From Saccharopolyspora rosea (GTDB lineage: Bacteria > Actinomycetota > Actinomycetes > Mycobacteriales > Pseudonocardiaceae): DNA of 64,000 bases. Made by a program: the position numbers and the translations under genes. The stretch covers positions 2,170,001 to 2,234,000 of the forward strand of contig NZ_CP102826.1 of NCBI RefSeq assembly GCF_025643595.1, written 5' to 3'. Shown here piece by piece: positions 1-64,000 of this stretch (its first letter is position 1; every line of letters begins with the position of its first letter). Below the pieces are notes generated by a model. The model searched no databases, was not told the origin of the DNA, and was given only the letters and a program-made list of their open reading frames with translations.

Positions 1-1
1 G

Positions 2-829
2 TTCTCAGATCTTGCCCTGTCTCTTCCGGGGACGATGCATCAGCTATTTGCATACGTCGATCGCACCGCGTCAGGAACAGAGGAGGGCGAGATTGCGCGA
101 GCGATGTTGCACGATGCCTACAGGCTCGCCGCGAACGTCGGACGTCACTTTCGACACGCGGATATTGCCGCTGTGGCATCCGAGCGCCACATCTTCCTAG
201 CGCCCTACACGGGCGATCCACTCAGGGCTGCCCTGTCCGATTGGCACCGTTCCACATATTTCCTGCAGAACGGCCGTTACTCGGCTGGCAATCGGCTTCT
301 CGATCGCGCGATTGCTGGAGTGGAGCAGGAGTCGAGGAGCCCGAAGGCGAACGGAATGGCCGCACAACTGCACCTTCGCGCGGCAGTCATGGCCGCCAGG
401 GGGGGAGACGGTGCACGGGCTGATGACCACGTTCGAGAGGCTCGACGACTGGTCAGCAGTGGGTGCGAACCGACGCCGTACCAGAACACGGATGCGAGCG
501 AGCTCAACGTTGCGATCCATTGGTGCGCAATACCAGTCGAGATGTACGACGGTTCGGAATCCGTCAATCGTGCCTCCAAGCTCGCCATCGTCGACCGTAC
601 GCGCCCAGAGCGGGTAGCGCACCACCACATCGACCAAGCGCGTGCATGGTTTCTGCACGGGAACCGCGAACGATCCCTGACCGAACTGAACCATGCTCGC
701 CGAATAAGCCCCCAGCAGACACGAATGCATCCATCGGTTCGTGAAACCGTGCGGGCGATCGCTGAGGCCGATAGGCGCGCGACGGACACTCTGGCAAGTT
801 TCGCCCGCTGGGCCGGAATTCGGGTGTGA
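2..829 (+). CDS. XRE/TPR-type regulator, C-terminal part (5' end cut by window)
   Basis: The reading frame is open to the left edge, so the N-terminal helix-turn-helix part is missing and only about 275 codons of the C-terminal region are visible. This region is alpha-helical and TPR-like, with repeated Ala/Arg-rich helices and the pattern of activity-linked regulators that pair an N-terminal XRE domain with a long helical sensor. The intact gene at 22742-23932 has the same kind of architecture. The first internal ATG (35) has no ribosome site, which fits a start outside the window. It ends 21 bp before the convergent LAL regulator. The family assignment is by overall pattern, not by a catalytic motif. 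Confidence 0.6.
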   Translation, partial: FSDLALSLPGTMHQLFAYVDRTASGTEEGEIARAMLHDAYRLAANVGRHFRHADIAAVASERHIFLAPYTGDPLRAALSDWHRSTYFLQNGRYSAGNRLLDRAIAGVEQESRSPKANGMAAQLHLRAAVMAARGGDGARADDHVREARRLVSSGCEPTPYQNTDASELNVAIHWCAIPVEMYDGSESVNRASKLAIVDRTRPERVAHHHIDQARAWFLHGNRERSLTELNHARRISPQQTRMHPSVRETVRAIAEADRRATDTLASFARWAGIRV

Positions 830-850
830 ACGGCCGCTGCGGCGTGGCCG

Positions 851-3571
851 TCAGTCGTCGTCGAGGGGGAAGTCCCGGCGCAGCAGCGCGGCGGCCAGTT
901 CGACCCGGGACCGGTAGCCGGTGCGCGCGAACATCCGCGTCAGCCGGGCTTCCACGCTCTTCTCCGTGGTGCTGAACACGGCGGCGATCTGCCTGTTGCT
1001 CAACGCCTCGGCCACCAGCACGGCGAGCAGGCGGTCGTTCTCGGACCGCGCCGCCGTCCGGCCCGGCACGCTCACCCGGTGCTCCTGCATGCACTTGCGC
1101 AGCCGCGCCCGCCACAGCAGCGCGCCCAGTTCTCCGAGCAGGTCGTACGCCTCCGCGAGCAAGCGGTCGGTCACGAGCCCGGTCGGCACCAGCCGCAGGA
1201 ACGTGACGGCGCATTCGAAGGGGGAGCGGCGCCGGCGGGCCAGCTCCACCGCGGCTTGCGCGCTCGACCGGTCGCCCAGCACGGCGGCCCGCGCGATGAG
1301 GCTCTCCAGTTCGGCGCTGCCGGTGCCGACGCGGTGCGCGGCTCGTTCGGTGCGCAGCAGGCTGCGTTCGGCGGCCTCGTGCTCCCCGCGTCCGGCCTGC
1401 AGGCGCGCCAGGTCCGCCCACAGCACCTCGGTGCCCAGCACGACGCCCTGGGCGGTGGCGTTGCGCAGCGCCGACCGCAGCAACCGCTCCGACTCGTCGG
1501 TTTCGCCGAGCAGCCGCAGCGCGGTGGCGTGCGCGTGGTCGACGACGTGCGCCAGGCTTGCCCGCGGGGCCTGTTCGGCCAGTTCCCGCGCCGAACCCAG
1601 CCGGCCCAGCGCCGTCAGCAGGCGGATCGCGGTGCTGCGGGCGAACGCGGCCACCACCGGGTCGGGGTCGGTGGACCCGGCGCAGAGGTCCTGCCGGGCC
1701 GTGCTCATCGCCTCCTCCCAGCGCCCCGAGGACCACTGCAACTGGAGGAGGTCCGCGCGCGGCACCCGGTCCGGGAGTGCGGTGTCGAGCCCCCGGTCCG
1801 GAAGTTCGGCACCGTCCCCGACCGCGAGCAGCAGGGACCGGCTCTCCGGGCCGCGCGGTCCGGGGGAGGTGCCCAGCAGGACCGAAGCGGTCGCGTCGAA
1901 CCGGCGGCACCACAGCGCGAGCTCCGGTTCCAGGTCCGCCGTGCGCAGGCGGCGCAGCTCCGGAGCCGCGTCCGCCCACCGGTCCAGCAGGCACCACGCG
2001 ACCGCGCGGAGCGCGTCGCGCCCCGCTCCGCCCGACGGGAGCCACGCGGCACCGCCGTCGGCGATCCGCGCGAGTTCGGCGCGCCCGTCGCAGGCGGCCA
2101 GCGCGAGCAGGTGGTGCAGCGCGAGCACGTCTCGCTCCGGCTCGGGCAGCGGCGGCACGCCAGCGGACAGCAGTTCGCGGGAACTGCCCAGCGCCTCGCG
2201 CATCCGCCCGTGGCGCACGCCCGCCGCGCAGTGCCGGGCGAGCGCCCGCGCCCGCTGCCGACGGGTCCGCGCCAGCGAAGCGGCGGCGGCGGACCAGCGC
2301 AGCACGCGGGGGTCGGCGGCGAAGCGGGGATCGGTCGCGCGGTCGAGCAGCTCGCGGTGCGCCCGCGGCGCGCCAGCGAGGGAACCCGCCTCGGCGAGCA
2401 GGTCCGCCAGCACGTCGTCGTCGCCCCGGATCTCGCCGCTCCACCAGGCGTGCACGGCGACCGAGGCGATCCGCCGCCGCTCGAACGGCCCGGTGGCCGC
2501 GCGGACGGCCAGTGCCATCGCCGGAACGGCGAAGCGCCCCGTCCGGTCGGTCAGCACGCCCGCTGCGACCAGATCGTCGACGACGTCGACGACGTCCTGT
2601 TCGGACAGTCCGAGCGCGCGGGCCGCGAGGGGGAGCGCGTCGCGCCCCACGCCGTCGTAGACCGCCAGGCACCGCAGGACCTTCCGGCGCGTGCCCTCCT
2701 CGGCGGCCAACGGCGGGTGGGACAGCGCGATCGGCGCCGGGTCCGGGCGCAGCACGGCGCGGCGGTCGACGAAGCACACCGCCCCGCGGTCGCGGTAGCT
2801 CTCCGCCAACGACGCCAACCACGCGGGGCATCCCGCGCTGAGGCGGTGCAGTTCGGCGTTCAGCGCCGCGTCGGGAGCGGCGCCGAGCAGATCGGTCAGC
2901 GCCTGCGCGGTGTGCCGCGCGGTGAACCGCCGCACGATCCGGACCAGCGCGTGCCCGGACCTCCGGGCCGCGTCGAGGACCGCCGACTTCTGTCCTTTGT
3001 GGACTCGATAGGTCGCGACCAGGGTGCACCGCGTGCCGACGAGCCGGCGCGCCAGGTCCGGCACCAGTGCCGCGGACGCGTCGTCGGCCCAGTGCGCGTC
3101 GTCGAGGAGCACGACGAGCGGGCCGAGCGCGGCGAGCGCGGACGACAGCGCCGTCGCGAGCCGGCAGGCGGTCAGCTCGTCGTCGGCGTGCTCGGCCAGC
3201 CGGGCGGTGAGGCCGAGCAGGTGCTCGACCCGCTCGCGCGTCCGGCCGTGCTGGCAGGCGACCAGTTTCGCGAGCACCCGGTGCACCGCCCGGTAGGGGG
3301 TCCGGCGGTCGACCTCGGTGAAGCGGACCCGCACCGTGCGGTGCTCCTGCTGCCGCAGGGCCTCGTCGACCGCGTCGAGCAGGGTCGAGCGTCCCGAACC
3401 CACCGTGCCGCCCAGCGCCACGAACGACACCGCGCCGCTGCCCACGGCGTCGCCGACGTCGCGCAGCAGGTCGTCGCGTCCGGCCATGCGGTTCCGCTCC
3501 GGCGGGGCGAGCACGACGCGCGGGCACGTCCGCTCCGGTGGGTGGCTGAGTGCGGCGGTGCCGTGGGTCAC
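851..3571 (-). CDS. LAL-family LuxR transcriptional regulator
   Basis: A regulator of about 906 residues. An N-terminal P-loop ATPase domain (around residues 30-300) is followed by a long helical repeat region and a C-terminal LuxR helix-turn-helix (motif SNRQIAAVFSTTEKSVEARL). The GTG at 3571 is chosen because GAGGAAGGA lies 8 nt upstream; an in-frame ATG at 3487 (MAGRDDLL) is the alternative. The Walker A motif reads GGTVGSGRST, with Arg where Lys is normal. It is transcribed away from a second LAL gene at 3777 across a 205-bp shared promoter region. Members of this family usually control catabolic or secondary-metabolite operons; no target can be named here. Confidence 0.9.
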   Translation of the reverse strand: MTHGTAALSHPPERTCPRVVLAPPERNRMAGRDDLLRDVGDAVGSGAVSFVALGGTVGSGRSTLLDAVDEALRQQEHRTVRVRFTEVDRRTPYRAVHRVLAKLVACQHGRTRERVEHLLGLTARLAEHADDELTACRLATALSSALAALGPLVVLLDDAHWADDASAALVPDLARRLVGTRCTLVATYRVHKGQKSAVLDAARRSGHALVRIVRRFTARHTAQALTDLLGAAPDAALNAELHRLSAGCPAWLASLAESYRDRGAVCFVDRRAVLRPDPAPIALSHPPLAAEEGTRRKVLRCLAVYDGVGRDALPLAARALGLSEQDVVDVVDDLVAAGVLTDRTGRFAVPAMALAVRAATGPFERRRIASVAVHAWWSGEIRGDDDVLADLLAEAGSLAGAPRAHRELLDRATDPRFAADPRVLRWSAAAASLARTRRQRARALARHCAAGVRHGRMREALGSSRELLSAGVPPLPEPERDVLALHHLLALAACDGRAELARIADGGAAWLPSGGAGRDALRAVAWCLLDRWADAAPELRRLRTADLEPELALWCRRFDATASVLLGTSPGPRGPESRSLLLAVGDGAELPDRGLDTALPDRVPRADLLQLQWSSGRWEEAMSTARQDLCAGSTDPDPVVAAFARSTAIRLLTALGRLGSARELAEQAPRASLAHVVDHAHATALRLLGETDESERLLRSALRNATAQGVVLGTEVLWADLARLQAGRGEHEAAERSLLRTERAAHRVGTGSAELESLIARAAVLGDRSSAQAAVELARRRRSPFECAVTFLRLVPTGLVTDRLLAEAYDLLGELGALLWRARLRKCMQEHRVSVPGRTAARSENDRLLAVLVAEALSNRQIAAVFSTTEKSVEARLTRMFARTGYRSRVELAAALLRRDFPLDDD

Positions 3572-3625
3572 GGCCGGTGTCCTTCCTCGTCTCGTGCCGC
3601 GCGGAGCGGCGCCGGTGGGCAAGCG

Positions 3626-3637
3626 AGGGATCTCCCT
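3626..3637. promoter_or_regulatory. Small dyad in the divergent LAL promoter region
   Basis: AGGGA-tc-TCCCT is a short inverted repeat near the middle of the 205-bp region between the two divergent LAL genes. Its position suits an operator for one or both LuxR-type proteins, but the half-sites are only 5 bp, so it could be chance. Confidence 0.25.
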
Positions 3638-3776
3638 GCATCTTGAGCATCGTGCGTCCCGGAGCCCGGTCACCACCTGCACATGGGGGGTATCAAGGCC
3701 GGAGGCGTTGTGCGGGCCGGACGGCGTTGGTTGTGTGCTCGGCGGGAACACGTCGAGTCACGGGAGGAAGGAACGG

Positions 3777-6218
3777 ATGAGCCGGGAGGGCGCCCAGGTC
3801 GTCGGCCGGGACGGGGAGTTGGCCTTGCTGACCGAGTACGTCCTGCGGCCGCCGGGACGGGCAGCGGTCGTGGCGGTCCGGGGCGGGGCCGGTGTGGGGC
3901 GGACGGCGTTGCTCGACACCGCCTGCCACACCTGGCGCCGCGGCGGCCGACCGGTCCTGCGCGTCCCCGTCGAGCGGCCGCTGCTCGACGTGCTGCTCGA
4001 CGCGGTGCGCGAGCGGTACGGCCACACGGCCAGCCCCCGGCTGATGGACAGCATCGCCGCCGCGAGCTCGCTCCGCGCCCGCCGCGGACGCCCCGAGGGC
4101 CTGGCGCTGGCGCACGAGGTCGGCCGGGCCGTGGCGCTGGCGGTCGGCGGGGACCGGTGCGGGGTGGTGGCGATCGACGACGCGGACCGCTGCGACGCCG
4201 CGACGTCGGACGTGCTCGCGCCCGTGGCGGAGATGGCGCGCAACGGCGGCGTCTCGGTGGTCTTCACGGCCCGCGGCGCCGCCGCGACACCGCTGGACGT
4301 GCTGGTCGACGAGTCCGTCGCGCTGGGCCCGCTGTCCGAACAGGACGTTCGCGGGGTGCTGTCCCGGCGGCTGCCCCGCCATCCGCTCGACGACACGCTC
4401 GTCGCCGCGCTGCGCACGGCGCTCGGCCCGCTGTTCGGCCATCCCGGTGTCGTGCTGCCGACGCTGCGGTCGCTGCGCGAGGCGGGACGCCTGGTGGTCG
4501 TCGACGAGCACTGGTGCCTGCGGGGTGACGACGAGATCGCGCTGCCGGCGGAAGACGAGTTCGTCCGGCTGTTCCGGTGGCACCCCAGCGCCGCCGCGCT
4601 CGCGGCGGTGCTCACGCCCCGGCCGCTGGGGCTGGACGACCTGGTGCGCGACCTGGAACACCGGGGCGCGGATCTGGGAGAAGCCGGAACGCTGCTGGAC
4701 GAACTCGTCGCCGCCGGTGCGGTGTCGGTCTCGGCGACGGGGGACGCGGTGTCGTTGGCGGTCCCGGCCCTGACCGCCGCGCTGCGGTCCGCGGCGGTCC
4801 GCGAGCGGGCGGTCCCACCCCGCGCGGTGACCCCGGCACGGGTCCGCGACCTGGTCGCCGAGGGCCGGTTCGACGAGGTCTGCGACCAACTGGAACGGGA
4901 CCTGCCCTCCCTGGTCCGGGACGGGACCGCGAACCCGGGGGTGCTCGGCGAACTCGCCGCGACGTACCTGGCGGCGCGGTTGCACGAATGGCGGCGCTGC
5001 GAACCGCCGGAGATGACCGCGGTGCTGCGCGAGCTCGGCGCTCCGGACCCGTGGCAGCCCTACGCCGCGGGCCGCTGGGACGCCCTGGCCCGACACCTCG
5101 ACCGGCTCGGGCCCACGACGCCGGGAGCGTTCTTCAGCCTGCTGGCGGCCCTGTCGGGACCGCCGGTGGACGACGCCGAGCTGCCGCCGGGTCGGCTGGA
5201 GGCGTTGCGCGACGCCGCCGCCCACGGGGACCTCGCCACGGTCCTGGAGTTCTTCCCGCGCACGGCGTGCCGGACCTCCACCGACAGCGACTTCGCCGGG
5301 TACCGGCGGGTGTTGCGCGCCTACCGGGAGGGCGACTGGGACGCGGCCCTGTCGTGGGCGCGTCGGATGGAGGCCCGCGCTCCCGAGCGCCGCGACGCCC
5401 CACCGCGCCGGCTCGCCCGCGCGATCGCCGCCGAGGCGTGCTCCCGCGCGGGCGACCACGAGCGGGCCGACGCGTGGTTGCGCGGCGTCTCGCACGAGGT
5501 CTTCGCCGGCCACCTGGTGAGCTGGGCGCGCTGCGGGCTGCGCTACCGCACCGGCCGCGCGGCCGAAGCGCTCGACGGCGGCTGGCGGGAGTACCGGTGG
5601 CACCGCGAGCAGGGCCGCACGTCCGGGCTGGACGTGCTGCTGGGCAGGCTGGTCGACTGCGCGGTCCGGGAAGGCGAGCAGCACTGCGCCGAACTCGGGC
5701 TGGCCGAACTGGAGGACCTCGACGCGCTGGTGCGCCACCGGCGTTCGCGGACGGCGGTGCTGCTGGCGCGTGGTCTGGTGCACCACGACCGGGCCGCCCT
5801 CGCCGAAGCCCTGCGGTTGGCCCGCGGCAGCGGGGACCTGAACTCGGTCGCCCGGGCCTGCCTGGCGCTCAGCGAACTCAGCGACGACCCCGGTCCCTGG
5901 CTGTCCGAGATGTACGAGCTGACCCGGCGGTACGGCTCGGCGCAGAGCAGGGTGCAGCTCGCCGAGGCGATGCGGCAGCACGGGGTGGTGGTGCCCCAGC
6001 AGCGGGCCCGCTCGGAGAGCTTCGGCGAGATCGAGGCGCGGATGGTCGAGCTGGTCAGCGACGGGTGCACGAACCGCCAGATCGCCGCGGTGCTGCACGT
6101 CAGCGAGAAGACGGTGGAAAGCCACCTCACCAGGATCTTCGCCCGCACCGGGTGCCGGACCCGGGTCGAGCTGGTGGCCGCGTGGCTCGACGGGCGGATC
6201 GGGGAGGTGACGGCGTGA
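3777..6218 (+). CDS. LAL-family LuxR transcriptional regulator
   Basis: An 813-residue protein with the same layout as its divergent neighbour: P-loop domain near residues 25-220, long helical middle, and a C-terminal LuxR helix-turn-helix ([19 protein letters not shown]). The ATG at 3777 is preceded by AGGAAGGA 4 nt upstream. Walker A is GGAGVGRT, again with Arg in place of the P-loop Lys. The two LAL proteins share closely similar C-termini, which suggests duplication. The stop codon overlaps a GTG that opens a tiny ORF leading into the beta-helix/AAA gene at 6259, so this regulator and that gene are probably co-transcribed. Confidence 0.9.
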
Positions 6219-6262
6219 GGGCGTTGCCGACGACCGCGCCGCGGCAGGAGACGAGGACATGA
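6215..6262 (+). CDS. Candidate 15-residue coupling ORF
   Basis: A GTG overlaps the stop of the LAL gene (GTGA). It has GGAGG 7 nt upstream inside the LAL 3' end and encodes 15 residues ([15 protein letters not shown]). Its TGA overlaps the ATG of the next gene (ATGA). The double 4-base overlap would pass ribosomes from the regulator to the beta-helix/AAA gene. It may be a coincidence of a 40-bp gap; peptide function is not implied. Confidence 0.35.
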
Positions 6263-8652
6263 TCACGGTTTCCCAGGCGGTGCCCGGCGGGTACCGCACC
6301 GTTTCGCAGGCGGTCAGCGTCGCCCCGGACGGCGCGGTGATCAGCGTCGGACCGGGGCACTACCGCGAGAACCTGGTGCTGACCAGGCCGGTCACCATCG
6401 CCGCGGAGGACGGCCCGGGCACCGTCCGGATCAGCTCCGCGGTCGGTCCCGCGGTGCGGGTCGAGGCGGCGGCGGTGTCGGTCACCGGTGTCGACCTGGA
6501 CGCCGGCGGCCCCGAGGACGTTTGCGTGCTGGTGTCCTCGGGGCGCCTGTCGCTGGTCGAGTGCGCGGTCCGGGCCGACTCGTGGGCGGCGGTGTTCGCC
6601 GAAGGCACCGGCAGCCTGGTGATGCGCGATTCGACGGTGCGCAACCCGGCGGGCGCGGGTGTTGTGGTCACCTCCTCGGTGGGCGGTGCGGTGCACGACT
6701 CGGTGTTCGACGGGCTCGGCACGTCCGCGGTGGTGGTCACCGGGCAGGGGCGCCTCGACGTGTCGGGTGGCGAGGTCCGCGGCAGCGGCGGCAACGGCTT
6801 CTTCCTCAGCGGCACCGCGCGTTTCGCCGCGACCGGCACCACGATCGCCGACTGCGCCGAGAAACCGGCGGTCGCCGTCGAGGAGTCCGCGACGGCCGAG
6901 CTGCACCGGGTCTCGGTGCGCGGGGCCGGCGGGCTGGGGCTGTTCCTGAACACGACCTCGTCGGTGGCGCTCACCGGCTGCGCGGTGGAACGGGCCGCCG
7001 AGGACGGAATTCTGGCCAGCGGTGCGACGAACGCGACGCTGCGCGACTGCGAGGTGCGCGGCGCGCGGAACGGGATGCGCTTCGCCGGAGCGGGCCGCGC
7101 GGTCCTCGAAGGCTGCGCCGTGTCCGATGTGGACTCATGCGGGGTGGTGGTGGAAAACGCCGCGTTCGACTGCGAGAACCTGCGGGTCCGCGCGTGCCGG
7201 GAGGACGGTGTCGTGCTCGCCGCGCACCAGGAGCCCGCGTTGCGCGGGATGTCCGTGCGGGACTGCGGCGGTAGCGGCGTCGTCGTGCGGGGCACGGGCG
7301 GGGCGCGGCTGGACGGCGTCGAGGTGGAAGCGGCCGGGCGGGCCGCGGTGTCGGTGGTCTCCGGTGCGCACGCGCTGCTGCGCGGCTTCAGCACCCGGGC
7401 CGGGGGAGGACCGGGGATTCTCGTCGAGGGCGGCAAGGTCGCCGTCGTCGACGGGGACCTGCACGGCTGCGGCGGCGACGGCGTGCGCCTGGTGGACGGA
7501 GCCGGCGGCGAGCTGTCGCGGTGCCGGGTCCGCGCCGCCTCCGGCCACGGCGCGCACGTCGGTGCCGCGTCGCAGGCGCGGATCTCCGACTGCGAGTTCC
7601 TGGGCAACGACGGTGACGGCGTCCGCATCGACACCGACCGCGAGGTCGTCGTCCGCGACTGCGCGCTCCGCGACAACGGCGGGGCGGGCGTGCGCCAGCA
7701 GGTCGCCTCCGACGCCGTGACCGTCGAGAACACCACCAGCGGCGGCAACGCCTTCGCCGACGCCTACGGCGCCGCGCAGGTCGCGGCCGCCGAACAGGCC
7801 GCACCGCAGGCGTCCGGCGGGGCGCGGTCCGACGAGCGGCGCCCGGCCGAGGAACTCCAGGCGTTGGTGGGCCTGGAGAACGTCAAGCGCGAGGTGACCA
7901 CGCTGGTCAACCTGAACCGGATGGCCAAGCTCCGCGAGCAGGCGGGGCTGTCGGCGCCGCCGATGAGCCGGCACCTGGTGTTCGCGGGCGCACCGGGCAC
8001 CGGCAAGACGACCGTGGCGCGGCTCTACGGCGCGATCCTCACCGAACTCGGCGTGCTCACCTCCGGCCACCTCGTGGAGGTGTCCCGGGCTGACCTGGTC
8101 GCCCAGGTGGTCGGCGGCACCGCGATCAAGACCACCGAGGCGTTCCGCGAGGCGCTCGGCGGCGTGCTGTTCGTCGACGAGGCGTACACGTTGAGTTCGC
8201 AGCAGGGCGGCACCGGCCCGGACTTCGGCCGCGAGGCGATCGACACGCTCGTCAAGCTGATGGAGGACCACCGCGACGAGGTCGTCGTGATCGTCGCCGG
8301 GTACTCCCGGGAGATGGCCGACTTCCTGGCGAGCAACCCGGGCCTGGAGTCGCGCTTCAACCGGACCATCGAGTTCTCCAACTACTCGGCGTCCGAGCTG
8401 GTCACGATCGTCCGGCAGCAATGCGCCCGGCACGACTACCAGCTCGACGACGACGCCGCGGACATCCTCGCGGGCTACTTCGAGGACATGCCCAAGGACG
8501 AGACCTTCGGCAACGGCCGCACCGCCCGCAAGACCTTCGAACTCATCGTGGACAGGCAGGCTTCCCGACTGGCGCTGTCGCCGTCGGTGTCGCCCGCGGA
8601 CCTGACCCGCCTGCGCGCCGAGGACGTCCTGTTCAACACGCCGGTCGCCTGA
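6259..8652 (+). CDS. Right-handed beta-helix repeat protein fused to a CbxX/EccA-type AAA+ ATPase
   Basis: A 797-residue protein with two parts. Residues 1 to about 510 are a long series of roughly 23-residue Gly/Val/Asp-rich parallel beta-helix coils (C-x-D-C-x-V type turns), with no signal peptide. Residues about 530-797 are an AAA+ domain of the CbxX/CfqX and type VII secretion EccA type, with Walker A APGTGKTT near residue 577, Walker [10 protein letters not shown] and an arginine-finger region GLESRFNR. It lies directly downstream of a LAL regulator. EccA-like ATPases remodel partner proteins. The beta-helix probably binds carbohydrate or protein, but the substrate is unknown. No ESX genes are adjacent. 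Confidence 0.85.
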
Positions 8653-8932
8653 CCGGCAGGACGCGCCGTCCAGCGCACCGCGCGATCCCCGCGCTCCCGC
8701 CGTGCGAAGCCGTTGCGCTCACAGCAGTTCGACGTGGTCGCGGTAGGGGGCGAGGCGGGAGTCGGCGGGGGACAGGTCGGTGACGAGCACGTCGTTTCGA
8801 GCTGTTGCGGTAGCCACGCCCGCCGGCGTCGAGGCTGCATCCGCTGATCGCGCCCGCGGCCGGAACCGGTCGTCCACCCCGGCGGCGGCCGGCGCGGCCA
8901 CATCGATCACCGCAACCGCTGCTCCGACGGCG

Positions 8933-9304
8933 TCACAGCCACGCCTCGACGGCCAGCAGGTCGCGCATCGAGACGACGCCGACCACCAGGCCGCCCCGCA
9001 ACACCGGGAGGTGCCGGACGCCGGCGTTGAGCATCCGCCGCGCCACGTCGCGGGTGTCCTCGCCGAACTCGGCGGTTTCCAGCCGTTTCGTGGCGTACCG
9101 GGTGACCGGCGTGGTGGGCAGGTCCGCCTGCTCCGCGATGGCGCGGACGAGATCGCGCTCCGAAATGATGCCGACGATGCGGTCGGCCTCCAACACGGCG
9201 AGAACGCCGACCTGCTCGCGGTGCATCCGCGTCGCCACCGCCTCCAGGGTCGAGCCGGCCTCGCAGGTCAGCGTCCCAGGTCGGTAAGCCTCTTCGACCC
9301 GCAC
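8933..9304 (-). CDS. CBS-domain pair protein
   Basis: A small cytosolic protein of about 123 residues made only of two CBS domains. The first contains GVLAVLEADRIVGIISERD and the second HLPVLRGGLVVGVVSMRD. Such stand-alone CBS pairs bind adenine nucleotides and act as energy or redox sensors on partner proteins. The GTG at 9304 is preferred because GAGGAGG lies 8 nt upstream; a GTG at 9313 would sit almost on the ribosome site. It is monocistronic by position, with pup downstream of its promoter side on the same strand. Confidence 0.85.
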   Translation of the reverse strand: MRVEEAYRPGTLTCEAGSTLEAVATRMHREQVGVLAVLEADRIVGIISERDLVRAIAEQADLPTTPVTRYATKRLETAEFGEDTRDVARRMLNAGVRHLPVLRGGLVVGVVSMRDLLAVEAWL

Positions 9305-9435
9305 CGGGACCACCTCCTCACGGCGCGCTCGCGGCGTACCCCGCGCGCGCCTGCCACGTCACGGTGGCGAGCACCGACCGGCCCGAGCAGGGCCGATGGC
9401 CCTCGGAACGGGCCGCGGTCGCCGGTGCCCACCGC

Positions 9436-9627
9436 TCATTCGCCGCCTTTTTGGATGTAGGAGCGCACGAATTCGGTCGCGTTCTCCTCAAGCACGTCGT
9501 CGATCTCGGTCAGCAGTTCCTCCGTCGAGTCGTCGAGATCCGCGCGGCGGTCCCGCCCGGTGGGAGCGGGCTCGGTCGACTCGTCGTCGTCATCGCGTTC
9601 GTACCGCCGGGGCTTTTCCTGGTGCAT
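9436..9627 (-). CDS. pup: Prokaryotic ubiquitin-like protein Pup
   Basis: A 63-residue acidic, mostly disordered protein with the Pup C-terminal signature EIDDVLEENATEFVRSYIQK followed by GGE. Pup is ligated through its C-terminal Glu to lysines of target proteins by PafA and directs them to the Mpa-proteasome. Here the terminal residue is already Glu, so Dop deamidation is not needed. The ATG at 9627 has AGGAGG 6 nt upstream; a longer in-frame reading up to 9675 lacks one. Actinobacterial pup normally sits between dop and the prcBA genes. None of these is nearby, so this is a free-standing copy between a CBS gene and decayed genes. Confidence 0.92.
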   Translation of the reverse strand: MHQEKPRRYERDDDDESTEPAPTGRDRRADLDDSTEELLTEIDDVLEENATEFVRSYIQKGGE

Positions 9628-9820
9628 GGTCGGCCTCCTGGTTGGTCCGCGTGCCGATGGCGCCGCCGTGGGCAAGGGTCACCACGCGCGGCGGCCACCC
9701 GACAGGGCCGATTGGCACCCCCGCGCCCGATCCGGCGGGTTACCGACCGGTAGGGCTCCCGGAGTCGACGCGGACGTCGCCCCGGGGGCGTGCGAGACGG
9801 CGCCGCGCACCGGGCGGGTG

Positions 9821-10130
9821 TCACGCGCTGCGGAAGACCTGCTTGGCCACGGCCATCGCGGACATGGCCTTCGGCCAGCCGGCGTAGAAGGCCAGGTGCG
9901 TGATGACCTCCGTCAGCTCGTCCTCGCTGAGCCCGTTGTCCCTGGCCAGGCCGAGGTGGTAGGTGAGCTGCTCGTGCGCCTCGCAGCGTGGTGCACGCGG
10001 GGTGCAGTCGCAGGGCCGCGAGCGCGGTCGTGGCGGCCACGGCGGCGACCAGCGCCGACCGCGCCCGCCCGGTGGCGGGTGCGGTGGCGGGGTCGGGATG
10101 CCGGTTACCGGATGCGACCGGAGCGGACAT
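9821..10130 (-). pseudogene. Carboxymuconolactone decarboxylase-like remnant, frameshifted
   Basis: The C-terminal 54 codons encode a clear carboxymuconolactone decarboxylase/AhpD-type segment (LGLARDNGLSEDELTEVITH, then HLAFYAGWPKAMSA). A plausible N-terminus (MSAPVASGNR..., ATG at 10130) is in a different frame, and its frame change falls near 9985. The AhpD-type CxxC pair and the usual N-terminal helix are not recognisable. The total of 310 bp is short for this family (about 120-130 residues). It faces a cupin gene that is also damaged. CMD and cupin genes often occur together in detoxification operons. Confidence 0.55.
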
Positions 10131-10310
10131 GGGCGGGTGGGCTCCTGGGGTGCGGTCGGGAGGGGGCTGGATTCGGCGGGAACTGGTCCGAATGCCCTGG
10201 TCACAGCCGATGCAACCCGCTGTCGTCGCCGGGTGGGAGGGCGAGGTTTCGGCGATCAGGCGGCCGGGCGGACCAAAGGCACACCGATCCGCCCCAGGAG
10301 AACAACGCGG

Positions 10311-10586
10311 ATGGAACGCAACCCCACCAGCCCCACCGCCAAAGCTCCCGACACCAACTTCACCGGGGACGTCTACGTCAACCCGATCCACCGCGGGGAG
10401 GACCCGTCGCGGCTGATCGTCAGCCGCGTGCGCTTCACCCCCGGTGCCCGCACGAACTGGCACTCCCACGCCGTCGGCCAAACCCTGCACGTCACCGACG
10501 GGATCGGCCTGGTGGTCACCCGCGACGGCACCACGTGGTTCGAACCCGTCACCGACGAGCAGTACCGAGCCGCCCACCAGCGATGA
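10311..10586 (+). pseudogene. Cupin protein with an internal deletion
   Basis: The ATG has AGGAG 10 nt upstream and gives 91 residues. The first cupin motif is intact (VRFTPGARTNWHSHAVGQTL), but after GIGLVVTRDG the protein jumps to the family's C-terminal tail (TTWFEPVTDEQY). Related small cupins have about 130 residues, so roughly 40 residues, including the second metal-binding motif with its PGD turn and His, appear to be missing in frame. The product is unlikely to be a functional metal-binding cupin. It sits head to head with the decayed CMD gene. Confidence 0.6.
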
Positions 10587-10656
10587 GCCCATCCGCCGTG
10601 CTGGCGCGGGGACTCCCCCCGCCCGCACGGCCCGTGAGCGCGACCTCCGCGGCAGC

Positions 10657-11643
10657 TCAGAACGCCGGGAGACCCGCGGTCTGGGCGGTGTGCAGGTTCC
10701 GGATGACGTTGCGCGTGCACTTGCGGTCGCGGGACCGGTCCTCGCTGCACGGGGTCCGCCGGTACTTGTCGGCGCCGGACTCGAACAGCAGGTACGTGGT
10801 GCCCTTGTCGTTCGTGATGCCCTCGGCCAGGCTCGGAGCGCGGAAGCACTTGGCGGACTTGTCGATGTCGGTGGCGCCCTTGTCGACCACGTAGATGTTG
10901 CTGCGGTTCTGCCGCCCGGACGAGGTGCTGTAGAAGAAGTGGTCGCCGGCGACCATCATTCCCTGGGTGCGCTTGGGGACCTCGTACTTCTCGCCGGTGG
11001 TCAGCGAGCCGTCGGCGGCGACCCGGTAGGCGTACATCGCGTCCCGGCCGTGCGCGTTGAACCTGCCCGAGTACAGCACGTCCCCGTCGGCGGTCAGGAA
11101 GGACGAGCCGTAGACCTCGCGGGCCTTGCCGGTCTGCGCGAGCACACCGGGGTTCTTCTCCTTCAGCGCCTCGGCCACCTCGGACGCCTTGTACTTGCGG
11201 ATGGTGTGCCACTTCCCGGACTGCTTGCCGGAGACGAACACCCAGCCCTTGGCGACCGCGATGCCGCCGACGTGCGAGTAGGCGATCGGCACGCTTCCGA
11301 CGGTCTTGCCGTTGGCGGGGTCGACCCCGTAGATGCGGGCGGACTTGCCGTTCGCCTCGTACTCGGTGATCAGCAGCAGGTCCTTGCCACCGTCCCAGTC
11401 GTGCCACGTGGTGAGGCCCTGCGGCACGAAGTCGCCGAGACCCGGGATTTCCGGGCCACGACCGAACTTCTCGTTGTAGACCTTCCCGGCGGACTCGCCC
11501 TGGTAGAAGCTGCTGTCGCCGCCACCGGTGGAGTCGCACTTGATTCCCGCGGCGGTCGCGGTGGCGGGCACGACCGCCGCACCGCCGAGCGCCAGCGCGG
11601 CCGCCAACGCGGTCGTGGCGGTCTTGCGGATCGTCGATTTCAT
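10657..11643 (-). CDS. Secreted protein of unknown function, beta-propeller-like
   Basis: A 328-residue exported protein. The ATG at 11643 has GGGGAG 5 nt upstream. A Sec signal peptide with Arg/Lys start, Ala-rich core and ATATAA cleavage region covers about residues 1-32. The mature part has repeated short beta-strand units with Gly-Asp turns (DLLLITEYEANGK, GGIAVAKGWVFVSGKQ, DVLYSGRFN) that look like propeller blades. Two Cys pairs near the C-terminus may form disulphides. No catalytic motif is seen. It lies downstream of the APC permease gene on the same strand, with a 137-bp gap, so it may have its own promoter. Confidence 0.8.
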   Translation of the reverse strand: MKSTIRKTATTALAAALALGGAAVVPATATAAGIKCDSTGGGDSSFYQGESAGKVYNEKFGRGPEIPGLGDFVPQGLTTWHDWDGGKDLLLITEYEANGKSARIYGVDPANGKTVGSVPIAYSHVGGIAVAKGWVFVSGKQSGKWHTIRKYKASEVAEALKEKNPGVLAQTGKAREVYGSSFLTADGDVLYSGRFNAHGRDAMYAYRVAADGSLTTGEKYEVPKRTQGMMVAGDHFFYSTSSGRQNRSNIYVVDKGATDIDKSAKCFRAPSLAEGITNDKGTTYLLFESGADKYRRTPCSEDRSRDRKCTRNVIRNLHTAQTAGLPAF

Positions 11644-11780
11644 GACGTCTCCCCTGATGTCCGGTTCTCCCCCCAGGTGTTCCTCTCGGGGCGTGCGGAG
11701 ATCGGACGTGCGGCGGGCGGGACGGGTTCCCGGCGCGAGGACGACGGGAGCGACAACCGCATCCACGGCCCCGGGGTGGT

Positions 11781-13244
11781 TCAGCTGCGCGCGGGTGCGC
11801 GACGCCGGGCGAGCGCGTAGCCGACCAGGGCGAACGCCACGATCACCGCGAGGGTGCCGAAGGTGAACGACTCGAAGGTCAGGCGGGAGACGTTCCAGGA
11901 CTTCGCGAAGTCGTACGGCACGCCGAACAGGTGCTCCAGCAGACCGGGCGCGACGGTCTGCCACGCCCCGAGCAGCACCCACAGGTAGATCGCGCCGAAG
12001 CACACCGCCAGCCCGACTCCGCCGCCCGGCACCCGGAAGGGCCGCTCGACGTCCGGGTGCAGCCTGCGCAGTCGCAGCACCGCCGGGAAGATCAGCAGGT
12101 AGGACATCAGCAGCGTGCTGACGGCGATGTTGAGCACCACGGCGAACACGGCCGACGTCGCGCCGCGCTGGAGTTGCGTGGCGGCCAGCGTGAACAGGGT
12201 GGCCACCACACCGGACAGCAGGTTCACCCGCACCGGCGTGCTCAGCTTCGGGTGGAACGCGCCGAACCAGCGGGGGAACGCCCCGTCCGCGGCGGCGACG
12301 GCCTGCACCCGGTCCGACGCCATCATCCACGAACACCCCTGGTTGAACAGCACCACGACGAACGCCGCCGCGGCGGCGGACAGCATCGCGCCGGATGCGT
12401 TGCCGTAGACGGAGAAGACCTCGCGGACCGCGTCCATGAACCCGCCGAGCCCGCTGATCCGGTCGACCGGCACCACCGCGACGATGCCGAGCACCGGAAC
12501 CAGGTAGCACAGCGCGGAGATCACCCCGGAGGTCGCGACCATGATCGGCACGTCCCGCCGCGGGTTGTGCATCTCCTCCGCGGCGCCGTTGGGCGCTTCG
12601 AAGCCCACCAGCGCGAACATCAGCACCGGGACCACGCCGAGGAATCCGGCGACGGTGGGCAGGAAGCTCGTGCTCCCGTGGATTCCGTTGTGGACGGCGT
12701 AGATCACGACCGTGACCGCGAACAGCAGCACCAGCGCGACCTTGACGATCGCGCCGAGCGTGACGAACCACTTGCCGTGCCGCAGGCTGACGATCGCGCC
12801 CAGGATGGCCGCCCAGATGAACACCAGCTTGAACGCGTAGTCGCCGATGCTGCCGGACGCGGTCGGCACCAGGTAGGTCTCCCAGGTGGTCGCGGCCAGG
12901 AACGCGATCGATCCGCCCAGCCACACCGGGTTGGTGATCCAGTACAGCATCGTGCCCACGCCGGCGGCCAACCGCCCGAACGCCAGCCGCAGCCACACGT
13001 ACGGCCCGCCCTCCTGCGGGAACGCGCTGCCCAGCTCGGCCATCACCAGCCCGTAGGGGAACAGGAACGTCACCACCAGCACGGCCGTCCAGGTGAACGC
13101 CTCGGCGCCGGAAGTGGCGATCTGGCCGACCGTGTCCAGCGAGATGATCGCGGCGATGGCGAAGAAGATGGTGTCCACGCGGCGCAGGTTGCGGCGGACG
13201 TTGCCGATCTCGCCGCCGGCGAGCGGAGTGTGCGTGCTGGTCAT
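11781..13244 (-). CDS. APC-superfamily amino acid/amine permease
   Basis: A 487-residue integral membrane protein with about 12 hydrophobic segments and the N-terminal APC pattern (IISLDTVGQIATSGAEAFTW, then FPQEGGPYVWLRLAFG). It probably imports amino acids or amines by cation symport. The ATG at 13244 overlaps the stop of the amidohydrolase gene (ATGA) and has GGAGG upstream. It is the last gene of a coupled operon that also holds an NCS1 permease, so the pathway has two uptake systems. Substrate is not predictable from sequence alone. Confidence 0.88.
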   Translation of the reverse strand: MTSTHTPLAGGEIGNVRRNLRRVDTIFFAIAAIISLDTVGQIATSGAEAFTWTAVLVVTFLFPYGLVMAELGSAFPQEGGPYVWLRLAFGRLAAGVGTMLYWITNPVWLGGSIAFLAATTWETYLVPTASGSIGDYAFKLVFIWAAILGAIVSLRHGKWFVTLGAIVKVALVLLFAVTVVIYAVHNGIHGSTSFLPTVAGFLGVVPVLMFALVGFEAPNGAAEEMHNPRRDVPIMVATSGVISALCYLVPVLGIVAVVPVDRISGLGGFMDAVREVFSVYGNASGAMLSAAAAAFVVVLFNQGCSWMMASDRVQAVAAADGAFPRWFGAFHPKLSTPVRVNLLSGVVATLFTLAATQLQRGATSAVFAVVLNIAVSTLLMSYLLIFPAVLRLRRLHPDVERPFRVPGGGVGLAVCFGAIYLWVLLGAWQTVAPGLLEHLFGVPYDFAKSWNVSRLTFESFTFGTLAVIVAFALVGYALARRRAPARS

Positions 13245-14884
13245 GGGACCTCCGACTGGTGGACGACGCGGCCGTCGGCGACGGTCGTCACGACCCGCAG
13301 GGTGCCGAGTTCGTCGGCCGGGACCGCGCAGGGGTCCCGGTCCAGCACCACGAGGTCGGCGGCGCGGCCGCGGCTGAGCGTTCCGGTTTCGTGGTCGAGG
13401 TGGTTGGCGCGGGCCGCCCCGCTGGTGTACGCGGCCAGCGCCGCGCCGACGGTCACGGCCTGCTCCGGCAGCAGCGGATCGTGCCGGGAGCGGTGGTCCT
13501 GGGCGTGCGGGTCGTCCGGCGGTGCGGTGCGGTTGACCGCGACGTGCACGCCCCACAGCGGATTCGGACTGGACACCGGCCAGTCGCTGCCCGCCGCCAG
13601 CGGCACCCCCGCCCGTGCGAGCGAACCGAACGCGAAGTGGTGCCGCTGCTGCTCCTCGCCGAGGAAGGGCAGTTTGGTGTCGACGAGCACGGGGTCGTTG
13701 CGCGCCCACAGCGGTTGGATGTTGGCGATCACACCGAGTTCGCGCATGCGCACCACGTCCACCGGGTCGATGAGGTCGAGGTGCGCGATCTGGTGGCGCC
13801 GGTCGGTCCCGCGCTCCGCCGCGCGGACGGCGTCGAGGCACTCGCGGACCGCCCGGTCGCCGACCGCGTGGAAGTGCACGTCGAAACCTGCTGCGTCGAG
13901 CCGGGCGGTCGCCTCGGCCAGCTCCGCCGGGTCGATGAAGCTGATGCCCCGCTCGTGCCCGTGCCCGCGGTACGGTTCGAGCACCGCGGCGGTGAGGTTC
14001 TCGCACACCCCGTCCTGCATGATCTTCACCGCGGTCGGCCGGAACCGGCCGTGGACGATGCCGTCGCGGCGGTCCACCAGTTCGGCGACCTGCTCGACGC
14101 CCACTCCCCGTCGCCACCACAGCGCGCCGACCACGCGCGCGGTCAGCAGTCCGCGGTCCGCGAGCGACGCGTACGCGTCGAAGGGGTCCGGGATGCCCAA
14201 CGCGTCCCCGACCGCCGCGTCCTGCCAGGCTGTGATGCCGAGGCCGTGCAGGTACCGCTGTGCCTGCAGGATCGCCTCTTCGATGCGCCGCCGCCCCGGC
14301 GGCGGCAGCAGCCGGGTGACCAGCTCGACGGCTCCCTCGACGAGCATTCCGGTGGGTCGGCCGTCCGCGTCGCGCAGGATCCGGCCGTCCGGCGGATCCG
14401 GGGTGTCGCGGGTGATCCCGGCCCGCCGCAGCGCGGCGGTGTTCACCCAGGCGCCGTGGCCGTCGTGGCTGGTGAACACCGCCGGGCGGGCGCCGGTGAC
14501 GGCGTCGAGGTCGGTGCGGGACGGGAACCCGCCGGGGAAGACGTCGCCGTACCAGCCCGCGCCCCTGATCCACTCCTCGCCGGGCAGCGACGCCGCGTAC
14601 GCGTGGATGCGGTCGAGGTAGTCGGCCAGTCCGTGCAGGTCGGTGAGGTCGCACTCCAACCGCTGAAGACCGCCGATCACGGGGTGCACGTGGGCGTCCT
14701 GGAACGCGGGCAGCAGCGCACCGCCCCGCAGGTCCACGACGTCGGTTCCGGGACCCAGCAGCGGACGCACCTCGTCGTCGCCGAGGCCGATGATCCGACC
14801 ACCGGCCACCGCCAGCGCGTTCGCCCGGCCTCCGTCCATCGTGTGCACGGGTCCGTTGTGGAAGACGAGATCCGCGCGGGTCAC
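13241..14884 (-). CDS. YtcJ-like metal-dependent amidohydrolase
   Basis: A 547-residue amidohydrolase of the COG1574/YtcJ group. Metal and fold motifs seen are QDAHVHP near residue 60, a Lys in the AVKIMQDG segment, HFHAVGDRA, IAHLDLIDP and AAGSDWPV for the late Asp. These enzymes hydrolyse amide or cyclic amide bonds, often in N-acyl or N-heterocyclic compounds. The start GTG (14884) overlaps the upstream permease stop (GTGA), and its own stop overlaps the downstream APC permease start. Placement between two permeases and after an aminotransferase/aldehyde dehydrogenase pair suggests a catabolic route for an imported amide or cyclic amine. Confidence 0.9.
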   Translation of the reverse strand: MTRADLVFHNGPVHTMDGGRANALAVAGGRIIGLGDDEVRPLLGPGTDVVDLRGGALLPAFQDAHVHPVIGGLQRLECDLTDLHGLADYLDRIHAYAASLPGEEWIRGAGWYGDVFPGGFPSRTDLDAVTGARPAVFTSHDGHGAWVNTAALRRAGITRDTPDPPDGRILRDADGRPTGMLVEGAVELVTRLLPPPGRRRIEEAILQAQRYLHGLGITAWQDAAVGDALGIPDPFDAYASLADRGLLTARVVGALWWRRGVGVEQVAELVDRRDGIVHGRFRPTAVKIMQDGVCENLTAAVLEPYRGHGHERGISFIDPAELAEATARLDAAGFDVHFHAVGDRAVRECLDAVRAAERGTDRRHQIAHLDLIDPVDVVRMRELGVIANIQPLWARNDPVLVDTKLPFLGEEQQRHHFAFGSLARAGVPLAAGSDWPVSSPNPLWGVHVAVNRTAPPDDPHAQDHRSRHDPLLPEQAVTVGAALAAYTSGAARANHLDHETGTLSRGRAADLVVLDRDPCAVPADELGTLRVVTTVADGRVVHQSEVP

Positions 14885-16293
14885 GACACCACCTCCGTTT
14901 CCGCCGCGGTCGTCGGCTGCAACCGCACCAGCGCGGGACGCCGGCGCGCCAGCTGGTGGTAGAGGACGCACGAGACGGCCAGCCCGACCAGCCAGGCGAC
15001 GTCGACCCCGCCGAGCGCGGTGGCGATCGGTCCGGTGTAGACATTCGTCATCATGAAGGGGATCTGCAGCAGCGCGCCCAGCGCGAAGACGAGCAGTGCA
15101 CCGGCGTTCCAGCGGCCGTAACCGCCGCCGTCGGCGCGGAAGAAGGCGTCGACGTCGTAGTCACCACGGCGGACCAGGTAGTAGTCGACCAGGTTCACCG
15201 CCGACCACGGGATGAGCACGTACAGCAGGATGCTGAGGAAGCTGAAGTAGGCGGTGGCGAACCCGCTCTGCGCCTCGACCGCGATCCACAGCCCCACCAG
15301 GTGCAGGACCGCCGTCGTCGCCAGGCGGGCCCGGACCCCGGGCACCCAGCCGCGTCGGAACGTCTCGCCGAGGGTGAGGGCGCACAGGCTGCTGCAGTAG
15401 GCGTTCACCGAGTTACCGGCGGTGGCGGCGAGCGCGAACCCGAACAGCACGACGAAGCCGATCAGCGGACCGAGCAACTCGTCGAGCCCGCTCATGGTGT
15501 CGGCGCCGTGCGAGGCCAGCCCGACGGCCGCCCCGAGGACCATCAGCAGCGCGCTGCTGGCGACGCATCCGCTGTAGGAGCCCCAGAAAGCGCCCCGCGC
15601 TCCGGTGTCGCGCGGCATGTAGCGCGAGTAGTCGGAGACGTAGGGTGCGTACGTCAGCTGCCACACGACGCCGATCGCCAGCATGCCCAGGAATCCCGAG
15701 GCGCTGAACCGGCCCTCGTGCACGACCGCCCCCAGCGCCCCGCCGGACAGCAGGCGCACGAACGCCACCAGCACGAGCGCCCCGACGACGTAGGAGCTCC
15801 ACGCGGTGATCCGGCGCACCAGGTCGTGCCCGAACACGCTGACGACCAGGCTGATCGCGGTGCACAGCAGGAGCGTGCCCACCTCGTCCATGCCCGGTGC
15901 GATCTGGTGCACCGATCCGGCGGCCACCACCAGGTTCGACGAGAAGTAGCCGACGAACATCACCAGTGCGACCAGCACGATGACGGCCGCGCCGTACGCG
16001 CCGAACTGACCGCGCGCCTGGAGCATCTGCGGTACGCCGAGCCGCGGCCCCTGCGCCGCGTGCAGCGCCATGCCGATGCCACCGAGCATGTTCCCGACCA
16101 GCACGGCGACGATCGCCCACCCCAGCGACAAGCCGAGCACGGTGGTGGCCGTCGCGCCGGTCACCACCGCCAGCGGCGTCATGTTCATCCCGAACCAGAT
16201 GGCCACCAGGCCCCTGCTCGTCCCGTGCCGTTCGTCTTCCGGGATGGGAGCGATGGTCTGACGCTCCACTGTGAACAGACGACCGCCGGTCAT
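14881..16293 (-). CDS. NCS1-family nucleobase/cytosine-type permease
   Basis: A 470-residue membrane protein of the purine-cytosine permease (NCS1) family, with the N-terminal motif LVAIWFGMNMTPLAVVTGAT and about 12 membrane segments. Family members import cytosine, allantoin, hydantoins and related ring compounds with Na+ or H+. The ATG at 16293 overlaps the aminotransferase stop (ATGA) and its stop overlaps the amidohydrolase start (GTGA), so it is translated in series. A ring-amide substrate would fit the following amidohydrolase, but this is inference. Confidence 0.9.
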   Translation of the reverse strand: MTGGRLFTVERQTIAPIPEDERHGTSRGLVAIWFGMNMTPLAVVTGATATTVLGLSLGWAIVAVLVGNMLGGIGMALHAAQGPRLGVPQMLQARGQFGAYGAAVIVLVALVMFVGYFSSNLVVAAGSVHQIAPGMDEVGTLLLCTAISLVVSVFGHDLVRRITAWSSYVVGALVLVAFVRLLSGGALGAVVHEGRFSASGFLGMLAIGVVWQLTYAPYVSDYSRYMPRDTGARGAFWGSYSGCVASSALLMVLGAAVGLASHGADTMSGLDELLGPLIGFVVLFGFALAATAGNSVNAYCSSLCALTLGETFRRGWVPGVRARLATTAVLHLVGLWIAVEAQSGFATAYFSFLSILLYVLIPWSAVNLVDYYLVRRGDYDVDAFFRADGGGYGRWNAGALLVFALGALLQIPFMMTNVYTGPIATALGGVDVAWLVGLAVSCVLYHQLARRRPALVRLQPTTAAETEVVS

Positions 16294-17638
16294 CTCGCCG
16301 CACCCCGGTGCACGGTGCCGTCGGGCGTGGTCCTGGACAGGACTTCCGCGATGGACTCGGCGATCCTGGTCGCCTCGGCTTCGCCGAGCGTGAGCGCGGG
16401 GGACAGGACCAGAGCGGTGGCCGCGTCGCGGACGATCACGCCGTGCTCGGCGCGGATGGTGTCGGCGATGTGCTGGATGCCGGGCAGCGGTTCGCGGGTT
16501 GTCGGGTCGGCGACCAGTTCGACGCCCAGCATCATGCCGACGTTGCGGACTTCGCCCACCAGCGGGACGTCGGCCAGTGCGCGGCGCAGTTCGGCGGCGA
16601 GGAAGTCGCCGATCTTCGGGGCGCGTTCGACCAGACCTTCGCGGTCGATGATGTCGAGGTTGGCCAGTGCCACCGCGCAGGCCGTGGGGTGGCCGTTGTA
16701 GGTGTAGCCCATCGGGAAGCCGTGGTCGCGGCCGAGTTCGGTGGCCACGTGGTCGGCGACCAGCACGGCGCCCAGCGGCAGGTAGCCGCTGGTGATGCCT
16801 TTGGCGGTGACCACGATGTCCGGGCGCACGCCGAAGTGGTCGGCGGCGAACCAGGTGCCGACCCGTCCGTAGGCGGTGACGACCTCGTCGAGGACGAGCA
16901 GGATCCCGTTGCGCCGCAGCACTTCCGCGACGCGCGGCCAGTAGTCGTCGGGCGGCACGACCATGCCCGCCACGCCCATGATCGGTTCGCCGATCATCGC
17001 CGCGATGTTCTGCGCGCCGATGCGGTCGATCGTCTCCTCCAGCTCTGCGATGCAGAAGTCGGTGCAGTCGCGGCCGTCGAACAGCTCCGCGCGGTACGGC
17101 CAGGGCGGGGTGAGGTGGGCGACGTGCGGCATCATCGGCCCGAATCCGTCGTGGAGAGGTCGAAACCGGTCACCGAACCGCCGCCGTAGGCGATGCCGTG
17201 GTAGGCGCGGTGGCGGCCGAGGATCCAGGTCCGCGAGGACTCGCCGCGGCGGTGGTGGTAGTAGCGGGCCATCTTGATGGCGGCCTCGTTGCCCTCGGAA
17301 CCGCCCGAGGTGTAGTAGACGTGGTCCAGCGGTTCGGGACTGATCGACACCAGCCGTTCGGCGAGCTCGACGGCGCGGTCGTTGGAGAACTCCCAGAAGC
17401 TGGTGAAGTACTCCAGGCGGGCCATCTGCTCGCGGGCGACGTCGGCGAGCTCGGCGCGACCGTGCCCCACCTGCGCCAGCCACAGCCCGCCGGTGGCGTC
17501 CAGGTATTCCCGGCCGTGGCTGTCGCGCAGCCGGGAGCCTTCGCCTTCGACCATGATCACCCGCTCGGTGGCGCTGGACGGCAGGTAGGGGTGGATGATG
17601 TGGGCGCGGTCGAGCGCCGCCAGATCGGTGCGGTGCAC
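16290..17638 (-). pseudogene. Class III PLP aminotransferase, single frameshift
   Basis: Two reading frames together encode a full class III aminotransferase of about 449 residues. The first (GTG 17638 to a stop at 17132) holds the N-terminus through YTSGGSEGNEAAIKMARYYH. The second continues with GFGPMMPHVAHL and contains the PLP lysine motif DIVVTAKGITSGYLPLG. A missing base near 17158 breaks the frame within the segment that should read GFDPLHDGFG. Restoring one base gives exactly 450 codons, so it is a recent mutation or a sequencing error. GGAGG lies 9 nt before the GTG. The family transfers omega-amino groups. The aldehyde dehydrogenase 21 bp upstream would oxidise the resulting semialdehyde. 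Confidence 0.85.
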
Positions 17639-17659
17639 AGCGGTTTCCTCCTGGTCGGT

Positions 17660-19144
17660 TCAGTACTTGAGCCACGTCGTGCGCAGGCCGGTGAACTTCT
17701 CGATCGCGTGCAGCGAGAGGTCGCGACCGAACCCGGAGTCGCCGAACCCGCCGAAGGGCGCCAGCACGCTCAGCGCGTCGACGGTGTTCACCGACACGGT
17801 TCCGACGCGCAGCCGCGAGGCCACCCGGTGGGCGCGGGCCAGATCGCCGGTCCACACCGAGGCGGCCAGGGCGTAGCGGCTGTCGGCGGCGAGTTCGACG
17901 GCTTCCTCCTCGGTGTCGAAGCCGATCACGGTCAGCACCGGGCCGAAGATCTCCTCCCGCGCGATGCGCATCCCGTTGTCGGCGCCGGTGAACACGGTCG
18001 GTTCGATGAAGCTGCCGCGGCCGTCGACGGTGAGACCGCGCCCGCCGCAGGCGGTTTCGGCGGTGCGCCGCCCTTCGGCGAGGTAGCCCAGCACCCGGTC
18101 GGCGTGTTCGGCGGAGACCATCGCCCCGATGCCGCAGTCCGGGTCGAGCGGGTTGCCCGGCCGGTACCGGGCGGCGTGCCGCACGATGCGCTGGACGAGT
18201 TCGTCCTGCACCGACCGGTGCACCAGCAGCCGCGAGTTCGACGAGCACACCTGGCCGGCGTTGTAGAACGCGCCGAAGCACGCCTTGTCCGCCGCCGCGT
18301 CGAGATCGGCGTCGGCGAAGACGATGTTCGGGCTCTTGCCGCCCATCTCCAGCCACACCGGTTTCCCGTTGGATTCGGCCGAATAGGCCAGGAAACGGCG
18401 GCCGACCTCGGTGGAGCCGGTGAACGCGACGCAGTCGACGTCGCGGTGCTCGCCCAGCGCGCGGCCGGCCTCCGGCCCGAGCCCCGGCAGCACGTTCAGC
18501 ACGCCGTCCGGCATGCCCGCGTGCGCGGCGAGTTCGGCCAGCAGCAGCGCGGAAAGCGGGGACTGCTCGGCGGGTTTGAGGACCGCGGTGTTGCCGGCCG
18601 CGAGCGCCGGGGCGAGCTTCCAGGACGCGATCTCCAACGGGTAGTTCCACGGCACGACGGCGGCCACGACGCCCACCGGCAGCCGGTCGACCCAGGCGTG
18701 GTCGCCCGGTCCGGTCGGCACCACCTCGCCGCAGCACTTGTCGATGGCCTCGGCGTACCAGCGGAACGTCGCCGCGCTCCCGGGCACGTCCACGGCCAGC
18801 GCTTCGCGGACCGGTTTGCCCATGTCCAGCGATTCGAGCAGCGCGAGTTCCGCGGCGTGCTCCTCGATCGCGTCGGCGACGGCGAGCAGCACGCGTTTGC
18901 GCAGCTGGGCGTCCTGCGCCCAGCCGGTGCCGTCGAAAGCCGCGCGGGCCGCGGCCACCGCCGCGTCGGCCTCGGCCGGTCCGCAGGCGGCGACGGCGGC
19001 CAGCACCTCGCCGGTGGCGGGGTTGACCGTGTCGAACGTCCGGCGGTCGGCGGCGGGGACGGGTTTGCCCGCGATGACGGCCTCGGTGCGCGGGCGCAGC
19101 CGTGCGGCGCGGCGGGTCCAGTCTTGCGTGGTCTGTTCGGGCAC
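17660..19144 (-). CDS. NAD(P)+-dependent aldehyde dehydrogenase
   Basis: A 494-residue aldehyde dehydrogenase of the betaine/aminobutyraldehyde type. Visible motifs are VVPWNYPLEIASWKLAPALA (NAD region), FTGSTEVGR, the general-base Glu in WLEMGGKSPNIV and the catalytic Cys in FYNAGQVCSSNS. The GTG at 19144 with GGGAG 7 nt upstream is chosen; a longer reading to 19267 lacks family similarity. First gene of the operon that continues with the aminotransferase and permeases. It is divergent from a TetR-family gene, with a perfect 6+6 bp dyad between them. Predicted role: oxidation of an amino- or semialdehyde to the acid. Confidence 0.93.
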   Translation of the reverse strand: MPEQTTQDWTRRAARLRPRTEAVIAGKPVPAADRRTFDTVNPATGEVLAAVAACGPAEADAAVAAARAAFDGTGWAQDAQLRKRVLLAVADAIEEHAAELALLESLDMGKPVREALAVDVPGSAATFRWYAEAIDKCCGEVVPTGPGDHAWVDRLPVGVVAAVVPWNYPLEIASWKLAPALAAGNTAVLKPAEQSPLSALLLAELAAHAGMPDGVLNVLPGLGPEAGRALGEHRDVDCVAFTGSTEVGRRFLAYSAESNGKPVWLEMGGKSPNIVFADADLDAAADKACFGAFYNAGQVCSSNSRLLVHRSVQDELVQRIVRHAARYRPGNPLDPDCGIGAMVSAEHADRVLGYLAEGRRTAETACGGRGLTVDGRGSFIEPTVFTGADNGMRIAREEIFGPVLTVIGFDTEEEAVELAADSRYALAASVWTGDLARAHRVASRLRVGTVSVNTVDALSVLAPFGGFGDSGFGRDLSLHAIEKFTGLRTTWLKY

Positions 19145-19198
19145 CGTCGCACTCCCTGCGAGTAGGGGGAAGGGGATTTCGGAGGAACGCCACGATTC

Positions 19199-19216
19199 TT
19201 TGAACGGGGATTCAAA
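19199..19216. promoter_or_regulatory. Putative TetR operator (perfect inverted repeat)
   Basis: TTTGAA-N6-TTCAAA is a perfect inverted repeat located between the divergent aldehyde dehydrogenase operon and the TetR gene. Its AT-rich half-sites stand out from the GC-rich background. It is a good candidate for the binding site of the adjacent regulator. Confidence 0.5.
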
Positions 19217-19315
19217 CCATGCGTAGAAGACAGGTTTCAGCACGCTGCCCAGCACTGTCAACATCACGCTGCATCGAGGTTGCCGAACCTGTCGATCTGT
19301 TCAGAGAATGGAGCG

Positions 19316-19927
19316 GTGCCACGACCCAAACGACAGGACGCCCGGCGCGCCTCGATCATCGCGGCCGCGGGGCGGGCGATCCGCACGCGCGGACTGGCCG
19401 GACTGCGCATCCGGGACATCGCCGAGGAGGCCGGGCTGTCCGCCGGCTCGGTGCTCTACTACTACCCGGAGACCGCCGATCTGCTGATCGAGGTGCACCG
19501 GACCACGGTGAACGACTTCTACCAGTCCCGGCTGGACCGGACCTCGTCCGCGGCGGACCCGCAGCAGCGGCTGGTCGCCACGGTGCGTTCGGGCTTGCCG
19601 TCCGGTCCCGACGACCACACCTGCCGGACGCTCTACGAGATGCACGCGCTCGCGGACGGCAGCGCCTCGCACGCCGCGCTGATGTCGAGCCTGTTCGACC
19701 GGGAGGTGATGCTCTACCGGTCGGTGCTGGACGTCGGGGCCGGCCTGGGCGTGTTCGACCTGTCCCGCCCGGTCGACGAGATCGCCCGCAACGCGGTCGT
19801 GCTGGAGGACGGCTACGGTCTGCACGTGATGAGCCGCACCAGCTCGGTCACCGCGGAGACGGCGCGGCAGCACATCCTCGGCTACCTCGCCGCGGTGACC
19901 GGTGTTCCGGGACTGGTGGCGGAGTGA
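19316..19927 (+). CDS. TetR-family transcriptional regulator
   Basis: A regulator of about 203 residues with an N-terminal TetR helix-turn-helix (LRIRDIAEEAGLSAGSVLYY, then YYPETADLL) and an all-helical ligand domain. The GTG at 19316 (start VPRPKRQDARR) is preferred; a TTG at 19280 would add an unconserved extension. It is divergent from the aldehyde dehydrogenase/aminotransferase/permease operon and is the probable local repressor of that operon, acting at the dyad at 19199. It ends 129 bp before the convergent LysR gene. Confidence 0.88.
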   Translation: MPRPKRQDARRASIIAAAGRAIRTRGLAGLRIRDIAEEAGLSAGSVLYYYPETADLLIEVHRTTVNDFYQSRLDRTSSAADPQQRLVATVRSGLPSGPDDHTCRTLYEMHALADGSASHAALMSSLFDREVMLYRSVLDVGAGLGVFDLSRPVDEIARNAVVLEDGYGLHVMSRTSSVTAETARQHILGYLAAVTGVPGLVAE

Positions 19928-20056
19928 GCGGACGGCGAGGTCCGTCGCGTTGGTGCTGAACAGCGTGTTCGGACGGTCCTGGGCGGACCGGATCGTCGCC
20001 CTCGTCATCGCGGTCGAGGAAGGCCGGCAAGCCGGGCGCGGCGACCGTCCCGGGCA

Positions 20057-20926
20057 CTACGGCGTCGGGGCGGCGGCGCGGACCGAGCGCTGGACGTGGG
20101 CGCGGAACGCGTCGGTCGCGGAGTGCGTGGGGACGCGGGGCCAGACCAGGTGGACGGTCACCGGGTCCACATCGGAGACCGGGATGTACCGGATGCCGGG
20201 GTAGGGGTGGCTGTGCCGGGTGCCTTCCGAGGTGACGCCGACGGCCTCGCCCGTGGCGATCACGGTGAGCCACTCGTCGACGTTGGCGACGTCGAAGGTG
20301 TGCGGGCGCCGTTCTCGCGGCCACAGGCCGGCCGTGGTCGTGGCGGCGGTGACGCAGCGGGCCACCGGTCGGTCGGCGAGGTCGGCCAGTCGCAGGGTTT
20401 CCGCGCCGGCCAGGGGGTCGCTCTCGGCGACGGCGGCCAGGCGGCGCTCCCGGAGCAGCGGCAGGGCGTGGAAACCGGGTTCGTCCGGGGGCGGGGTGCG
20501 CAGGAACGCCACGTCGACTTCCGCGCGGCGCAGCGCGGCTTCCGGGTCGTCGCGGCGGTGGACCCGCGCGGGGATGTCGGGGTGGGCGTCCCGCCAACCC
20601 TGGAGCAGCGGAACCGTGGAAGCGCCCAGCGTCGCCCAGGCGAAGCCGACCCGGAGCGGACGCGGCCCGGACTTGGCCTCCGCGAGCGCGTCGTCGAGCT
20701 GGTTGAGCAGCTGGTGCGCGCGTTCCCAGAGCCGCTGGCCGGCTTCGGTGAGCGCGAGGTGCCGCGTGCTGCGCTCGACCAGCCGGACGCCGAGCCTGCT
20801 CTCCAGCTGGACGAGGGTGCGCGAGAGCGCCGACTGGGTGACGTGCAGGAACGCCGCCGCGCCCGTGATGGTGCCTTCGTCCCCGATGGCGGCCAGGGCG
20901 CGCAGATGCCGCAGCTCGACATTCAT
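20057..20926 (-). CDS. LysR-family transcriptional regulator
   Basis: A 289-residue LysR protein. The N-terminal winged helix reads MNVELRHLRALAAIGDEGTI, then ALSRTLVQLESRLG. The C-terminal part is a periplasmic-binding-like effector domain. The ATG at 20926 is supported by the conserved family start. It is divergent from an SDR gene across 70 bp, the classical LysR arrangement in which the regulator controls the neighbour and itself. The effector is unknown. Confidence 0.92.
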   Translation of the reverse strand: MNVELRHLRALAAIGDEGTITGAAAFLHVTQSALSRTLVQLESRLGVRLVERSTRHLALTEAGQRLWERAHQLLNQLDDALAEAKSGPRPLRVGFAWATLGASTVPLLQGWRDAHPDIPARVHRRDDPEAALRRAEVDVAFLRTPPPDEPGFHALPLLRERRLAAVAESDPLAGAETLRLADLADRPVARCVTAATTTAGLWPRERRPHTFDVANVDEWLTVIATGEAVGVTSEGTRHSHPYPGIRYIPVSDVDPVTVHLVWPRVPTHSATDAFRAHVQRSVRAAAPTP

Positions 20927-20996
20927 GACCGGCGAGCATAACTGGGACGCGACGAGCATTTCCCCGGTGCCGGTGATCGTCCGTAGCGTCGTCGTC

Positions 20997-21596
20997 ATGA
21001 AGATTCTGCTGATCGGTGCCGCCGGAAAGCTCGGTGCGGCGGTCCACGAGGCGTTGACCGAGCGCGGCCACGAGGTGCTCCCCGTGGGGCGTTCCACGGG
21101 CGGGCTGCGGTTCGACATCGCGGATCCCGCGCAGGTCGCAGCGCTCTACGACGCGGTCGGGCAGGTGGATGCGGTGGCCAGCGCCGCTGGTGACACGCCC
21201 TTCAAAGCGGTCGTGGACATGGCGCCCGCGGACTACGAGGCCGCATTCCGCGGGAAGGTGCTCAGCCAGATCGAACTCGTCCGGCAAGGCGTGCCGCGCA
21301 TCGCCGAGCGGGGCTCGTTCACGGTGATCACCGGCGTCCTGTGCCGGGAGCCCGTTCTGACGAGCAGCGCCGCGGCGATGGCCAACGGTGCGGTGGAGGC
21401 GTTCGTGCGCGCCGCCGCGATCGAGATCGCGCCGCAACGCATCAACGCGATCAGCCCGACCGTGTTCACCGAGAGCCTGGACGAGTACGGCGACTTCTTC
21501 CCGGGCATGCCGCCCGTCGACCTCGCCCAGATCACGCAGGCTTACGTCCGTTCCATCGAGGGCGCCCAGACCGGCCGGGTCTACGAACTCGGCTGA
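20997..21596 (+). CDS. Short-chain dehydrogenase/reductase
   Basis: A 199-residue SDR of the small YbbO/YwnB-like class. It has a Rossmann Gly motif at the N-terminus (KILLIGAAGKLG) and a compact core with an INAISPTVF segment near the C-terminal third. A clear YxxxK motif is not evident, because SSAAAMANGAV occupies that region. This is unusual but known in the group annotated as short-chain dehydrogenase with missing Tyr. No ribosome site precedes the ATG, so the transcript may be leaderless. Divergent from LysR, which probably regulates it. Confidence 0.8.
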   Translation: MKILLIGAAGKLGAAVHEALTERGHEVLPVGRSTGGLRFDIADPAQVAALYDAVGQVDAVASAAGDTPFKAVVDMAPADYEAAFRGKVLSQIELVRQGVPRIAERGSFTVITGVLCREPVLTSSAAAMANGAVEAFVRAAAIEIAPQRINAISPTVFTESLDEYGDFFPGMPPVDLAQITQAYVRSIEGAQTGRVYELG

Positions 21597-21662
21597 TCCG
21601 ACGGCGCACCGCGGCGGGCCGACTGTCCGTTGAGGACGGAGCAGGTGTCCCGAGCCCGGCGC

Positions 21663-22361
21663 TCAGGGCATTTCGAAGTGCTGGTAGTCGTGCGGGTCGG
21701 TCCAGTGCCCGCCCCAGGTCCAGCCGCGGGTGGTGAACATCCGGACCACCGGGTCGCCGTCGTGGATCAGGCCGGGGATGTTCTGGTCGCGGTCGAGGTA
21801 CCGGGTGGCGGTGATCGGTTGCACGTCGCCCTGGGCGTCCGTCTGCGGGTTCAGCAGCGGGTTGATGTCGACCGCTCTGCCGAAGGCGTGCTGGGACCAC
21901 TTGTGCTTGCCGGGGATCGGTCGGCAGTTGAACGCGGACGTGTTGTTGTCCTCCATGGAGGCTTCGTCGCTGGCGTCGCGGTAGTGCTCGACCGGGGTCA
22001 TCTTCGCGATGGGGTAGTGCATGCCGTACAGCTGGGCGAACGCGGCCACGACCTGGGGTACCCGGTCGGCGTTGACCACGAGCTGACCTCGGTGGGCGGT
22101 TCCGTCCATGCCGACGTAGCGCAGCTCGACCAGGCGCAGGTCGGCGGGCGAGACCGGGCACCCCGGCTGCCAGCTCGCGCCCAGCTGTTGGGCGGTGACG
22201 GGGTGCGCGGACGACTCGAACGGCGCGAGCGGCGCCGCTGGCGGTGGGGCGGCGGGAGCGGAACCGGCGGGTGGTTGCGGTGAGCAGCCGACGACCCCGG
22301 CGAGCACGGCTGCCGCCGCGCCCACCGCGAACAGCGGCAGGGTCCTGTGGCGGTTGTGCAT
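21663..22361 (-). CDS. M15-family D-Ala-D-Ala carboxypeptidase-like lipoprotein
   Basis: A 232-residue protein with a lipobox (VLAGVVGC, acylated Cys26), then a Pro/Ala-rich linker and an M15-type peptidase domain. Zn-binding motifs are SQHAFGRAVDIN (H and D ligands) and the C-terminal DYQHFEM. Such enzymes trim peptidoglycan peptides on the outer face of the membrane. Cell-wall turnover is the likely role. Monocistronic; the gene to its right on the same strand is 380 bp away. Confidence 0.85.
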   Translation of the reverse strand: MHNRHRTLPLFAVGAAAAVLAGVVGCSPQPPAGSAPAAPPPAAPLAPFESSAHPVTAQQLGASWQPGCPVSPADLRLVELRYVGMDGTAHRGQLVVNADRVPQVVAAFAQLYGMHYPIAKMTPVEHYRDASDEASMEDNNTSAFNCRPIPGKHKWSQHAFGRAVDINPLLNPQTDAQGDVQPITATRYLDRDQNIPGLIHDGDPVVRMFTTRGWTWGGHWTDPHDYQHFEMP

Positions 22362-22741
22362 GGCGAGTCCCGCGGGACGAGGTTCGTCCGCTGTGATCCG
22401 GCGTTCCGAACGCGCAACGGCTCCTTCCCACGGTACCGCTCGGCGTGTTCCGGGGCGGTTCCACGGTGATGTCGACCGCAGGCGGAGGCTGCCCGGGACG
22501 AACGACCGGTACGTCGGTGGCGTATTTCTGGCGTGGTGGACGGTTTTGCCAGGTGTGTTCGCACTGCCGCGTGTTGAAGTCGGCGAGCGCGGCGTCTACG
22601 ACGGAACCGGAACCGTTCGCGGTCACGGTAGGCTGCGCTTCCTGGGGAAGGCGCGACGAACGCCCCGAACCCGTCTTCGGTTCGGGCCGTTCGTTGTTGA
22701 GCCGGTCAAAGTGGCGCGCACTGTCACGCCTGACGGTGGAT
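22362..22741. other. Gene-poor stretch between M15 peptidase and XRE regulator
   Basis: No supported gene. One open minus-strand frame runs through here and on through the peptidase gene, but it has no stop where a short gene would end and no family signature. The stretch probably holds the peptidase promoter on its left side and the 3' trailer of the XRE gene on its right side. Confidence 0.5.
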
Positions 22742-23932
22742 CTACTGGCACAGTGCCCGGTACGTCTCCCGCAATTCCCCCGCCACGTGCAGGCCGCGTG
22801 CTTCGACAGCCCGCACGACTTCATCGGCCCTCCAGTAGTTCGAGGGCGCAACTCGACCGGATTCCAGAGCCTTTCCCGTAACCTCGGCGGCTTCATCGAG
22901 ACGATCGCTGCCCAGTAGCGACAACCCCAGATCGATATGCGCCGAGGCGACCCGCCGGGGCCATCGTTGGTGGTCATTCTCCGCACCGAGGCGATCAATG
23001 ACCGCGCGAGCGTACCCCTCAGCAGCGGGGTCGGCGATCCAGGCCAACGTGGTGGCGGTGTACGCGACGGCCTTGGTGGGGTCGTAAACGTAGTGGTGTT
23101 CTGGCCGATCCGGCTGGGGTAGGCGCTCGGCCATGCGGTGGACCTCGCCGAGAGCACGGCGGGTTTCCTGGGCATTGCCCAACCGAGCCCACGCGCGGCC
23201 CTCTTGGGCGGTCGCCTGAATCATCACCGATGATCCGTCAGGCGCGTGGTGCCGGGCAGCCTGTGACAGGGCGACCGCTTGCCGGTATTCACCGTTGGTC
23301 AGCACGCGCCACGCGGCGGTCTCGTAGCACCATGCGGTGATCTCAGCATGGCCCGCGTCGCTCGCGAGGCTCGCGGCGGTCCGCAGGTACGCCGTCGCCG
23401 TCGGTTGCTGGTCAAGGTCGATGTACACGGTGGCCGCCAGCAGGGACAGCCACGCGCCGACGTTGAGCAGCCGCGTGTGTTCGGACAAAGTCACGCGGGC
23501 ATCGAGCAGATTGGTCACGTAGCCGATGTGGGTGCGCAGACGCGACGCGAGTTCGCCCGGTGGGGTTACCGGGTAGGCAGTGGCAAGGTCATCAACGATG
23601 GCCTCCAGGTGCGCCAGCGTGGTGCTGCCGACGTTGTTGGACGCGGCGCGGCGGGCGAGTTCGAGCGCGGCCAGTTCGGTATCACCGTCGGTGGCGGCCG
23701 ATGCGCGGTACTGCGCGGGGGCGTGCTGGTTCTGGGCTGAGCGGGCGAGCTGCCCGCCCGCACCGACAATTTCATCGAGGCGTTCGGCGTTAGCTGGGTC
23801 AACGGCCTGAAGACCGGATTCATACCGCGAAATCGTGGCCTGACTGATCGGCACGAGGCGGGCTAGGGCCCCCTGGCTCAGCCCCGCAGCGCCCCGATAG
23901 CGGCGAAGCTCAGCGCCAAATTCGGTGCTCAT
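22742..23932 (-). CDS. XRE-family regulator with TPR-like C-terminus
   Basis: A 396-residue protein. The XRE helix-turn-helix occupies residues 1-60 (YRGAAGLSQGALARLVPISQ, then ATISRYESG), followed by a long helical TPR-like sensor region. It has a lower-GC, less biased codon use than the surrounding genes, in line with the island up to 26.9 kb. In actinomycetes this regulator type often stands next to small-peptide, radical SAM and ATPase genes, as here. It is divergent from the radical SAM gene across 835 bp. The partial gene at the left edge of the window is a likely relative. Confidence 0.88.
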   Translation of the reverse strand: MSTEFGAELRRYRGAAGLSQGALARLVPISQATISRYESGLQAVDPANAERLDEIVGAGGQLARSAQNQHAPAQYRASAATDGDTELAALELARRAASNNVGSTTLAHLEAIVDDLATAYPVTPPGELASRLRTHIGYVTNLLDARVTLSEHTRLLNVGAWLSLLAATVYIDLDQQPTATAYLRTAASLASDAGHAEITAWCYETAAWRVLTNGEYRQAVALSQAARHHAPDGSSVMIQATAQEGRAWARLGNAQETRRALGEVHRMAERLPQPDRPEHHYVYDPTKAVAYTATTLAWIADPAAEGYARAVIDRLGAENDHQRWPRRVASAHIDLGLSLLGSDRLDEAAEVTGKALESGRVAPSNYWRADEVVRAVEARGLHVAGELRETYRALCQ

Positions 23933-24146
23933 GTCGTGTGGTCCTCTGCCCCTGGGTTGGTTGGTGTCTGCCCCAGGTGCCCCCCGGTGATCAGCCGGGG
24001 GCGTGGCCCTGGGGCAGAGCCAGCATCGAGCGTATCGACGCCATCACCATTGGCGAACCACTGATCGACCCCCATACCTCATGCGTATGCCCATGCGTAT
24101 GGCGTAACCCCTAAGCACGCAGTCACCGACTGACGACGGTGAAGAC

Positions 24147-24293
24147 ATGCCGCAATGGTCACTGGTCACCCCAAGCGGGCTGACTGCCGTGCTAGAGCCT
24201 GTCTTCGAACTCGTTTTGGGTGGCGGTGCCGGTGGCGGAACCTCAGCGGCCCGCCCGTCGCCCGACCACCGCCCCCCCCCACGGAGGCGCTGA
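24147..24293 (+). CDS. Candidate small ORF running into a repeat element
   Basis: An ATG opens 48 codons beginning MPQWSLVTPSGLTAVLEPVF and ending in a Pro/Arg tail encoded partly by a run of nine C. It lies in the slot where peptide-modifying radical SAM loci often carry a precursor gene. From about codon 16 on, the ORF is inside the MITE-like element at 24195. It may therefore be a disrupted small gene or chance. No family is recognised. Confidence 0.25.
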   Translation: MPQWSLVTPSGLTAVLEPVFELVLGGGAGGGTSAARPSPDHRPPPRRR

Positions 24294-24454
24294 CGCGCCG
24301 CAGCCACACCGGCTCCGGGAGCCCCGACTCATGTATGCCCAATACACAGCGTCGGGGCTGTCCTCGCGAGACGACCGCTGAGAACCCGCGGCGGTGCGGG
24401 CTGCGAGACCGCTCACCGAAAGAGAAAGCGGCTGGCAGGTTCAAAGACAGGCAC
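24195..24454. mobile_element. MITE-like element, 260 bp, TA-flanked
   Basis: The ends are imperfect inverted repeats (GAGCCTGTCTTCGAACTCG on the left; GTGCCTGTCTTTGAACCTG reading inward from the right) and are directly flanked by TA on both sides, as for IS630/Tc1-type insertions. Inside is a perfect hairpin AGCCCCGAC/GTCGGGGCT. No transposase is encoded. The right 80 bp recur at 32733-32816, and a related element with inverted ends lies at 38858-38974. Confidence 0.6.
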
Positions 24455-24767
24455 TAACGCAAGACGGCAGTGGCGTCGCCGTGTGTATCGGTGGACACCG
24501 GCGCGGCTTGCCGACGCCCCTTCTCGCGCCCGTCCCCCAGTGCAGGCGCGGCATCGGCACGGGGCGGGAACCGGTACGGCCTCGATCACACGCCGTCGGT
24601 TCCCGCCGCCCACTGGCACCGAGATTTTCCGGGGAATCGTCGTGACCGTCCCGAAAACGAGTGTCCGCCAACGGTGTTGAGCACTGGATCACCCGAGTAG
24701 CGGCACCTCGGCGCGGTGCTGTGAGTGAGGCGAACGGCCAAAGCCTTTCAACGCATGCGGAGGGTCC

Positions 24768-25592
24768 ATGATGGACGATGGTCGTATTTCGTTCGTGTGG
24801 CTGGAAATCACGGGGCGATGCCAACTGGAATGCGGGCACTGCTACGCCGAGTCCGGCCCGGCTGGTGACCACAGGCGGATGCAGGTGGAGGACTGGCGGC
24901 GGGTGATCGACCAGGCCGCTGAGATCGGGGCGGGGATGGTGCAGTTCATCGGCGGCGAACCGGCCTTGCACCCGGCCTTGCCCGCGCTGATCGAGCACGC
25001 ACGTGGTCGGGGCGTTGAGGTGGAGGTGTTTTCCAACCTGGTCCACGTCCGGCCCGCGTTGTGGGAGGTGTTCTCCCGGCCGGGTGTGCGGTTGGCGACC
25101 TCGTACTACTCCACCGACCCGAACGAACACGCGGCGGTCACCCGGCGGCCGACGTACGAGCGCACCAAGGCCAACATCCGTGAAGCCGTGCGCCGGGCGA
25201 TCCCGCTGCGGGTCGGCGTGGTGAATCTGTGGGAGGGGCAGCGCAGCGACCAGGCGGTGGCCGAGCTGCGTGAGCTGGGGGTGACCGAGATCGGCACCGA
25301 CCGTCTGCGGCAGGTCGGACGCGGTGTGCGCACGGGGCGGGCGGGGCTCGATCAATTGTGTGGGCACTGCGGGGATGGCAAGATCGCGATCTCTCCGTCT
25401 GGGGAGGTGTGGCCGTGCGTGTTCTCCCGGTGGATGCCGGTGGGCAACGTGCGAGAACGTGCGCTCGTCGAGATCCTGTCCGGTCCCCGTACGGCGGAGG
25501 TGGGCGCGACACTGCGCACCCACTTCGCCACGCGGCCCCGGTCGGCGTGGCCAACCCGACCAAAACCCCTCTCGGCGAAGTTCTCTCCCTGA
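24768..25592 (+). CDS. Radical SAM protein, C-terminal region probably replaced
   Basis: A 274-residue radical SAM enzyme. The 4Fe-4S motif is CQLECGHC (C18, C22, C25), followed by MVQFIGGEPALHP and a SPASM-like region LCGHCGDGKIAISPSGEVWP. Related proteins carry a Cys-rich tail after the THF-ARP segment. Here the tail is RSAWPTRPKPLSAKFSP, and the DNA then continues, in another frame, as the C-terminal half of an ATPase. A deletion joining two genes near 25545 explains both. Function in peptide or cofactor modification is expected for the family, but loss of auxiliary cluster ligands may impair it. Confidence 0.8.
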   Translation: MMDDGRISFVWLEITGRCQLECGHCYAESGPAGDHRRMQVEDWRRVIDQAAEIGAGMVQFIGGEPALHPALPALIEHARGRGVEVEVFSNLVHVRPALWEVFSRPGVRLATSYYSTDPNEHAAVTRRPTYERTKANIREAVRRAIPLRVGVVNLWEGQRSDQAVAELRELGVTEIGTDRLRQVGRGVRTGRAGLDQLCGHCGDGKIAISPSGEVWPCVFSRWMPVGNVRERALVEILSGPRTAEVGATLRTHFATRPRSAWPTRPKPLSAKFSP

Positions 25593-26059
25593 AAACCACC
25601 GCCGCCGGATCACGCATGCGCAGCGGCCCCCGATCCAAGAAAAAGGGCTTCTTCCTGCGGGCTGAAACCGCGTTCCAGATGACTGAAAATCTCGGCGGAG
25701 TACCCGGCTTCTGGGATGAAAACACCGCCGAAATGTCCCACGGCGAGGGCTTCCTGACGATGTTTCGGGACATGTTCAACGCCGCTGGCTTCTACGTCAT
25801 GGACGAGCCCGAAGCCGCATTGTCGTTCACCTCGTGCCTGCGCCTGGTGGGCCTCATGCACCAACTGAGCACCACGGGTGCACAGGTCATCTGCGCAACA
25901 CACTCACCGATCCTGGCCGCCACCCCCGGAGCCGACATCATCGAAGTGGGCGACCACGGAACCCGCCGCGTGAAGTGGGACGAACTCGAACTCGTGGACC
26001 ACTGGCGGCGCTACCTCGCCAACCCGGACAAGTACCTGCGGCACCTCATCGACCCATGA
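25548..26059 (+). pseudogene. AAA ATPase (AAA_21/ABC-type), C-terminal half only
   Basis: The frame encodes the second half of an ABC-type AAA ATPase: FFLRAETAFQMTENLGGVPG, the signature SHGEGFL, Walker B YVMDEPEAALSF and the switch His in VICATHSPILA. Walker A and the rest of the N-terminal half are missing, since upstream sequence belongs to the radical SAM gene in another frame. An internal ATG at 25616 could start a 147-residue fragment, which could not bind ATP alone. Its stop overlaps the next ATG (ATGA). Confidence 0.7.
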
Positions 26060-26907
26060 CCCCGACCAACGCCGAAGTCGCCGAGGCCGACCGACAGTTC
26101 ACCGCGTGGATGCGCGGCAACCTCGCCCGCGCCGCCGACCACTTCGCCGTCACGCTCGACGGTGAGCCGGTGTTCGGTTGGCGCTTGCGTTCCATCGGCA
26201 CACGGGTGCGTGACGCCTCGGGCGCGGGGTACTGGCTGCGGGTCGTGTCGGAATTCCCGCAATGGGCGCACGGGGAATTCTGGACCGGAAACACCGACGC
26301 CAACACACTTCCTGCCAGTCTTCCCAAGCCGTACGTCCTGGGTTACTTCGAATGGAACGAACGGGACTGGCGGCACCAGCGTGCGGAGCTATCCACGCTG
26401 CTGCCCGGCGACCCCTGCTCCACCACGGACGCCCCCACCACGGACCTCAACCCGTCGTCTACCTGGTGGGCAGACCTGCGGCGCACGCTCGCCACCCTGG
26501 CCGCCACCCCAACACTGCGCACCCACGCCGACCAACAACGAGTATCCCGCCGCATCCACGACACCTTCGGCGATCACGCCGAAAGCCACGTCGAACAGTG
26601 GGAAACCGTCCACGGAGACCTGCACTGGAACAACCTGCTACACCCACAACTCGGCGTGTTGGACTGGGAAGGCTGGGGACGCGGCCCCGCCGGAACCGAC
26701 GCGGCAACCCTGCTGTGTTCCAGCGTGCTCAACCCCACCACCCGTCGAGCCGTCCGATCAGCGTTCGGTGACGTTCTCGACACACCGACCGGCCGCGTCG
26801 CCCAGCTCTACGCCACCGCCCGACTCCTGCACCGAGTCGAGATGGACCACCGACACGAATTCGCCGCAGCCCTCCGCGAACACGCATCCACCCTGCTCAA
26901 CGGATAG
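26056..26907 (+). CDS. Aminoglycoside phosphotransferase-like (APH fold) protein
   Basis: A 283-residue protein with the APH/kinase-like catalytic loop HGDLHWNNLL and the metal-binding VLDWEGWG motif. The N-terminal nucleotide-binding lobe is atypical, with a WRLRSIGTRV segment instead of a clear Gly-rich loop. Family members phosphorylate small molecules (antibiotics, sugars, choline) in the cytosol. The start overlaps the ATPase remnant stop (ATGA), so the two were an operon. Such pairs occur in actinomycete islands with XRE regulators and need not give resistance. Confidence 0.8.
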   Translation: MTPTNAEVAEADRQFTAWMRGNLARAADHFAVTLDGEPVFGWRLRSIGTRVRDASGAGYWLRVVSEFPQWAHGEFWTGNTDANTLPASLPKPYVLGYFEWNERDWRHQRAELSTLLPGDPCSTTDAPTTDLNPSSTWWADLRRTLATLAATPTLRTHADQQRVSRRIHDTFGDHAESHVEQWETVHGDLHWNNLLHPQLGVLDWEGWGRGPAGTDAATLLCSSVLNPTTRRAVRSAFGDVLDTPTGRVAQLYATARLLHRVEMDHRHEFAAALREHASTLLNG

Positions 26908-26977
26908 GCACTCTGGCAGGCAAGCGACGAACGATCCGCCACACCTCACAAGACCCACACCCCCCCCGCACAAGCAC

Positions 26978-27001
26978 GAGAGCCCCCGCAGCGGCGGGGG
27001 C
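26978..27001. terminator. Bidirectional hairpin terminator
   Basis: GAGCCCCCGC-agcg-GCGGGGGCTC is a perfect 10-bp stem with a 4-nt loop between the convergent APH-like gene and the secreted beta-helix gene. No T-run follows, which is usual in high-GC actinomycetes. Confidence 0.75.
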
Positions 27002-27150
27002 TCCCGGCGACATGACCTCGGGGGAAGGCCACGCCATTCACTATGCCCAGCGGCCAGGATCGATCCGGTGACCTGAGAGCCCGTCGTCGAACGCGGTGCG
27101 GGTGGTGCCCGAGCCCCGCGCAGGCGCTCGGGCACCGCCGGTGGACCGGA

Positions 27151-28977
27151 TCAGCCCGGGTAACCGGTCAGGTAGCTCTGCTGGTGGTCGGCGTTGGCCG
27201 GATCACCGGTGTCGTTGATGACGTGGTTGATCGTGCCGGTGCCGCCGAGCGAGACCGACACCAGGTCGTGGAACTTCACGCCCGGCTTGTTCGGCCCCTC
27301 GAACGAGCGCGCCGCGGAGATCGACGGGTTGACGTTGAAGAAGCAGTAGCTGCCCACACCCCACGCCTCGTGGTCGATGACGCCATCGCCCAGCTCGTAG
27401 GCGGCCCAGCCGCCGTCGCCGCCCCACGCCGCCTGGTCCGGCGGGTCGTAGGGCATCTCGTTCTGGAAGAAGACCGTGCGCCCGCCGTTGCCGTTCCACA
27501 CCACCTGGTTCTTCTGGTAGTGCTCGACGAACAGCCCGTGCGCGGTGACGTCGTTCCCGTCGACGATCAGGCCGGTGTCCGCGGTGTTGACGTCCCAGCC
27601 GACGCCCTGGCCGTGGTCGGCCCGCCACAGCCAGGTGTTGTCGATCAGCACGTCGTTGCTGTTGATGTGCAGCGACGTGGTGGCCTTCCCGGCCCGGGGA
27701 CCGCCGATCCGGAAGAACACGTCCGACAGCGAGGTCGGGTTCTTCGCGTGGTCGGCGCCGGCGCCTCGCTCGCCGATGTCCACCAGGGACGGGGAGTTCT
27801 GCTCCCCGGCGTCGATGAGCAACCCCGCCAGCTCGACGCCGTCCACATCGGACACCGAGATGGCCTGCTTGCCGGTGTCCGGGGTCAGCGTCGCCAGTCC
27901 CAGGCCCAGCACCACGGTGTTCGGGTTCTTCACCCGCAAGGTGTCGTCGAGGTGGTAGACGCCGGGGGTGAGCAGCAGGTGCTTGCCCGCGTCCAGCGCG
28001 GCGTTGATGGTGGCCGCGTTGTCCGTCGGTTTGGCGACGAAGAAGTCCGCCAACGAGAGGTTCTCGCCTCCCGGCTGCCCGCTGCCCCAGCTGGTGCCGA
28101 CCGAGTTCTCCCGCACGGCGGGGACGAACACGTGGTAGGCGCCCTGGGCGTCGATGTTCAGGAACGGTTTCTCCCGCACCTTCGAGGTCTGCGGGACGTT
28201 CGTGTTCGGCGGGTCCGGGAACGACTGCGCCGGAGCGCCGTTCGTGCCCTCGTAGACCATGTTCCACACCGAGCCCGACCAGCCGCCGTTCAGCTCGCTG
28301 TCGCGGGTGAGGAACTGCTGCTGGGAGCCCGACTCGACCAGGCCGTCGATCTTGGAGTCGGCGAAGAACCCGCCGCTGGCCCAGCCGTCACCGCCGTCCC
28401 ACAGCTGCATCTGGCCCTTCTGGTGCATCCGGCGGTAGGGGGCGGCCTGCGAGACGGCCCACCGCTCGATCTGCCCGGCAGGCGGCTGGACCGCCATGTT
28501 CTCCGCCGAGCGCCAGAAGTTCTGCGTGGCGTTGCCCTTGTAGTTCGGGTCGTCGCCCTGTTGCAACCAGTCCGCCTCGACGCGCACGTGACCGTTGATG
28601 TTCACGTCGTCCGGGGACATGCCCAGCCCGGCCACCTGGGTGTTGAAGCCGAGGTTCACGTCGGCGTCGTAGGTGCCCGGTTGGAACAGCACGGCATCGC
28701 GCTCGTCGCCGAACTGGTTGGTGTGCTGCCGCTTCGCGATGTCGTCCAATGTGGACTGGAGTTGGTCGTGCGGGGTGCTGGGGGTGAACACGTGGGTGTT
28801 CGGCCCGAAGTCGGGCGCCTTCGGGTCGGTGGCGCGCACCGCCCCGGCGGGCGCGGGAGCCGGCGGCGCCGCGCTCGCCGCGGGGGCGCTGATCAGGCCC
28901 GCCAGCACTGCGGAGGTGGCGGCCACCGCCACGACCGCGCGCTGCGGGGCCGGTCTGGTCCTGCTGGGAATCTTCAT
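27151..28977 (-). CDS. Secreted beta-helix protein (GH55/pectate-lyase-like fold)
   Basis: A 608-residue exported protein. A long signal peptide with twin Arg-like start (MKIPSRTRPAPQR) and ASAAP cleavage covers about residues 1-37. The mature part shows the pattern of double beta-helix proteins related to GH55 glucanases: DAVLFQPGTYDADVNLGFNT, HLLLTPGVYHLDDTLRVKN, then repeated strands up to the C-terminus. Homologues are often labelled adenylyl cyclase without basis. Polysaccharide binding or hydrolysis outside the cell is the most likely role; catalytic residues cannot be assigned. The GGAGGAG upstream is about 17 nt away, so the start is not certain. Confidence 0.8.
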   Translation of the reverse strand: MKIPSRTRPAPQRAVVAVAATSAVLAGLISAPAASAAPPAPAPAGAVRATDPKAPDFGPNTHVFTPSTPHDQLQSTLDDIAKRQHTNQFGDERDAVLFQPGTYDADVNLGFNTQVAGLGMSPDDVNINGHVRVEADWLQQGDDPNYKGNATQNFWRSAENMAVQPPAGQIERWAVSQAAPYRRMHQKGQMQLWDGGDGWASGGFFADSKIDGLVESGSQQQFLTRDSELNGGWSGSVWNMVYEGTNGAPAQSFPDPPNTNVPQTSKVREKPFLNIDAQGAYHVFVPAVRENSVGTSWGSGQPGGENLSLADFFVAKPTDNAATINAALDAGKHLLLTPGVYHLDDTLRVKNPNTVVLGLGLATLTPDTGKQAISVSDVDGVELAGLLIDAGEQNSPSLVDIGERGAGADHAKNPTSLSDVFFRIGGPRAGKATTSLHINSNDVLIDNTWLWRADHGQGVGWDVNTADTGLIVDGNDVTAHGLFVEHYQKNQVVWNGNGGRTVFFQNEMPYDPPDQAAWGGDGGWAAYELGDGVIDHEAWGVGSYCFFNVNPSISAARSFEGPNKPGVKFHDLVSVSLGGTGTINHVINDTGDPANADHQQSYLTGYPG

Positions 28978-29982
28978 GCTTTTCGCCTGTCTGCTCCTCC
29001 GGCGCGGTCGGGCGGACCGCGCCTGGCGATCGGTGCGTTCGTCGCGATGTCGGTGCGTGCCAACTCCTTCCCGGGTCGTGGGTGCGAACCCCGCGGCCGT
29101 GCCGCGGCGTCGCCCCGGTGGACGTGATCCGCCTCGGCTGCGCGGGATTCGCCGAGCTGTCCCCGACGAGCACCGCGCTGGCCGGGGCGTGGTGCCCCAG
29201 CCGGTCGCGTCGTCCACCCAGTGCGCGTGGTCACGTGGGTGACCTCGAACTGCAAACCCTCCTGATCGGTGCGCCGCGGTGGTCGCGGCAGCGTGCGGTT
29301 CCGGTCCGGCTCGTCGCGTCGTCCGGGTGTGGGGAGATCCAGGGGAACGCTCTGGTGAATTTATGGGCGGGCGTTGCGTTGTCAAGACCGCGAACGGCCG
29401 AGGAGTTCCAAAACTGGGAATGTGAACGCGCGGAATGGCGACTTGAGGCGGTTGACGGTCCCCTCGGCATCCTGTTGACTCGTGCGTGCTCGCCTCGGAA
29501 TCGGTTCCGAAGCCTCGGGCGGGATTTCGGCACCGATCCACGAACCGGGTGATCGCGGTGCTGTCCGGCCGGCTCGGGGCAGCAGCGGTCGCGGGGTTCG
29601 CGGCGGTGCCGCGAAGCGGGGTCGGGGCGCGTGTGGGGCGCGCCCGGGCCTCGCGCGGCGCTGTTCGTCCCGGTTCGGGGGCGGGGAAGATTCGCGCTCC
29701 GCGAACGGGTTCGCGGAATTCGCCGGAGAATTCCCCGCGGGCGGCTGATCCGCTCCGCCGCTTTCCACGCGGGGCTCAGGACTCCGTCGGTTCGCGCCGG
29801 GACCGGTTGCGCGGCCGGGGCGTTCGGCGGTCCGGTGGGACCGTCGCGCGGGAACCGGTCAGGAACTGCGCAACTGGTATCGCGGGTGTGGACCGTCGAC
29901 CTGGGAGGCTCGGTGGGGCGGCCGTGATCGGGACGACCTCGCACGTGAGCCGCTCCGATCACGGCCGCCCCCGCGTGGCCGC
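28978..29982. other. 1-kb gene-poor region
   Basis: No supported gene on either strand. Several open frames exist, but they have Arg/Pro/Ser-rich shadow composition, no ribosome sites and no motifs. A patch around 29340-29480 is AT-richer than its surroundings and may hold the promoter of the secreted beta-helix gene, whose start is at 28977. No repeats or tRNA seen. Confidence 0.5.
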
Positions 29983-30993
29983 CTACTCGAACAGGGCGCT
30001 GTAGCCGTTCAGCGCCGGCTGCCCGCCGAGGTGGGCGTAGAGCACCGTGGCGTCCTCGGCGATCTCGCCCCGGCTGACGAGGTCGATGAGGCCCGCCATG
30101 GACTTGCCCTCGTACACCGGGTCGGTGATCATGCCCTCGGTGCGCGCCGCCAGCCGCATTGCGTCCAATGTGGACTCATCCGGGATGCCGTAGGTCCCCG
30201 CGTGGTAGCGCTCGTCGAGCAGGATCTCGTCGTCGGCGAGTTCCCGGTCCAGGCCGATGAGCGACGCGGTCCGGTGCGCGATCCGCGCCACCTGGTCCCG
30301 GGTCTGCTCCGGTTCGGCCGAGGCGTCGATGCCGAGGATCCGCCGCGGCCGCCCGCCCAGCGCGGCGAACCCGGCGATCATGCCGGCCTGGGTGCTGCCG
30401 GTGACCGAGCAGACCACGATGGTGTCGAAGAAGATCCCGAGCTGCCGTTCCTGCTCCGCCACCTCGAACGCCCAGTTCGCGAAGCCCAGCCCGCCGAGCC
30501 GGTGGTCCGAGGCGCCTGCGGGGATCGGGTAGGGCTTGCCGCCCGCCGCCTCGACCTCCGCGATCGCCCGCTCCCAGCTCTCCTTGAACCCGATGCCGAA
30601 CCCGGCCTTCACCAGCCGCACGTCCGCTCCGGTGAGCCGGGACAGCAGGATGTTGCCGACCTTGTCGTACACCGCGTCCGGCCAGTCGACCCAGCTCTCC
30701 TGGACCAGCACGCAGTCCAGGCCCGCCCGGGCCGCGACCGCCGCGACCTGGCGGGTGTGGTTGGACTGCACGCCGCCGATCGACACGAGCGTGTCGCAGC
30801 CCTGCGCCAGGGCATCGGCCACCAGGTACTCCAGCTTGCGGGTCTTGTTGCCGCCGTGGGCGATGCCGGAGTTGCAGTCCTCGCGCTTGGCCCAGATCTC
30901 GGCGCCGCCCAGGTGCGCGGTCAGCCGTTCCAGCCGGTGCACCGGCGACGGGCCGAACAGCAGCGGATAGCGGTCGAAGTCGGTGAGCGACAA
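29983..30993 (-). CDS. acdS: 1-aminocyclopropane-1-carboxylate deaminase
   Basis: A 336-residue PLP enzyme of the ACC deaminase/D-cysteine desulfhydrase fold. It starts [20 protein letters not shown] and holds the PLP lysine segment [28 protein letters not shown] and a C-terminal [14 protein letters not shown] deaminase converts the ethylene precursor ACC to 2-oxobutyrate and ammonia. Length matches the family (about 338). The start is TTG at 30993, with GGAGG 6 nt upstream. The M20 peptidase lies 61 bp upstream on the same strand, likely co-transcribed. D-cysteine desulfhydrase is the alternative. Confidence 0.88.
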
Positions 30994-31054
30994 GGTGATC
31001 CTCCGATCGGCGAACGTCGAGCCGGCGAACCCGGCGGGAACATCTCGTGGGAGT

Positions 31055-32437
31055 TCAGCGCGGGCGTCTCCGCGCAGGGGAGTTCTCGCCGAGGTCCCAG
31101 AACAGACCGGCCATGATGCGCAGCCCCTCCCGCGCCACCGGGGCCAGCAGGTGCTCGTCCGGGGCGTGCTGGGAGCAGGCGGGGTAGGAGTGCGGGATCC
31201 AGAGCGTGCACAACCCGAGCTCGTCGGCGAAGGCGTGGTTGGGGATGCTGCCGCCGAGGTTCGGCAGCAGCGCGGGGTCCGCGCCGGTGGTGCGGCCGAT
31301 CGAGTCGAGCGCCCAGCGCACCCAGGGGTCGTCCGGATCGGTCCGGGTCGGTGGCATGGTCGGGCCGACCTCGACGTCGACCACGGGGAATCCGTGCTCG
31401 TCCAGGTGCTCGCGGAGGACGTCGCCGAGCCGGTCGACGTCGGTGCCGACCACCGACCGGAGCTGGCAGTGCGCGTGCGCGCTGCCGGGAATGGCGTTGA
31501 CCGGGGCGTCCGGGTTGCCGGCGGCGAGCGAGAGCACTTCGAGGCTGTTCCAGCCGACGACGCGTTCGGCCGGGGTGAGACCGGGTTCGCCCCAGTCGTC
31601 GTCGACGGACGGATCACCAGGTCCGCCGCCGACCGCGATGTCGCGCAGGGCGTCCCGGACGTTCGCCGGGATCTCCCGCGGCCGCAGGTCGGGGACCAGG
31701 ATGCGGCCGCGCGCGTCGACGAGCGTGGCGAGCGCGGCGGCGAGCACGGTCGCGGGGTTGCGCAGCACGCCGCCCCAGTTGCCGGAGTGGTGGGAGCCCT
31801 CGCGCAGGTCGACCCGCAGCGTGAACGGGGTGGAGCCGCGAGAACCGAGGAACAGCGTCGGCCGGTGCGCGGCCACGCGCGGCCCGTCGGAGGCGATCAG
31901 CACGTCGGCGGCGAGCTCGTCGCGCAACCGGGCGCAGACCGTGCGCAGGCCCGGCGAGCCGACTTCCTCCCCGGTCTCGACCAGCACCTTGAGGTTGAAG
32001 CCGAGCCGGCCGCGCACGCGCAGCACCTGTTCCAGCGCCGCGAAGTTGATGGTGTGCTGGCCCTTGTTGTCGGCGGTGCCGCGGCCGTACCAGCGGTCGC
32101 CGTCGACCACGACCTGCCACGGGTCGAGGCCGGGCCGCCACCGCTCCGGCTCGCCGCGGACGACGTCGCCGTGGCCGTAGACCAGCACCGTGGGCCGCTC
32201 GTCGCCCTCGTGCCGAGTCGCCACGAGCAGCGGGTGGTCGCCGGCGGGGTTGTCGACGACGCGCGCCCGGCAGCCCAGCCGGTCGGTGAGCGCCGGGGTC
32301 AGCTCGTCGGTGAGGTAGGAACGCAGCGCCCCGCCCCGGCTCTCGGTGGCGAACGCGACCCGACGGCCGAGATCGGCGAGGAACTGCCCGGAATCGAAGT
32401 GCTCGGTGGCGTGCTCGATCGCGGCCGCGCGGCTCAT
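31055..32437 (-). CDS. M20-family metallopeptidase
   Basis: A 460-residue dinuclear zinc hydrolase of the M20 (dipeptidase/carboxypeptidase) family. Motifs are [13 protein letters not shown] (first His and Asp ligand region), [25 protein letters not shown] and the late NHAFADELG segment; the dimerisation domain lies between. It cleaves small peptides or N-acyl amino acids. Two adjacent ATGs occur, and the second (32437) has GAGG at better spacing. It heads the pair with the ACC deaminase and is divergent from a broken lysR gene that was probably its regulator. Confidence 0.9.
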
Positions 32438-32618
32438 CATCCCCCTCGACGTCGGTGCGGTGTGCGATTCGTCCGGCCGGCGCACCGAGTTTATGCAGCG
32501 GCGGCAGGAGGGACAATGGCGCGTTTTCGAACGGTGCGTTGCCGCGGCGGCAACGACTCCGGCCGCGTCCGCCACCACCCGCGGCGGACGCGCGCGGCGG
32601 GGCAGTACGTTCGGCGGA

Positions 32619-33078
32619 ATGCACCTCCTGCCCACGTCGTTGCGCTACTGGAGGTCGCGCGCACCGGTTCGATCAGCGGGGCCGCGGAGCGCCTGCACGT
32701 GGTCACATCGGCGATCACGCAGCGGTGCAAGTGGCGAGACCACTCACCGAAAGAGAAAGCGGCTCCCGCCGCTTGCCGCGCCCCTTCCGGGAGCAGGTTC
32801 GAAGACAGGCGCTGAGCTTCGAACCCGTGCTGGTGAGCAACTACTCGGGTGCGCTGCAGAGCTTCGCGCAGCTGCGCGGTGGGGTCACCCTGGTCGGCCC
32901 GCTGACGGTGCGGCGGCGGCTCGACGCCGACCACCTGGCGATCGTCCCCGTCGGCAACCCGGAGCTGAGCCGCCGGAGCGTGCAGATCCAGTCGATGGCG
33001 CGGCGCGCGCTGCCCCCGGCGGTGCGGGCCTTCCTCGCGCACCTGATCGAGCAGATCGGCGACGAACGTCCTCTGTAG
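32619..33078 (+). pseudogene. LysR-family regulator, disrupted by a repeat fragment
   Basis: The ATG frame gives MHLLPT, then the sequence continues one frame over as VVALLEVARTGSISGAAERL and HVVTSAITQR, a clear LysR N-terminus with a one-base loss near 32637. At 32733 the gene stops and an 84-bp piece of the MITE-like repeat follows. After 32816 the LysR C-terminal domain resumes (PVLVSNYSGALQSFAQLRGG to the stop at 33078). About 150 residues of the middle are gone. It lies divergent from the M20/ACC deaminase pair, the usual place for its regulator. Confidence 0.85.
32733..32816 (+). repeat. Fragment of the MITE-like repeat inside lysR
   Basis: The segment shares CTCACCGAAAGAGAAAGCGG and GGTTCGAAGACAGGC with the right end of the element at 24195-24454, and matches, on the opposite strand, the CCGGAAGGGGC/GGCAAGCGGCG block of the element at 38858. 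It keeps one end (GACAGGCGCT) and has lost the other. A local hairpin AAGCGGC-tccc-GCCGCTT is present. It marks the scar in the lysR gene. Confidence 0.7.
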
Positions 33079-33284
33079 ACGGTGTGGCGGTGCCGCCGCC
33101 GGACGGCGAGTTCCCGACCTAGACCGTCCTTTGTGGTCCAAGCGCGGTGTCCGCATTGGACGAGATGTCCCGGGTGCGGGCGAGGCAAACGCGCGCCGCC
33201 GTCGTCGTCCGGTCGCCGAGCCGGCGGCGTCGGCGGCGCGGGCCCCGCACCGGACCAGTGGCGCAGGTGGTCCGGCCGGGCTGT

Positions 33285-33327
33285 TCGAGATCGCCTCTAG
33301 GGAAGTTCGACCCGGGCTGCCTAGCGT
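33285..33327 (+). promoter_or_regulatory. SARP-type promoter: three heptamers plus -10 box
   Basis: Heptamers TCGAGAT (33285), TCTAGGG (33296) and TCGACCC (33307) are spaced at exactly 11 bp. The last ends 8 bp before TAGCGT (33322-33327), a good -10 box. This is the geometry known for ActII-ORF4/DnrI-type SARP activators. The -10 box lies 7 bp before the ATG at 33335, so the mRNA should start at or next to the start codon. Confidence 0.75.
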
Positions 33328-33334
33328 TCACGGC

Positions 33335-34474
33335 ATGCGGCTTCTGTTCATCTCCGGTGGAAGCGCCGGAGCTGTGTTCCCACTCGTACCACTGGCTCAG
33401 GCGGCTCGGAACGCGGGCCACGAAGTCCTGTTCGGCGCGACCGAGAACGTGATGCCCCTTGTCTCGGGCGCCGGTCTTCCCGGCGTGCCGTTGACGTCGA
33501 AGACCATGAAGGACTTCATGTTCGTCGACCACAACGGGAACCAGATGGGGATTCCGCCCGACCCGCACGAGCGGAACCTGTTCAACGGGCGGGGAATGGC
33601 CCGGCTGGCGATCGGCAGCCTGGAGGGCCTCATCCCGCTGGTCGAGACGTGGCGGCCGGACGTCATCGTCGGGGGCAAGCTCTCCTACGCCGCGCCGCTG
33701 GTCGCGGGCAAGTACGACCTGCCGTACGTGCGGCACGCGCTCAACCTGGGCGAACCCCCGATCATCGACCTGTCCGCGGCCGCCGAGCTGTCCCCGCTCG
33801 TCGAGCGAATGGGCCTGGTCGGCCTGCCCGACGCCGAGATGTTCGTCGACACCTGTCCGCCCAGCGTGCGGCGGTTCGACGCCGGGCCGGCGCAGTTCAT
33901 GCGCTACGTCCCTTTCAACACCCAGCGACCGGTCGAGCCGTGGATGCTGAGCAAGGGGGACCGGCCGCGGCTGTTCGTCTCGGCGGGCAGCCGCGTCACC
34001 CGCGACTACGAGTTCGACACCGTGGCGCAGCTGGTGCAGAAGGTGTCCCCGATGGACGTCGAGCTGCTGCTGGCCGCGCCGGACGACATCGTGGACGCGC
34101 TCGGCCCGCTGCCGGACAACGTGCGGGCCGGCTGGCTGCCGCTGGACGTGCTGGTGCGCACCTGCGACCTGCTGGTCCACCACGCCGGGGGGAACACGAT
34201 GCTCACCGGGATGGTCGCCGGGGTTCCGCAGCTGCTCATCCCGCAGATGCCCAAGCAGGTCGGTCCGGCCGAGCGGTTGGCCGAGCACGGCTCGGCGATC
34301 ACCCTGCGCGGCGGCGAGGACACCGCCGAGGTCATCGCCGAGTCGGCTCGTGCGCTGCTGGAGGACGGGTCGTACCGGGAGCGGGCGGCCGCGATGAGCG
34401 AGGAGATCGCGGGACTGCCCGCTCCCGCCGACGTCGTCGGCGAGATCGAACGACGCTTTGCGGGCCGGTCGTGA
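33335..34474 (+). CDS. GT1-family antibiotic glycosyltransferase
   Basis: A 379-residue GT-B glycosyltransferase of the macrolide/aromatic polyketide type. The N-terminus is MRLLFISGGSAGAVFPLVPL. The nucleotide-sugar site near residue 287 reads LLVHHAGGNTMLTGMVAGVP, a variant of the usual HHGGSGT. It is expected to move a TDP-deoxysugar to the polyketide aglycone or onto another sugar. It has no ribosome site; the -10 box sits just upstream, indicating a leaderless transcript. The stop overlaps the next start (GTGA). First gene of a three-gene operon under the SARP-type promoter. Confidence 0.92.
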   Translation: MRLLFISGGSAGAVFPLVPLAQAARNAGHEVLFGATENVMPLVSGAGLPGVPLTSKTMKDFMFVDHNGNQMGIPPDPHERNLFNGRGMARLAIGSLEGLIPLVETWRPDVIVGGKLSYAAPLVAGKYDLPYVRHALNLGEPPIIDLSAAAELSPLVERMGLVGLPDAEMFVDTCPPSVRRFDAGPAQFMRYVPFNTQRPVEPWMLSKGDRPRLFVSAGSRVTRDYEFDTVAQLVQKVSPMDVELLLAAPDDIVDALGPLPDNVRAGWLPLDVLVRTCDLLVHHAGGNTMLTGMVAGVPQLLIPQMPKQVGPAERLAEHGSAITLRGGEDTAEVIAESARALLEDGSYRERAAAMSEEIAGLPAPADVVGEIERRFAGRS

Positions 34475-35439
34475 CCGCGGCCCCGGGCAGGACGGCGGTC
34501 CTCTTCCACGACGACTTCGGCGAGGGCCTGGTGACCGAGGGCGCCGCGGCGCGCTGGAAGCTGCGGCCCGCGGGCTCGGCCCCGGGCGGTGACGGGATCG
34601 CGCGGGGCGGCCCGGACGGTCTGGTGGTCGAGTCGGCCGGCCGGGACGAGGCGACCGGGGATCCGGCGTTCACCTTCGCCGCCACCGGTGGCGACGACCA
34701 CCTGAAGTGGAACGCGATGCCCCGGCGCAGCGCGTCTTCCGGCATGCCCGGCTTCGACGCCCCGCTGCACGGCCGGCTCACCGGTGCGGCGTCGATGTCG
34801 GCGCGCGTGTTCGGGGCGGCGCGCCACCCGTTCGGCCGGGCCGTGCGCGATCCGGACACCGATCCGCGGCTGGCGGCAGCTGCGTTCATCGCCGTCGACC
34901 CGGAAACCGGGGTGGTGTGCGACTTCACGCTCACCAACGGCCGGGTGTACGCGCTGTACGAGCGGCTGCCGGGGCGGGACTCGGCCCGCTCGGCGTTCTG
35001 CTACGTGGTCCCGGTGGCCGACCGCGTGCCGGAACAGCAGCACGAGCTGGCGATCAGCTACCGCCGCAGCAGCCCGACCGTCACCTGGTGGCTGGACGGG
35101 GTGCAGGTGCTGGCGGTCGACGAGCTCGGACGTCGCGCCCTCGACGGGGAGTTCCTGGCGATCGACCACGGCGGTGTCGACGAGGACGCCGCGCCGCGGC
35201 AGTTCCTCTTCGGACTGGCCATGTTCACGCTGCTGGACGCGGCCGGACCGGACGGTCGCGGGCTGGTGCGGCTCGCGCGCGACCCCGACGCCTACGCACC
35301 CGTGCGGGCCGGTGCGGCACCGTCCTTCGTGGACGACGTGGGCGCAGTCGGATCGCGCGTGTGGGGGCAGGGGCTGCGGATGCACGTCCGGCGGTTCGAC
35401 GTCGGCACCGCGGACGAACCGACCGGGAGCCGAGGATGA
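34471..35439 (+). CDS. DUF6081-like protein, probable jelly-roll fold
   Basis: A 322-residue protein without signal peptide. It begins with an FHDDFGEG...W pattern and has strand-rich segments (VVCDFTLTNGRVYALYERLP, TVTWWLDGVQVLAVDEL) like concanavalin/LamG-type jelly rolls. It looks like members of DUF6081, whose function is not known to me. Its GTG overlaps the glycosyltransferase stop, and its own stop overlaps the hydroxylase start, so it is made in step with both. This suggests a role on the aglycone or sugar conjugate: a binding, chaperone or cyclase-like function is possible. No catalytic motif was identified. Confidence 0.7.
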   Translation: MTAAPGRTAVLFHDDFGEGLVTEGAAARWKLRPAGSAPGGDGIARGGPDGLVVESAGRDEATGDPAFTFAATGGDDHLKWNAMPRRSASSGMPGFDAPLHGRLTGAASMSARVFGAARHPFGRAVRDPDTDPRLAAAAFIAVDPETGVVCDFTLTNGRVYALYERLPGRDSARSAFCYVVPVADRVPEQQHELAISYRRSSPTVTWWLDGVQVLAVDELGRRALDGEFLAIDHGGVDEDAAPRQFLFGLAMFTLLDAAGPDGRGLVRLARDPDAYAPVRAGAAPSFVDDVGAVGSRVWGQGLRMHVRRFDVGTADEPTGSRG

Positions 35440-36572
35440 CGAATCCGACGAGGACAGGAGCGGCTGCGGTGGACGTGCTGGAAACCGGAGAACTGGGGGA
35501 GGTGTCGCGCGCCGCCGACATCGCGGGTCGGTCCGCCGCGGACGGTGAGGTCCAGCGCAGGCTGGCGTCCGACGTGGTGGCGGCGCTCGTCGACGCCGGG
35601 TTCGCCCGCCACTTCGTGCCCACCCGGTGGGGCGGGACGGCCGGTGGTTTCGGCGATCTGCTGGAGGCGGTCGCCGTCGTCGGTGAGCGGTGCGCCTCCG
35701 CGGCCTGGGTGGCGTCGCTGAGCGCGGGCGTCTCCCGGATGGGCGGGTACCTGCCGGAGGAGGGCCAGGCGGAGCTGTGGGCCGCGGGGCCCGACACCCT
35801 GGTCGTCGGCGCGCTCATGCCGGCCGGGACCGTGCGCAGGACGAGCGGCGGCTGGCTGGTGAGCGGGAAGTGGCCGTACATCAGCGCGGTCGACCACTCG
35901 GACTGGGCGTTCGTCTGCGGCGTCGACGAGGACGGCGGTCCGGACGACACGCGCTACTTCGCGCTGCCCCGCTCGGCGTACCGCGTCGAGGAGACGTGGC
36001 GGACCGTGGGAATGCGGGGAACCGGCAGCAACACGCTGGTGGCCGACGACGTCGTGGTCCCCGAGCACCGGTCGTTCCGCCGCGGGGACGTGCTGGAGGG
36101 TGTCGGTGCGCAGTCCGCCGACGCGTGCCACCACGTGCCACTGCGGATGGTCAACGGCATGTTGTTCACCGCGCCGCTGCTCGGCGCGGTGCGGGGTGCG
36201 CTGGCGCCGGGAGCGCCGTTCGTCGGGAAGCTGGCCGGATCGCCGGCCGGGAGCCCGCCGCGGATCGCGCTGGGCCGCGCCTCCGGGGAGGTCGACGCCG
36301 CGCAGCTGCTGCTGGAGCGGATCGCGGCGACCGCGGACACGGGTGCGGCGTCGCCGTCGACGATCGCGCGTTCCGGCCGGGACTGCGCCCTGGCGGTGGA
36401 ACTGCTGGTGGACGCGATCGACCGGCTGTTCCGCGCCGGGGGCACGAGCGCCCAGGCCGAGGGGAGCGCGTTGCAGCGCGCGTGGCGCGACGTGCACGCC
36501 GGGGCGAGCCACCGGGTGCTGCGGTTCGACACCGCGGCCGACGGGTACGCCCAGTCGCTCCTCGCGGAGTAA
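35436..36572 (+). CDS. FMNH2-dependent hydroxylase, acyl-CoA dehydrogenase fold (ActVA-ORF5-like)
   Basis: A 378-residue protein of the acyl-CoA dehydrogenase-like group D monooxygenases (HpaB/HsaA/ActVA-ORF5 type). Segments seen are HFVPTRWGGTAGGFGDLLEA, CASAAWVASLSAG, GGWLVSGKWPYISAVDHSDW and TWRTVGMRGTGSNTLVADDV. These enzymes hydroxylate phenolic rings using reduced flavin from a separate reductase, here most likely the gene at 50082. In actinorhodin biosynthesis ActVA-ORF5 hydroxylates the naphthoquinone precursor, which fits the rest of this cluster. The start overlaps the DUF6081 gene (ATGA). A hairpin terminator follows. Confidence 0.88.
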   Translation: MTNPTRTGAAAVDVLETGELGEVSRAADIAGRSAADGEVQRRLASDVVAALVDAGFARHFVPTRWGGTAGGFGDLLEAVAVVGERCASAAWVASLSAGVSRMGGYLPEEGQAELWAAGPDTLVVGALMPAGTVRRTSGGWLVSGKWPYISAVDHSDWAFVCGVDEDGGPDDTRYFALPRSAYRVEETWRTVGMRGTGSNTLVADDVVVPEHRSFRRGDVLEGVGAQSADACHHVPLRMVNGMLFTAPLLGAVRGALAPGAPFVGKLAGSPAGSPPRIALGRASGEVDAAQLLLERIAATADTGAASPSTIARSGRDCALAVELLVDAIDRLFRAGGTSAQAEGSALQRAWRDVHAGASHRVLRFDTAADGYAQSLLAE

Positions 36573-36588
36573 CCGCTGCCGGACGTGT

Positions 36589-36613
36589 CCCGGGCGGGCC
36601 CGGTCCGCCCGGG
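36589..36613 (+). terminator. Hairpin terminator after the hydroxylase gene
   Basis: CCCGGGCGG-gcccggt-CCGCCCGGG forms a perfect 9-bp stem 17 bp after the stop of the three-gene operon. Confidence 0.6.
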
Positions 36614-36950
36614 AATTCGGCTGCGCGGCCACGAGCAGGGGAGGAGGACGAGGTCGGCCGATGTTCGGCGCGCCATTTCCGGTGGCGTCGGGAAATCGGT
36701 TCCGATTGCGGACAACCGCTAATCGAACATTTCCGCAATTCTGTGGCTTCCGTTGGTTCGATGCTGGCCAGCGGTGCCCTTTCGTGCGCTTCGACCAGCG
36801 CGGAACTGGTCCGCCCGCAGCGAAATCAGTGCGCTGTCAACTCATTGCTCCGGGGGCCGATCGGGTGATTAGATGGCGATCTCGTCAGAGAATCGTCTCG
36901 GTCTGATTCCGATCGGATTCCTGCCGTTCGAGGTCGTGTCCTCGTCAAAC
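36614..36950. other. Leader region of the first SARP gene
   Basis: About 340 bp without a gene. It is AT-richer than the surroundings between 36680 and 36780 (many TTCC, AATT, TAATCGAACATTT tracts), which suits a regulated promoter for the SARP gene. No clear 11-bp heptamer pair was seen. Confidence 0.45.
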
Positions 36951-37889
36951 ATGGGGGTTACAAGAGTGATCGTGGAGACCCTGGGTTCCTTCGACGTGCG
37001 GGTGGGGAAGTCGTCCGCCGTCCCGACAGCCAAGAAACCGCGCATGGCGCTGGCCCTGTTGCTGCTCAACGAGGGGCGCGTGGTGCCGGCCGCGTCCCTC
37101 ATCGAGGAGTTGTGGGGCGAGCAGCCGCCGCGCAGCGCGATGACCACGCTGCAGACCTACGTCCTGCAGCTCCGCAAGGCGTTCGCCCGGGCGCTGAAGG
37201 TCAGCGTCACCGAGGTCGGGCAGCGCGTGCTCGTCAACCGGCACGGCGGATACGTCCTGCACCTGGACCCGGCCGAGTACGACCTGCGCGAGTTCAAACA
37301 CCTGGCCGCCGCGGGCAACAGCGCCCTGCGGCGGGGCGACCTCGACGAGGCCGTCCGGTTGCTGCGCCGCGCGCTGGACCTGTGGTCGGGCCCGGCGCTG
37401 GCCGATGTGGAGCACGGGAGGCTGATCGCGGCCGAGGTCGTCGGCCTGGAGCAGTCCTGGGTGACGGCGCTGGAGACGCTGTACTGCGCGGAACTGGACC
37501 GGGGCAGGCACCGGGAGGTGCTGGGGGACCTCGCCTGCCTGGCGACCAAGCACCCGTTCCACGAGCAGCTGCACGCGTTGCACATCCTCGCGCTGTGCCG
37601 GTCCGGCCAGCGGCACTACGCGTTGGAGGCGTACCGGCGGATGCGCGCCGCCATGCAGCGCGAGCTGGGCATCGATCCGTGCCAGATGCTCCAGCGCCTC
37701 CAGCAGGCGGTGCTGGAGGGCGATCCGTGGTTGTACGGCACGACGTCGGTGCGCGCGCTGCTCAACCACTACTCGGGCGCACGGCGTTCTCCAGGCGACG
37801 GTGCCCTGGGGCGGCACGTGCCCGCCGAGGGCCCCGGGATCCCCGTGCAGGGCCGGGTGTCCGTCCAGCTCAACGGCGCGTGCTCGTAG
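36951..37889 (+). CDS. AfsR/SARP-family pathway regulator
   Basis: A regulator of about 312 residues. The OmpR-like winged helix is at the N-terminus (VETLGSFDVRVG, LALLLLNEGRVVPAASLIEE, TTLQTYVLQLRKAF) and the bacterial transcriptional activation (BTAD) domain follows (SALRRGDLDEAVRLLRRAL, ALEAYRRMRAAMQRELGIDP). SARPs bind TCGA-type direct repeats and activate antibiotic genes. The start is uncertain: ATG 36951 is used here, with GTG 36966 and ATG 36873 as in-frame alternatives and no strong ribosome site for any. It is one of two SARPs in the cluster, with a hairpin terminator after it. Confidence 0.9.
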   Translation: MGVTRVIVETLGSFDVRVGKSSAVPTAKKPRMALALLLLNEGRVVPAASLIEELWGEQPPRSAMTTLQTYVLQLRKAFARALKVSVTEVGQRVLVNRHGGYVLHLDPAEYDLREFKHLAAAGNSALRRGDLDEAVRLLRRALDLWSGPALADVEHGRLIAAEVVGLEQSWVTALETLYCAELDRGRHREVLGDLACLATKHPFHEQLHALHILALCRSGQRHYALEAYRRMRAAMQRELGIDPCQMLQRLQQAVLEGDPWLYGTTSVRALLNHYSGARRSPGDGALGRHVPAEGPGIPVQGRVSVQLNGACS

Positions 37890-37910
37890 CGGGGCGCACC
37901 GTGGGGTCCG

Positions 37911-37944
37911 CCGGGTCCTGGTCGCCGCGGCGACCAGGACCCGG
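37911..37944. terminator. Bidirectional hairpin terminator
   Basis: A 34-bp perfect palindrome (CCGGGTCCTGGTCGCC, then GC, then its complement) between the convergent SARP and luciferase-like genes, giving a 16-bp stem. Confidence 0.8.
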
Positions 37945-37963
37945 CACGGCGCTGTCGGGACCA

Positions 37964-38824
37964 TCAGCCCAGCCGGTCTCCCAGGGCGTCCGCCAGCCGG
38001 TCGACCTGCGCGGGATCGTCGTGCTGGCTCAGGAAGTACAGCTCGTCGCACCCCGCCCGCTGGTAGGCGTCGACCTCCTCGGCGATGCGCTGCGGTGTCG
38101 TCGCGGTCTCGGCGATCAGGGCGGCGATCATGTCCTCCCCGGCGAAGCCGTAGTAGCCGCGGGTGGTGCGGCGCATGTTCTCCTCGGCCGCCTCCCCGAG
38201 CGCGTACTTGCAGGTGGCCGCCAACACCGGTGCTCCGCTGCGGCCCCGTTCCCGCCAGCCCTCGCGCACGCGCGCCGAGAACGTCTCGAACTGCTCGATG
38301 CCCGGACCGGCCAGCCAGCCGGCGCCCCTGGTGGTGATCCGGCGCAGCGCCGGAGCCGAGGACGCGGCGAACAGCAGCGCGGGACCGCCCGGGGTGGCGG
38401 GTTTCGGGCCGACGCCGTCGTCGTCGCGCCAGCTGCGCTCCAGTTCGTCCAACAGCGCGTCCAGTTGCGCGCCGCGGGCGTGGAAGTCCAGTCCGCTGCG
38501 CTCGAAGTCGTCCGGGCGCGGCCCGGGCGACAGGGAGAGCCGCAGCCTGCCGGGACCGGCCAGGTGGTCCACCGACGCGATGGTCGAGGCGAACAGCGCG
38601 TGGTTGGCCCGCAGCGGGGCCAGCACCACGGCGTTGAGCCCGATGCGTTCGGTGGCCCCGGCCACCGCGGCGAGGGTGGCCAGCGGTTCGAAGCTCGACC
38701 AGACGAGCCGGTCGCTGGTGTAGAGGCTGGCGAAGCCCCGGGCTTCGGCCCGCCGAGCGAACTCCAGGAGGGTGGCCCCGGTGACGCCCGGTACCTGGCT
38801 GGGCAGGCCGATTCCGATCTGCAA
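37964..38824 (-). CDS. LLM-class flavin-dependent oxidoreductase
   Basis: A 286-residue luciferase-like TIM-barrel protein (MQIGIGLPSQVPGVTGATLL, FASLYTSDRLVWSSFEPLAT, GATERIGLNAVVLAPLR), using F420 or FMN. It starts with TTG at 38824, with GAGGAG 6 nt upstream. Such enzymes act as late redox tailoring steps in aromatic polyketide clusters. The substrate here is unknown. A MITE-like element fills the gap to the MDR gene upstream on the same strand. Confidence 0.85.
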   Translation of the reverse strand: MQIGIGLPSQVPGVTGATLLEFARRAEARGFASLYTSDRLVWSSFEPLATLAAVAGATERIGLNAVVLAPLRANHALFASTIASVDHLAGPGRLRLSLSPGPRPDDFERSGLDFHARGAQLDALLDELERSWRDDDGVGPKPATPGGPALLFAASSAPALRRITTRGAGWLAGPGIEQFETFSARVREGWRERGRSGAPVLAATCKYALGEAAEENMRRTTRGYYGFAGEDMIAALIAETATTPQRIAEEVDAYQRAGCDELYFLSQHDDPAQVDRLADALGDRLG

Positions 38825-38857
38825 TGCGGTCTCCTCGTGTCCGTGGTGGGTGCTCAG

Positions 38858-38974
38858 CACCTGTCGTCGAACTCGGTTGCCGGAAGGGGCGTGGCAAGCG
38901 GCGCCAGCCGCTTCCTCCCCCGGTGGGCGGTTCCGCAACCGGCGCCGCTGCGCACGGCGGGTCGACGACAGGTG
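38858..38974. mobile_element. MITE-like element, 117 bp, perfect 13-bp ends
   Basis: CACCTGTCGTCGA at 38858-38870 is repeated in inverted form at 38962-38974 (TCGACGACAGGTG). The interior shares blocks with the repeat at 32733 on the opposite strand (CCGGAAGGGGC, GGCAAGCGGCG, AGCCGCTT). It has no coding capacity. It fills the whole gap between the MDR stop codon and the luciferase-like gene, so it probably inserted into the cluster without breaking a gene. Confidence 0.6.
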
Positions 38975-38975
38975 T

Positions 38976-39938
38976 TCAGGGCACCAGCAGCGTCTTGCCG
39001 AGCGTGGCGCGGTTTTCGATCGCGGCGTGCGCCTTCGCGGCCTCGGCGAGCGGGAAGCGCTGCCCGATGACGGGCCGCAGTCGCCCCTCGGCCGCGCGCG
39101 CCAGGGCGCTGGCGGTGAGTTCCCGCGCCTGCTCCGGGGAGACCGGAACTCCGCGGGTGATCGTGACCTCGCGCCGCGCGGCTTCCTCGTCGTCGACGTC
39201 GGGGAAGGAGCCCGCCGCGATGCCGAAGCTGAACATCCGACCGCCCGGGGCGAGCAGGTCGAACGCGGCGCGGCCGAGGGCGCCGCCCACGCCGTCGAAG
39301 ACGACGTCGACACCGCCGACGGCGTCGCGGACCCGGTCGGTCCAGTCCGGTGCGCCGTAGTCGACGGTGATCTCGGCGCCGAGTTCGCGGGCCAGGTCGA
39401 GTTTGCGCGCGCCGCCGGCGGCCGCGACGACCGTGGTCGAAGCCTCGCGTGCGAGCTGCACCAGCAGGGTTCCGACCCCGCCGCCGGCGGCCTCGACGAG
39501 CACCCGTTCACCGGGGCGAGGCTCGGCCGCCCGGCACAACGCCGTCGCCGTGCGACCGTCGGCCAGCAGCGCCACCGCGTCGTCCATCGGTACGCCCTCG
39601 GGCACCTCGACCACACCGGCCGCGTCGACCGCGACGTGCTCGGCGTAGCCGCCGGAGCCGCCGGTGCCGGTGACGACCCGCTTGCCGACCAGCGCCTGAT
39701 CGACACCGGGACCGGCGGAGCGGATGATCCCGCCCACCCCGTTCCCGGGGATGATCGGAAGTCCGGCCGCACCGGTGGGGGACGGGAAAGCGCCGGCGCG
39801 CACCTGGGTCTCGACGAACGTGATGTTGGCGAAGGCCACTTCGACGACGACCTGGCCCTCGCCCGCCACCGGATCCGGTGCGTCGTCGGCCACCAGCACC
39901 TCGGGCGGACCGAACTCCTTCATCCACACAGCTCGCAT
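38976..39938 (-). CDS. MDR-family quinone/enoyl reductase
   Basis: A 320-residue zinc-independent medium-chain reductase of the quinone oxidoreductase group. It has the NADPH motif VEAAGGGVGTLLVQLAREA and no structural-zinc Cys cluster. It starts MRAVWMKEFGPPEVL. In the actinorhodin pathway ActVI-ORF2, an enoyl reductase of this superfamily, reduces the pyran-ring intermediate; a similar role is possible here, with general quinone detoxification as the alternative. A MerR-type promoter element lies directly upstream, suggesting drug- or redox-responsive control separate from the SARPs. Confidence 0.85.
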   Translation of the reverse strand: MRAVWMKEFGPPEVLVADDAPDPVAGEGQVVVEVAFANITFVETQVRAGAFPSPTGAAGLPIIPGNGVGGIIRSAGPGVDQALVGKRVVTGTGGSGGYAEHVAVDAAGVVEVPEGVPMDDAVALLADGRTATALCRAAEPRPGERVLVEAAGGGVGTLLVQLAREASTTVVAAAGGARKLDLARELGAEITVDYGAPDWTDRVRDAVGGVDVVFDGVGGALGRAAFDLLAPGGRMFSFGIAAGSFPDVDDEEAARREVTITRGVPVSPEQARELTASALARAAEGRLRPVIGQRFPLAEAAKAHAAIENRATLGKTLLVP

Positions 39939-39953
39939 GATCACCAGCCTGCA

Positions 39954-39976
39954 ACTTGAGGTGCGCTCGAAGTCAA
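39954..39976 (-). promoter_or_regulatory. MerR-type promoter element before the MDR gene
   Basis: On the minus strand, a -35 TTGACT is followed by a dyad, ACTTCGAG-cgcac-CTCAAGT, and then CAGGCT as a weak -10 box at a long (19-bp) spacing. This layout, with the dyad between -35 and -10 boxes set too far apart, is typical for MerR-family activators. A similar element precedes the exporter gene at 45188-45210. Confidence 0.45.
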
Positions 39977-40101
39977 GACCCTCTTGAACTGCGTTTTCGC
40001 GGTTCGAGGTCGTTTTCGCGGGAATACTGGGAAAGTCGGTGGGCGCGGTGGGCACTCCTCGCCGAGGGCGACCCGCGCCGCACGGGTTCGGCGACGGGTC
40101 C

Positions 40102-40842
40102 TCAGATCAGCAGGTGCGCCCCGCCGTCGACGAGCAGCACCTCGCCGGTGGTGTAGGTGCTGCGCAGCAGGCCGATCGTCGCGTCGGCGACGTCCGCGGG
40201 AGTGCCGACCCGCCGCAGCGGCGTGGTGGACTCGACGCGTTGCCGGATGGGGGCGAAGCCGGCCGAGCCTTCGATCCACGGGGTCGCGACCAGGCCCGGG
40301 GCGACCGCGTTGACCCGCACCTCGGGTCCCACCGCCGCAGCGAGCAGCCGGGTCATGTGCGACACGGCGGCCTTGCTCACCGCGTAGGGGATCGAGCTGC
40401 CCGCCGGTCGGGTGCCCGCCACCGAGGAGATGTTGACCACGGCGCCGTTCCCGGACTTCTTCAGGTGGGGCATCGCGGCCACCGTGGTGTGCCAGGTGCC
40501 GATGACGTTGAGGTCCAGGATCTCGTGCCAGACCTCGGAAGTCACGGCTTCCAGATCGCCGTGCGGGATGGGGCGGGTCCGCCCCGCGTTGTTGACGAGC
40601 ACGTCGAGGCGACCGCGGGTGTCGACCACCCGCTGCACCAGCCCCCGGGCCTGCTCGGGGTCGGCGATGTCGGCCTGGACGTAGCAGGCGTCGTCGAGCG
40701 AGTCGGCGAGTTCCTCGCCCGCGCGCACCGAACGCGCCGAGTTCACCACCACGGCCCAGCCCTCGGCGCTCAGGCGGCGGGCGACCTCGGCGCCGATGCC
40801 GGACGACGAGCCGGTCACCAGTGCCACGTGCTTGTCGGTCAT
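40102..40842 (-). CDS. FabG-like SDR oxidoreductase
   Basis: A 246-residue classical SDR with VALVTGSSSGIGAEVARRL, LVNNAGRTRPIPH, catalytic Ser in ISSVAG and YAVSK (Tyr/Lys). It ends with the family's VDGGAH tail. The start has GAGGAG 7 nt upstream. It follows the glycosyltransferase gene by 33 bp in a run of minus-strand tailoring genes. It may reduce a keto group of the polyketide or of a sugar; sequence does not tell which. It is distinct from the minimal-PKS ketoreductase at 61257. Confidence 0.88.
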   Translation of the reverse strand: MTDKHVALVTGSSSGIGAEVARRLSAEGWAVVVNSARSVRAGEELADSLDDACYVQADIADPEQARGLVQRVVDTRGRLDVLVNNAGRTRPIPHGDLEAVTSEVWHEILDLNVIGTWHTTVAAMPHLKKSGNGAVVNISSVAGTRPAGSSIPYAVSKAAVSHMTRLLAAAVGPEVRVNAVAPGLVATPWIEGSAGFAPIRQRVESTTPLRRVGTPADVADATIGLLRSTYTTGEVLLVDGGAHLLI

Positions 40843-40875
40843 GGGGATTCTCCTCGTTGTGACTGCGGATTCGAC

Positions 40876-42090
40876 TCAGCGGCGGGCGACGGCCGCCGCG
40901 ATGCGGTCGACGATCGCCGCGGGGGCCGGCTGGGTGGCCATCTCGGCGGCGACCTCGGCGGCGGCCGCGGAGAACGCCGTCTCGTCGAGCAGGCGTCGCA
41001 TCGCCGACCGGACGGTGTCGACGCGGGCGGTCGCGGGATCCAGCGCCAGTCCCACCCCGCGCTCGGCGATGCGTTCGGCGACGATCCGGTTGTCGATCTG
41101 GACGGGGAGCACGAGCTGGGGAACACCGTGGTGCAGCGGCGCCGCCGCGGTGCCGGAACCGCCGTGGTGCACGCTCAGCGAACAGGTGGGCAGCACCGCG
41201 GTCAGCGGGAGGTAGCCCACGGCGCGCACGTTGTCGGGAACGTCGCCGACTTCCGCGAGCGCGGCCTCGTCGGCGGTGACGACGGCCTCCACGTCGAGTC
41301 CGCGCACCGCCTCGACGACGACGTCGAGGATCGCGGCGCCTTCCGTGGCCGGGACCACGGTTCCGAACGTGACGCACACGCGCGGCCGCTGCGGGGGACG
41401 CCACGTCCAGTCCGGCACGGTCGCGCCGCCGTTGAAGGGCACGAACCGCATCGGCCACCACGGCACGCCGTCGCGCTCGTCGGACTCGTCGCGGCTGATG
41501 CCCCCCATGCTCGGTGCGCGCGGGTCGACGCGCGCGACGAGGTCCGGATCCCGTTGCAGCACGCCGAGTTCGGCGCGCAGCGCGCGGATGGCGTCGTCCT
41601 CGCGGAACACGGTCTGCTTCTCGCGGAAGGAGCGGTCCCGCATCGACCACGAGATCCGGTTGCCGACCTCGGCGGCGGGAACGCCGAGCGCGGCGGCGGC
41701 GAGCAGGCCGGCGGCGTGGTCGGAGGTGGACACCACCAGGTCGGCGCCGAAGGACCGGCCCGCTTCGACCGTTCCGGTCGTCATGGTGAGCGTGAACGTG
41801 CGGAAGGGGTTGGACGCCTCCAGGGCGCGGACGTGGCCGCTGCTCTCGCCGGGACGGGCGGGCGCGGGTTCCGGCCCGGCTTCGGTGCGGGCGCCGTGCA
41901 GCAGCTCGGCCCAGATGTCCCGGCCCGGTACCACGTCCACGACGGGCACACCGGCGTGCGCGGCGACGTCGGGCATGCGCGACGTGGTCGCCAGCAGGAC
42001 CTCGTGACCTGCGGTGCGGGCGGCCCAGATCAGCGGGATGACGGGCAGTGTCAGGCCGTGGATCGGGCCGGTGGCGAACAGGATCCTCAT
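40876..42090 (-). CDS. GT1-family antibiotic glycosyltransferase
   Basis: A 404-residue GT-B enzyme (MRILFATGPIHGLTLPVIPL) with the donor-site motif SLSVHHGGSGTAAAPLHHGV near residue 310. This is the canonical HHGGSGT of macrolide and aromatic polyketide glycosyltransferases. It differs clearly from the glycosyltransferase at 33335, so two sugars, or two attachment sites, are expected. It lies between the sugar methyltransferase (89 bp upstream) and the SDR gene on the same strand. Confidence 0.93.
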   Translation of the reverse strand: MRILFATGPIHGLTLPVIPLIWAARTAGHEVLLATTSRMPDVAAHAGVPVVDVVPGRDIWAELLHGARTEAGPEPAPARPGESSGHVRALEASNPFRTFTLTMTTGTVEAGRSFGADLVVSTSDHAAGLLAAAALGVPAAEVGNRISWSMRDRSFREKQTVFREDDAIRALRAELGVLQRDPDLVARVDPRAPSMGGISRDESDERDGVPWWPMRFVPFNGGATVPDWTWRPPQRPRVCVTFGTVVPATEGAAILDVVVEAVRGLDVEAVVTADEAALAEVGDVPDNVRAVGYLPLTAVLPTCSLSVHHGGSGTAAAPLHHGVPQLVLPVQIDNRIVAERIAERGVGLALDPATARVDTVRSAMRRLLDETAFSAAAAEVAAEMATQPAPAAIVDRIAAAVARR

Positions 42091-42179
42091 GGGCGGTGCT
42101 GCCTTTCGTGGTTGGTCGGTTCGGCGGGGACCGCGCCGGTGCGGCGCCGGATCGCCGCACCGGCCGGTGGTCCGGCCGG

Positions 42180-43385
42180 TCAGGCGGGCTCGTCGGTGGC
42201 CGTCTGCGCGGCCACGGCCGACATCTCCGCTTCGGACAGCGGTCGGCGCGGGATCCACGATGGCAGCGACGGTTCGGCGTTGTCGGCCTTCTCCAGGAAC
42301 GCGAGGTTGTGGTAGAAGTGCGCGCCGACCAGGGTGCGGGCGGCGACGTCGGGCACGTGGCCGTCGGGCAGCTCGCACTCCCGGTGGTGCAGCCCGTCCA
42401 GCAGCCGCTTGAGGAAACCCATGCTCGTCGCCGGGTCGTCCAGCCGCTCGGCGCTCCCGCCGTAGCCGGGCCAGTAGGAGGTCTGCAGGTCCTCGATCAC
42501 GTACAGGCCGCCGGGCACGACGTGCGGGTAGAGCGCGTGGAAGGCGCTGATCACGTCCGCGCACCGGTGGCTGCCGTCGTCGATGACGATGTCGATCGGG
42601 CCGATCCGCTCGGCCAGCGACGTCAGGAAGTCCGGGTCGGACTGGTCGCCCTGCACGGTGTGGATGCGCCCTTCGCGCAGCGGCGACTTGTCGTAGATGT
42701 CGACCCCGAAGATCATCGCGCGGCGGAACAGGCGCTTCCAGATCCGCAGCGATCCGCCGCCCTTGGCCGGGTTGGCGTACCCGCCGATGCCCAGCTCCAG
42801 GATGGTCAGCGGCCGGTCCCGCAGCGGTTCGAAGTGGCGTGCGTAGTGCGGCGTGTAGTAGTGCAGGCCCCACTTGTCCGAACCGGTGCGCAGGGACAGC
42901 TCGGCGAGGTCGACGGGTTGCTGGGACAACCCCTGCAACAGCCGCTTGCCTGCGGTGAGCGCCAGGCGCGCGGTGTCGGAGAACGACAACGTCGGGTCGT
43001 CGAGCAGGTGCCAGCGGATCCGGGGGGCGCGGTCGCAGAGCGCGTTCGCCGGGCCGAAGACCGCGCGGACGAAGTCGACCAGGCGCCCCTCGACGGTGGC
43101 GGCCGGGTCGGCGGCCGGACCCGGAGCGTGCTCGGCGTCTCCGCCGGCCCGCACGTGCCGGTGCACCACCCGGCCGTCGTGCTCCAGGGCGATGTCGAAC
43201 GCGACCGGGGTCGTGGCGAGGCCGGTGATCTCGGTGAGGTCGGCCCGCGAGACCAGCTCGTCGACGAGCACGGCTGCGGCGCGGTCGGTGCCGATCTCCG
43301 CCACCGCGGCGGTGATCCGCGCGTCGTCGCCGTCCGAGGCCAGGATCAGGTCGCGGATTTCTGCTTGCTCGGGTGGCAGGGTCAC
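42180..43385 (-). CDS. MycE/ElmM-type sugar O-methyltransferase
   Basis: A 401-residue protein with an N-terminal helical domain (about residues 1-150) and a C-terminal class I methyltransferase. Motifs are LSLRTGSDKWGLHYYTPHYA, SAM site LELGIGGYANPAKGGGSLR and the metal-binding IDIVIDDGSHRCADV. This layout is known for MycE and TylE and for the elloramycin sugar methyltransferases, which are Mg2+-dependent and methylate hydroxyls of bound deoxysugars. GTG start with GAGGAG 6 nt upstream. It predicts an O-methylated sugar on the final product. Confidence 0.9.
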   Translation of the reverse strand: MTLPPEQAEIRDLILASDGDDARITAAVAEIGTDRAAAVLVDELVSRADLTEITGLATTPVAFDIALEHDGRVVHRHVRAGGDAEHAPGPAADPAATVEGRLVDFVRAVFGPANALCDRAPRIRWHLLDDPTLSFSDTARLALTAGKRLLQGLSQQPVDLAELSLRTGSDKWGLHYYTPHYARHFEPLRDRPLTILELGIGGYANPAKGGGSLRIWKRLFRRAMIFGVDIYDKSPLREGRIHTVQGDQSDPDFLTSLAERIGPIDIVIDDGSHRCADVISAFHALYPHVVPGGLYVIEDLQTSYWPGYGGSAERLDDPATSMGFLKRLLDGLHHRECELPDGHVPDVAARTLVGAHFYHNLAFLEKADNAEPSLPSWIPRRPLSEAEMSAVAAQTATDEPA

Positions 43386-43492
43386 GGTGAGCTCCTCGCG
43401 CTGGTGTTGCCGGACGCGGGGAATGCTGGTGCACGTCGCTCGACCGCGGGTCGAGCCGACGTGGAAGACGACCGTGCCCGCAGGTCGGCGGG

Positions 43493-45121
43493 CTACCGTT
43501 CGGGCTTGCCGGTGAACACCACGAGCACGACGCCCGCGACCAGGATCGCGCCGCTGACCACGAAGACCGTGGACATGGCGTCGGCGAGGCCGGTCAGCAG
43601 CGGGGCCACCAACCGGGTGTCGGCGTGGGCCAGGAACGTCGTGTTGTCGAGGTCGACCGCGCCGCCGCGGACGACGTCGAGCAGCGGCCGGTTCGCCGGG
43701 TCGGCGACGACCCGGGGATCGTGCAACGCCGCGCGGACCGCCGGGTCGGCGGTCACGGCGCGGGTGAACGCCGCCGAGACCCGCCCACCGGCGAGTCCGA
43801 ACAGGACGGACAGGAACACCGAAGCGCCCGCCGTGGCGCCGATCTCGCGGAAGAAGCTGAACGACGCGGTGGCCGCACCCAGGTGGCTGCGCGGTGCCTG
43901 GCGCTGGATGGCCGCCATCATCACCTGCCAGGCCAGGCCGATGCCGACGCCCATCGCGGCGGTGGCCGCGGCCGGGACCCACAGCGGCGTCGCGGGCGAC
44001 AGCGTGCTCAGCGCGAAGGAGGCGACCGCCATGGTGGCCACCCCGACGAGCAGGTAACCCTTGAACTTCCCGGTCCTGGCGATGTGCGGTCCGCTGAACC
44101 GTCCGATGAGGACGATCCCCAGCGTCTGCGGCAGGATCATCAGGCCCGCTTGGGTGGGCGAGAGCCCGCGCACCAGTTGCAGGTACAGCGGGAGCACGCC
44201 GAGCACGCCGAACACGCCCATGCTGACGATGACGTTGACCGCGCTGCTCACCGAGAAGTCCCGGTGGCGGAACAGCAGCGGCGGCAGCAGGGCGGCGTCA
44301 CCGGCCCGCCGTTCGGCGAACGCGAACAGGACCAGGCCGACGGCGCCGAGCAGGAACATCGCGAGGGTGGCGGGGGACTTCCAGCCCCACTCGCCGCCCT
44401 GCTGCGCGGCGACCAGCAGCGGCGCCAGGCACAGCACGAGTGCCGCGATGCCGGCGCGGTCCACCGGGTGCGCGGCGCGCTGCTGCCGGGCGCTCGGGTA
44501 CAGCGCTGCGACCAGCAGCGCGGCGACCGCCCCGATCGGCACGTTGATCAGGAACGCCCACCGCCAGCCGGTGATCGACAGCAGGCTGCCGATCCCGGCG
44601 AACAGGCCGCCCAGCACCGGTCCCACCACCGCCGAGACACCGAACACGGCCCCGAAGTAGCTGCGGTAGCGCGCGCTCTCGGCCGGGCTGAGCAGATCGG
44701 CGAGCACCGCGAACGCCAGCGTCATCAGCCCACCGGCGCCGAGGCCCTGCACCGCGCGGAACGCGGCCAGCTGCCACATCGACTGCGCCGCGGCGCACAG
44801 CACCGACCCCAGCAGGAACAGCGACACCGAGATGACGTACATCGGTTTGCGGCCGTGCAGATCGGAGAACTTGCCGTACAGCGCGGTGGACACCACGGTG
44901 GTGACCAGGTAGGAGGTGGTCACCCACGCCTGCTGGGTGAGACCGTTGAGGTCGTCGGCGATGGTCCGCACCGCGGTGGAGATGACCGTCTGGTCCAGCG
45001 AAGCCATGAACATGCCGAAGGTGAGCCCGGTCATGATCAGCGCGATGCGGCGCCCGCCGATCGGTTCGCCGCCGGACTCCTCCGGTGCCACCCGCGCACC
45101 GGGTCTCGCCTGGTCTGCCAC
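43493..45121 (-). CDS. MFS exporter, DHA2 (14-TMS) family
   Basis: A 542-residue drug:H+ antiporter with 14 predicted membrane helices. Motif C-like GVSAVVGPVLGGLFA, motif A-like YGKFSDLHGRKPMY and the DHA2 start TFGMFMASLDQTVISTAV are all present. GTG start at 45121, with GGAGG 5 nt upstream. It is placed at the head of the methyltransferase/glycosyltransferase run and probably exports the product for self-resistance. A MerR-type element sits in its upstream region, hinting at induction by the compound or its intermediate. Confidence 0.93.
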   Translation of the reverse strand: MADQARPGARVAPEESGGEPIGGRRIALIMTGLTFGMFMASLDQTVISTAVRTIADDLNGLTQQAWVTTSYLVTTVVSTALYGKFSDLHGRKPMYVISVSLFLLGSVLCAAAQSMWQLAAFRAVQGLGAGGLMTLAFAVLADLLSPAESARYRSYFGAVFGVSAVVGPVLGGLFAGIGSLLSITGWRWAFLINVPIGAVAALLVAALYPSARQQRAAHPVDRAGIAALVLCLAPLLVAAQQGGEWGWKSPATLAMFLLGAVGLVLFAFAERRAGDAALLPPLLFRHRDFSVSSAVNVIVSMGVFGVLGVLPLYLQLVRGLSPTQAGLMILPQTLGIVLIGRFSGPHIARTGKFKGYLLVGVATMAVASFALSTLSPATPLWVPAAATAAMGVGIGLAWQVMMAAIQRQAPRSHLGAATASFSFFREIGATAGASVFLSVLFGLAGGRVSAAFTRAVTADPAVRAALHDPRVVADPANRPLLDVVRGGAVDLDNTTFLAHADTRLVAPLLTGLADAMSTVFVVSGAILVAGVVLVVFTGKPER

Positions 45122-45187
45122 TCGTACCTCCGTTCCCACGTGGCGGCCTCGGCGGCCTGCCGGATCCGCGTTCCGCGACATCCTCGG

Positions 45188-45210
45188 AGTTCGAGCACGC
45201 TGCAAGTCAA
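45188..45210 (-). promoter_or_regulatory. MerR-type promoter element before the exporter gene
   Basis: On the minus strand, TTGACT overlaps a dyad that reads ACTTGCAG-cgtg-CTCGAACT. It resembles the element upstream of the MDR gene (39954-39976) in the TTGACTT start, the AGCG centre and position. The same MerR-like activator, not present in the window, could control both. Confidence 0.35.
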
Positions 45211-45255
45211 GGACGACCCGGCTCCGTCGCGCCGGATCCGAGCACCGCGGGCGGG

Positions 45256-45906
45256 TCAGGCCGGCCGGACCGACTTCGTCCAGTGCTCGTCGAGCAGGGA
45301 CAGCAGTTGCTCGGTCCCGGTCGCTCCGGACACCACCTCGCGCGCGCCGAAGCGGAAGGACGGCACGGCGGTGACGCCGACCTGCCGCGCCTGCTCGACG
45401 TCCGCGCGGACCCGGTCGGCGTAGTCGTCACCGGTGAGCACGGCGTGCGCGCGGTCCGGGTCGATGCCGGACCGGACCGCGATCTCCCGCAGGACCGCGG
45501 TGTCGGAGAGGTCGAGCGCGTCGCGGTGGTAGGCCGCGAACAGCCGCTCCGCGACGTCCTCGGTCACACCGGCGTCCTCGGCCAGGTGCAGCAGCCGGTG
45601 CGCGTCGAAGGTGCTGGTCGGCCGGACCTCCTCCGGGCGCAGCCGCAGTCCGGCGGCCTCGCCGAGCGCGCGGATGCGGGCGAACACGGCGTCGACCCGG
45701 GCTGCGTCGAGTCCCCAGTCGGTCACCATGATCTCGCCCAGCTTGCGGCCCTGACCGGCGGGCAGGCCGGGCCGGAGTTCGAACGAGCGCCACCGGGTCC
45801 GGACCTGGTCGGCGTGCGGGAAGCGGGCCAGCGCCGCGTGCCAGTCGGCCCTGCCGAGGTAGCACCACGGGCACGCCACGTCCGACCAGATCTCCACCGT
45901 CAACAT
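45256..45906 (-). CDS. DsbA-family (FrnE-like) oxidoreductase
   Basis: A 216-residue cytosolic thioredoxin-fold protein with the CPWC active site (SDVACPWCYLGRADW), a helical insertion and the cis-Pro region VTAVPSFRFG. FrnE takes its name from the frenolicin gene cluster, and members recur in aromatic polyketide clusters, though their reaction is not settled; they may act on 2-hydroxychromene-like or quinone substrates with thiols. ATG at 45906 with GAGGGG upstream. A SARP-like box lies 72 bp upstream. Confidence 0.9.
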   Translation of the reverse strand: MLTVEIWSDVACPWCYLGRADWHAALARFPHADQVRTRWRSFELRPGLPAGQGRKLGEIMVTDWGLDAARVDAVFARIRALGEAAGLRLRPEEVRPTSTFDAHRLLHLAEDAGVTEDVAERLFAAYHRDALDLSDTAVLREIAVRSGIDPDRAHAVLTGDDYADRVRADVEQARQVGVTAVPSFRFGAREVVSGATGTEQLLSLLDEHWTKSVRPA

Positions 45907-45977
45907 CGGATCCCCTCGTCACCTTCCCCTGGTTCCGCCACCTCGACGTCGGCCGCCGCGCGCCGGTTCCGGCCCGG

Positions 45978-45995
45978 TCGAGGGACTTTCGAGCG
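45978..45995. promoter_or_regulatory. Candidate SARP box between divergent genes
   Basis: TCGAGGG-actt-TCGAGCG: two heptamers at exact 11-bp pitch, with a weaker third unit (TTCCGGC) one pitch to the left. TCGA is self-complementary, so the pair could serve the DsbA-like gene (minus) or the secreted-protein gene (plus). No good -10 box stands 8 bp away in either direction. Confidence 0.4.
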
Positions 45996-46096
45996 CCGCT
46001 GGAGGGCGTGCCGGAAGTCTAGTCGTGCGGCCGGGTTCCGTGGCCGTCCGCGCGGAAATGTCCCGATCGATCGCCACCTGCCAGGAGGAAAGTCGA

Positions 46097-46714
46097 GTGA
46101 GAAGCACACGAGTGGCCCAGTCCGCCGTCATCGCCGCGGTCGTGGCGGCCACCGGAGTACCGCTGGCCGCGTCGCCCGCGTACGCCGCGCCGATGACCGT
46201 GCCGTACCTGTGCTCGCGGGACGTCAACGGTTCCCCGGTGATCCTGCACTACCAGCGGGGGTACGACGTGACCGCTCCGGCGTCGGTCGAGCCGGGGGAG
46301 AAGTTCACCGTGACCTTCGACAACGAGCCGATCAACCCGCTGACCAACTTCAACACCGAGGTGTGGGACGTGGCGGTGTCGTTCGAGCTCCCGGCGAACG
46401 CGCGCTACGTCGGCCACACCCTGACCGGCGGGTCGAACCTGGGGAATTCCCGGCAGAGCGTCGAGGTCCGGGGCAACCGGATCACGTTGCACGCCACGGG
46501 TCCGTTCAAGGCGGGTGAGGACCACGACCTGCCGAACCTCAACGTCGAGCTGGTGGCCCCGGAGCGCGGAGAACTGGTGACCGCTCCGGCCGGGACCAGC
46601 GCCGAGGACCCCGGGTTCCGCTGGACCGCGCAGAACCCGGACACCCACGAGGTGTTCGACCTGCCGTGCTACCCGGAGAAGCCGGCCGAGCTGTCCAAGA
46701 CGGTCGTGGGCTGA
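46097..46714 (+). CDS. Secreted protein of unknown function
   Basis: A 205-residue exported protein. GTG start at 46097 with AGGAGG 8 nt upstream. The signal peptide ends near AYAAP (about residue 31). The mature part is a beta-rich domain with Cys residues near both ends (YLCSRDVNG, FDLPCYPEK), similar in pattern to small secreted immunoglobulin-like actinomycete proteins. No enzymatic motif is seen. It sits inside the cluster, convergent with a luciferase-like gene and divergent from the DsbA-like gene. It could bind the product outside the cell, but that is speculation. Confidence 0.75.
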   Translation: MRSTRVAQSAVIAAVVAATGVPLAASPAYAAPMTVPYLCSRDVNGSPVILHYQRGYDVTAPASVEPGEKFTVTFDNEPINPLTNFNTEVWDVAVSFELPANARYVGHTLTGGSNLGNSRQSVEVRGNRITLHATGPFKAGEDHDLPNLNVELVAPERGELVTAPAGTSAEDPGFRWTAQNPDTHEVFDLPCYPEKPAELSKTVVG

Positions 46715-46720
46715 CCGGCA

Positions 46721-46750
46721 GGGGGCCGGGGACGCGCGCCCCCGGCCCCC
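46721..46750. terminator. Bidirectional hairpin terminator
   Basis: GGGGGCCGGGG...CCCCGGCCCCC forms an 11-bp perfect stem with an 8-nt loop between the convergent secreted-protein and luciferase-like genes. Confidence 0.8.
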
Positions 46751-46761
46751 GTCGTGCTCGC

Positions 46762-47808
46762 TCACCGCGCGGCGGTCCGCTGTCCGTCGAGTCGCCGCAG
46801 CGCTTCGGCGCAGCTGCGCAGGATGCGCAACCGGCCGGCGAGGTCGGTCGCGGCGGCCGAGACCATGATGCTCACCGCGGTCGCGCCGGCGTCGGCGTAG
46901 CCGGCCAGGCGGCGGGCGATGCGGTCGGGAGGACCGATCAGCGACGTGCTGTCGATCAGCTCGAACGGCACCGCGCGCGCAGCGGCCGGGCGGTCGTCGG
47001 CGGCGAGGTGGTCGTGGATGCGCTCGACGGCGTCGCCGAAACCGAGCCGCCTGGCCAGGGCGCAGTGGATGTTCGTCTCCCGGTCGCCGATGCCCAGCAG
47101 GTAGGCGTACTGCCCGCGCAGCTGGTCCGCCGCGGTGGCGGGATCGTCGTCGACGGCCGCCGGGACGCAGGGGATCGCGGCGAAGCCGTCGAGGGACCGC
47201 CCGCGCTTCGCGCGTCCGGCGGCGAGGTGGTCCCGCGCCTCGGTGACCGACTCGGGGGTGTTGAACACCCCGAGCCAGCCGTCCGCGATCTCGCCGGTCA
47301 GGCGCAGGTTCGCCGGGCCCACCGCTGCCAGGTAGATCGGCAGGTCCGGCCGGTGCCCTTCGGTGTAGAGGTGCAGCGGCGCGCCCGTCCGGTCGCCGAT
47401 CGGCAACCGGAAGTGCCTGCCGCGGTAGGTCACCGGTTCGCCGCGCAGCGCGGCGCGCACGATGTCGAGGTATTCCCGGGTGCGCGCCAGGGGTTCGGCG
47501 AAGGGGACGCCGTACCAGCCTTCGGAGACGTCCGGGTTGGACACCCCCAGGCCGAGCCGGAAACGCCCGCCGGAGAGCACGTCCAGCGACGCCGCGGTCA
47601 GCGCGGTGGTGGCCGGTGGTCGCGCCGGGATCTGCATGACGCACGAGCCGAGCGCGATGCGCTCGGTGGCGGCGGCCACGGCGCCGAGCACGCTCGCCGC
47701 TTCGGAGCGGTATCCCTCCGGGGCCAGGGCGAGTTCGTAGCCCAGGTCCTCCGCGCAGGCGGCCAGCGCGGTGGCGTGGCGGAGTTCGAGGTTGACGGCG
47801 AGTTTCAT
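46762..47808 (-). CDS. LLM-class flavin/F420-dependent oxidoreductase
   Basis: A 348-residue luciferase-like oxidoreductase (MKLAVNLELRHATALAACAE, GGRFRLGLGVSNPDVSEGWYG, GEIADGWLGVFNTPESV). It is the second LLM enzyme in the cluster and only distantly like the one at 37964. F420-linked members reduce or oxidise quinone or ene systems in aromatic polyketide and anthracycline pathways. Divergent from the second SARP gene across 374 bp, so it is likely a target of regulation there. Confidence 0.85.
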   Translation of the reverse strand: MKLAVNLELRHATALAACAEDLGYELALAPEGYRSEAASVLGAVAAATERIALGSCVMQIPARPPATTALTAASLDVLSGGRFRLGLGVSNPDVSEGWYGVPFAEPLARTREYLDIVRAALRGEPVTYRGRHFRLPIGDRTGAPLHLYTEGHRPDLPIYLAAVGPANLRLTGEIADGWLGVFNTPESVTEARDHLAAGRAKRGRSLDGFAAIPCVPAAVDDDPATAADQLRGQYAYLLGIGDRETNIHCALARRLGFGDAVERIHDHLAADDRPAAARAVPFELIDSTSLIGPPDRIARRLAGYADAGATAVSIMVSAAATDLAGRLRILRSCAEALRRLDGQRTAAR

Positions 47809-48182
47809 GGAACCAGCCCTGCCTTCTGCGCGGCGAGCGCGGTCGCGACGGTCGGTGGTGCGGTGGTGGGCCCGCGCCGCCATGGTCTGAGCGGCCGGTA
47901 CAGGATCGGCAGAGGCGGGATCGAACCGGGCCGCGCGGTCGCCCGGCTCCGGTGTGAGGAAGCGTCCGCGCCTGTTGGTCCGAACGGGCCATGCCCGGGG
48001 CGGAGGTCGTCGGTAGGTTCGTCCGTGACTGGGGTGGCTTTCGAGGGCGTGCGCCGCCGGCTCCGCGGGAGTCGGCGGCCTCGTCGACGTCGAACGGTGC
48101 GGAGCCGGGGACGTGGGCGGGCGCGCCACTGGGGCTCGTGGGCGACCGCAGTGCACGTACCACTTCGTTCCTGGGGGAACAG
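47809..48182. other. Divergent promoter region of LLM and SARP genes
   Basis: 374 bp without a gene. It holds scattered TCGA and GTCGTCGG motifs but no pair at 11-bp pitch. The SARP start at 48183 is preceded by GGGGGAAC. An open frame from 47991 in phase with the SARP gene lacks a ribosome site. Confidence 0.4.
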
Positions 48183-48968
48183 ATGGAAAATCGTCCGCGC
48201 GGCGCAGCATCGGCCCGGTTCAGCGTGCTCGGCCCGCTCGGGATGCAGTGCGACGGCGAGGACCGCACGCCGAGCGCACCGAAGGTGCGGCAGATCCTGG
48301 CGCTGCTGGTGCTGCGCGCCAACCAGGTCGTGAGCACCGACGCGCTGCTGCAAGAGCTGTGGGGCGACGAGCCGCCGTCGACGGCGCTGGCGACCCTGCA
48401 CACCTACATCTACCACCTGCGCAGACTCCTCCGGCGCAACGGGTTGTCGGCCGACGGGGCCGACGTGGTGATCACCCGCGCGCCCGGCTACCTGCTCAAG
48501 GTCGAGCCCCACCAGGTCGACCTGACGCGCTTCCGCGAGCTGTGCCTGTCGGGCCGCGAGCACCTGGACGCGGGTAGGCACACCGAGGCGGTGGCCGACC
48601 TGGAGTCGGCGCTGGGCCTGTGGACCGCGCAACCGCTGGTCAACATCAACCTGGGGCCCCGGTTGTCGGCGCACGTGGCCGAGTTGGAGGAGAACTGGCT
48701 GTGCGCGGTGAAGCTGCACGTGGAAGCGCGGATGCGCCGCGGCCTGCACCACGAGGTGATCGGCGAGCTGCGCTCGCTGACCGCGCAGTACCCGCTGGAC
48801 GAGTGGCTGCACGCGCAGCTCATCCGGGCGCTGGACCTGAGCGGCCGGCGCGGTGACGCGCTGCGGGCCTACCAGGGCTTGCGCGCCGCCCTGACCCGGG
48901 ACCTGGGGCTCGACCCGTCACCGGAAGTGCAGCGGCTGCACCAGCAGGTGCTGGCGGCGGGGGCCTGA
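48183..48968 (+). CDS. AfsR/SARP-family pathway regulator (ActII-ORF4-like)
   Basis: A 261-residue SARP, close in size to ActII-ORF4 (about 255). The winged helix reads FSVLGPLGMQCDGEDRTPSA, VRQILALLVLRANQVVSTDA and TLHTYIYHLRRLLRRNG; BTAD reads EAVADLESALGLWTAQPL and GDALRAYQGLRAALTRDLGL. ATG 48183 follows GGGGGAAC. It is the best candidate for the activator that reads the TCGA-type boxes at 33285, 61098 and 61189. A possible hairpin follows the stop. Confidence 0.92.
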   Translation: MENRPRGAASARFSVLGPLGMQCDGEDRTPSAPKVRQILALLVLRANQVVSTDALLQELWGDEPPSTALATLHTYIYHLRRLLRRNGLSADGADVVITRAPGYLLKVEPHQVDLTRFRELCLSGREHLDAGRHTEAVADLESALGLWTAQPLVNINLGPRLSAHVAELEENWLCAVKLHVEARMRRGLHHEVIGELRSLTAQYPLDEWLHAQLIRALDLSGRRGDALRAYQGLRAALTRDLGLDPSPEVQRLHQQVLAAGA

Positions 48969-49057
48969 CCCGTCGGTCGTCGAACTCGTCGTGCGTGGCG
49001 GTGCCCGTTGCCGGCATGCTCACCGGACGGGCAACCTCTTCCGGGTTCGCCAACGGC

Positions 49058-50044
49058 TCAGGCGGGTTCGTCCGGCCCCGCCGCCCGCCGGGCGGCGGCG
49101 ATCAGACGGGCCTGGGCGAGGGTGTGCTGCGGGTCGTGCTCGTCCGCGCCGCGCACGGCCCGCAGGAACGCCGCGATGCTGTTGGTGCACTGGTCGTCGG
49201 CCGCCAGCGTGATCCGCTCCTCGTGGTCCTGGCGGTGGACGCGCACGACGGGGCGGTGCGAGGCCGGTGGGGTGAAGGCGTGGTCGACGGTGATCCTGCC
49301 TTCCGCGCCCCACAACTCGTACCGCGACGCGTACCCGTGCTCCATGCCGAAGGTGAGCTGGGCGACGACCCCGTCGCCGCGGCGGAGCAGGACCGCACCG
49401 CCGACGTCGACACCGGTCGCGGTGTCGTGCCGCAGCGCGGCACCGGCGACGTGCAGGTCGGTGCCGAGGAAGTGCAGCGCCGCCCTGGTCGGATAACCGC
49501 CCACGTCGAACAGCGCACCGCCGCCGAGTTCCGGCCGGTAGCGGATGTCGTCGGCGGGTCGGGGTGGGATGGCGAAAGCGGCGGAGAACGCCCGGAGCCG
49601 CCCGATGGCGCCTCGATCGAGCAGGCCCCGGACGTGCTCGTGCTGGCCGTGGTGGACGAACATGAAGTTCTCCACCAGCGCCAGGCCGCGGGAGCGGGCC
49701 AGGTCGACCAGTGCGGCGGTGTCCGAAGGGGACGTCGTCAGCGGCTTCTCGGCGAGCACGTGCTTGCCGGCCCGCAGCGCCCGGTCGATCCACTCCGCGT
49801 GCAGTCCGGTGGGCAGCGGGACGTAGACGGCGTCGACGTCGTCCCGGTCGAGGACGCGTTGGTAGCCCTGCACCGGGGCGGCGCCGAACCGGTCGGCGAG
49901 CTGTTCGGCCTTGCCCCGGGAGCGGCTGCCCACCGCGGCCACCCGGATGCCGGGTGTGGCGGCCACCGCGGGCAGCACCCGCCGCGCCGCGATGTCGGCG
50001 CAGCCCAGGACGCCGAGCCTGATCGGTGTGCTGTCGGGTCGCAT
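49058..50044 (-). CDS. NDP-hexose 3-ketoreductase (Gfo/Idh/MocA family)
   Basis: A 328-residue oxidoreductase with the N-terminal Rossmann motif LGVLGCADIAARRVLPA, the EKP motif (HVLAEKPLTTS) and a C-terminal GFO/IDH/MocA domain with GGGALFDVGGYP. In deoxysugar pathways this type (SpnN, OleW, TylC1-like) reduces the unstable 3,4-diketo-2,6-dideoxy intermediate made by the 2,3-dehydratase, here two genes upstream. GGAGGAG lies before the ATG. Last gene of a three-gene sugar/flavin operon. Confidence 0.9.
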   Translation of the reverse strand: MRPDSTPIRLGVLGCADIAARRVLPAVAATPGIRVAAVGSRSRGKAEQLADRFGAAPVQGYQRVLDRDDVDAVYVPLPTGLHAEWIDRALRAGKHVLAEKPLTTSPSDTAALVDLARSRGLALVENFMFVHHGQHEHVRGLLDRGAIGRLRAFSAAFAIPPRPADDIRYRPELGGGALFDVGGYPTRAALHFLGTDLHVAGAALRHDTATGVDVGGAVLLRRGDGVVAQLTFGMEHGYASRYELWGAEGRITVDHAFTPPASHRPVVRVHRQDHEERITLAADDQCTNSIAAFLRAVRGADEHDPQHTLAQARLIAAARRAAGPDEPA

Positions 50045-50081
50045 CCGTTCTCCTCCGGGTGCGCGGTGGCGGGTGTGCTGG

Positions 50082-50603
50082 TCAGGAGGTTTTCAGGGTG
50101 GTGAACGTGCGGTCGCCGTAGACGAGCCGGTCGCCCTCGGCGCCGTCGACCGCGCGCACGGCCCCGACGAGTATCAGGTGGTCGCCCGCCGGGTGGCGGC
50201 CGTGGACCCGGCACTCCACCGCGACCCGGGCTCCCTCGACGACGGGAAGTCCGCCCGGGGTGCGGGCGAACCGCCCGTGCGCGAACTTGTCCGCGCTCTT
50301 GCTGGCGAAGGTGCGGGCGAGCGGGACGTGTTCGGGCCCGAGAACGCTGACCGCGAACCGCTCGCACGTCGCGAACGCCGGGTAGCAGTTGCTGGTGAGC
50401 CCGACGCACACCGCGATCAGCGGGGGTTCCAGCGAGACCGAAACCAGGGAACTGGCGGTGAATCCGCGCGGCGCGCCGTCCGCGTCGAGGGTGGTCGTGA
50501 TGGTGACCGCGGCGGGCACCCGGGCCATCGCGGCGCGGAACCGCGCGGCGTCGACGGTGCCCGGAGCCGTGGTGGGTCCGGTGGGAGCGGCGGGTTCGGT
50601 CAA
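50082..50603 (-). CDS. Flavin reductase (ActVB-like)
   Basis: A 173-residue flavin reductase of the HpaC/ActVB family (FRAAMARVPAAVTITTTLDA, GFTASSLVSVSLEPPLIAVC, FAVSVLGPEHVPLARTFASK). It reduces FMN or FAD with NAD(P)H and supplies it to a partner monooxygenase. The partner is most likely the acyl-CoA-dehydrogenase-fold hydroxylase at 35436, about 15 kb away. TTG start at 50603, with GAGGAGG upstream. It sits between the 2,3-dehydratase (27 bp) and 3-ketoreductase (37 bp), an unusual place for it. Confidence 0.92.
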   Translation of the reverse strand: MTEPAAPTGPTTAPGTVDAARFRAAMARVPAAVTITTTLDADGAPRGFTASSLVSVSLEPPLIAVCVGLTSNCYPAFATCERFAVSVLGPEHVPLARTFASKSADKFAHGRFARTPGGLPVVEGARVAVECRVHGRHPAGDHLILVGAVRAVDGAEGDRLVYGDRTFTTLKTS

Positions 50604-50630
50604 CGGCTTCCTCCTCGGAGTGCGTGGGTT

Positions 50631-51995
50631 TCACCGGGCGCTGACGGGGACGTCCTCGGCGCGGGCGGGGCGCCGCGGCGACGTCTCGGCGGTCGCGGCG
50701 TTGATGCAGGCGAGCAGGCAGCGCGCGGCGACGTTGACGTGGTTGCCGTAGCGCACGAAGTGCCCGAGCTGGTCGGGCGTCATCCACGCGAAGTCGTCGG
50801 GGACGTCGGTGGGGAAGTCCTCGCCGACGTCGACGAGGGCGTAGCGGTTCTCCGCCTGGAAGAACCGGCCGCCCTCCTCGGAGTGGACGCGGTCGAGCAG
50901 CACCGCGTCGGCGGGTGCGGCGAGGACGTCGTCGAGGTACCGGGGGCGCTGTTCGGCGGGCACGTCCCGGTAGTTCGACGGGATGCAGCTCACGGTCGGC
51001 GACATCTCGACGACGTCCGCGGTGCCCGCCTCGGTCCGGGCGTGCACGAGGAGGTGCCGGACGCCGTGGATCCGCTTGCTCAGGAACGCGATCAGCCCGC
51101 GGTCGCGCGGGGCGACCATCGGTTGCGACCAGCTGGCGACCTCGCGGTTGCTGGCCCGCACGTCGACGCCCACCACGGAGAAGAACTTGCCCTGCTCGTG
51201 GTGGACGCCGTCCGGGGACAGCAGCCAGCCCGTCGTGCGGTTCAGCGGGATCGGCCTGCGGTCCAGGCGGTAGCGGGACTTGGCTTCGGCGAACCAGCTC
51301 AGCAGCTCGTCGAGCCGGTGCAGCGCACCGGGGTCGGGGTCGGCGGCCACCGGTGGGCGGAGCAGGTTGGGCAGCCCCGACATCACGGTGCGCGCGTCCA
51401 TGTTGACCAGGTTGTCGATCTGCAGCAGCTCGCCGAGTTGTGCGACGCTCAGCCAGCAGAAGTCCTCGTGGACACCGACGTCCTCGGTCACCTCGACGAT
51501 CATGTTGCGGTTGCGCTTGGCGAGGAACCAGGCGCCCTGTTCGGATTGCAGCGCGTCGAAGACGACCCGGCCGCGTCGCGGGGCGACGAAGTGCTCCAGG
51601 TAGGGCACGGACGCGCCGCGGTGCACGCGGGTGTAGTTGCTGCGGGTCGCCTGCACGGTCGGTGCCAGTTGCAGCAGGTTGATGTTGCCCGGCTCCATCT
51701 TGGCCTGCATCAGGCAGTGCGGCACACCGCCGAACTCCTTCACCAGGATCCCGAGGATCCCGGTCTCCGGTTGCCGGATGATGGGCTGGCACCAGGACCC
51801 GATCTCGCGGTGGTCCGTGGTGACTTCCAGCCCTTCGACGGAGAAGAACCGCCCGCTGTGGTGCGCCAGGTTCCCGGTCTCGGGGTCGAGGCGCCAGCCG
51901 TCCAGCCGGTCCAGCGGCACCGGCGACACCCGGTAGGTGTTGGCCAGTCGGCGTTCGGCGAACCAGTCGTGGAACGCCGATGTTGTCCGGAACAC
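50631..51995 (-). CDS. NDP-hexose 2,3-dehydratase
   Basis: A 454-residue protein made of two homologous halves (HSGRFFSVEGLEVTTDHREI with PGNINLLQLAPTVQATRSNY in the first; QGKFFSVVGVDVRASNREVA with EMSPTVSCIPSNY in the second), the hallmark of TylX3/OleV/SpnO-type 2,3-dehydratases. It removes the 2-hydroxyl of TDP-4-keto-6-deoxyglucose and so commits it to 2,6-dideoxysugars. GTG start at 51995, with GGAGG 4 nt upstream. Divergent from the 4,6-dehydratase gene, which makes its substrate. Confidence 0.95.
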   Translation of the reverse strand: MFRTTSAFHDWFAERRLANTYRVSPVPLDRLDGWRLDPETGNLAHHSGRFFSVEGLEVTTDHREIGSWCQPIIRQPETGILGILVKEFGGVPHCLMQAKMEPGNINLLQLAPTVQATRSNYTRVHRGASVPYLEHFVAPRRGRVVFDALQSEQGAWFLAKRNRNMIVEVTEDVGVHEDFCWLSVAQLGELLQIDNLVNMDARTVMSGLPNLLRPPVAADPDPGALHRLDELLSWFAEAKSRYRLDRRPIPLNRTTGWLLSPDGVHHEQGKFFSVVGVDVRASNREVASWSQPMVAPRDRGLIAFLSKRIHGVRHLLVHARTEAGTADVVEMSPTVSCIPSNYRDVPAEQRPRYLDDVLAAPADAVLLDRVHSEEGGRFFQAENRYALVDVGEDFPTDVPDDFAWMTPDQLGHFVRYGNHVNVAARCLLACINAATAETSPRRPARAEDVPVSAR

Positions 51996-52221
51996 GGTAC
52001 CTCCCAAGCCTGTGCGCGCCGCTGCGGCCGGTCGAGGCCGCTCGATCGCTTCGCGTCCGCAGGATCGACCACGGCGATCGAGCAGCGGCCTGTCCTCCGC
52101 TAGAGGATCGGTGGACGCGCGGGGCCTGGGCCGCGGCGACCCGGATTCGACCCGCGCTCCAGCGGGTCCGGGCACGCTCGCGGCGCCCGGCGGTGCGGAT
52201 CCGCCGGCGTGGAGGTGGCTG

Positions 52222-53172
52222 ATGAGGGTGTTCGTGACGGGTGGAGCCGGTTTCATCGGCTCGAACTACGTCCGCAGGGTGCTGTCCGGCGCGTACCCGG
52301 GCTACGAGGACGCGGAGGTGACCGTCTTCGACAAGTTCACCTACGCGGGCGATTCGCGGAACCTGCCCTCGGACCACCCGCGGTTGCGGGTGGTGCGCGG
52401 GGACATCTGCGACGGGCCGGCGCTGGTGGACGCGCTGCGCGGGCACGACCGCGTGCTGCACTTCGCCGCGGAGTCCCATGTGGACAGATCGTTGTCGGGT
52501 GCGGCCGAGTTCATGCGCACCAACGTGCTCGGCACCCAGACGGTGCTCGACGCGTGCCTGGACGCCGGAGTGGGCACCGTGGTGCACGTGTCCACCGACG
52601 AGGTCTACGGCTCGATCGACGAGGGTTCGTGGTCCGAGAGCGAGCCGCTGCTGCCGAATTCGCCCTACGCCGCGTCCAAGGCGGGCAGCGACCTCGTCGC
52701 CCGCTCGTACTGGCGCTCGCACGGGCTGGACGTGCGGATCACCCGGTGCAGCAACAACTACGGCCCGTACCAGCACGTCGAGAAGCTCATCCCGTTGTTC
52801 ATCACGAGGCTGCTCAGCGGCGGGCAGGTTCCGCTGTACGGCGACGGCGGCAACACCCGGGAGTGGTTACACGTGGACGACCACTGCCGGGCCCTGCAAC
52901 TGGTGCTGACCAAGGGCAGCGCGGGCGAGATCTACAACATCGGTGGCGGGGTGGAGCGGACCAACCTGGAGATCACCGCCCTGCTGCTGGAGTTGTGCGG
53001 AGCCGGTTGGGAGTCGGTGCGCAGGGTGGCCGACCGCAAGGCGCACGACCGGCGCTACTCGGTGGACGACAGCAAGATCCGGGACGAACTCGGCTACGCG
53101 CCGCGGTGCCGGTTCGAGGACGAGTTGGCGGCGCTGGTCGAGTGGTACCGCGCCCACCCGGAGCGCTGGTGA
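52222..53172 (+). CDS. rmlB: dTDP-glucose 4,6-dehydratase
   Basis: A 316-residue extended SDR. The NAD+ site is FVTGGAGFIGSNYVRR, the catalytic triad region HVSTDEVYG gives T125-D126-E127, and YAASK gives Y149/K153. It converts TDP-glucose to TDP-4-keto-6-deoxyglucose, the entry to all deoxysugars of the cluster. ATG with GGAGGT upstream. Divergent from the 2,3-dehydratase; the shared 226-bp region contains several TCGA motifs, but not at exact 11-bp pitch. A perfect hairpin terminator follows. Confidence 0.95.
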   Translation: MRVFVTGGAGFIGSNYVRRVLSGAYPGYEDAEVTVFDKFTYAGDSRNLPSDHPRLRVVRGDICDGPALVDALRGHDRVLHFAAESHVDRSLSGAAEFMRTNVLGTQTVLDACLDAGVGTVVHVSTDEVYGSIDEGSWSESEPLLPNSPYAASKAGSDLVARSYWRSHGLDVRITRCSNNYGPYQHVEKLIPLFITRLLSGGQVPLYGDGGNTREWLHVDDHCRALQLVLTKGSAGEIYNIGGGVERTNLEITALLLELCGAGWESVRRVADRKAHDRRYSVDDSKIRDELGYAPRCRFEDELAALVEWYRAHPERW

Positions 53173-53187
53173 CCGCCGAACGCCGGT

Positions 53188-53223
53188 GCCCACCAGCACG
53201 CCGTCCGCGGCGTGCTGGTGGGC
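53188..53223. terminator. Bidirectional hairpin terminator
   Basis: GCCCACCAGCACGCC-gtccgc-GGCGTGCTGGTGGGC is a perfect 15-bp stem between the convergent rmlB and accC genes. Confidence 0.85.
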
Positions 53224-53236
53224 GCGCGACGACCGG

Positions 53237-54624
<1,388 letters not shown>

Positions 54625-54628
<4 letters not shown>

Positions 54629-56301
54629 CGGGCACCGAGTGCCCGGAAGCGCCGGTGCCTGTCAGCCGGAAACGCCTCCGGCGGTCGTTCGACGAGCTCG
54701 CCGAGGTGGTGGCGGATGGCCGCCCCGAGCCGGTCGGCGGCCAGGGCGGGATCCGCTCCGGTCCCGCCCGGCGGCTCGGGGATCACCGCTTCGACGATCC
54801 CGTGCCGCAGCAGGTCGCGGGCGGTCAGACCCAGCGCGGCAGCAGCCTCGGCCGCGGCTTCGGGGGCGTTCCACAGGATCGCGGCGCACCCCTCGGGGCT
54901 GATGACCGAGTAGGTCGCGCCGGAGAACATCAGCACCCGGTCGGCCACGGCCAGCGCGAGCGCGCCGCCGCTGCCGCCCTCGCCGATCACCGCCGTCACC
55001 ACCGGCACCCGCAGCGCGGCCATCAGCCGGAGGTTCTCGGCGATGGCGAACGCCTGCCCCTGCTCCTCGGCGGCCGCGCCCGGGTAGGCGCCGGGGGTGT
55101 CCACCAGGGCCACGACCGGCAGTCCGAGCTTGTCGGCCAGCCGCATCAGGCGCGCGGCCTTGCGGTACCCGGCCGGTGCGGGCATGCCGAAGTTGCGGTC
55201 GCGCAGCTCGGCCGGGTCGTGCCCCTTCTGCTGGCCGATCGCGATGACCGGTCGCCCGTCGAGCCAGGCCGTTCCCGCCACCACCGACGGGCAGTCGCCG
55301 GACAGGCGATCTCCGCGCAGTTCCTGGAAGTCCTCGAAGATCTGCGCGAAGTAGTCCAGCGCGGTGGGCCGGTCCAGGTCGCGGGCGCCGCGGACCTGGT
55401 CCCACGGGGCGGGTTCGGGCAGCAGGTCGGGGTCGCCGACGCCGGGGTCGCCGCTGCGCAACGGCGGGCGCCGGGACTCGTCGGCCGCGGCCGCGCCGAC
55501 CGCGAGCAGCTTGCCCAGTGCGCGGCGCAGCCCGGACCGCGGCACCACCAGGTCGACGAAACCGCGCTCGGCCAGGAACTCGGCGGTCTGGAAGCCCGGC
55601 GGGAGCTGCTGCCGGATGGTCTGCTCGATGACCCGTCGGCCGGCGAAGCCCATGCGCGCCCCCGGTTCGGCCACCACCACGTCGGTGGCCGCGGCGAACG
55701 ACGCCGCGACACCGCCGTAGGTGGGGTCGGTGATCAGGCTGGCGGTGAGGATCCCGGCCGCGTTGAGCTGTTCCAGCGCGATGCTCGTGCGGGCCATCTG
55801 CATCAGCGACAGCGCGCCCTCCTGCATCCGCGCGCCACCGGACGCGGTGACCAGCAGCAGCGGAACCCGTTCGGCGAGCGCGGTTTCGGCGGCAGCGGTG
55901 ATCCGCTCACCGACCGCGGAGCCCAGACTTCCGCCCATGAAGCCGAAATCCATCACCGCGGCGATGGCCGGGGTGCCGAGCACCCGGATGCGGGCGCACA
56001 GCACCGCCTCGTCCAGGCCGGTCCGGTCGCGAGCCTCGGCGAGGCGTTCGGGGTAGGGGCGGGTGTCGACGAACCCGAGCGGGTCGTCCGGCAGCGGTGC
56101 CGAGTCGAGCAGTTCGAGGTGCCCCGGGTCGGACAGCTGTTCCAGGCGTTGCCACGCGGTCAGCCGGTCGTGGTGACCGCACTCGGCGCAGACCCGGAGC
56201 AGTTCCGCCCACCGCTTGCCGTAGTACGGCGTCGCGCAGCTCGGGCAGAGCACCCAGGTGGCCGGTTCGGTGCGCCGCGGTGAGGTGCGGGTGCGGCTCA
56301 T
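54625..56301 (-). CDS. accDA: Acetyl-CoA carboxyltransferase, fused beta (AccD) and alpha (AccA) subunits
   Basis: A 558-residue fusion. Residues 1-290 are AccD-like, starting with a Cys4 zinc ribbon (CPSC and CAEC near residues 19-41) and containing [20 protein letters not shown]. Residues about 310-558 are AccA-like ([54 protein letters not shown]). Together with AccC (next gene) and AccB (62083) it makes malonyl-CoA for the polyketide. The separate E. coli-like subunit layout, here fused, differs from actinobacterial AccA3/AccD systems and recurs in aromatic PKS clusters such as jadomycin. Confidence 0.95.
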
Positions 56302-56374
56302 GATCCCTCCGTGCTGGTGGGGTCCGGACGCCGTCGCGTCCGGTGTGGACGGTGGCCGGTGGTCGAAAACCGCG

Positions 56375-57295
56375 TCAGGCCAGGCACTCCGGCAGCGTCC
56401 CGCCGTTGTACTCGACCATCTCGCCGAAGATCCGCACCACGTCCAGCGGCCTGCCGAGTTCGCCGCCCTCCAGTTCGGCGTAGGCGCGGTGCAGGTTGCC
56501 CACCAGGCGTTCCGGGTCGAGCCACTCGGAGTAGGGGCCGAGATCGGTCCTGCCGGCCAGTTCCAGCGGCGGAATCCCGGCGGCGAAGCCCTCGGCGGCG
56601 ATCTGCTGCAACCAGCGCAGGTAGGCGTCGGTCTGGTCGATCACCTCGGGTCCGCTGACCTCGCCGTGCCCGACGACGACGGTGCGGGCGCCGAGCGCGC
56701 GCAGTCGCCGCAGGGCGCGCAGGCTGCCCGCGATCGAGCCCATGAGGTTGAACGGCGTGCACCCGTTGAGCAGCACGTCGCCGGCGAACAGGACGCGTTC
56801 GGCGGGCAGCCACACCACGACGTCGTTGGTGGTGTGGGCCGGACCGACGTGCAGCAGCTCGACCAGGCGGTCGTCGACGTGCAGGGACAACCGGTCGCGG
56901 AAGGTGACGGTGGGCAGCGTCACCCGGACGTCGCCCCACTCCACGTCCGGCCACAGCTGCGTCAGGCCCAGCCCGGTCTCGGCCATCTCGGTGCGCGCCT
57001 TCTCGTGCGCGATGATGGCCGCCGACGGGGCGAAGACGTGGTTGCCGAAGACGTGATCGCCGTGGTGGTGGGTGTTGACCACGGTGTGGTGGCCTTCCGT
57101 GCCGAGGCCGTCGACCGCCTCCCGCAGCAGGGCCACCCGGCGCTCGGTGGCCGCGGTGTCCACCACGACGACGCCGTGGCGGCCCGCGATCAGCCCGGAG
57201 TTGTTCAGGCACCAGCCGCCGTGCGGCTGGGTGTGCACGTGGACGCCGTCGGCGATCTCGGTGAGCCGCGGCCGCGCGGCCGTGCCGCTGCTCAT
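56375..57295 (-). CDS. MBL-fold polyketide cyclase (ActIV-type position)
   Basis: A 306-residue metallo-beta-lactamase-fold protein with THHHGDH (residues 75-81), a later [24 protein letters not shown] and [10 protein letters not shown] metal sites. It stands directly after the didomain aromatase, whose stop overlaps its ATG, exactly where actIV (second-ring cyclase) stands in the actinorhodin cluster. It is thus predicted to close the second ring of the octaketide. A general MBL hydrolase or thioesterase that releases the chain from the ACP is the alternative. Confidence 0.85.
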
Positions 57296-58242
57296 GCCCC
57301 GCTCCGCTGCTGGGCGAAGGCCCCGGCCCGGCGCAGCGTGGTCGCGCTGTTGGCGCTCAGCGCCGCGCGCACGTGCTCCCGGGCGTCGGCGAGCGTGCTC
57401 CCGCTGCCCAGCACGTCCCGCACCGCCGAGGGGTCGAGCGAGACGGTGTGCCGCGAGCGCAGCGTCGCCGAGTCGCCGTCCTGGCTGAACGTCCACAGAC
57501 CGCTGTGCCCGGCCAGCAGCTCGGGCAGCACGACCTGCTTGTAGGCGATCCACGACGGCTCCGCGCAGATCCGGTGGGAGCGGGTGCGGTGCGCCGACCC
57601 GTCCGCGGTGGCGGTGTCCATCTCCAGGTCCTGGACGCCGGGCTCGGGTTCGGTCAGCGAGACCCGCCGCACGTGCGGCAGGCGTTGCGGCCACCGGTCC
57701 GCGCGGTCCACGAATTCGTAGGCGGCGCTCGCGCTGCCGCGCACGGACACGGTGTCCTCGAAGGAGAACACGACGTCGGAGATCAGCGGGGCGCGCTCGG
57801 CCACCGCGCGCAGCGCGGCCAGCTCGGCATCGCTGTTGCGGTCGACGGCCCGGTTCACCCACTCCACGGTCTCCGCGTCGTCGGAGGTGGTGCTGAAGTG
57901 GTGCAGCAGGACGACTTCGGTGCGGTCGTCGGACACCGGCCGCAGCCGCCACTCGCCGCCCATCGACGCGATCGGGGCTTGGCTGACCTCCTGCTCGAAG
58001 CGCACGCTGCGCGCCTCGGGGTCGAGCTCGCGGCGCGAGGTCCAGGACTTCACCGCGCCGTTGAGCACCGCCCAGATCCGGAAGCGCTCCGCGCGCTCGC
58101 CGCGTTCGAGGTGCTGGACGTGCACGGTGGGGCCGAACACGGCCGGCCAGCGCGTCACGTCGGCCACCAGGTCGTACAGCTGCGCCGCGGAGGCGGTGAC
58201 GAGGCAGCGGTGCTCGGTCTCGTGCAGTCGTGTTGTCGTCAT
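57292..58242 (-). CDS. Didomain aromatase/cyclase (ActVII-type)
   Basis: A 316-residue protein with two START/Bet v1-like polyketide aromatase domains (about residues 5-150, with ADVTRWPAVFGPTVHVQHL, and 160-310, with FVDRADRWPQRLPHVRRV). Such didomain enzymes aromatise the first ring after C9 ketoreduction in reduced octaketides. ATG 58242 has GGGAG 9 nt upstream; an upstream ATG (58263) overlaps the ACP stop. Its stop overlaps the next gene (ATGA). Gene order KS-CLF-ACP-ARO-CYC copies the act cluster. Confidence 0.95.
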   Translation of the reverse strand: MTTTRLHETEHRCLVTASAAQLYDLVADVTRWPAVFGPTVHVQHLERGERAERFRIWAVLNGAVKSWTSRRELDPEARSVRFEQEVSQAPIASMGGEWRLRPVSDDRTEVVLLHHFSTTSDDAETVEWVNRAVDRNSDAELAALRAVAERAPLISDVVFSFEDTVSVRGSASAAYEFVDRADRWPQRLPHVRRVSLTEPEPGVQDLEMDTATADGSAHRTRSHRICAEPSWIAYKQVVLPELLAGHSGLWTFSQDGDSATLRSRHTVSLDPSAVRDVLGSGSTLADAREHVRAALSANSATTLRRAGAFAQQRSGA

Positions 58243-58262
58243 CGGTGGCTGCTCCCTGCCCA

Positions 58263-58517
58263 TCAAGCCTTCTCGACGAGCGCGTGGTTGACGATGTCCA
58301 GCATGTCCCGGGGCGTGCGCAGCTCGGTCAGCTCGTCCTCGGGGATGGTGATGCCGTACTCCTGCTTGATCCGGGCGCCGGTCTCGATCAGGGCGAGCGA
58401 GTCGTAGCCGAGGTCGTCGAAGGCCGTGTCGAGCACGTCGGATCCGGGGTGCTCCTCGGCTTCGGCGCCGGAGCACTCGGCGAGGATGCGGCGGAGTTCG
58501 TCCAGGGTCAGCTGCAT
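58263..58517 (-). CDS. Type II PKS acyl carrier protein
   Basis: An 84-residue acidic carrier protein. The phosphopantetheine site is Ser40 in DDLGYDSLALIETGARI. Helices fit the type II PKS ACP fold (VLDTAFDDLGYDS start, TPRDMLDIVN end). It carries the growing polyketide for the KS-alpha/KS-beta pair encoded 38 bp upstream. GGAGA lies 7 nt before the ATG. Confidence 0.97.
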   Translation of the reverse strand: MQLTLDELRRILAECSGAEAEEHPGSDVLDTAFDDLGYDSLALIETGARIKQEYGITIPEDELTELRTPRDMLDIVNHALVEKA

Positions 58518-58555
58518 GTCGGGATCTCCCATTCGTTCTGGTTGGTGCCGGGTGC

Positions 58556-59761
58556 TCACCCGGCGGCGCCGCGGACGACGAGTGCGGAGTTGAAGCCCCA
58601 CTTCCCGCGGGCGAGGACGAGGGCGGTGCCGATCGGTCGGTACCGCGGCGAGCCGGTCACCAGGTCGATCTCGTAGTGCTCGGCCGCGGTCGTGTGCGCG
58701 GTCGGGGGGATGACGTCGTGCCGGATGCTCAGCAGCGCGGTGGCCACGTCCAGCGGGCCGCCGCCGGAGTACAGCCGCCCGGTGAGCGTTTTGGGCGCGG
58801 TGACCGCGACCCCGCCCGGTCCGAACAGGTCGCGGATCGCCGCCGCCTCGACCGCGTCCAGGTCGGCGACCCCGGCCGCGTCCGCGAACACCACGTCCAC
58901 CTCGCCCGGGCGGATTCCGGCATCGGCCAGGGCGAGTTCCGCCGCCCGGCGCAACGCCGGTGGCCTGCCGGAGCCCGGCTTCGGGTCGAACGTGGCGGCG
59001 TAGCCGGCGATTTCGCCGTAGGGCTTCGCGCAACGGCTGGTGCCGGAGTCCTCGACCACCAGCAGCGCCCCGCCCTCGCCGGGCACGTACCCCGCGGCGT
59101 CGGCGGCGAAGGGCCGGTACGCCCGCGTCGGATCGGTGCAGCGGCTGATCCGCCCGCTGGACAGGTGCGAGACCCAGCCCCACGGGTCCAGCGACGAGTC
59201 GACGCCGCCGGTCACGACCAGCGGTGTGCCGTCCTGCACGGTCCGCCGGGCCTGCCCGATCGCGTCCAGCCCGCCCGCCTGCTCGGCGACCAGCACCCGG
59301 CCGGGGCCGCGCATCCCGTGGCGGATGGAGATCTGGCCGGTGTTCACCGCGTAGAACCAGGCGAACGACTCGTACACGCTGACGTACTCGGGCCCCTTGG
59401 CCCACAGCTTCTGGAATTCGCGGTGGGTGAACTCGAATCCCCCGGTGGCGTTGGAGGTGATGACCCCCATGTCGTACTCGGGCACGTCGGCCGGGTCGAC
59501 GGCCGCGTCGGCCAGCGCCCACGCGGCCCCGGCGAGCGCGAACCGGGTGGAGACGTCGGTCTGCGGCAGCAGCCGCGGGGGCAGGTGCTCGGCCGGGTCG
59601 AAGTCGAGGACCTGCCCGGCCAGCACCGCCGGGTAGGCCGACGGGTCGAACCGGGTGATCCGGCTGATCCCGTGCTCGGACTTCAGCGCCGCGGACCAGT
59701 AGTCGTCGACGCCCAGCCCGTTGGGCGCCACCACGCCCAGGCCGGTGATCCACACGCTCAT
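58556..59761 (-). CDS. Type II PKS KS-beta (chain length factor)
   Basis: A 401-residue KS-like subunit in which the catalytic Cys is replaced by Gln161 ([12 protein letters not shown]). Residues that set chain length in the actinorhodin CLF are all kept: F109, T112, F116 and W194. This predicts a C16 octaketide. Its ATG overlaps the KS-alpha stop (ATGA), the usual coupling that gives a 1:1 heterodimer. The C-terminal half contains the family's [20 protein letters not shown] region. Confidence 0.97.
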
Positions 59762-61026
59762 GAGTTCGTTCCTCCCAACCGGCGAAGCACCATCGCGCTC
59801 TGGAAACCGCCGAAACCGCTCCCGACGCTGAGCACGGTGTCCACGTCCTGCTCCCGGGCGGTCAGCGGCACGTAGTCGAGGTCGCACTCGGGGTCCGGCT
59901 CGTGCAGGTTCGCCGTCGGCGGGACCACCTGGTGCTCGATGGCCAGCGCGCAGGCGGCGACCTCGATGGACCCGATGGCGCCGAGCGAGTGGCCAACCAT
60001 GGACTTGATGGAGCTGACCGGGACGCGGTAGGCGTGCTCGCCCAGGCTGCGCTTGAACGCCGCCGTCTCGTGCCGGTCGTTCTGCTTGGTGCCCGACCCG
60101 TGGGCGTTGACGTAGTCGACGTCGGCGGGGTCGATGCGGGACTGGCCGATCGCCGCGCGGATCGCCTCCGCCATCTCGCGGCCGTCGGGTTTGAGGCCGG
60201 TCATGTGGTAGGCGTTGAGCCGGGTCGCGTAGCCGGTGATCTCGGCGTAGACGCGCGCGCCGCGGCGGCGTGCGTGGTCGAGTTCCTCCAGCACGAACAT
60301 CGCCGCGCCCTCGGCGAGGACGAATCCGTTGCGCGAGTTGTCGAACGGGCGCGAGGCGTGTTCCGGCTCGTCGTTGCGCGGGCTGGTCGCCTTGATGGCG
60401 TCGAAGCAGGACACCACGATCGGCGTGATCGGCGTGTCGGTGGCCCCGGCGACCATCACGTCCGCGGTGCCCTCGCTGATCAGTCGGCAGGCGTGCCCCA
60501 GCGCGTCCAGACCCGAGGTGCAGCCGTCGGAGACCATCGCCACCGGCCCCTCGGCGCCCACCGCCCACGCGACTTCGGCGGGCATGACGCCGGGGGAGAG
60601 GTGGTCGAACATGTGCGGTGAGAGGTACTCGTGGTCGACCTGCCACTCGCGGCCCGCGTCGGACAGCACGAGGTACTCGTGCTCCAGGCTGGTCGCGGCG
60701 GCCACCGCGCTGCCGAGGCTGACCCCGGTCCGCTCGGGGACGCCGCTCGCGGGGTCGAGCCCGCTGTCGCCGAACGCGTCGCGGGCGCACACCACCGCGA
60801 ACTGCGCGGCGCGGTCCATCCTGCGCACCTCCCGCGCCGAAAGCCCTTCGGCCACCGGGTCGAAGTCGCACTCGCCCGCGATCTGCGACCGGTAGGGCGA
60901 GGGATCGAAGAAGCTGATCCGGCGCGTGGCGGAGCGGCCCGCCGTCAGCATTTCCCAGAACTCGCGCACGTTCCGGCCGCCTGGGCTCCGCACGCCGATC
61001 CCGGTGATCACGACCCGCCGCGTCAC
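59758..61026 (-). CDS. Type II PKS KS-alpha (ketosynthase)
   Basis: A 422-residue ketosynthase with the Cys-His-His set at C169 ([11 protein letters not shown]), H309 ([12 protein letters not shown]) and H346 ([11 protein letters not shown]), the same positions as in actinorhodin KS. It decarboxylates malonyl-ACP and condenses the chain with KS-beta. GTG start at 61026, with GGAGG 7 nt upstream. First gene of a seven-gene operon ending with accC. The promoter region holds a SARP box at 61098-61115. Confidence 0.98.
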
Positions 61027-61097
61027 TCGGCCACCTCCCGTCTGCTGGTGGACACACGGCTGTGTCCCGCGGATGTGCCAACGGTGCGGCCGCGGGC

Positions 61098-61115
61098 TCG
61101 AACTCCGCTCGAAGG
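61098..61115 (-). promoter_or_regulatory. SARP box facing the KS-alpha operon
   Basis: Read on the minus strand, TCGAGCG-gagt-TCGAGCC is a direct heptamer repeat at 11-bp pitch. Eight bases further lies CACCGT as a weak -10 box, 58 bp before the GTG start. The arrangement matches known SARP-activated promoters of actinorhodin-type clusters. Confidence 0.7.
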
Positions 61116-61188
61116 TCGCTCGCTTCCGGGGAAAGCCCGCATCCCGACCACAGTGGACACATCGGCGCGGCTGGGGCTCCACGCGCAC

Positions 61189-61206
61189 TCGACCGGCTCT
61201 CGACGT
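61189..61206 (+). promoter_or_regulatory. SARP box facing the ketoreductase operon
   Basis: TCGACCG-gctc-TCGACGT is a direct heptamer repeat at 11-bp pitch, followed 8-9 bp later by CAGCCT as a weak -10 box and 50 bp later by the ketoreductase ATG. With the box at 61098 it makes the whole 230-bp KS/KR gap a bidirectional SARP target. Confidence 0.7.
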
Positions 61207-61256
61207 GGCATCGCCAGCCTGGGGTCCTCGGCACGACACGTGGAACTGGAGGAGAC

Positions 61257-62039
61257 ATGGCAGACGTCGGACCGGTCGCACTCGTCACCGGTGCCACCAG
61301 CGGGATCGGGTTGGCCATCACCCGCAGGCTCGGGCGGCTCGGCGCGCGGGTGTACCTGTGCGCGCGGAGCGCGGACGCGGTGGCCAAGACGGTGGAGGAA
61401 CTGCGCGCCGAAGGGCTCGACGTCGACGGGAGCAGCTGCGACGTGAGCGTGCCGCAGCAGATCCCGCAGCTCGTCGAGGCCGCGGTGGAGCGGTTCGGCG
61501 AGATCGACGTCCTGGTCAACAACGCCGGTCGCAGCGGGGGAGGTGTCACCGTCGAGGTCGACGACGAGGTGTGGTTCGACGTCATCAACACCAACCTCAA
61601 CAGCGTGTTCCTGCTGACCAAGGCGGTGCTGACCAAGGGCGGTCTGCTGCGCAAGGACCGCGGCCGGATCATCAACATCGCCTCCACCGGCGGCAAGCAG
61701 GGCGTCATCTGGGGTTCGCCGTACTCGGCCTCCAAGCACGGCGTCGTCGGCTTCACCAAGTCGCTCGGCCTGGAACTGGCCAAGACCGGGATCACGGTGA
61801 ACGCGGTGTGCCCGGGTTTCGTGGAGACGCCGATGGCCGAGAAGGTCCGCGCCCACTACTCCCGGGTGTGGAGCGTGTCGGAGGAGGAGGCGTTCGAGCG
61901 CGTCACCGGACGGGTCCCGATCGGCCGGTACGTCGACCCGGAGGAGGTCGCGGCCATGGTGGAGTACCTGGTCGGTGACGGCGCCGCGGCGGTGACCGCG
62001 CAGGCGCTCAACGTGTGCGGCGGCCTCGGCAACTACTGA
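61257..62039 (+). CDS. Polyketide C9 ketoreductase (ActIII-type)
   Basis: A 260-residue SDR with TGATSGIG (residues 11-18), NNAG, Ser143, Tyr156 and Lys160 (SPYSASK). It is clearly of the ActIII type, which reduces the C9 carbonyl of the nascent octaketide. In the segment that is PGG in ActIII, this protein has SGG (GRSGGG), a common variant. ATG with GGAGGAG directly upstream. Divergent from KS-alpha as in the actinorhodin cluster, and 43 bp before accB. Confidence 0.96.
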
Positions 62040-62082
62040 CCGGCGGATCCCGCCCGGAACCCGCGATGACAGGAGCGTCGTC

Positions 62083-62589
62083 ATGAAGCAGCAGATCCCG
62101 GCCGAGCAGGCGCCGCCGGCGCCCGAGCTCGGCGATGTCCTGGACACCGTGCGGCAGAGCGCGTTGCACCTGCTGTCCGGGTTCCCCGCGGCGCCGAGCT
62201 CGCTGCGCATCAGCGTCGGGGAGGTCTCGGTGCAGGCGGACTGGGCGGCGGGCCCACCGGTCGCCGCGGGTCCCGCGCCGGTGCGGGCCGAGGCCGCCGC
62301 GACGCGGGCTCCCGCTGCCGAGGCACCGGCCGAGGCCGAGCCGCGCGAGTACGTCCGCGCGCCGTCGGTGGGGGTGTTCTACCGCGCCCCGGAACCGGGT
62401 GCGGATCCCTTCGTCGCCGAAGGTGACCCGGTGCAGCCGGGGCAGCAGGTCGCGATCGTGGAGGCGATGAAGCTGATGATCCCGGTGAAGGCCGACGTGC
62501 GGGGCGAGCTCGTCGAGGTCCTCAAGCAGGACGGCGAGCCGGTCGAGTACGACGAACCGCTGCTGGCCGTCCGGCCGTCGGACGGCTGA
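62083..62589 (+). CDS. accB: Biotin carboxyl carrier protein of acetyl-CoA carboxylase
   Basis: A 168-residue AccB. An N-terminal helical region and a Pro/Ala-rich linker (about residues 55-88) lead to a biotinyl domain with EAMKLM, biotinylated at Lys130. It shuttles CO2 between AccC and AccD-AccA. These partners are encoded on the other strand at the end of the KS-alpha operon, and this gene follows the ketoreductase, so both halves of the enzyme are driven from the same bidirectional promoter region. AGGAGCG precedes the ATG. Confidence 0.96.
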   Translation: MKQQIPAEQAPPAPELGDVLDTVRQSALHLLSGFPAAPSSLRISVGEVSVQADWAAGPPVAAGPAPVRAEAAATRAPAAEAPAEAEPREYVRAPSVGVFYRAPEPGADPFVAEGDPVQPGQQVAIVEAMKLMIPVKADVRGELVEVLKQDGEPVEYDEPLLAVRPSDG

Positions 62590-62593
62590 CGGG

Positions 62594-62636
62594 CCGGTGC
62601 GCCGGACCCGGCGTGGCACCGGGCCCGGCGCACCGG
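62594..62636. terminator. Bidirectional hairpin terminator
   Basis: An 18-bp stem with one mismatch (CCGGTGCGCCGGaCCCGG against its complement) and a 7-nt loop between the convergent accB and SnoaL-like genes. Confidence 0.85.
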
Positions 62637-62643
62637 ACCGGGG

Positions 62644-63105
62644 TCAGCCGCGCGCCGGGACGGCCGGCGGCGCGAGGGACTCCTGGTCGTGGTCCACCGC
62701 CCGCGAGCGCACCAGCAGGCCGTCCCCGTCCCGGACGAGGACGTCGTGGACCACGCAGCTCGGGCCCACGACCGGTTGCTTGACGCCGGGGCGGGTGGTG
62801 AGCACGAGGGCGTAGCAGGTGGAGCGCAGCGTGCCGTCGTCGTGCTCGTCGACCACGACGTGGGTGAACAGGTGGCGGCGCTGCACCGGGTCGTCGTCGA
62901 ACCTGCGGTGGAACTCGCGCAGCGCGTCGACGATGCCCTGCCGGGTCCGCGCGGCGTCGAGCGCGGGCGAGTGCTGGAACACGCCGTCCTCGGTGAACGT
63001 CGCGGCGTAGCTCTCGAAGTCCAGCCCGTCCAGGGCCTGCATCTGCCTGCCGTAGAAGTGCAGGACTTCCGCGTAGAGCTCGGGTCGGACGGGGTTGCCT
63101 GCCAT
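62644..63105 (-). CDS. SnoaL/NTF2-like protein
   Basis: A 153-residue cone-shaped alpha+beta (NTF2/SnoaL-type) protein: [63 protein letters not shown] at 63105 with GAGGAG 5 nt upstream. In aromatic polyketide clusters such proteins act as cyclases, hydroxylase partners or epimerases (ActVI-ORFA, SnoaL, SnoaL2). The exact step cannot be told from sequence. Divergent from rmlA. Confidence 0.85.
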
Positions 63106-63283
63106 GGCGTCTCCTCGGCTGTCGGGTGGCGGTCGCCGGGTCTCCGCGGGCGCGGGGCGACGACTGCGCCGGATCGGTCTTGCCCGAGGAGAACCCTCTG
63201 CGCCGCCAGTCGAAAAAAGCTTGATGACCGGTCGCGGGCGGCGTCGCCGCGACGACCCGGAACAGTTCTGGAAGGTGGAGGCC

Positions 63284-64000
63284 ATGAAGGGGATCGTGCT
63301 GGCCGGCGGACACGGCACGCGGCTGCACCCGGTCACGCTCGGCGTGTCCAAGCAGCTGCTGCCGGTCTACGACAAGCCGATGATCTACTACCCGCTGTCG
63401 GTGCTGATGCTGGCCCGCATCCGCGACGTCCTCATCATCGCCGCGCCACCGGACCTCCCGGGGTTCCAGCGGCTCCTCGGGGACGGCAGCGATCTCGGAC
63501 TGTCCATCAGCTACGCCGCGCAACCCGAACCCCGCGGCCTCGCCGACGCGTTCGTGATCGGCGCCGACCACGTCGGCGGCGAGCCGTCGGCGTTGGTGCT
63601 GGGCGACAACATCTTTCACGGCAAGGGCTTTTCGCAGCTGTTGCAGGACGCGGCCCGGGACATCGACGGATGCGTGCTGTTCGGCTACCCGGTGCACGAC
63701 CCCGAGCGCTACGGCGTCGGCGAGGTCGACTCGGCGGGACGCCTGATCTCGCTGGAGGAGAAACCCGAACACCCGCGCACCAACCGCGCGATCACCGGAC
63801 TGTACTTCTACGACGCCGACGTCGTCGACATCGCCAAGAACCTGCGCCCCTCCGACCGCGGCGAACTCGAAATCACCGACGTCAACCGGGAGTACATGGC
63901 ACGCGGCAAGGCCGGTCTGATCGACATCGGTCGCGGCTTCGCCTGGTTGGACACCGGCACCCACGAATCCCTGGTCGAAGCCGGGCAGTACGTGCGCGTG
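63284..64000 (+). CDS. rmlA: Glucose-1-phosphate thymidylyltransferase (3' end cut by window)
   Basis: The visible 239 codons run from the start to the right edge without a stop. The N-terminus has the nucleotidyltransferase signature [20 protein letters not shown], then [20 protein letters not shown]. Later segments are [37 protein letters not shown] and [20 protein letters not shown]. It makes TDP-glucose from glucose-1-phosphate and dTTP, the first step to the cluster's deoxysugars. Full length should be about 290-300 residues. GGAG lies just before the ATG. Confidence 0.96.

What the first reader, a model, noticed from the sequence alone, without database searches (positions are those of the whole stretch)
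56375..62039. Actinorhodin-type octaketide core inside a glycosylating cluster
Gene order KS-alpha, KS-beta, ACP, didomain aromatase, MBL cyclase with a divergent ActIII-type ketoreductase copies the actinorhodin core. KS-beta keeps F109, T112, F116 and W194, the actinorhodin chain-length residues, and KS-alpha keeps C169/H309/H346. The core therefore predicts a reduced octaketide (benzoisochromanequinone or dihydroxyanthraquinone type). Around it are two different glycosyltransferases, a dideoxysugar pathway and a sugar O-methyltransferase, a combination I cannot match from memory to a named product. It is the best candidate for a new natural product in this window.
Basis: partly seen in the sequence, partly recalled or inferred. 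Interest (0 to 1): 0.85.

Follow-up and report, generated by a model that had tools for sequence, protein, structure and literature searches.

The report
Granaticin-like glycosylated quinone antibiotic cluster
An actinobacterium of the Saccharopolyspora group carries a gene set that most likely makes a sugar-decorated quinone antibiotic of the actinorhodin/granaticin family, with a mix of sugar-attaching and methylating enzymes not found in the related clusters compared here, so its exact product may be undescribed.

Summary
At 56375-62039 lie CYC, ARO, ACP, KS-beta and KS-alpha (minus strand) with a divergent KR. KS-beta has F109/T112/F116/W194 and KS-alpha has C169/H309/H346. In a KS-beta tree of 112 rows the window falls on the F-T-F-W side (99*), apart from F-G-L-W and spore-pigment-like rows. 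The cluster spans about 33.3-64.2 kb (29 genes). Tailoring points to a benzoisochromanequinone (BIQ), not an anthraquinone: homologues of ActVI-ORFA, ActVI-ORF3, ActVA-5, ActVB, ActVA-3 and, weakly, ActVI-ORF2. The C3 reductase is the granaticin (3R) SDR; no match to the actinorhodin (3S) enzyme was found. The best named match is granaticin: a granaticin-organised Streptomyces cluster matches at 21 genes, and its glycosyltransferase is 69-70% identical to GT1. Differences: a second glycosyltransferase whose 50-54% relatives lie in fogacin-type clusters, a MycE/TylE-type O-methyltransferase found in no compared BIQ-type cluster, a full acyl-CoA carboxylase, and no rhodinose-branch genes. Most likely product: a monomeric (3R)-BIQ C-glycoside, plausibly with granaticin's doubly C-bonded sugar, plus an O-methylated sugar decoration. 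It is a new member of a known kind; product and linkages are inferred.

The parts
33335..34474 (+). GT1, glycosyltransferase of the UrdGT2/LanGT2 kind, 69-70% identical to the GT of a granaticin-organised cluster
   Evidence: EryCIII-like; 4rig 6.9e-100, 2p6p 4.6e-98
34471..35439 (+). DUF6081 protein, ActVA-3/NcnN family (cofactor-independent oxidase)
   Evidence: (PF19559 3.6e-89); family link from PMC10697411 Table 1
35436..36572 (+). ActVA-5/NcnH-like FMN-dependent monooxygenase (acyl-CoA dehydrogenase fold)
36951..37889 (+). SARP-family activator 1
   Evidence: BTAD, Trans_reg_C
37964..38869 (-). LLM2, second luciferase-like oxidoreductase (start uncertain)
   Evidence: 49-50% homologues in G034 and a Streptosporangium cluster
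38976..39938 (-). medium-chain (MDR) reductase, enoyl reductase candidate (weak ActVI-ORF2 likeness)
   Evidence: 36% to the ORF at the ActVI-ORF2 position; that act ORF matches a gene outside the cluster (66505-67464) equally well
40102..40842 (-). SDR of the Gra-ORF6/NcnP kind, C3 ketoreductase predicted to give 3R
   Evidence: 69% to the S. humi SDR; 72% to granaticin-organised cluster; function from PMC4498746 and PMC10697411
40876..42090 (-). GT2, second glycosyltransferase (VinC/SpnP-like), 50-54% relatives in fogacin-type clusters
42180..43382 (-). MycE/TylE-type sugar O-methyltransferase (start uncertain)
   Evidence: 3ssm E 9e-84; 8ia9 E 7.7e-74
43493..45205 (-). MFS exporter
   Evidence: 54% to the transporter next to GT in the granaticin-organised cluster
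45256..45906 (-). DsbA-like oxidoreductase
   Evidence: 58% in G391, 40% in G765
46106..46714 (+). ActVI-ORF3-like protein, candidate pyran-ring helper (start uncertain)
   Evidence: 39% to the act ORF at the ActVI-ORF3 position; 62% in G391
46762..47814 (-). LLM1, Gra29/NcnO-like flavin/F420-type oxidoreductase (start uncertain)
   Evidence: 64% to S. humi; 75% in G391
48201..48968 (+). SARP-family activator 2 (true start may lie upstream)
49058..50044 (-). NDP-hexose 3-ketoreductase (GFO_IDH_MocA)
   Evidence: 63-66% in G391 and G034, 54% in G765
50082..50603 (-). flavin reductase, ActVB-like
50631..52124 (-). NDP-hexose 2,3-dehydratase (start uncertain)
   Evidence: PF03559 2.4e-162
52222..53172 (+). 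dTDP-glucose 4,6-dehydratase
53237..54628 (-). biotin carboxylase subunit
54625..56301 (-). acetyl-CoA carboxyltransferase (fused)
56375..57295 (-). metallo-beta-lactamase-fold cyclase (ActIV type)
57292..58239 (-). didomain aromatase/cyclase (ActVII type; start uncertain)
58263..58517 (-). acyl carrier protein (DSL motif)
58556..59761 (-). KS-beta / chain-length factor, F109 T112 F116 W194
59758..61026 (-). KS-alpha, C169 H309 H346
61257..62039 (+). ActIII-type ketoreductase, divergent
   Evidence: 69% to act KR
62083..62589 (+). biotin carboxyl carrier protein
62644..63105 (-). ActVI-ORFA-like NTF2/SnoaL_4 protein
   Evidence: (61% to act); role per PMC11315284
63284..64000 (+). glucose-1-phosphate thymidylyltransferase (continues to 64180 outside the window)

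Best explanation
A 29-gene pathway for a monomeric, sugar-bearing benzoisochromanequinone of the granaticin branch. (1) The in-cluster acyl-CoA carboxylase feeds malonyl-CoA; KS-alpha/KS-beta/ACP build a C16 chain; KR, ARO and CYC give the common bicyclic BIQ intermediate. (2) The Gra-ORF6-type SDR reduces C3 to the R configuration; the ActVI-ORFA-like and ActVI-ORF3-like proteins help form the pyran ring; the MDR enzyme may reduce the enoyl bond. (3) The ActVA-5/ActVB-like pair, the DUF6081 oxidase and two LLM enzymes oxidise the ring to the quinone. (4) The four sugar genes stop at dTDP-2,6-dideoxy-4-ketohexose. GT1 attaches this sugar through carbon and, as proposed for granaticin, the retained 4-ketone can close a second C-C bond. 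(5) GT2 adds a second sugar, possibly L-rhamnose from the housekeeping pool, and the MycE-type enzyme O-methylates a sugar. Shown by sequence: gene families, residues, tree placement, homologue sets, no match to the act-type C3 reductase, no in-cluster 4-ketoreductase family member. Inferred: every reaction, stereochemistry, C- versus O-linkage, second sugar, methylation site. My estimates: BIQ aglycone 0.85; 3R 0.8; C-linked first sugar 0.65; doubly C-bonded sugar about 0.5; second, methylated sugar about 0.5.
For: Core and residues. KS-beta on the F-T-F-W side with 99* support (SH-aLRT, quick method), grouped with G034 and G391. BIQ tailoring homologues located against the act cluster of S. 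violaceoruber and the ncn-like cluster of S. humi, with functions from PMC4498746, PMC10697411 and PMC11315284. Granaticin-organised cluster in G765 (a protein with Sfp-PPTase motifs between the ActVI-ORFA homologue and the cyclase, as in gra-orf31/32/33): matches at 21 distinct genes, SDR 72%, LLM1 62%, GT1 69-70%. GT1 is closer to that GT than to those of its own KS-beta kin (56% G391, 54% G034). Sugar genes. OMT. Rhamnose-type genes elsewhere. All 29 cluster proteins were Pfam-scanned; besides the 4,6-dehydratase and the two classical SDRs no epimerase/RmlD-family protein appeared. G680, a second cluster with a 69% GT1, has ActVA-5 and 3KR next to each other and no DegT or DUF6365 match in its fetched 20 kb, so a granaticin-type GT also occurs without those genes.
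Against: No chemistry. F-T-F-W is common (67 of 120 rows) and does not name a product. GT1's acceptor loop differs from both UrdGT2 and LanGT2, and its scores against UrdGT2 (332.1 bits), the presumed C-glycosylating LanGT2 variant (338.1) and the presumed wild type (331.4) barely differ (which entry is which is recalled). A. missouriensis, reported to make fogacins, has the same SDR, LLM1, GT1 and GT2 types, so a non-granaticin aglycone is possible. The DUF6081 oxidase family is tied to dimer formation in act and ncn. The DUF6081 match in G765 is only 38%. The ActVI-ORF2 likeness of the MDR enzyme is weak: the act ORF matches a gene outside the cluster equally well. A 4-ketoreductase could come from elsewhere: 13 RmlD-family matches genome-wide, one of them the cluster's own 4,6-dehydratase. 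A MycE-type enzyme is expected to need a 2-hydroxyl (recalled), which a 2-deoxysugar lacks.
Confidence: 0.7

Rival explanations
1. A fogacin-type glycoside: same C16 core and 3R reductase, but the product is a fogacin-like, not fully oxidised compound carrying one or two O-linked sugars placed by GT1 and GT2.
For: The Actinoplanes missouriensis region (G445, contig length 8,773,466 = published genome size), which I take for the reported fogacin cluster with glycosylated fogacin B (PMC10697411 passages), has SDR 69%, LLM1 56%, GT1 48%, GT2 50%, 2,3-dehydratase 56%.
Against: That region has two KS pairs with F-T-L-W and F-T-I-W motifs and no 3-ketoreductase, flavin reductase, ActVI-ORF3-like, DsbA, DUF6081 or ER match; GT1 is 69-70% to the granaticin-type GT but 48% to this one.
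Confidence: 0.15
2. A medermycin-like BIQ with one singly C-linked D-olivose-type sugar; a 4-ketoreductase from elsewhere in the genome completes the sugar, and the OMT methylates it.
For: UrdGT2-like GT1; RmlD-family enzymes exist elsewhere.
Against: No 4-ketoreductase family member in the cluster; the C3 reductase is granaticin-type, while medermycin uses the ActVI-ORF1 family (passages of PMC4498746), which finds no match here.
Confidence: 0.25
3. A dimeric BIQ (actinorhodin/naphthocyclinone-like) formed with the ActVA-3/NcnN-type DUF6081 oxidase.
For: DUF6081 protein at 34471-35439; ActVA-3 and NcnN are involved in dimerisation (PMC10697411 abstract and passages).
Against: The act ORF at the ActVA-4 position finds no match and no NmrA-family protein appeared in the Pfam scans of the cluster; a DUF6081 gene is also present in the granaticin-organised cluster G765, and granaticin is monomeric.
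Confidence: 0.08
4. A dihydroxyanthraquinone (aloesaponarin/DMAC-type) pathway, or a decayed cluster that makes only such shunt products.
For: DMAC and aloesaponarin II accumulate when the C3 reductase is missing (PMC4498746 passages).
Against: The C3 reductase, pyran helpers and two-component monooxygenase are present with intact frames.
Confidence: 0.04

Closest known systems
Granaticin gene cluster (gra; Streptomyces violaceoruber Tu22, S. vietnamensis), represented here by the unnamed Streptomyces cluster G765 (and part of G680)
   Same: Matches at 21 distinct genes including KS-alpha 77%, KS-beta 65%, KR 74%, Gra-ORF6-type SDR 72%, LLM1 62%, GT1 69-70%, MFS 54%, 3KR 54%, 2,3-dehydratase 55%, 4,6-dehydratase 69%, ActVI-ORFA 59%, DUF6081 38%
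   Different: Window adds GT2, MycE-type OMT, LLM2, an MDR reductase and a three-gene acyl-CoA carboxylase; it lacks the DegT-type sugar enzyme, the DUF6365 protein and the PPTase-like gene of G765. Assignment of G765 to granaticin rests on gene order, not on a name.
Actinorhodin cluster (act)
   Same: Core order KS-alpha, KS-beta, ACP, ARO, CYC with divergent KR; ActVI-ORFA, ActVI-3, ActVA-3, ActVA-5, ActVB homologues and a weak ActVI-2 match
   Different: ORFs at the ActVI-ORF1 (3S), ActVA-4 and ActVA-6 positions find no match; none of the window's sugar proteins finds a match in the act stretch
Fogacin cluster of Actinoplanes missouriensis 431
   Same: SDR, LLM1, ActVA-5, GT1, GT2, 2,3-dehydratase
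   Different: Two KS pairs, no OMT, no acyl-CoA carboxylase match, no 3-ketoreductase match
Naphthocyclinone cluster (ncn; S. humi homologue)
   Same: SDR 69% (NcnP), LLM 64% (NcnO), core, ActVI-ORFA-like 64%, DUF6081 34%
   Different: No match to the window's GT, OMT or sugar proteins in the S. humi stretch; several S. humi ORFs have no match in the window, not assigned to ncn names here
Unnamed relatives G034 (same genus) and G391 (same family)
   Same: Closest KS-beta (76%, 74%), very similar core and sugar gene order
   Different: One GT1-type GT each (54-56%), no GT2 orthologue, no MycE-type OMT; both have DegT and DUF6365 genes; G034 has no Gra6-type SDR or LLM1, G391 no carboxylase
MycE / TylE macrolide sugar O-methyltransferases
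   Same: OMT matches along its length (3ssm E 9e-84, 8ia9 E 7.7e-74), acidic metal-site motifs kept (motif meaning recalled)
   Different: Sits in a type II PKS cluster; its three closest family relatives (55-59%) lie near a GT, two of the three also near weak KS matches (25-30%) that look like type I PKS

Membership tests
Octaketide (act-type) type II PKS | KS-beta gatekeeper residues F109/T112/F116/W194 and placement with octaketide KS-betas | tested here: met
Octaketide (act-type) type II PKS | Catalytic C/H/H triad in KS-alpha, ACP with DSL motif, KR, didomain ARO, MBL CYC | tested here: met
Decaketide or spore-pigment type II PKS | F-G-L-W or G-G-L-Y-like motif and clade | tested here: not met
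   (what those clades make is recalled/inferred)
BIQ clusters | C3 ketoreductase, pyran-forming helpers, two-component flavin monooxygenase | tested here: met
BIQ clusters | Product is a naphthoquinone-fused pyran | not testable with these tools
   needs chemistry
Granaticin cluster | Gra-ORF6-type SDR and Gra29-type LLM, no ActVI-ORF1 homologue | tested here: met
Granaticin cluster | Single UrdGT2-like GT with dTDP-2,6-dideoxy-4-ketohexose genes | tested here: inconclusive
   GT1 69-70% and sugar genes met, but a second GT is present
Granaticin cluster | Rhodinose-branch DegT enzyme, in-cluster Sfp PPTase (gra-orf32) | tested here: not met
   DegT and DUF6365: no match in the window plus 80 kb of flanks; PPTase: none among the 29 Pfam-scanned cluster proteins
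Granaticin cluster | Doubly C-bonded sugar in the product | not testable with these tools
   needs chemistry
Actinorhodin cluster | ActVI-ORF1 (3HAD-family) C3 reductase and ActVA-4 | tested here: not met
   (act gene names by recalled order)
Fogacin-type cluster | Two KS-alpha/KS-beta pairs | tested here: not met
   one KS pair in the window; two in A. missouriensis
MycE/TylE O-methyltransferases | MycE_N domain plus methyltransferase domain with E/D metal-site motifs | tested here: met
   motif meaning recalled

The most novel reading that the evidence does not exclude
The cluster makes a granaticin-type doubly C-bonded sugar with a pared-down set: one GT1 and a four-gene sugar pathway that ends at the 4-ketone, without the DegT and DUF6365 genes that accompany GT1-type genes in G765, G391, G034, G122 and S. 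termitum (and that are also missing from the fetched part of G680). Those two genes would then serve the rhodinose branch, with DUF6365 as the unannotated second glycosyltransferase of granaticin B. Here that branch is replaced by GT2 plus a macrolide-type O-methyltransferase acting on a second sugar, a glycosylation set not seen in any BIQ-type cluster compared here.
Probability: 0.35. Interest if true: 0.65.

Novelty: new member of a known kind. Interest (0 to 1): 0.45.

Why it matters
How granaticin's sugar becomes bonded twice through carbon is unknown, and the reported granaticin cluster shows only one recognised glycosyltransferase (PMC12190653, passages). A natural cluster that keeps the same type of GT and the 4-keto sugar genes but has no rhodinose branch would show which genes the double bond needs. 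It is also a concrete candidate for a new glycosylated, O-methylated BIQ from a closed genome outside Streptomyces.

Tried and rejected
Anthraquinone-only product: rejected because the C3 reductase, pyran helpers and ActVA-5/ActVB pair are present. Decaketide or spore pigment: rejected by motif and tree. Actinorhodin-type 3S chemistry: rejected, no ActVI-ORF1 match.

First I took the gene at 34471-35439 for an ActVA-4 (NmrA) homologue (label in script); Pfam showed DUF6081, i.e. ActVA-3/NcnN, so the dimer hypothesis was lowered. My first O-methyltransferase translation was out of frame; its 'no hit' there is void and was redone in frame: 0 hits at E<=1e-8 in 92 records, in 21 of 22 clusters (the G034 row there is blank through a faulty record name), in 4 of 4 (G034 among them) and in 9 of 9; the sets overlap. 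In the Pseudonocardiaceae search 61 of 390 genomes hold a MycE-like OMT at E<=1e-60 and 19 of 390, the window included, a KS-beta at E<=1e-165; both searches scored only the four best candidates per genome. Three others have both (G062, G119, G399), on other contigs or 0.86 Mb apart; G399's KS-beta lies at a contig edge, so co-location there is not excluded. In G035 a MycE-like OMT (39%) lies near a different, 55%-identical KS-beta, so such pairing is not unique among type II PKS clusters.

Searches that gave little: plasmid collection, NCBIfam names, papers on Saccharopolyspora with naphthoquinone glycosides, granaticin or type II PKS (listings; PMC4589764 passages): no matching report seen. 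I could not fetch a named granaticin genome; G765 is assigned by gene order. The structure tools were not used. Gene starts marked uncertain were not resolved. One stray query (L123:1-300) has no bearing. Two asked stretches did not exist.

Full report
What was checked. The finding names a six-gene actinorhodin-like core at 56375-62039. All six genes are there in the stated order and strands: MBL cyclase, didomain aromatase, ACP, KS-beta and KS-alpha on the minus strand, KR divergent on the plus strand. KS-beta's best solved relative is the actinorhodin chain-length factor 1tqy_B (E 3.6e-171) and KS-alpha's is 1tqy_A (E 1.2e-212). Position by position KS-beta has F109, T112, F116 and W194, and KS-alpha has C169, H309 and H346.

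Where it comes from. The window is bases 2170001-2234000 of a closed 6,562,638-base genome. The 22 held genomes of its genus include G038, whose KS-beta contig has the same length (377,242) as the Saccharopolyspora shandongensis contig. The genus is therefore Saccharopolyspora as the collection groups it; the species is not known.

Chain length. KS-beta sequences were taken from 80 named loci (the best 80 of 528 relatives) and from fetched clusters: 120 rows, 112 distinct. The four gatekeeper positions read F-T-F-W in 67 of 120 rows, F-G-L-W in 30, F-T-I-W in 7, F-T-L-W in 4, G-G-L-Y in 4 and others in 8. In the tree the 61 distinct F-T-F-W rows, with 10 rows of other motifs (mostly F-T-I-W and F-T-L-W), form one side of a branch (99*, SH-aLRT, quick method), and the window groups with G034 and G391 (99*) inside that side. 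That side holds the actinorhodin cluster of S. violaceoruber, the naphthocyclinone-like cluster of S. humi and the granaticin-organised G765. That F-G-L-W means decaketide and G-G-L-Y spore pigment is recalled or inferred, not tested. The fogacin strain A. missouriensis has F-T-L-W and F-T-I-W, so octaketide makers are not all F-T-F-W.

Extent and tailoring genes. Pfam scans of the main ORFs and comparison with relatives bound the cluster at about 33.3-64.2 kb; the M20 and PLP-enzyme genes to the left have no match in the 13 clusters, and an AraC regulator follows on the right. Besides the core there are homologues of ActVI-ORFA (61% to act), ActVI-ORF3 (39%), ActVA-5 (53%), ActVB (52%) and, weakly, ActVI-ORF2 (36%) in the act cluster of S. 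violaceoruber, and a DUF6081 protein of the ActVA-3/NcnN family. In the reverse test the ORFs at the ActVI-ORF1, ActVA-4 and ActVA-6 positions of the act cluster found no match in the window or its flanks, and the ActVI-ORF2 ORF matched a gene outside the cluster (66505-67464) as well as the one inside (act gene names assigned by recalled order).

The granaticin branch. The SDR at 40102-40842 is 69% identical to the S. humi SDR that I equate with NcnP, and LLM1 is 64% to the one that I equate with NcnO. PMC10697411 (section 15 and passages) calls NcnP homologous to Gra-6 and NcnO to Gra29, and gives S. humi proteins as 98% relatives; PMC4498746 (passages) states that Gra-ORF6 gives 3R and ActVI-ORF1 gives 3S. 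A 3R pyran is thus predicted. Among 392 Streptomyces genomes sampled, 13 had an LLM1 relative at E<=1e-100. Of nine whose surroundings I fetched, G765 and, as far as its 20 kb show, G680 have the granaticin order: GT, transporter, sugar genes, 3KR, 2,3-dehydratase, LLM, SDR, KR, core. In G765 the ActVI-ORFA homologue, a protein with Sfp-PPTase motifs (read by eye) and the cyclase follow, which corresponds to gra-orf31, gra-orf32 and gra-orf33 as named in PMC11315284 and PMC9813960 (passages). Of the 29 window proteins 23 find a match in G765, at 21 distinct genes (GT2 falls on the GT1 homologue and both SARPs on one gene); LLM2, ER, OMT and the three carboxylase subunits find none.

Sugar chemistry. 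The sugar genes are a thymidylyltransferase, 4,6-dehydratase, 2,3-dehydratase and 3-ketoreductase. No 3,5-epimerase, aminotransferase or 4-ketoreductase family member was seen among the 29 scanned proteins. The genome has one RmlC-family gene (5671925) and a strong RmlD match at 5735344, so a rhamnose pool is likely. GT1 matches UrdGT2 (2p6p) and LanGT2 entries at E about 1e-98 to 1e-100 and is 70% identical to the G765 GT and 69% to that of G680, against 58% in G122, 56% in G391, 54% in G034 and 48% in A. missouriensis. PMC12190653 (passages) says that granaticin's double C-glycosylation is unexplained, that dTDP-4-keto-2,6-dideoxyglucose is the putative precursor for the glycosyltransferase route and that only one GT homologue was identified in its cluster. 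The window's gene set ends at that donor type.

What is different. GT2 has relatives of 50-54% in 7 of the 13 clusters (S. ferralitis, A. palatopharyngis, S. shandongensis, A. missouriensis, G733, G752, G604), and adds G803, G507 and G792 at 52-54%; in G765, G680, G391, G034, S. termitum and the Streptosporangium cluster only the GT1-type genes match it, at 28-31%. The A. missouriensis genome was identified by its exact length, 8,773,466 (PMC3569393 passages), and is reported to carry the fogacin cluster; that the fetched region is that cluster is inferred. The O-methyltransferase is of the MycE/TylE kind and has no match in any BIQ-type cluster compared; its three best family relatives (55-59%) sit near a GT, two of them also near weak KS matches that look like type I PKS. 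The window lacks the DegT enzyme and DUF6365 protein that occur together in G765, G391, G034, G122 and S. termitum: of 18 sequences examined, the 5 with DUF6365 all have a 72-100% DegT match (the query itself comes from G391), G733 has DegT alone, and G680's 20 kb have neither (the window with 80 kb of flanks has neither). I read this as a rhodinose-type branch that is replaced here by GT2 plus OMT; this is inference.

Mosaic origin. The PKS core is nearest to its own family (KS-beta 76% G034, 74% G391) but GT1 is nearest to the Streptomyces granaticin-type enzyme (70%). Gene exchange between such clusters is a plausible reason, untested by a GT tree.

Verdict. It is a new member of a known kind: every enzyme family is known, the combination was not found elsewhere in the sets searched, and no MIBiG comparison was possible.

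Noticed in passing
G000:C1:3982664-3983761 (outside the window; L276): A second MycE-like O-methyltransferase (47%) next to a glycosyltransferase match; several KS domains in very long open frames lie at 3.84-3.90 Mb.
   Followed up: partly
window 22742-26907: HTH_31 regulator, radical SAM-SPASM protein and a weak APH-like protein in the lowest-GC part of the window (0.675 at 24-28 kb).
   Followed up: no
G000:C1:2252813-2285932 (L010-L012): Further large KS-bearing genes 19-52 kb to the right of the window, a separate PKS region.
   Followed up: no
L093-L101, L218-L221: A. palatopharyngis, S. shandongensis and A. missouriensis share regions with two KS-beta genes, one F-T-F-W or F-T-L-W and one F-T-I-W; a recurring, probably fogacin-type architecture (G604 has F-T-I-W plus F-G-L-W).
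   Followed up: partly
L234:812-1999 and homologues in L181, L126/L127, L273-L274, L104: DUF6365 proteins co-occur with a DegT sugar enzyme and GT1-type glycosyltransferases in all 5 clusters where DUF6365 was found (18 sequences examined); a possible unrecognised transferase.
   Followed up: partly
L275 (G035:C1:4675001-4695000), 11370-12512: A MycE-like O-methyltransferase (39%) and a GT match beside a different type II KS pair in a genus mate.
   Followed up: no
L014-L017, L021, L022, L035, L045, L047, L058, L062, L071: Twelve Nocardia loci carry an F-T-F-W KS core with all three acyl-CoA carboxylase genes and no match to the window's glycosyltransferase or sugar genes within 10 kb.
   Followed up: no
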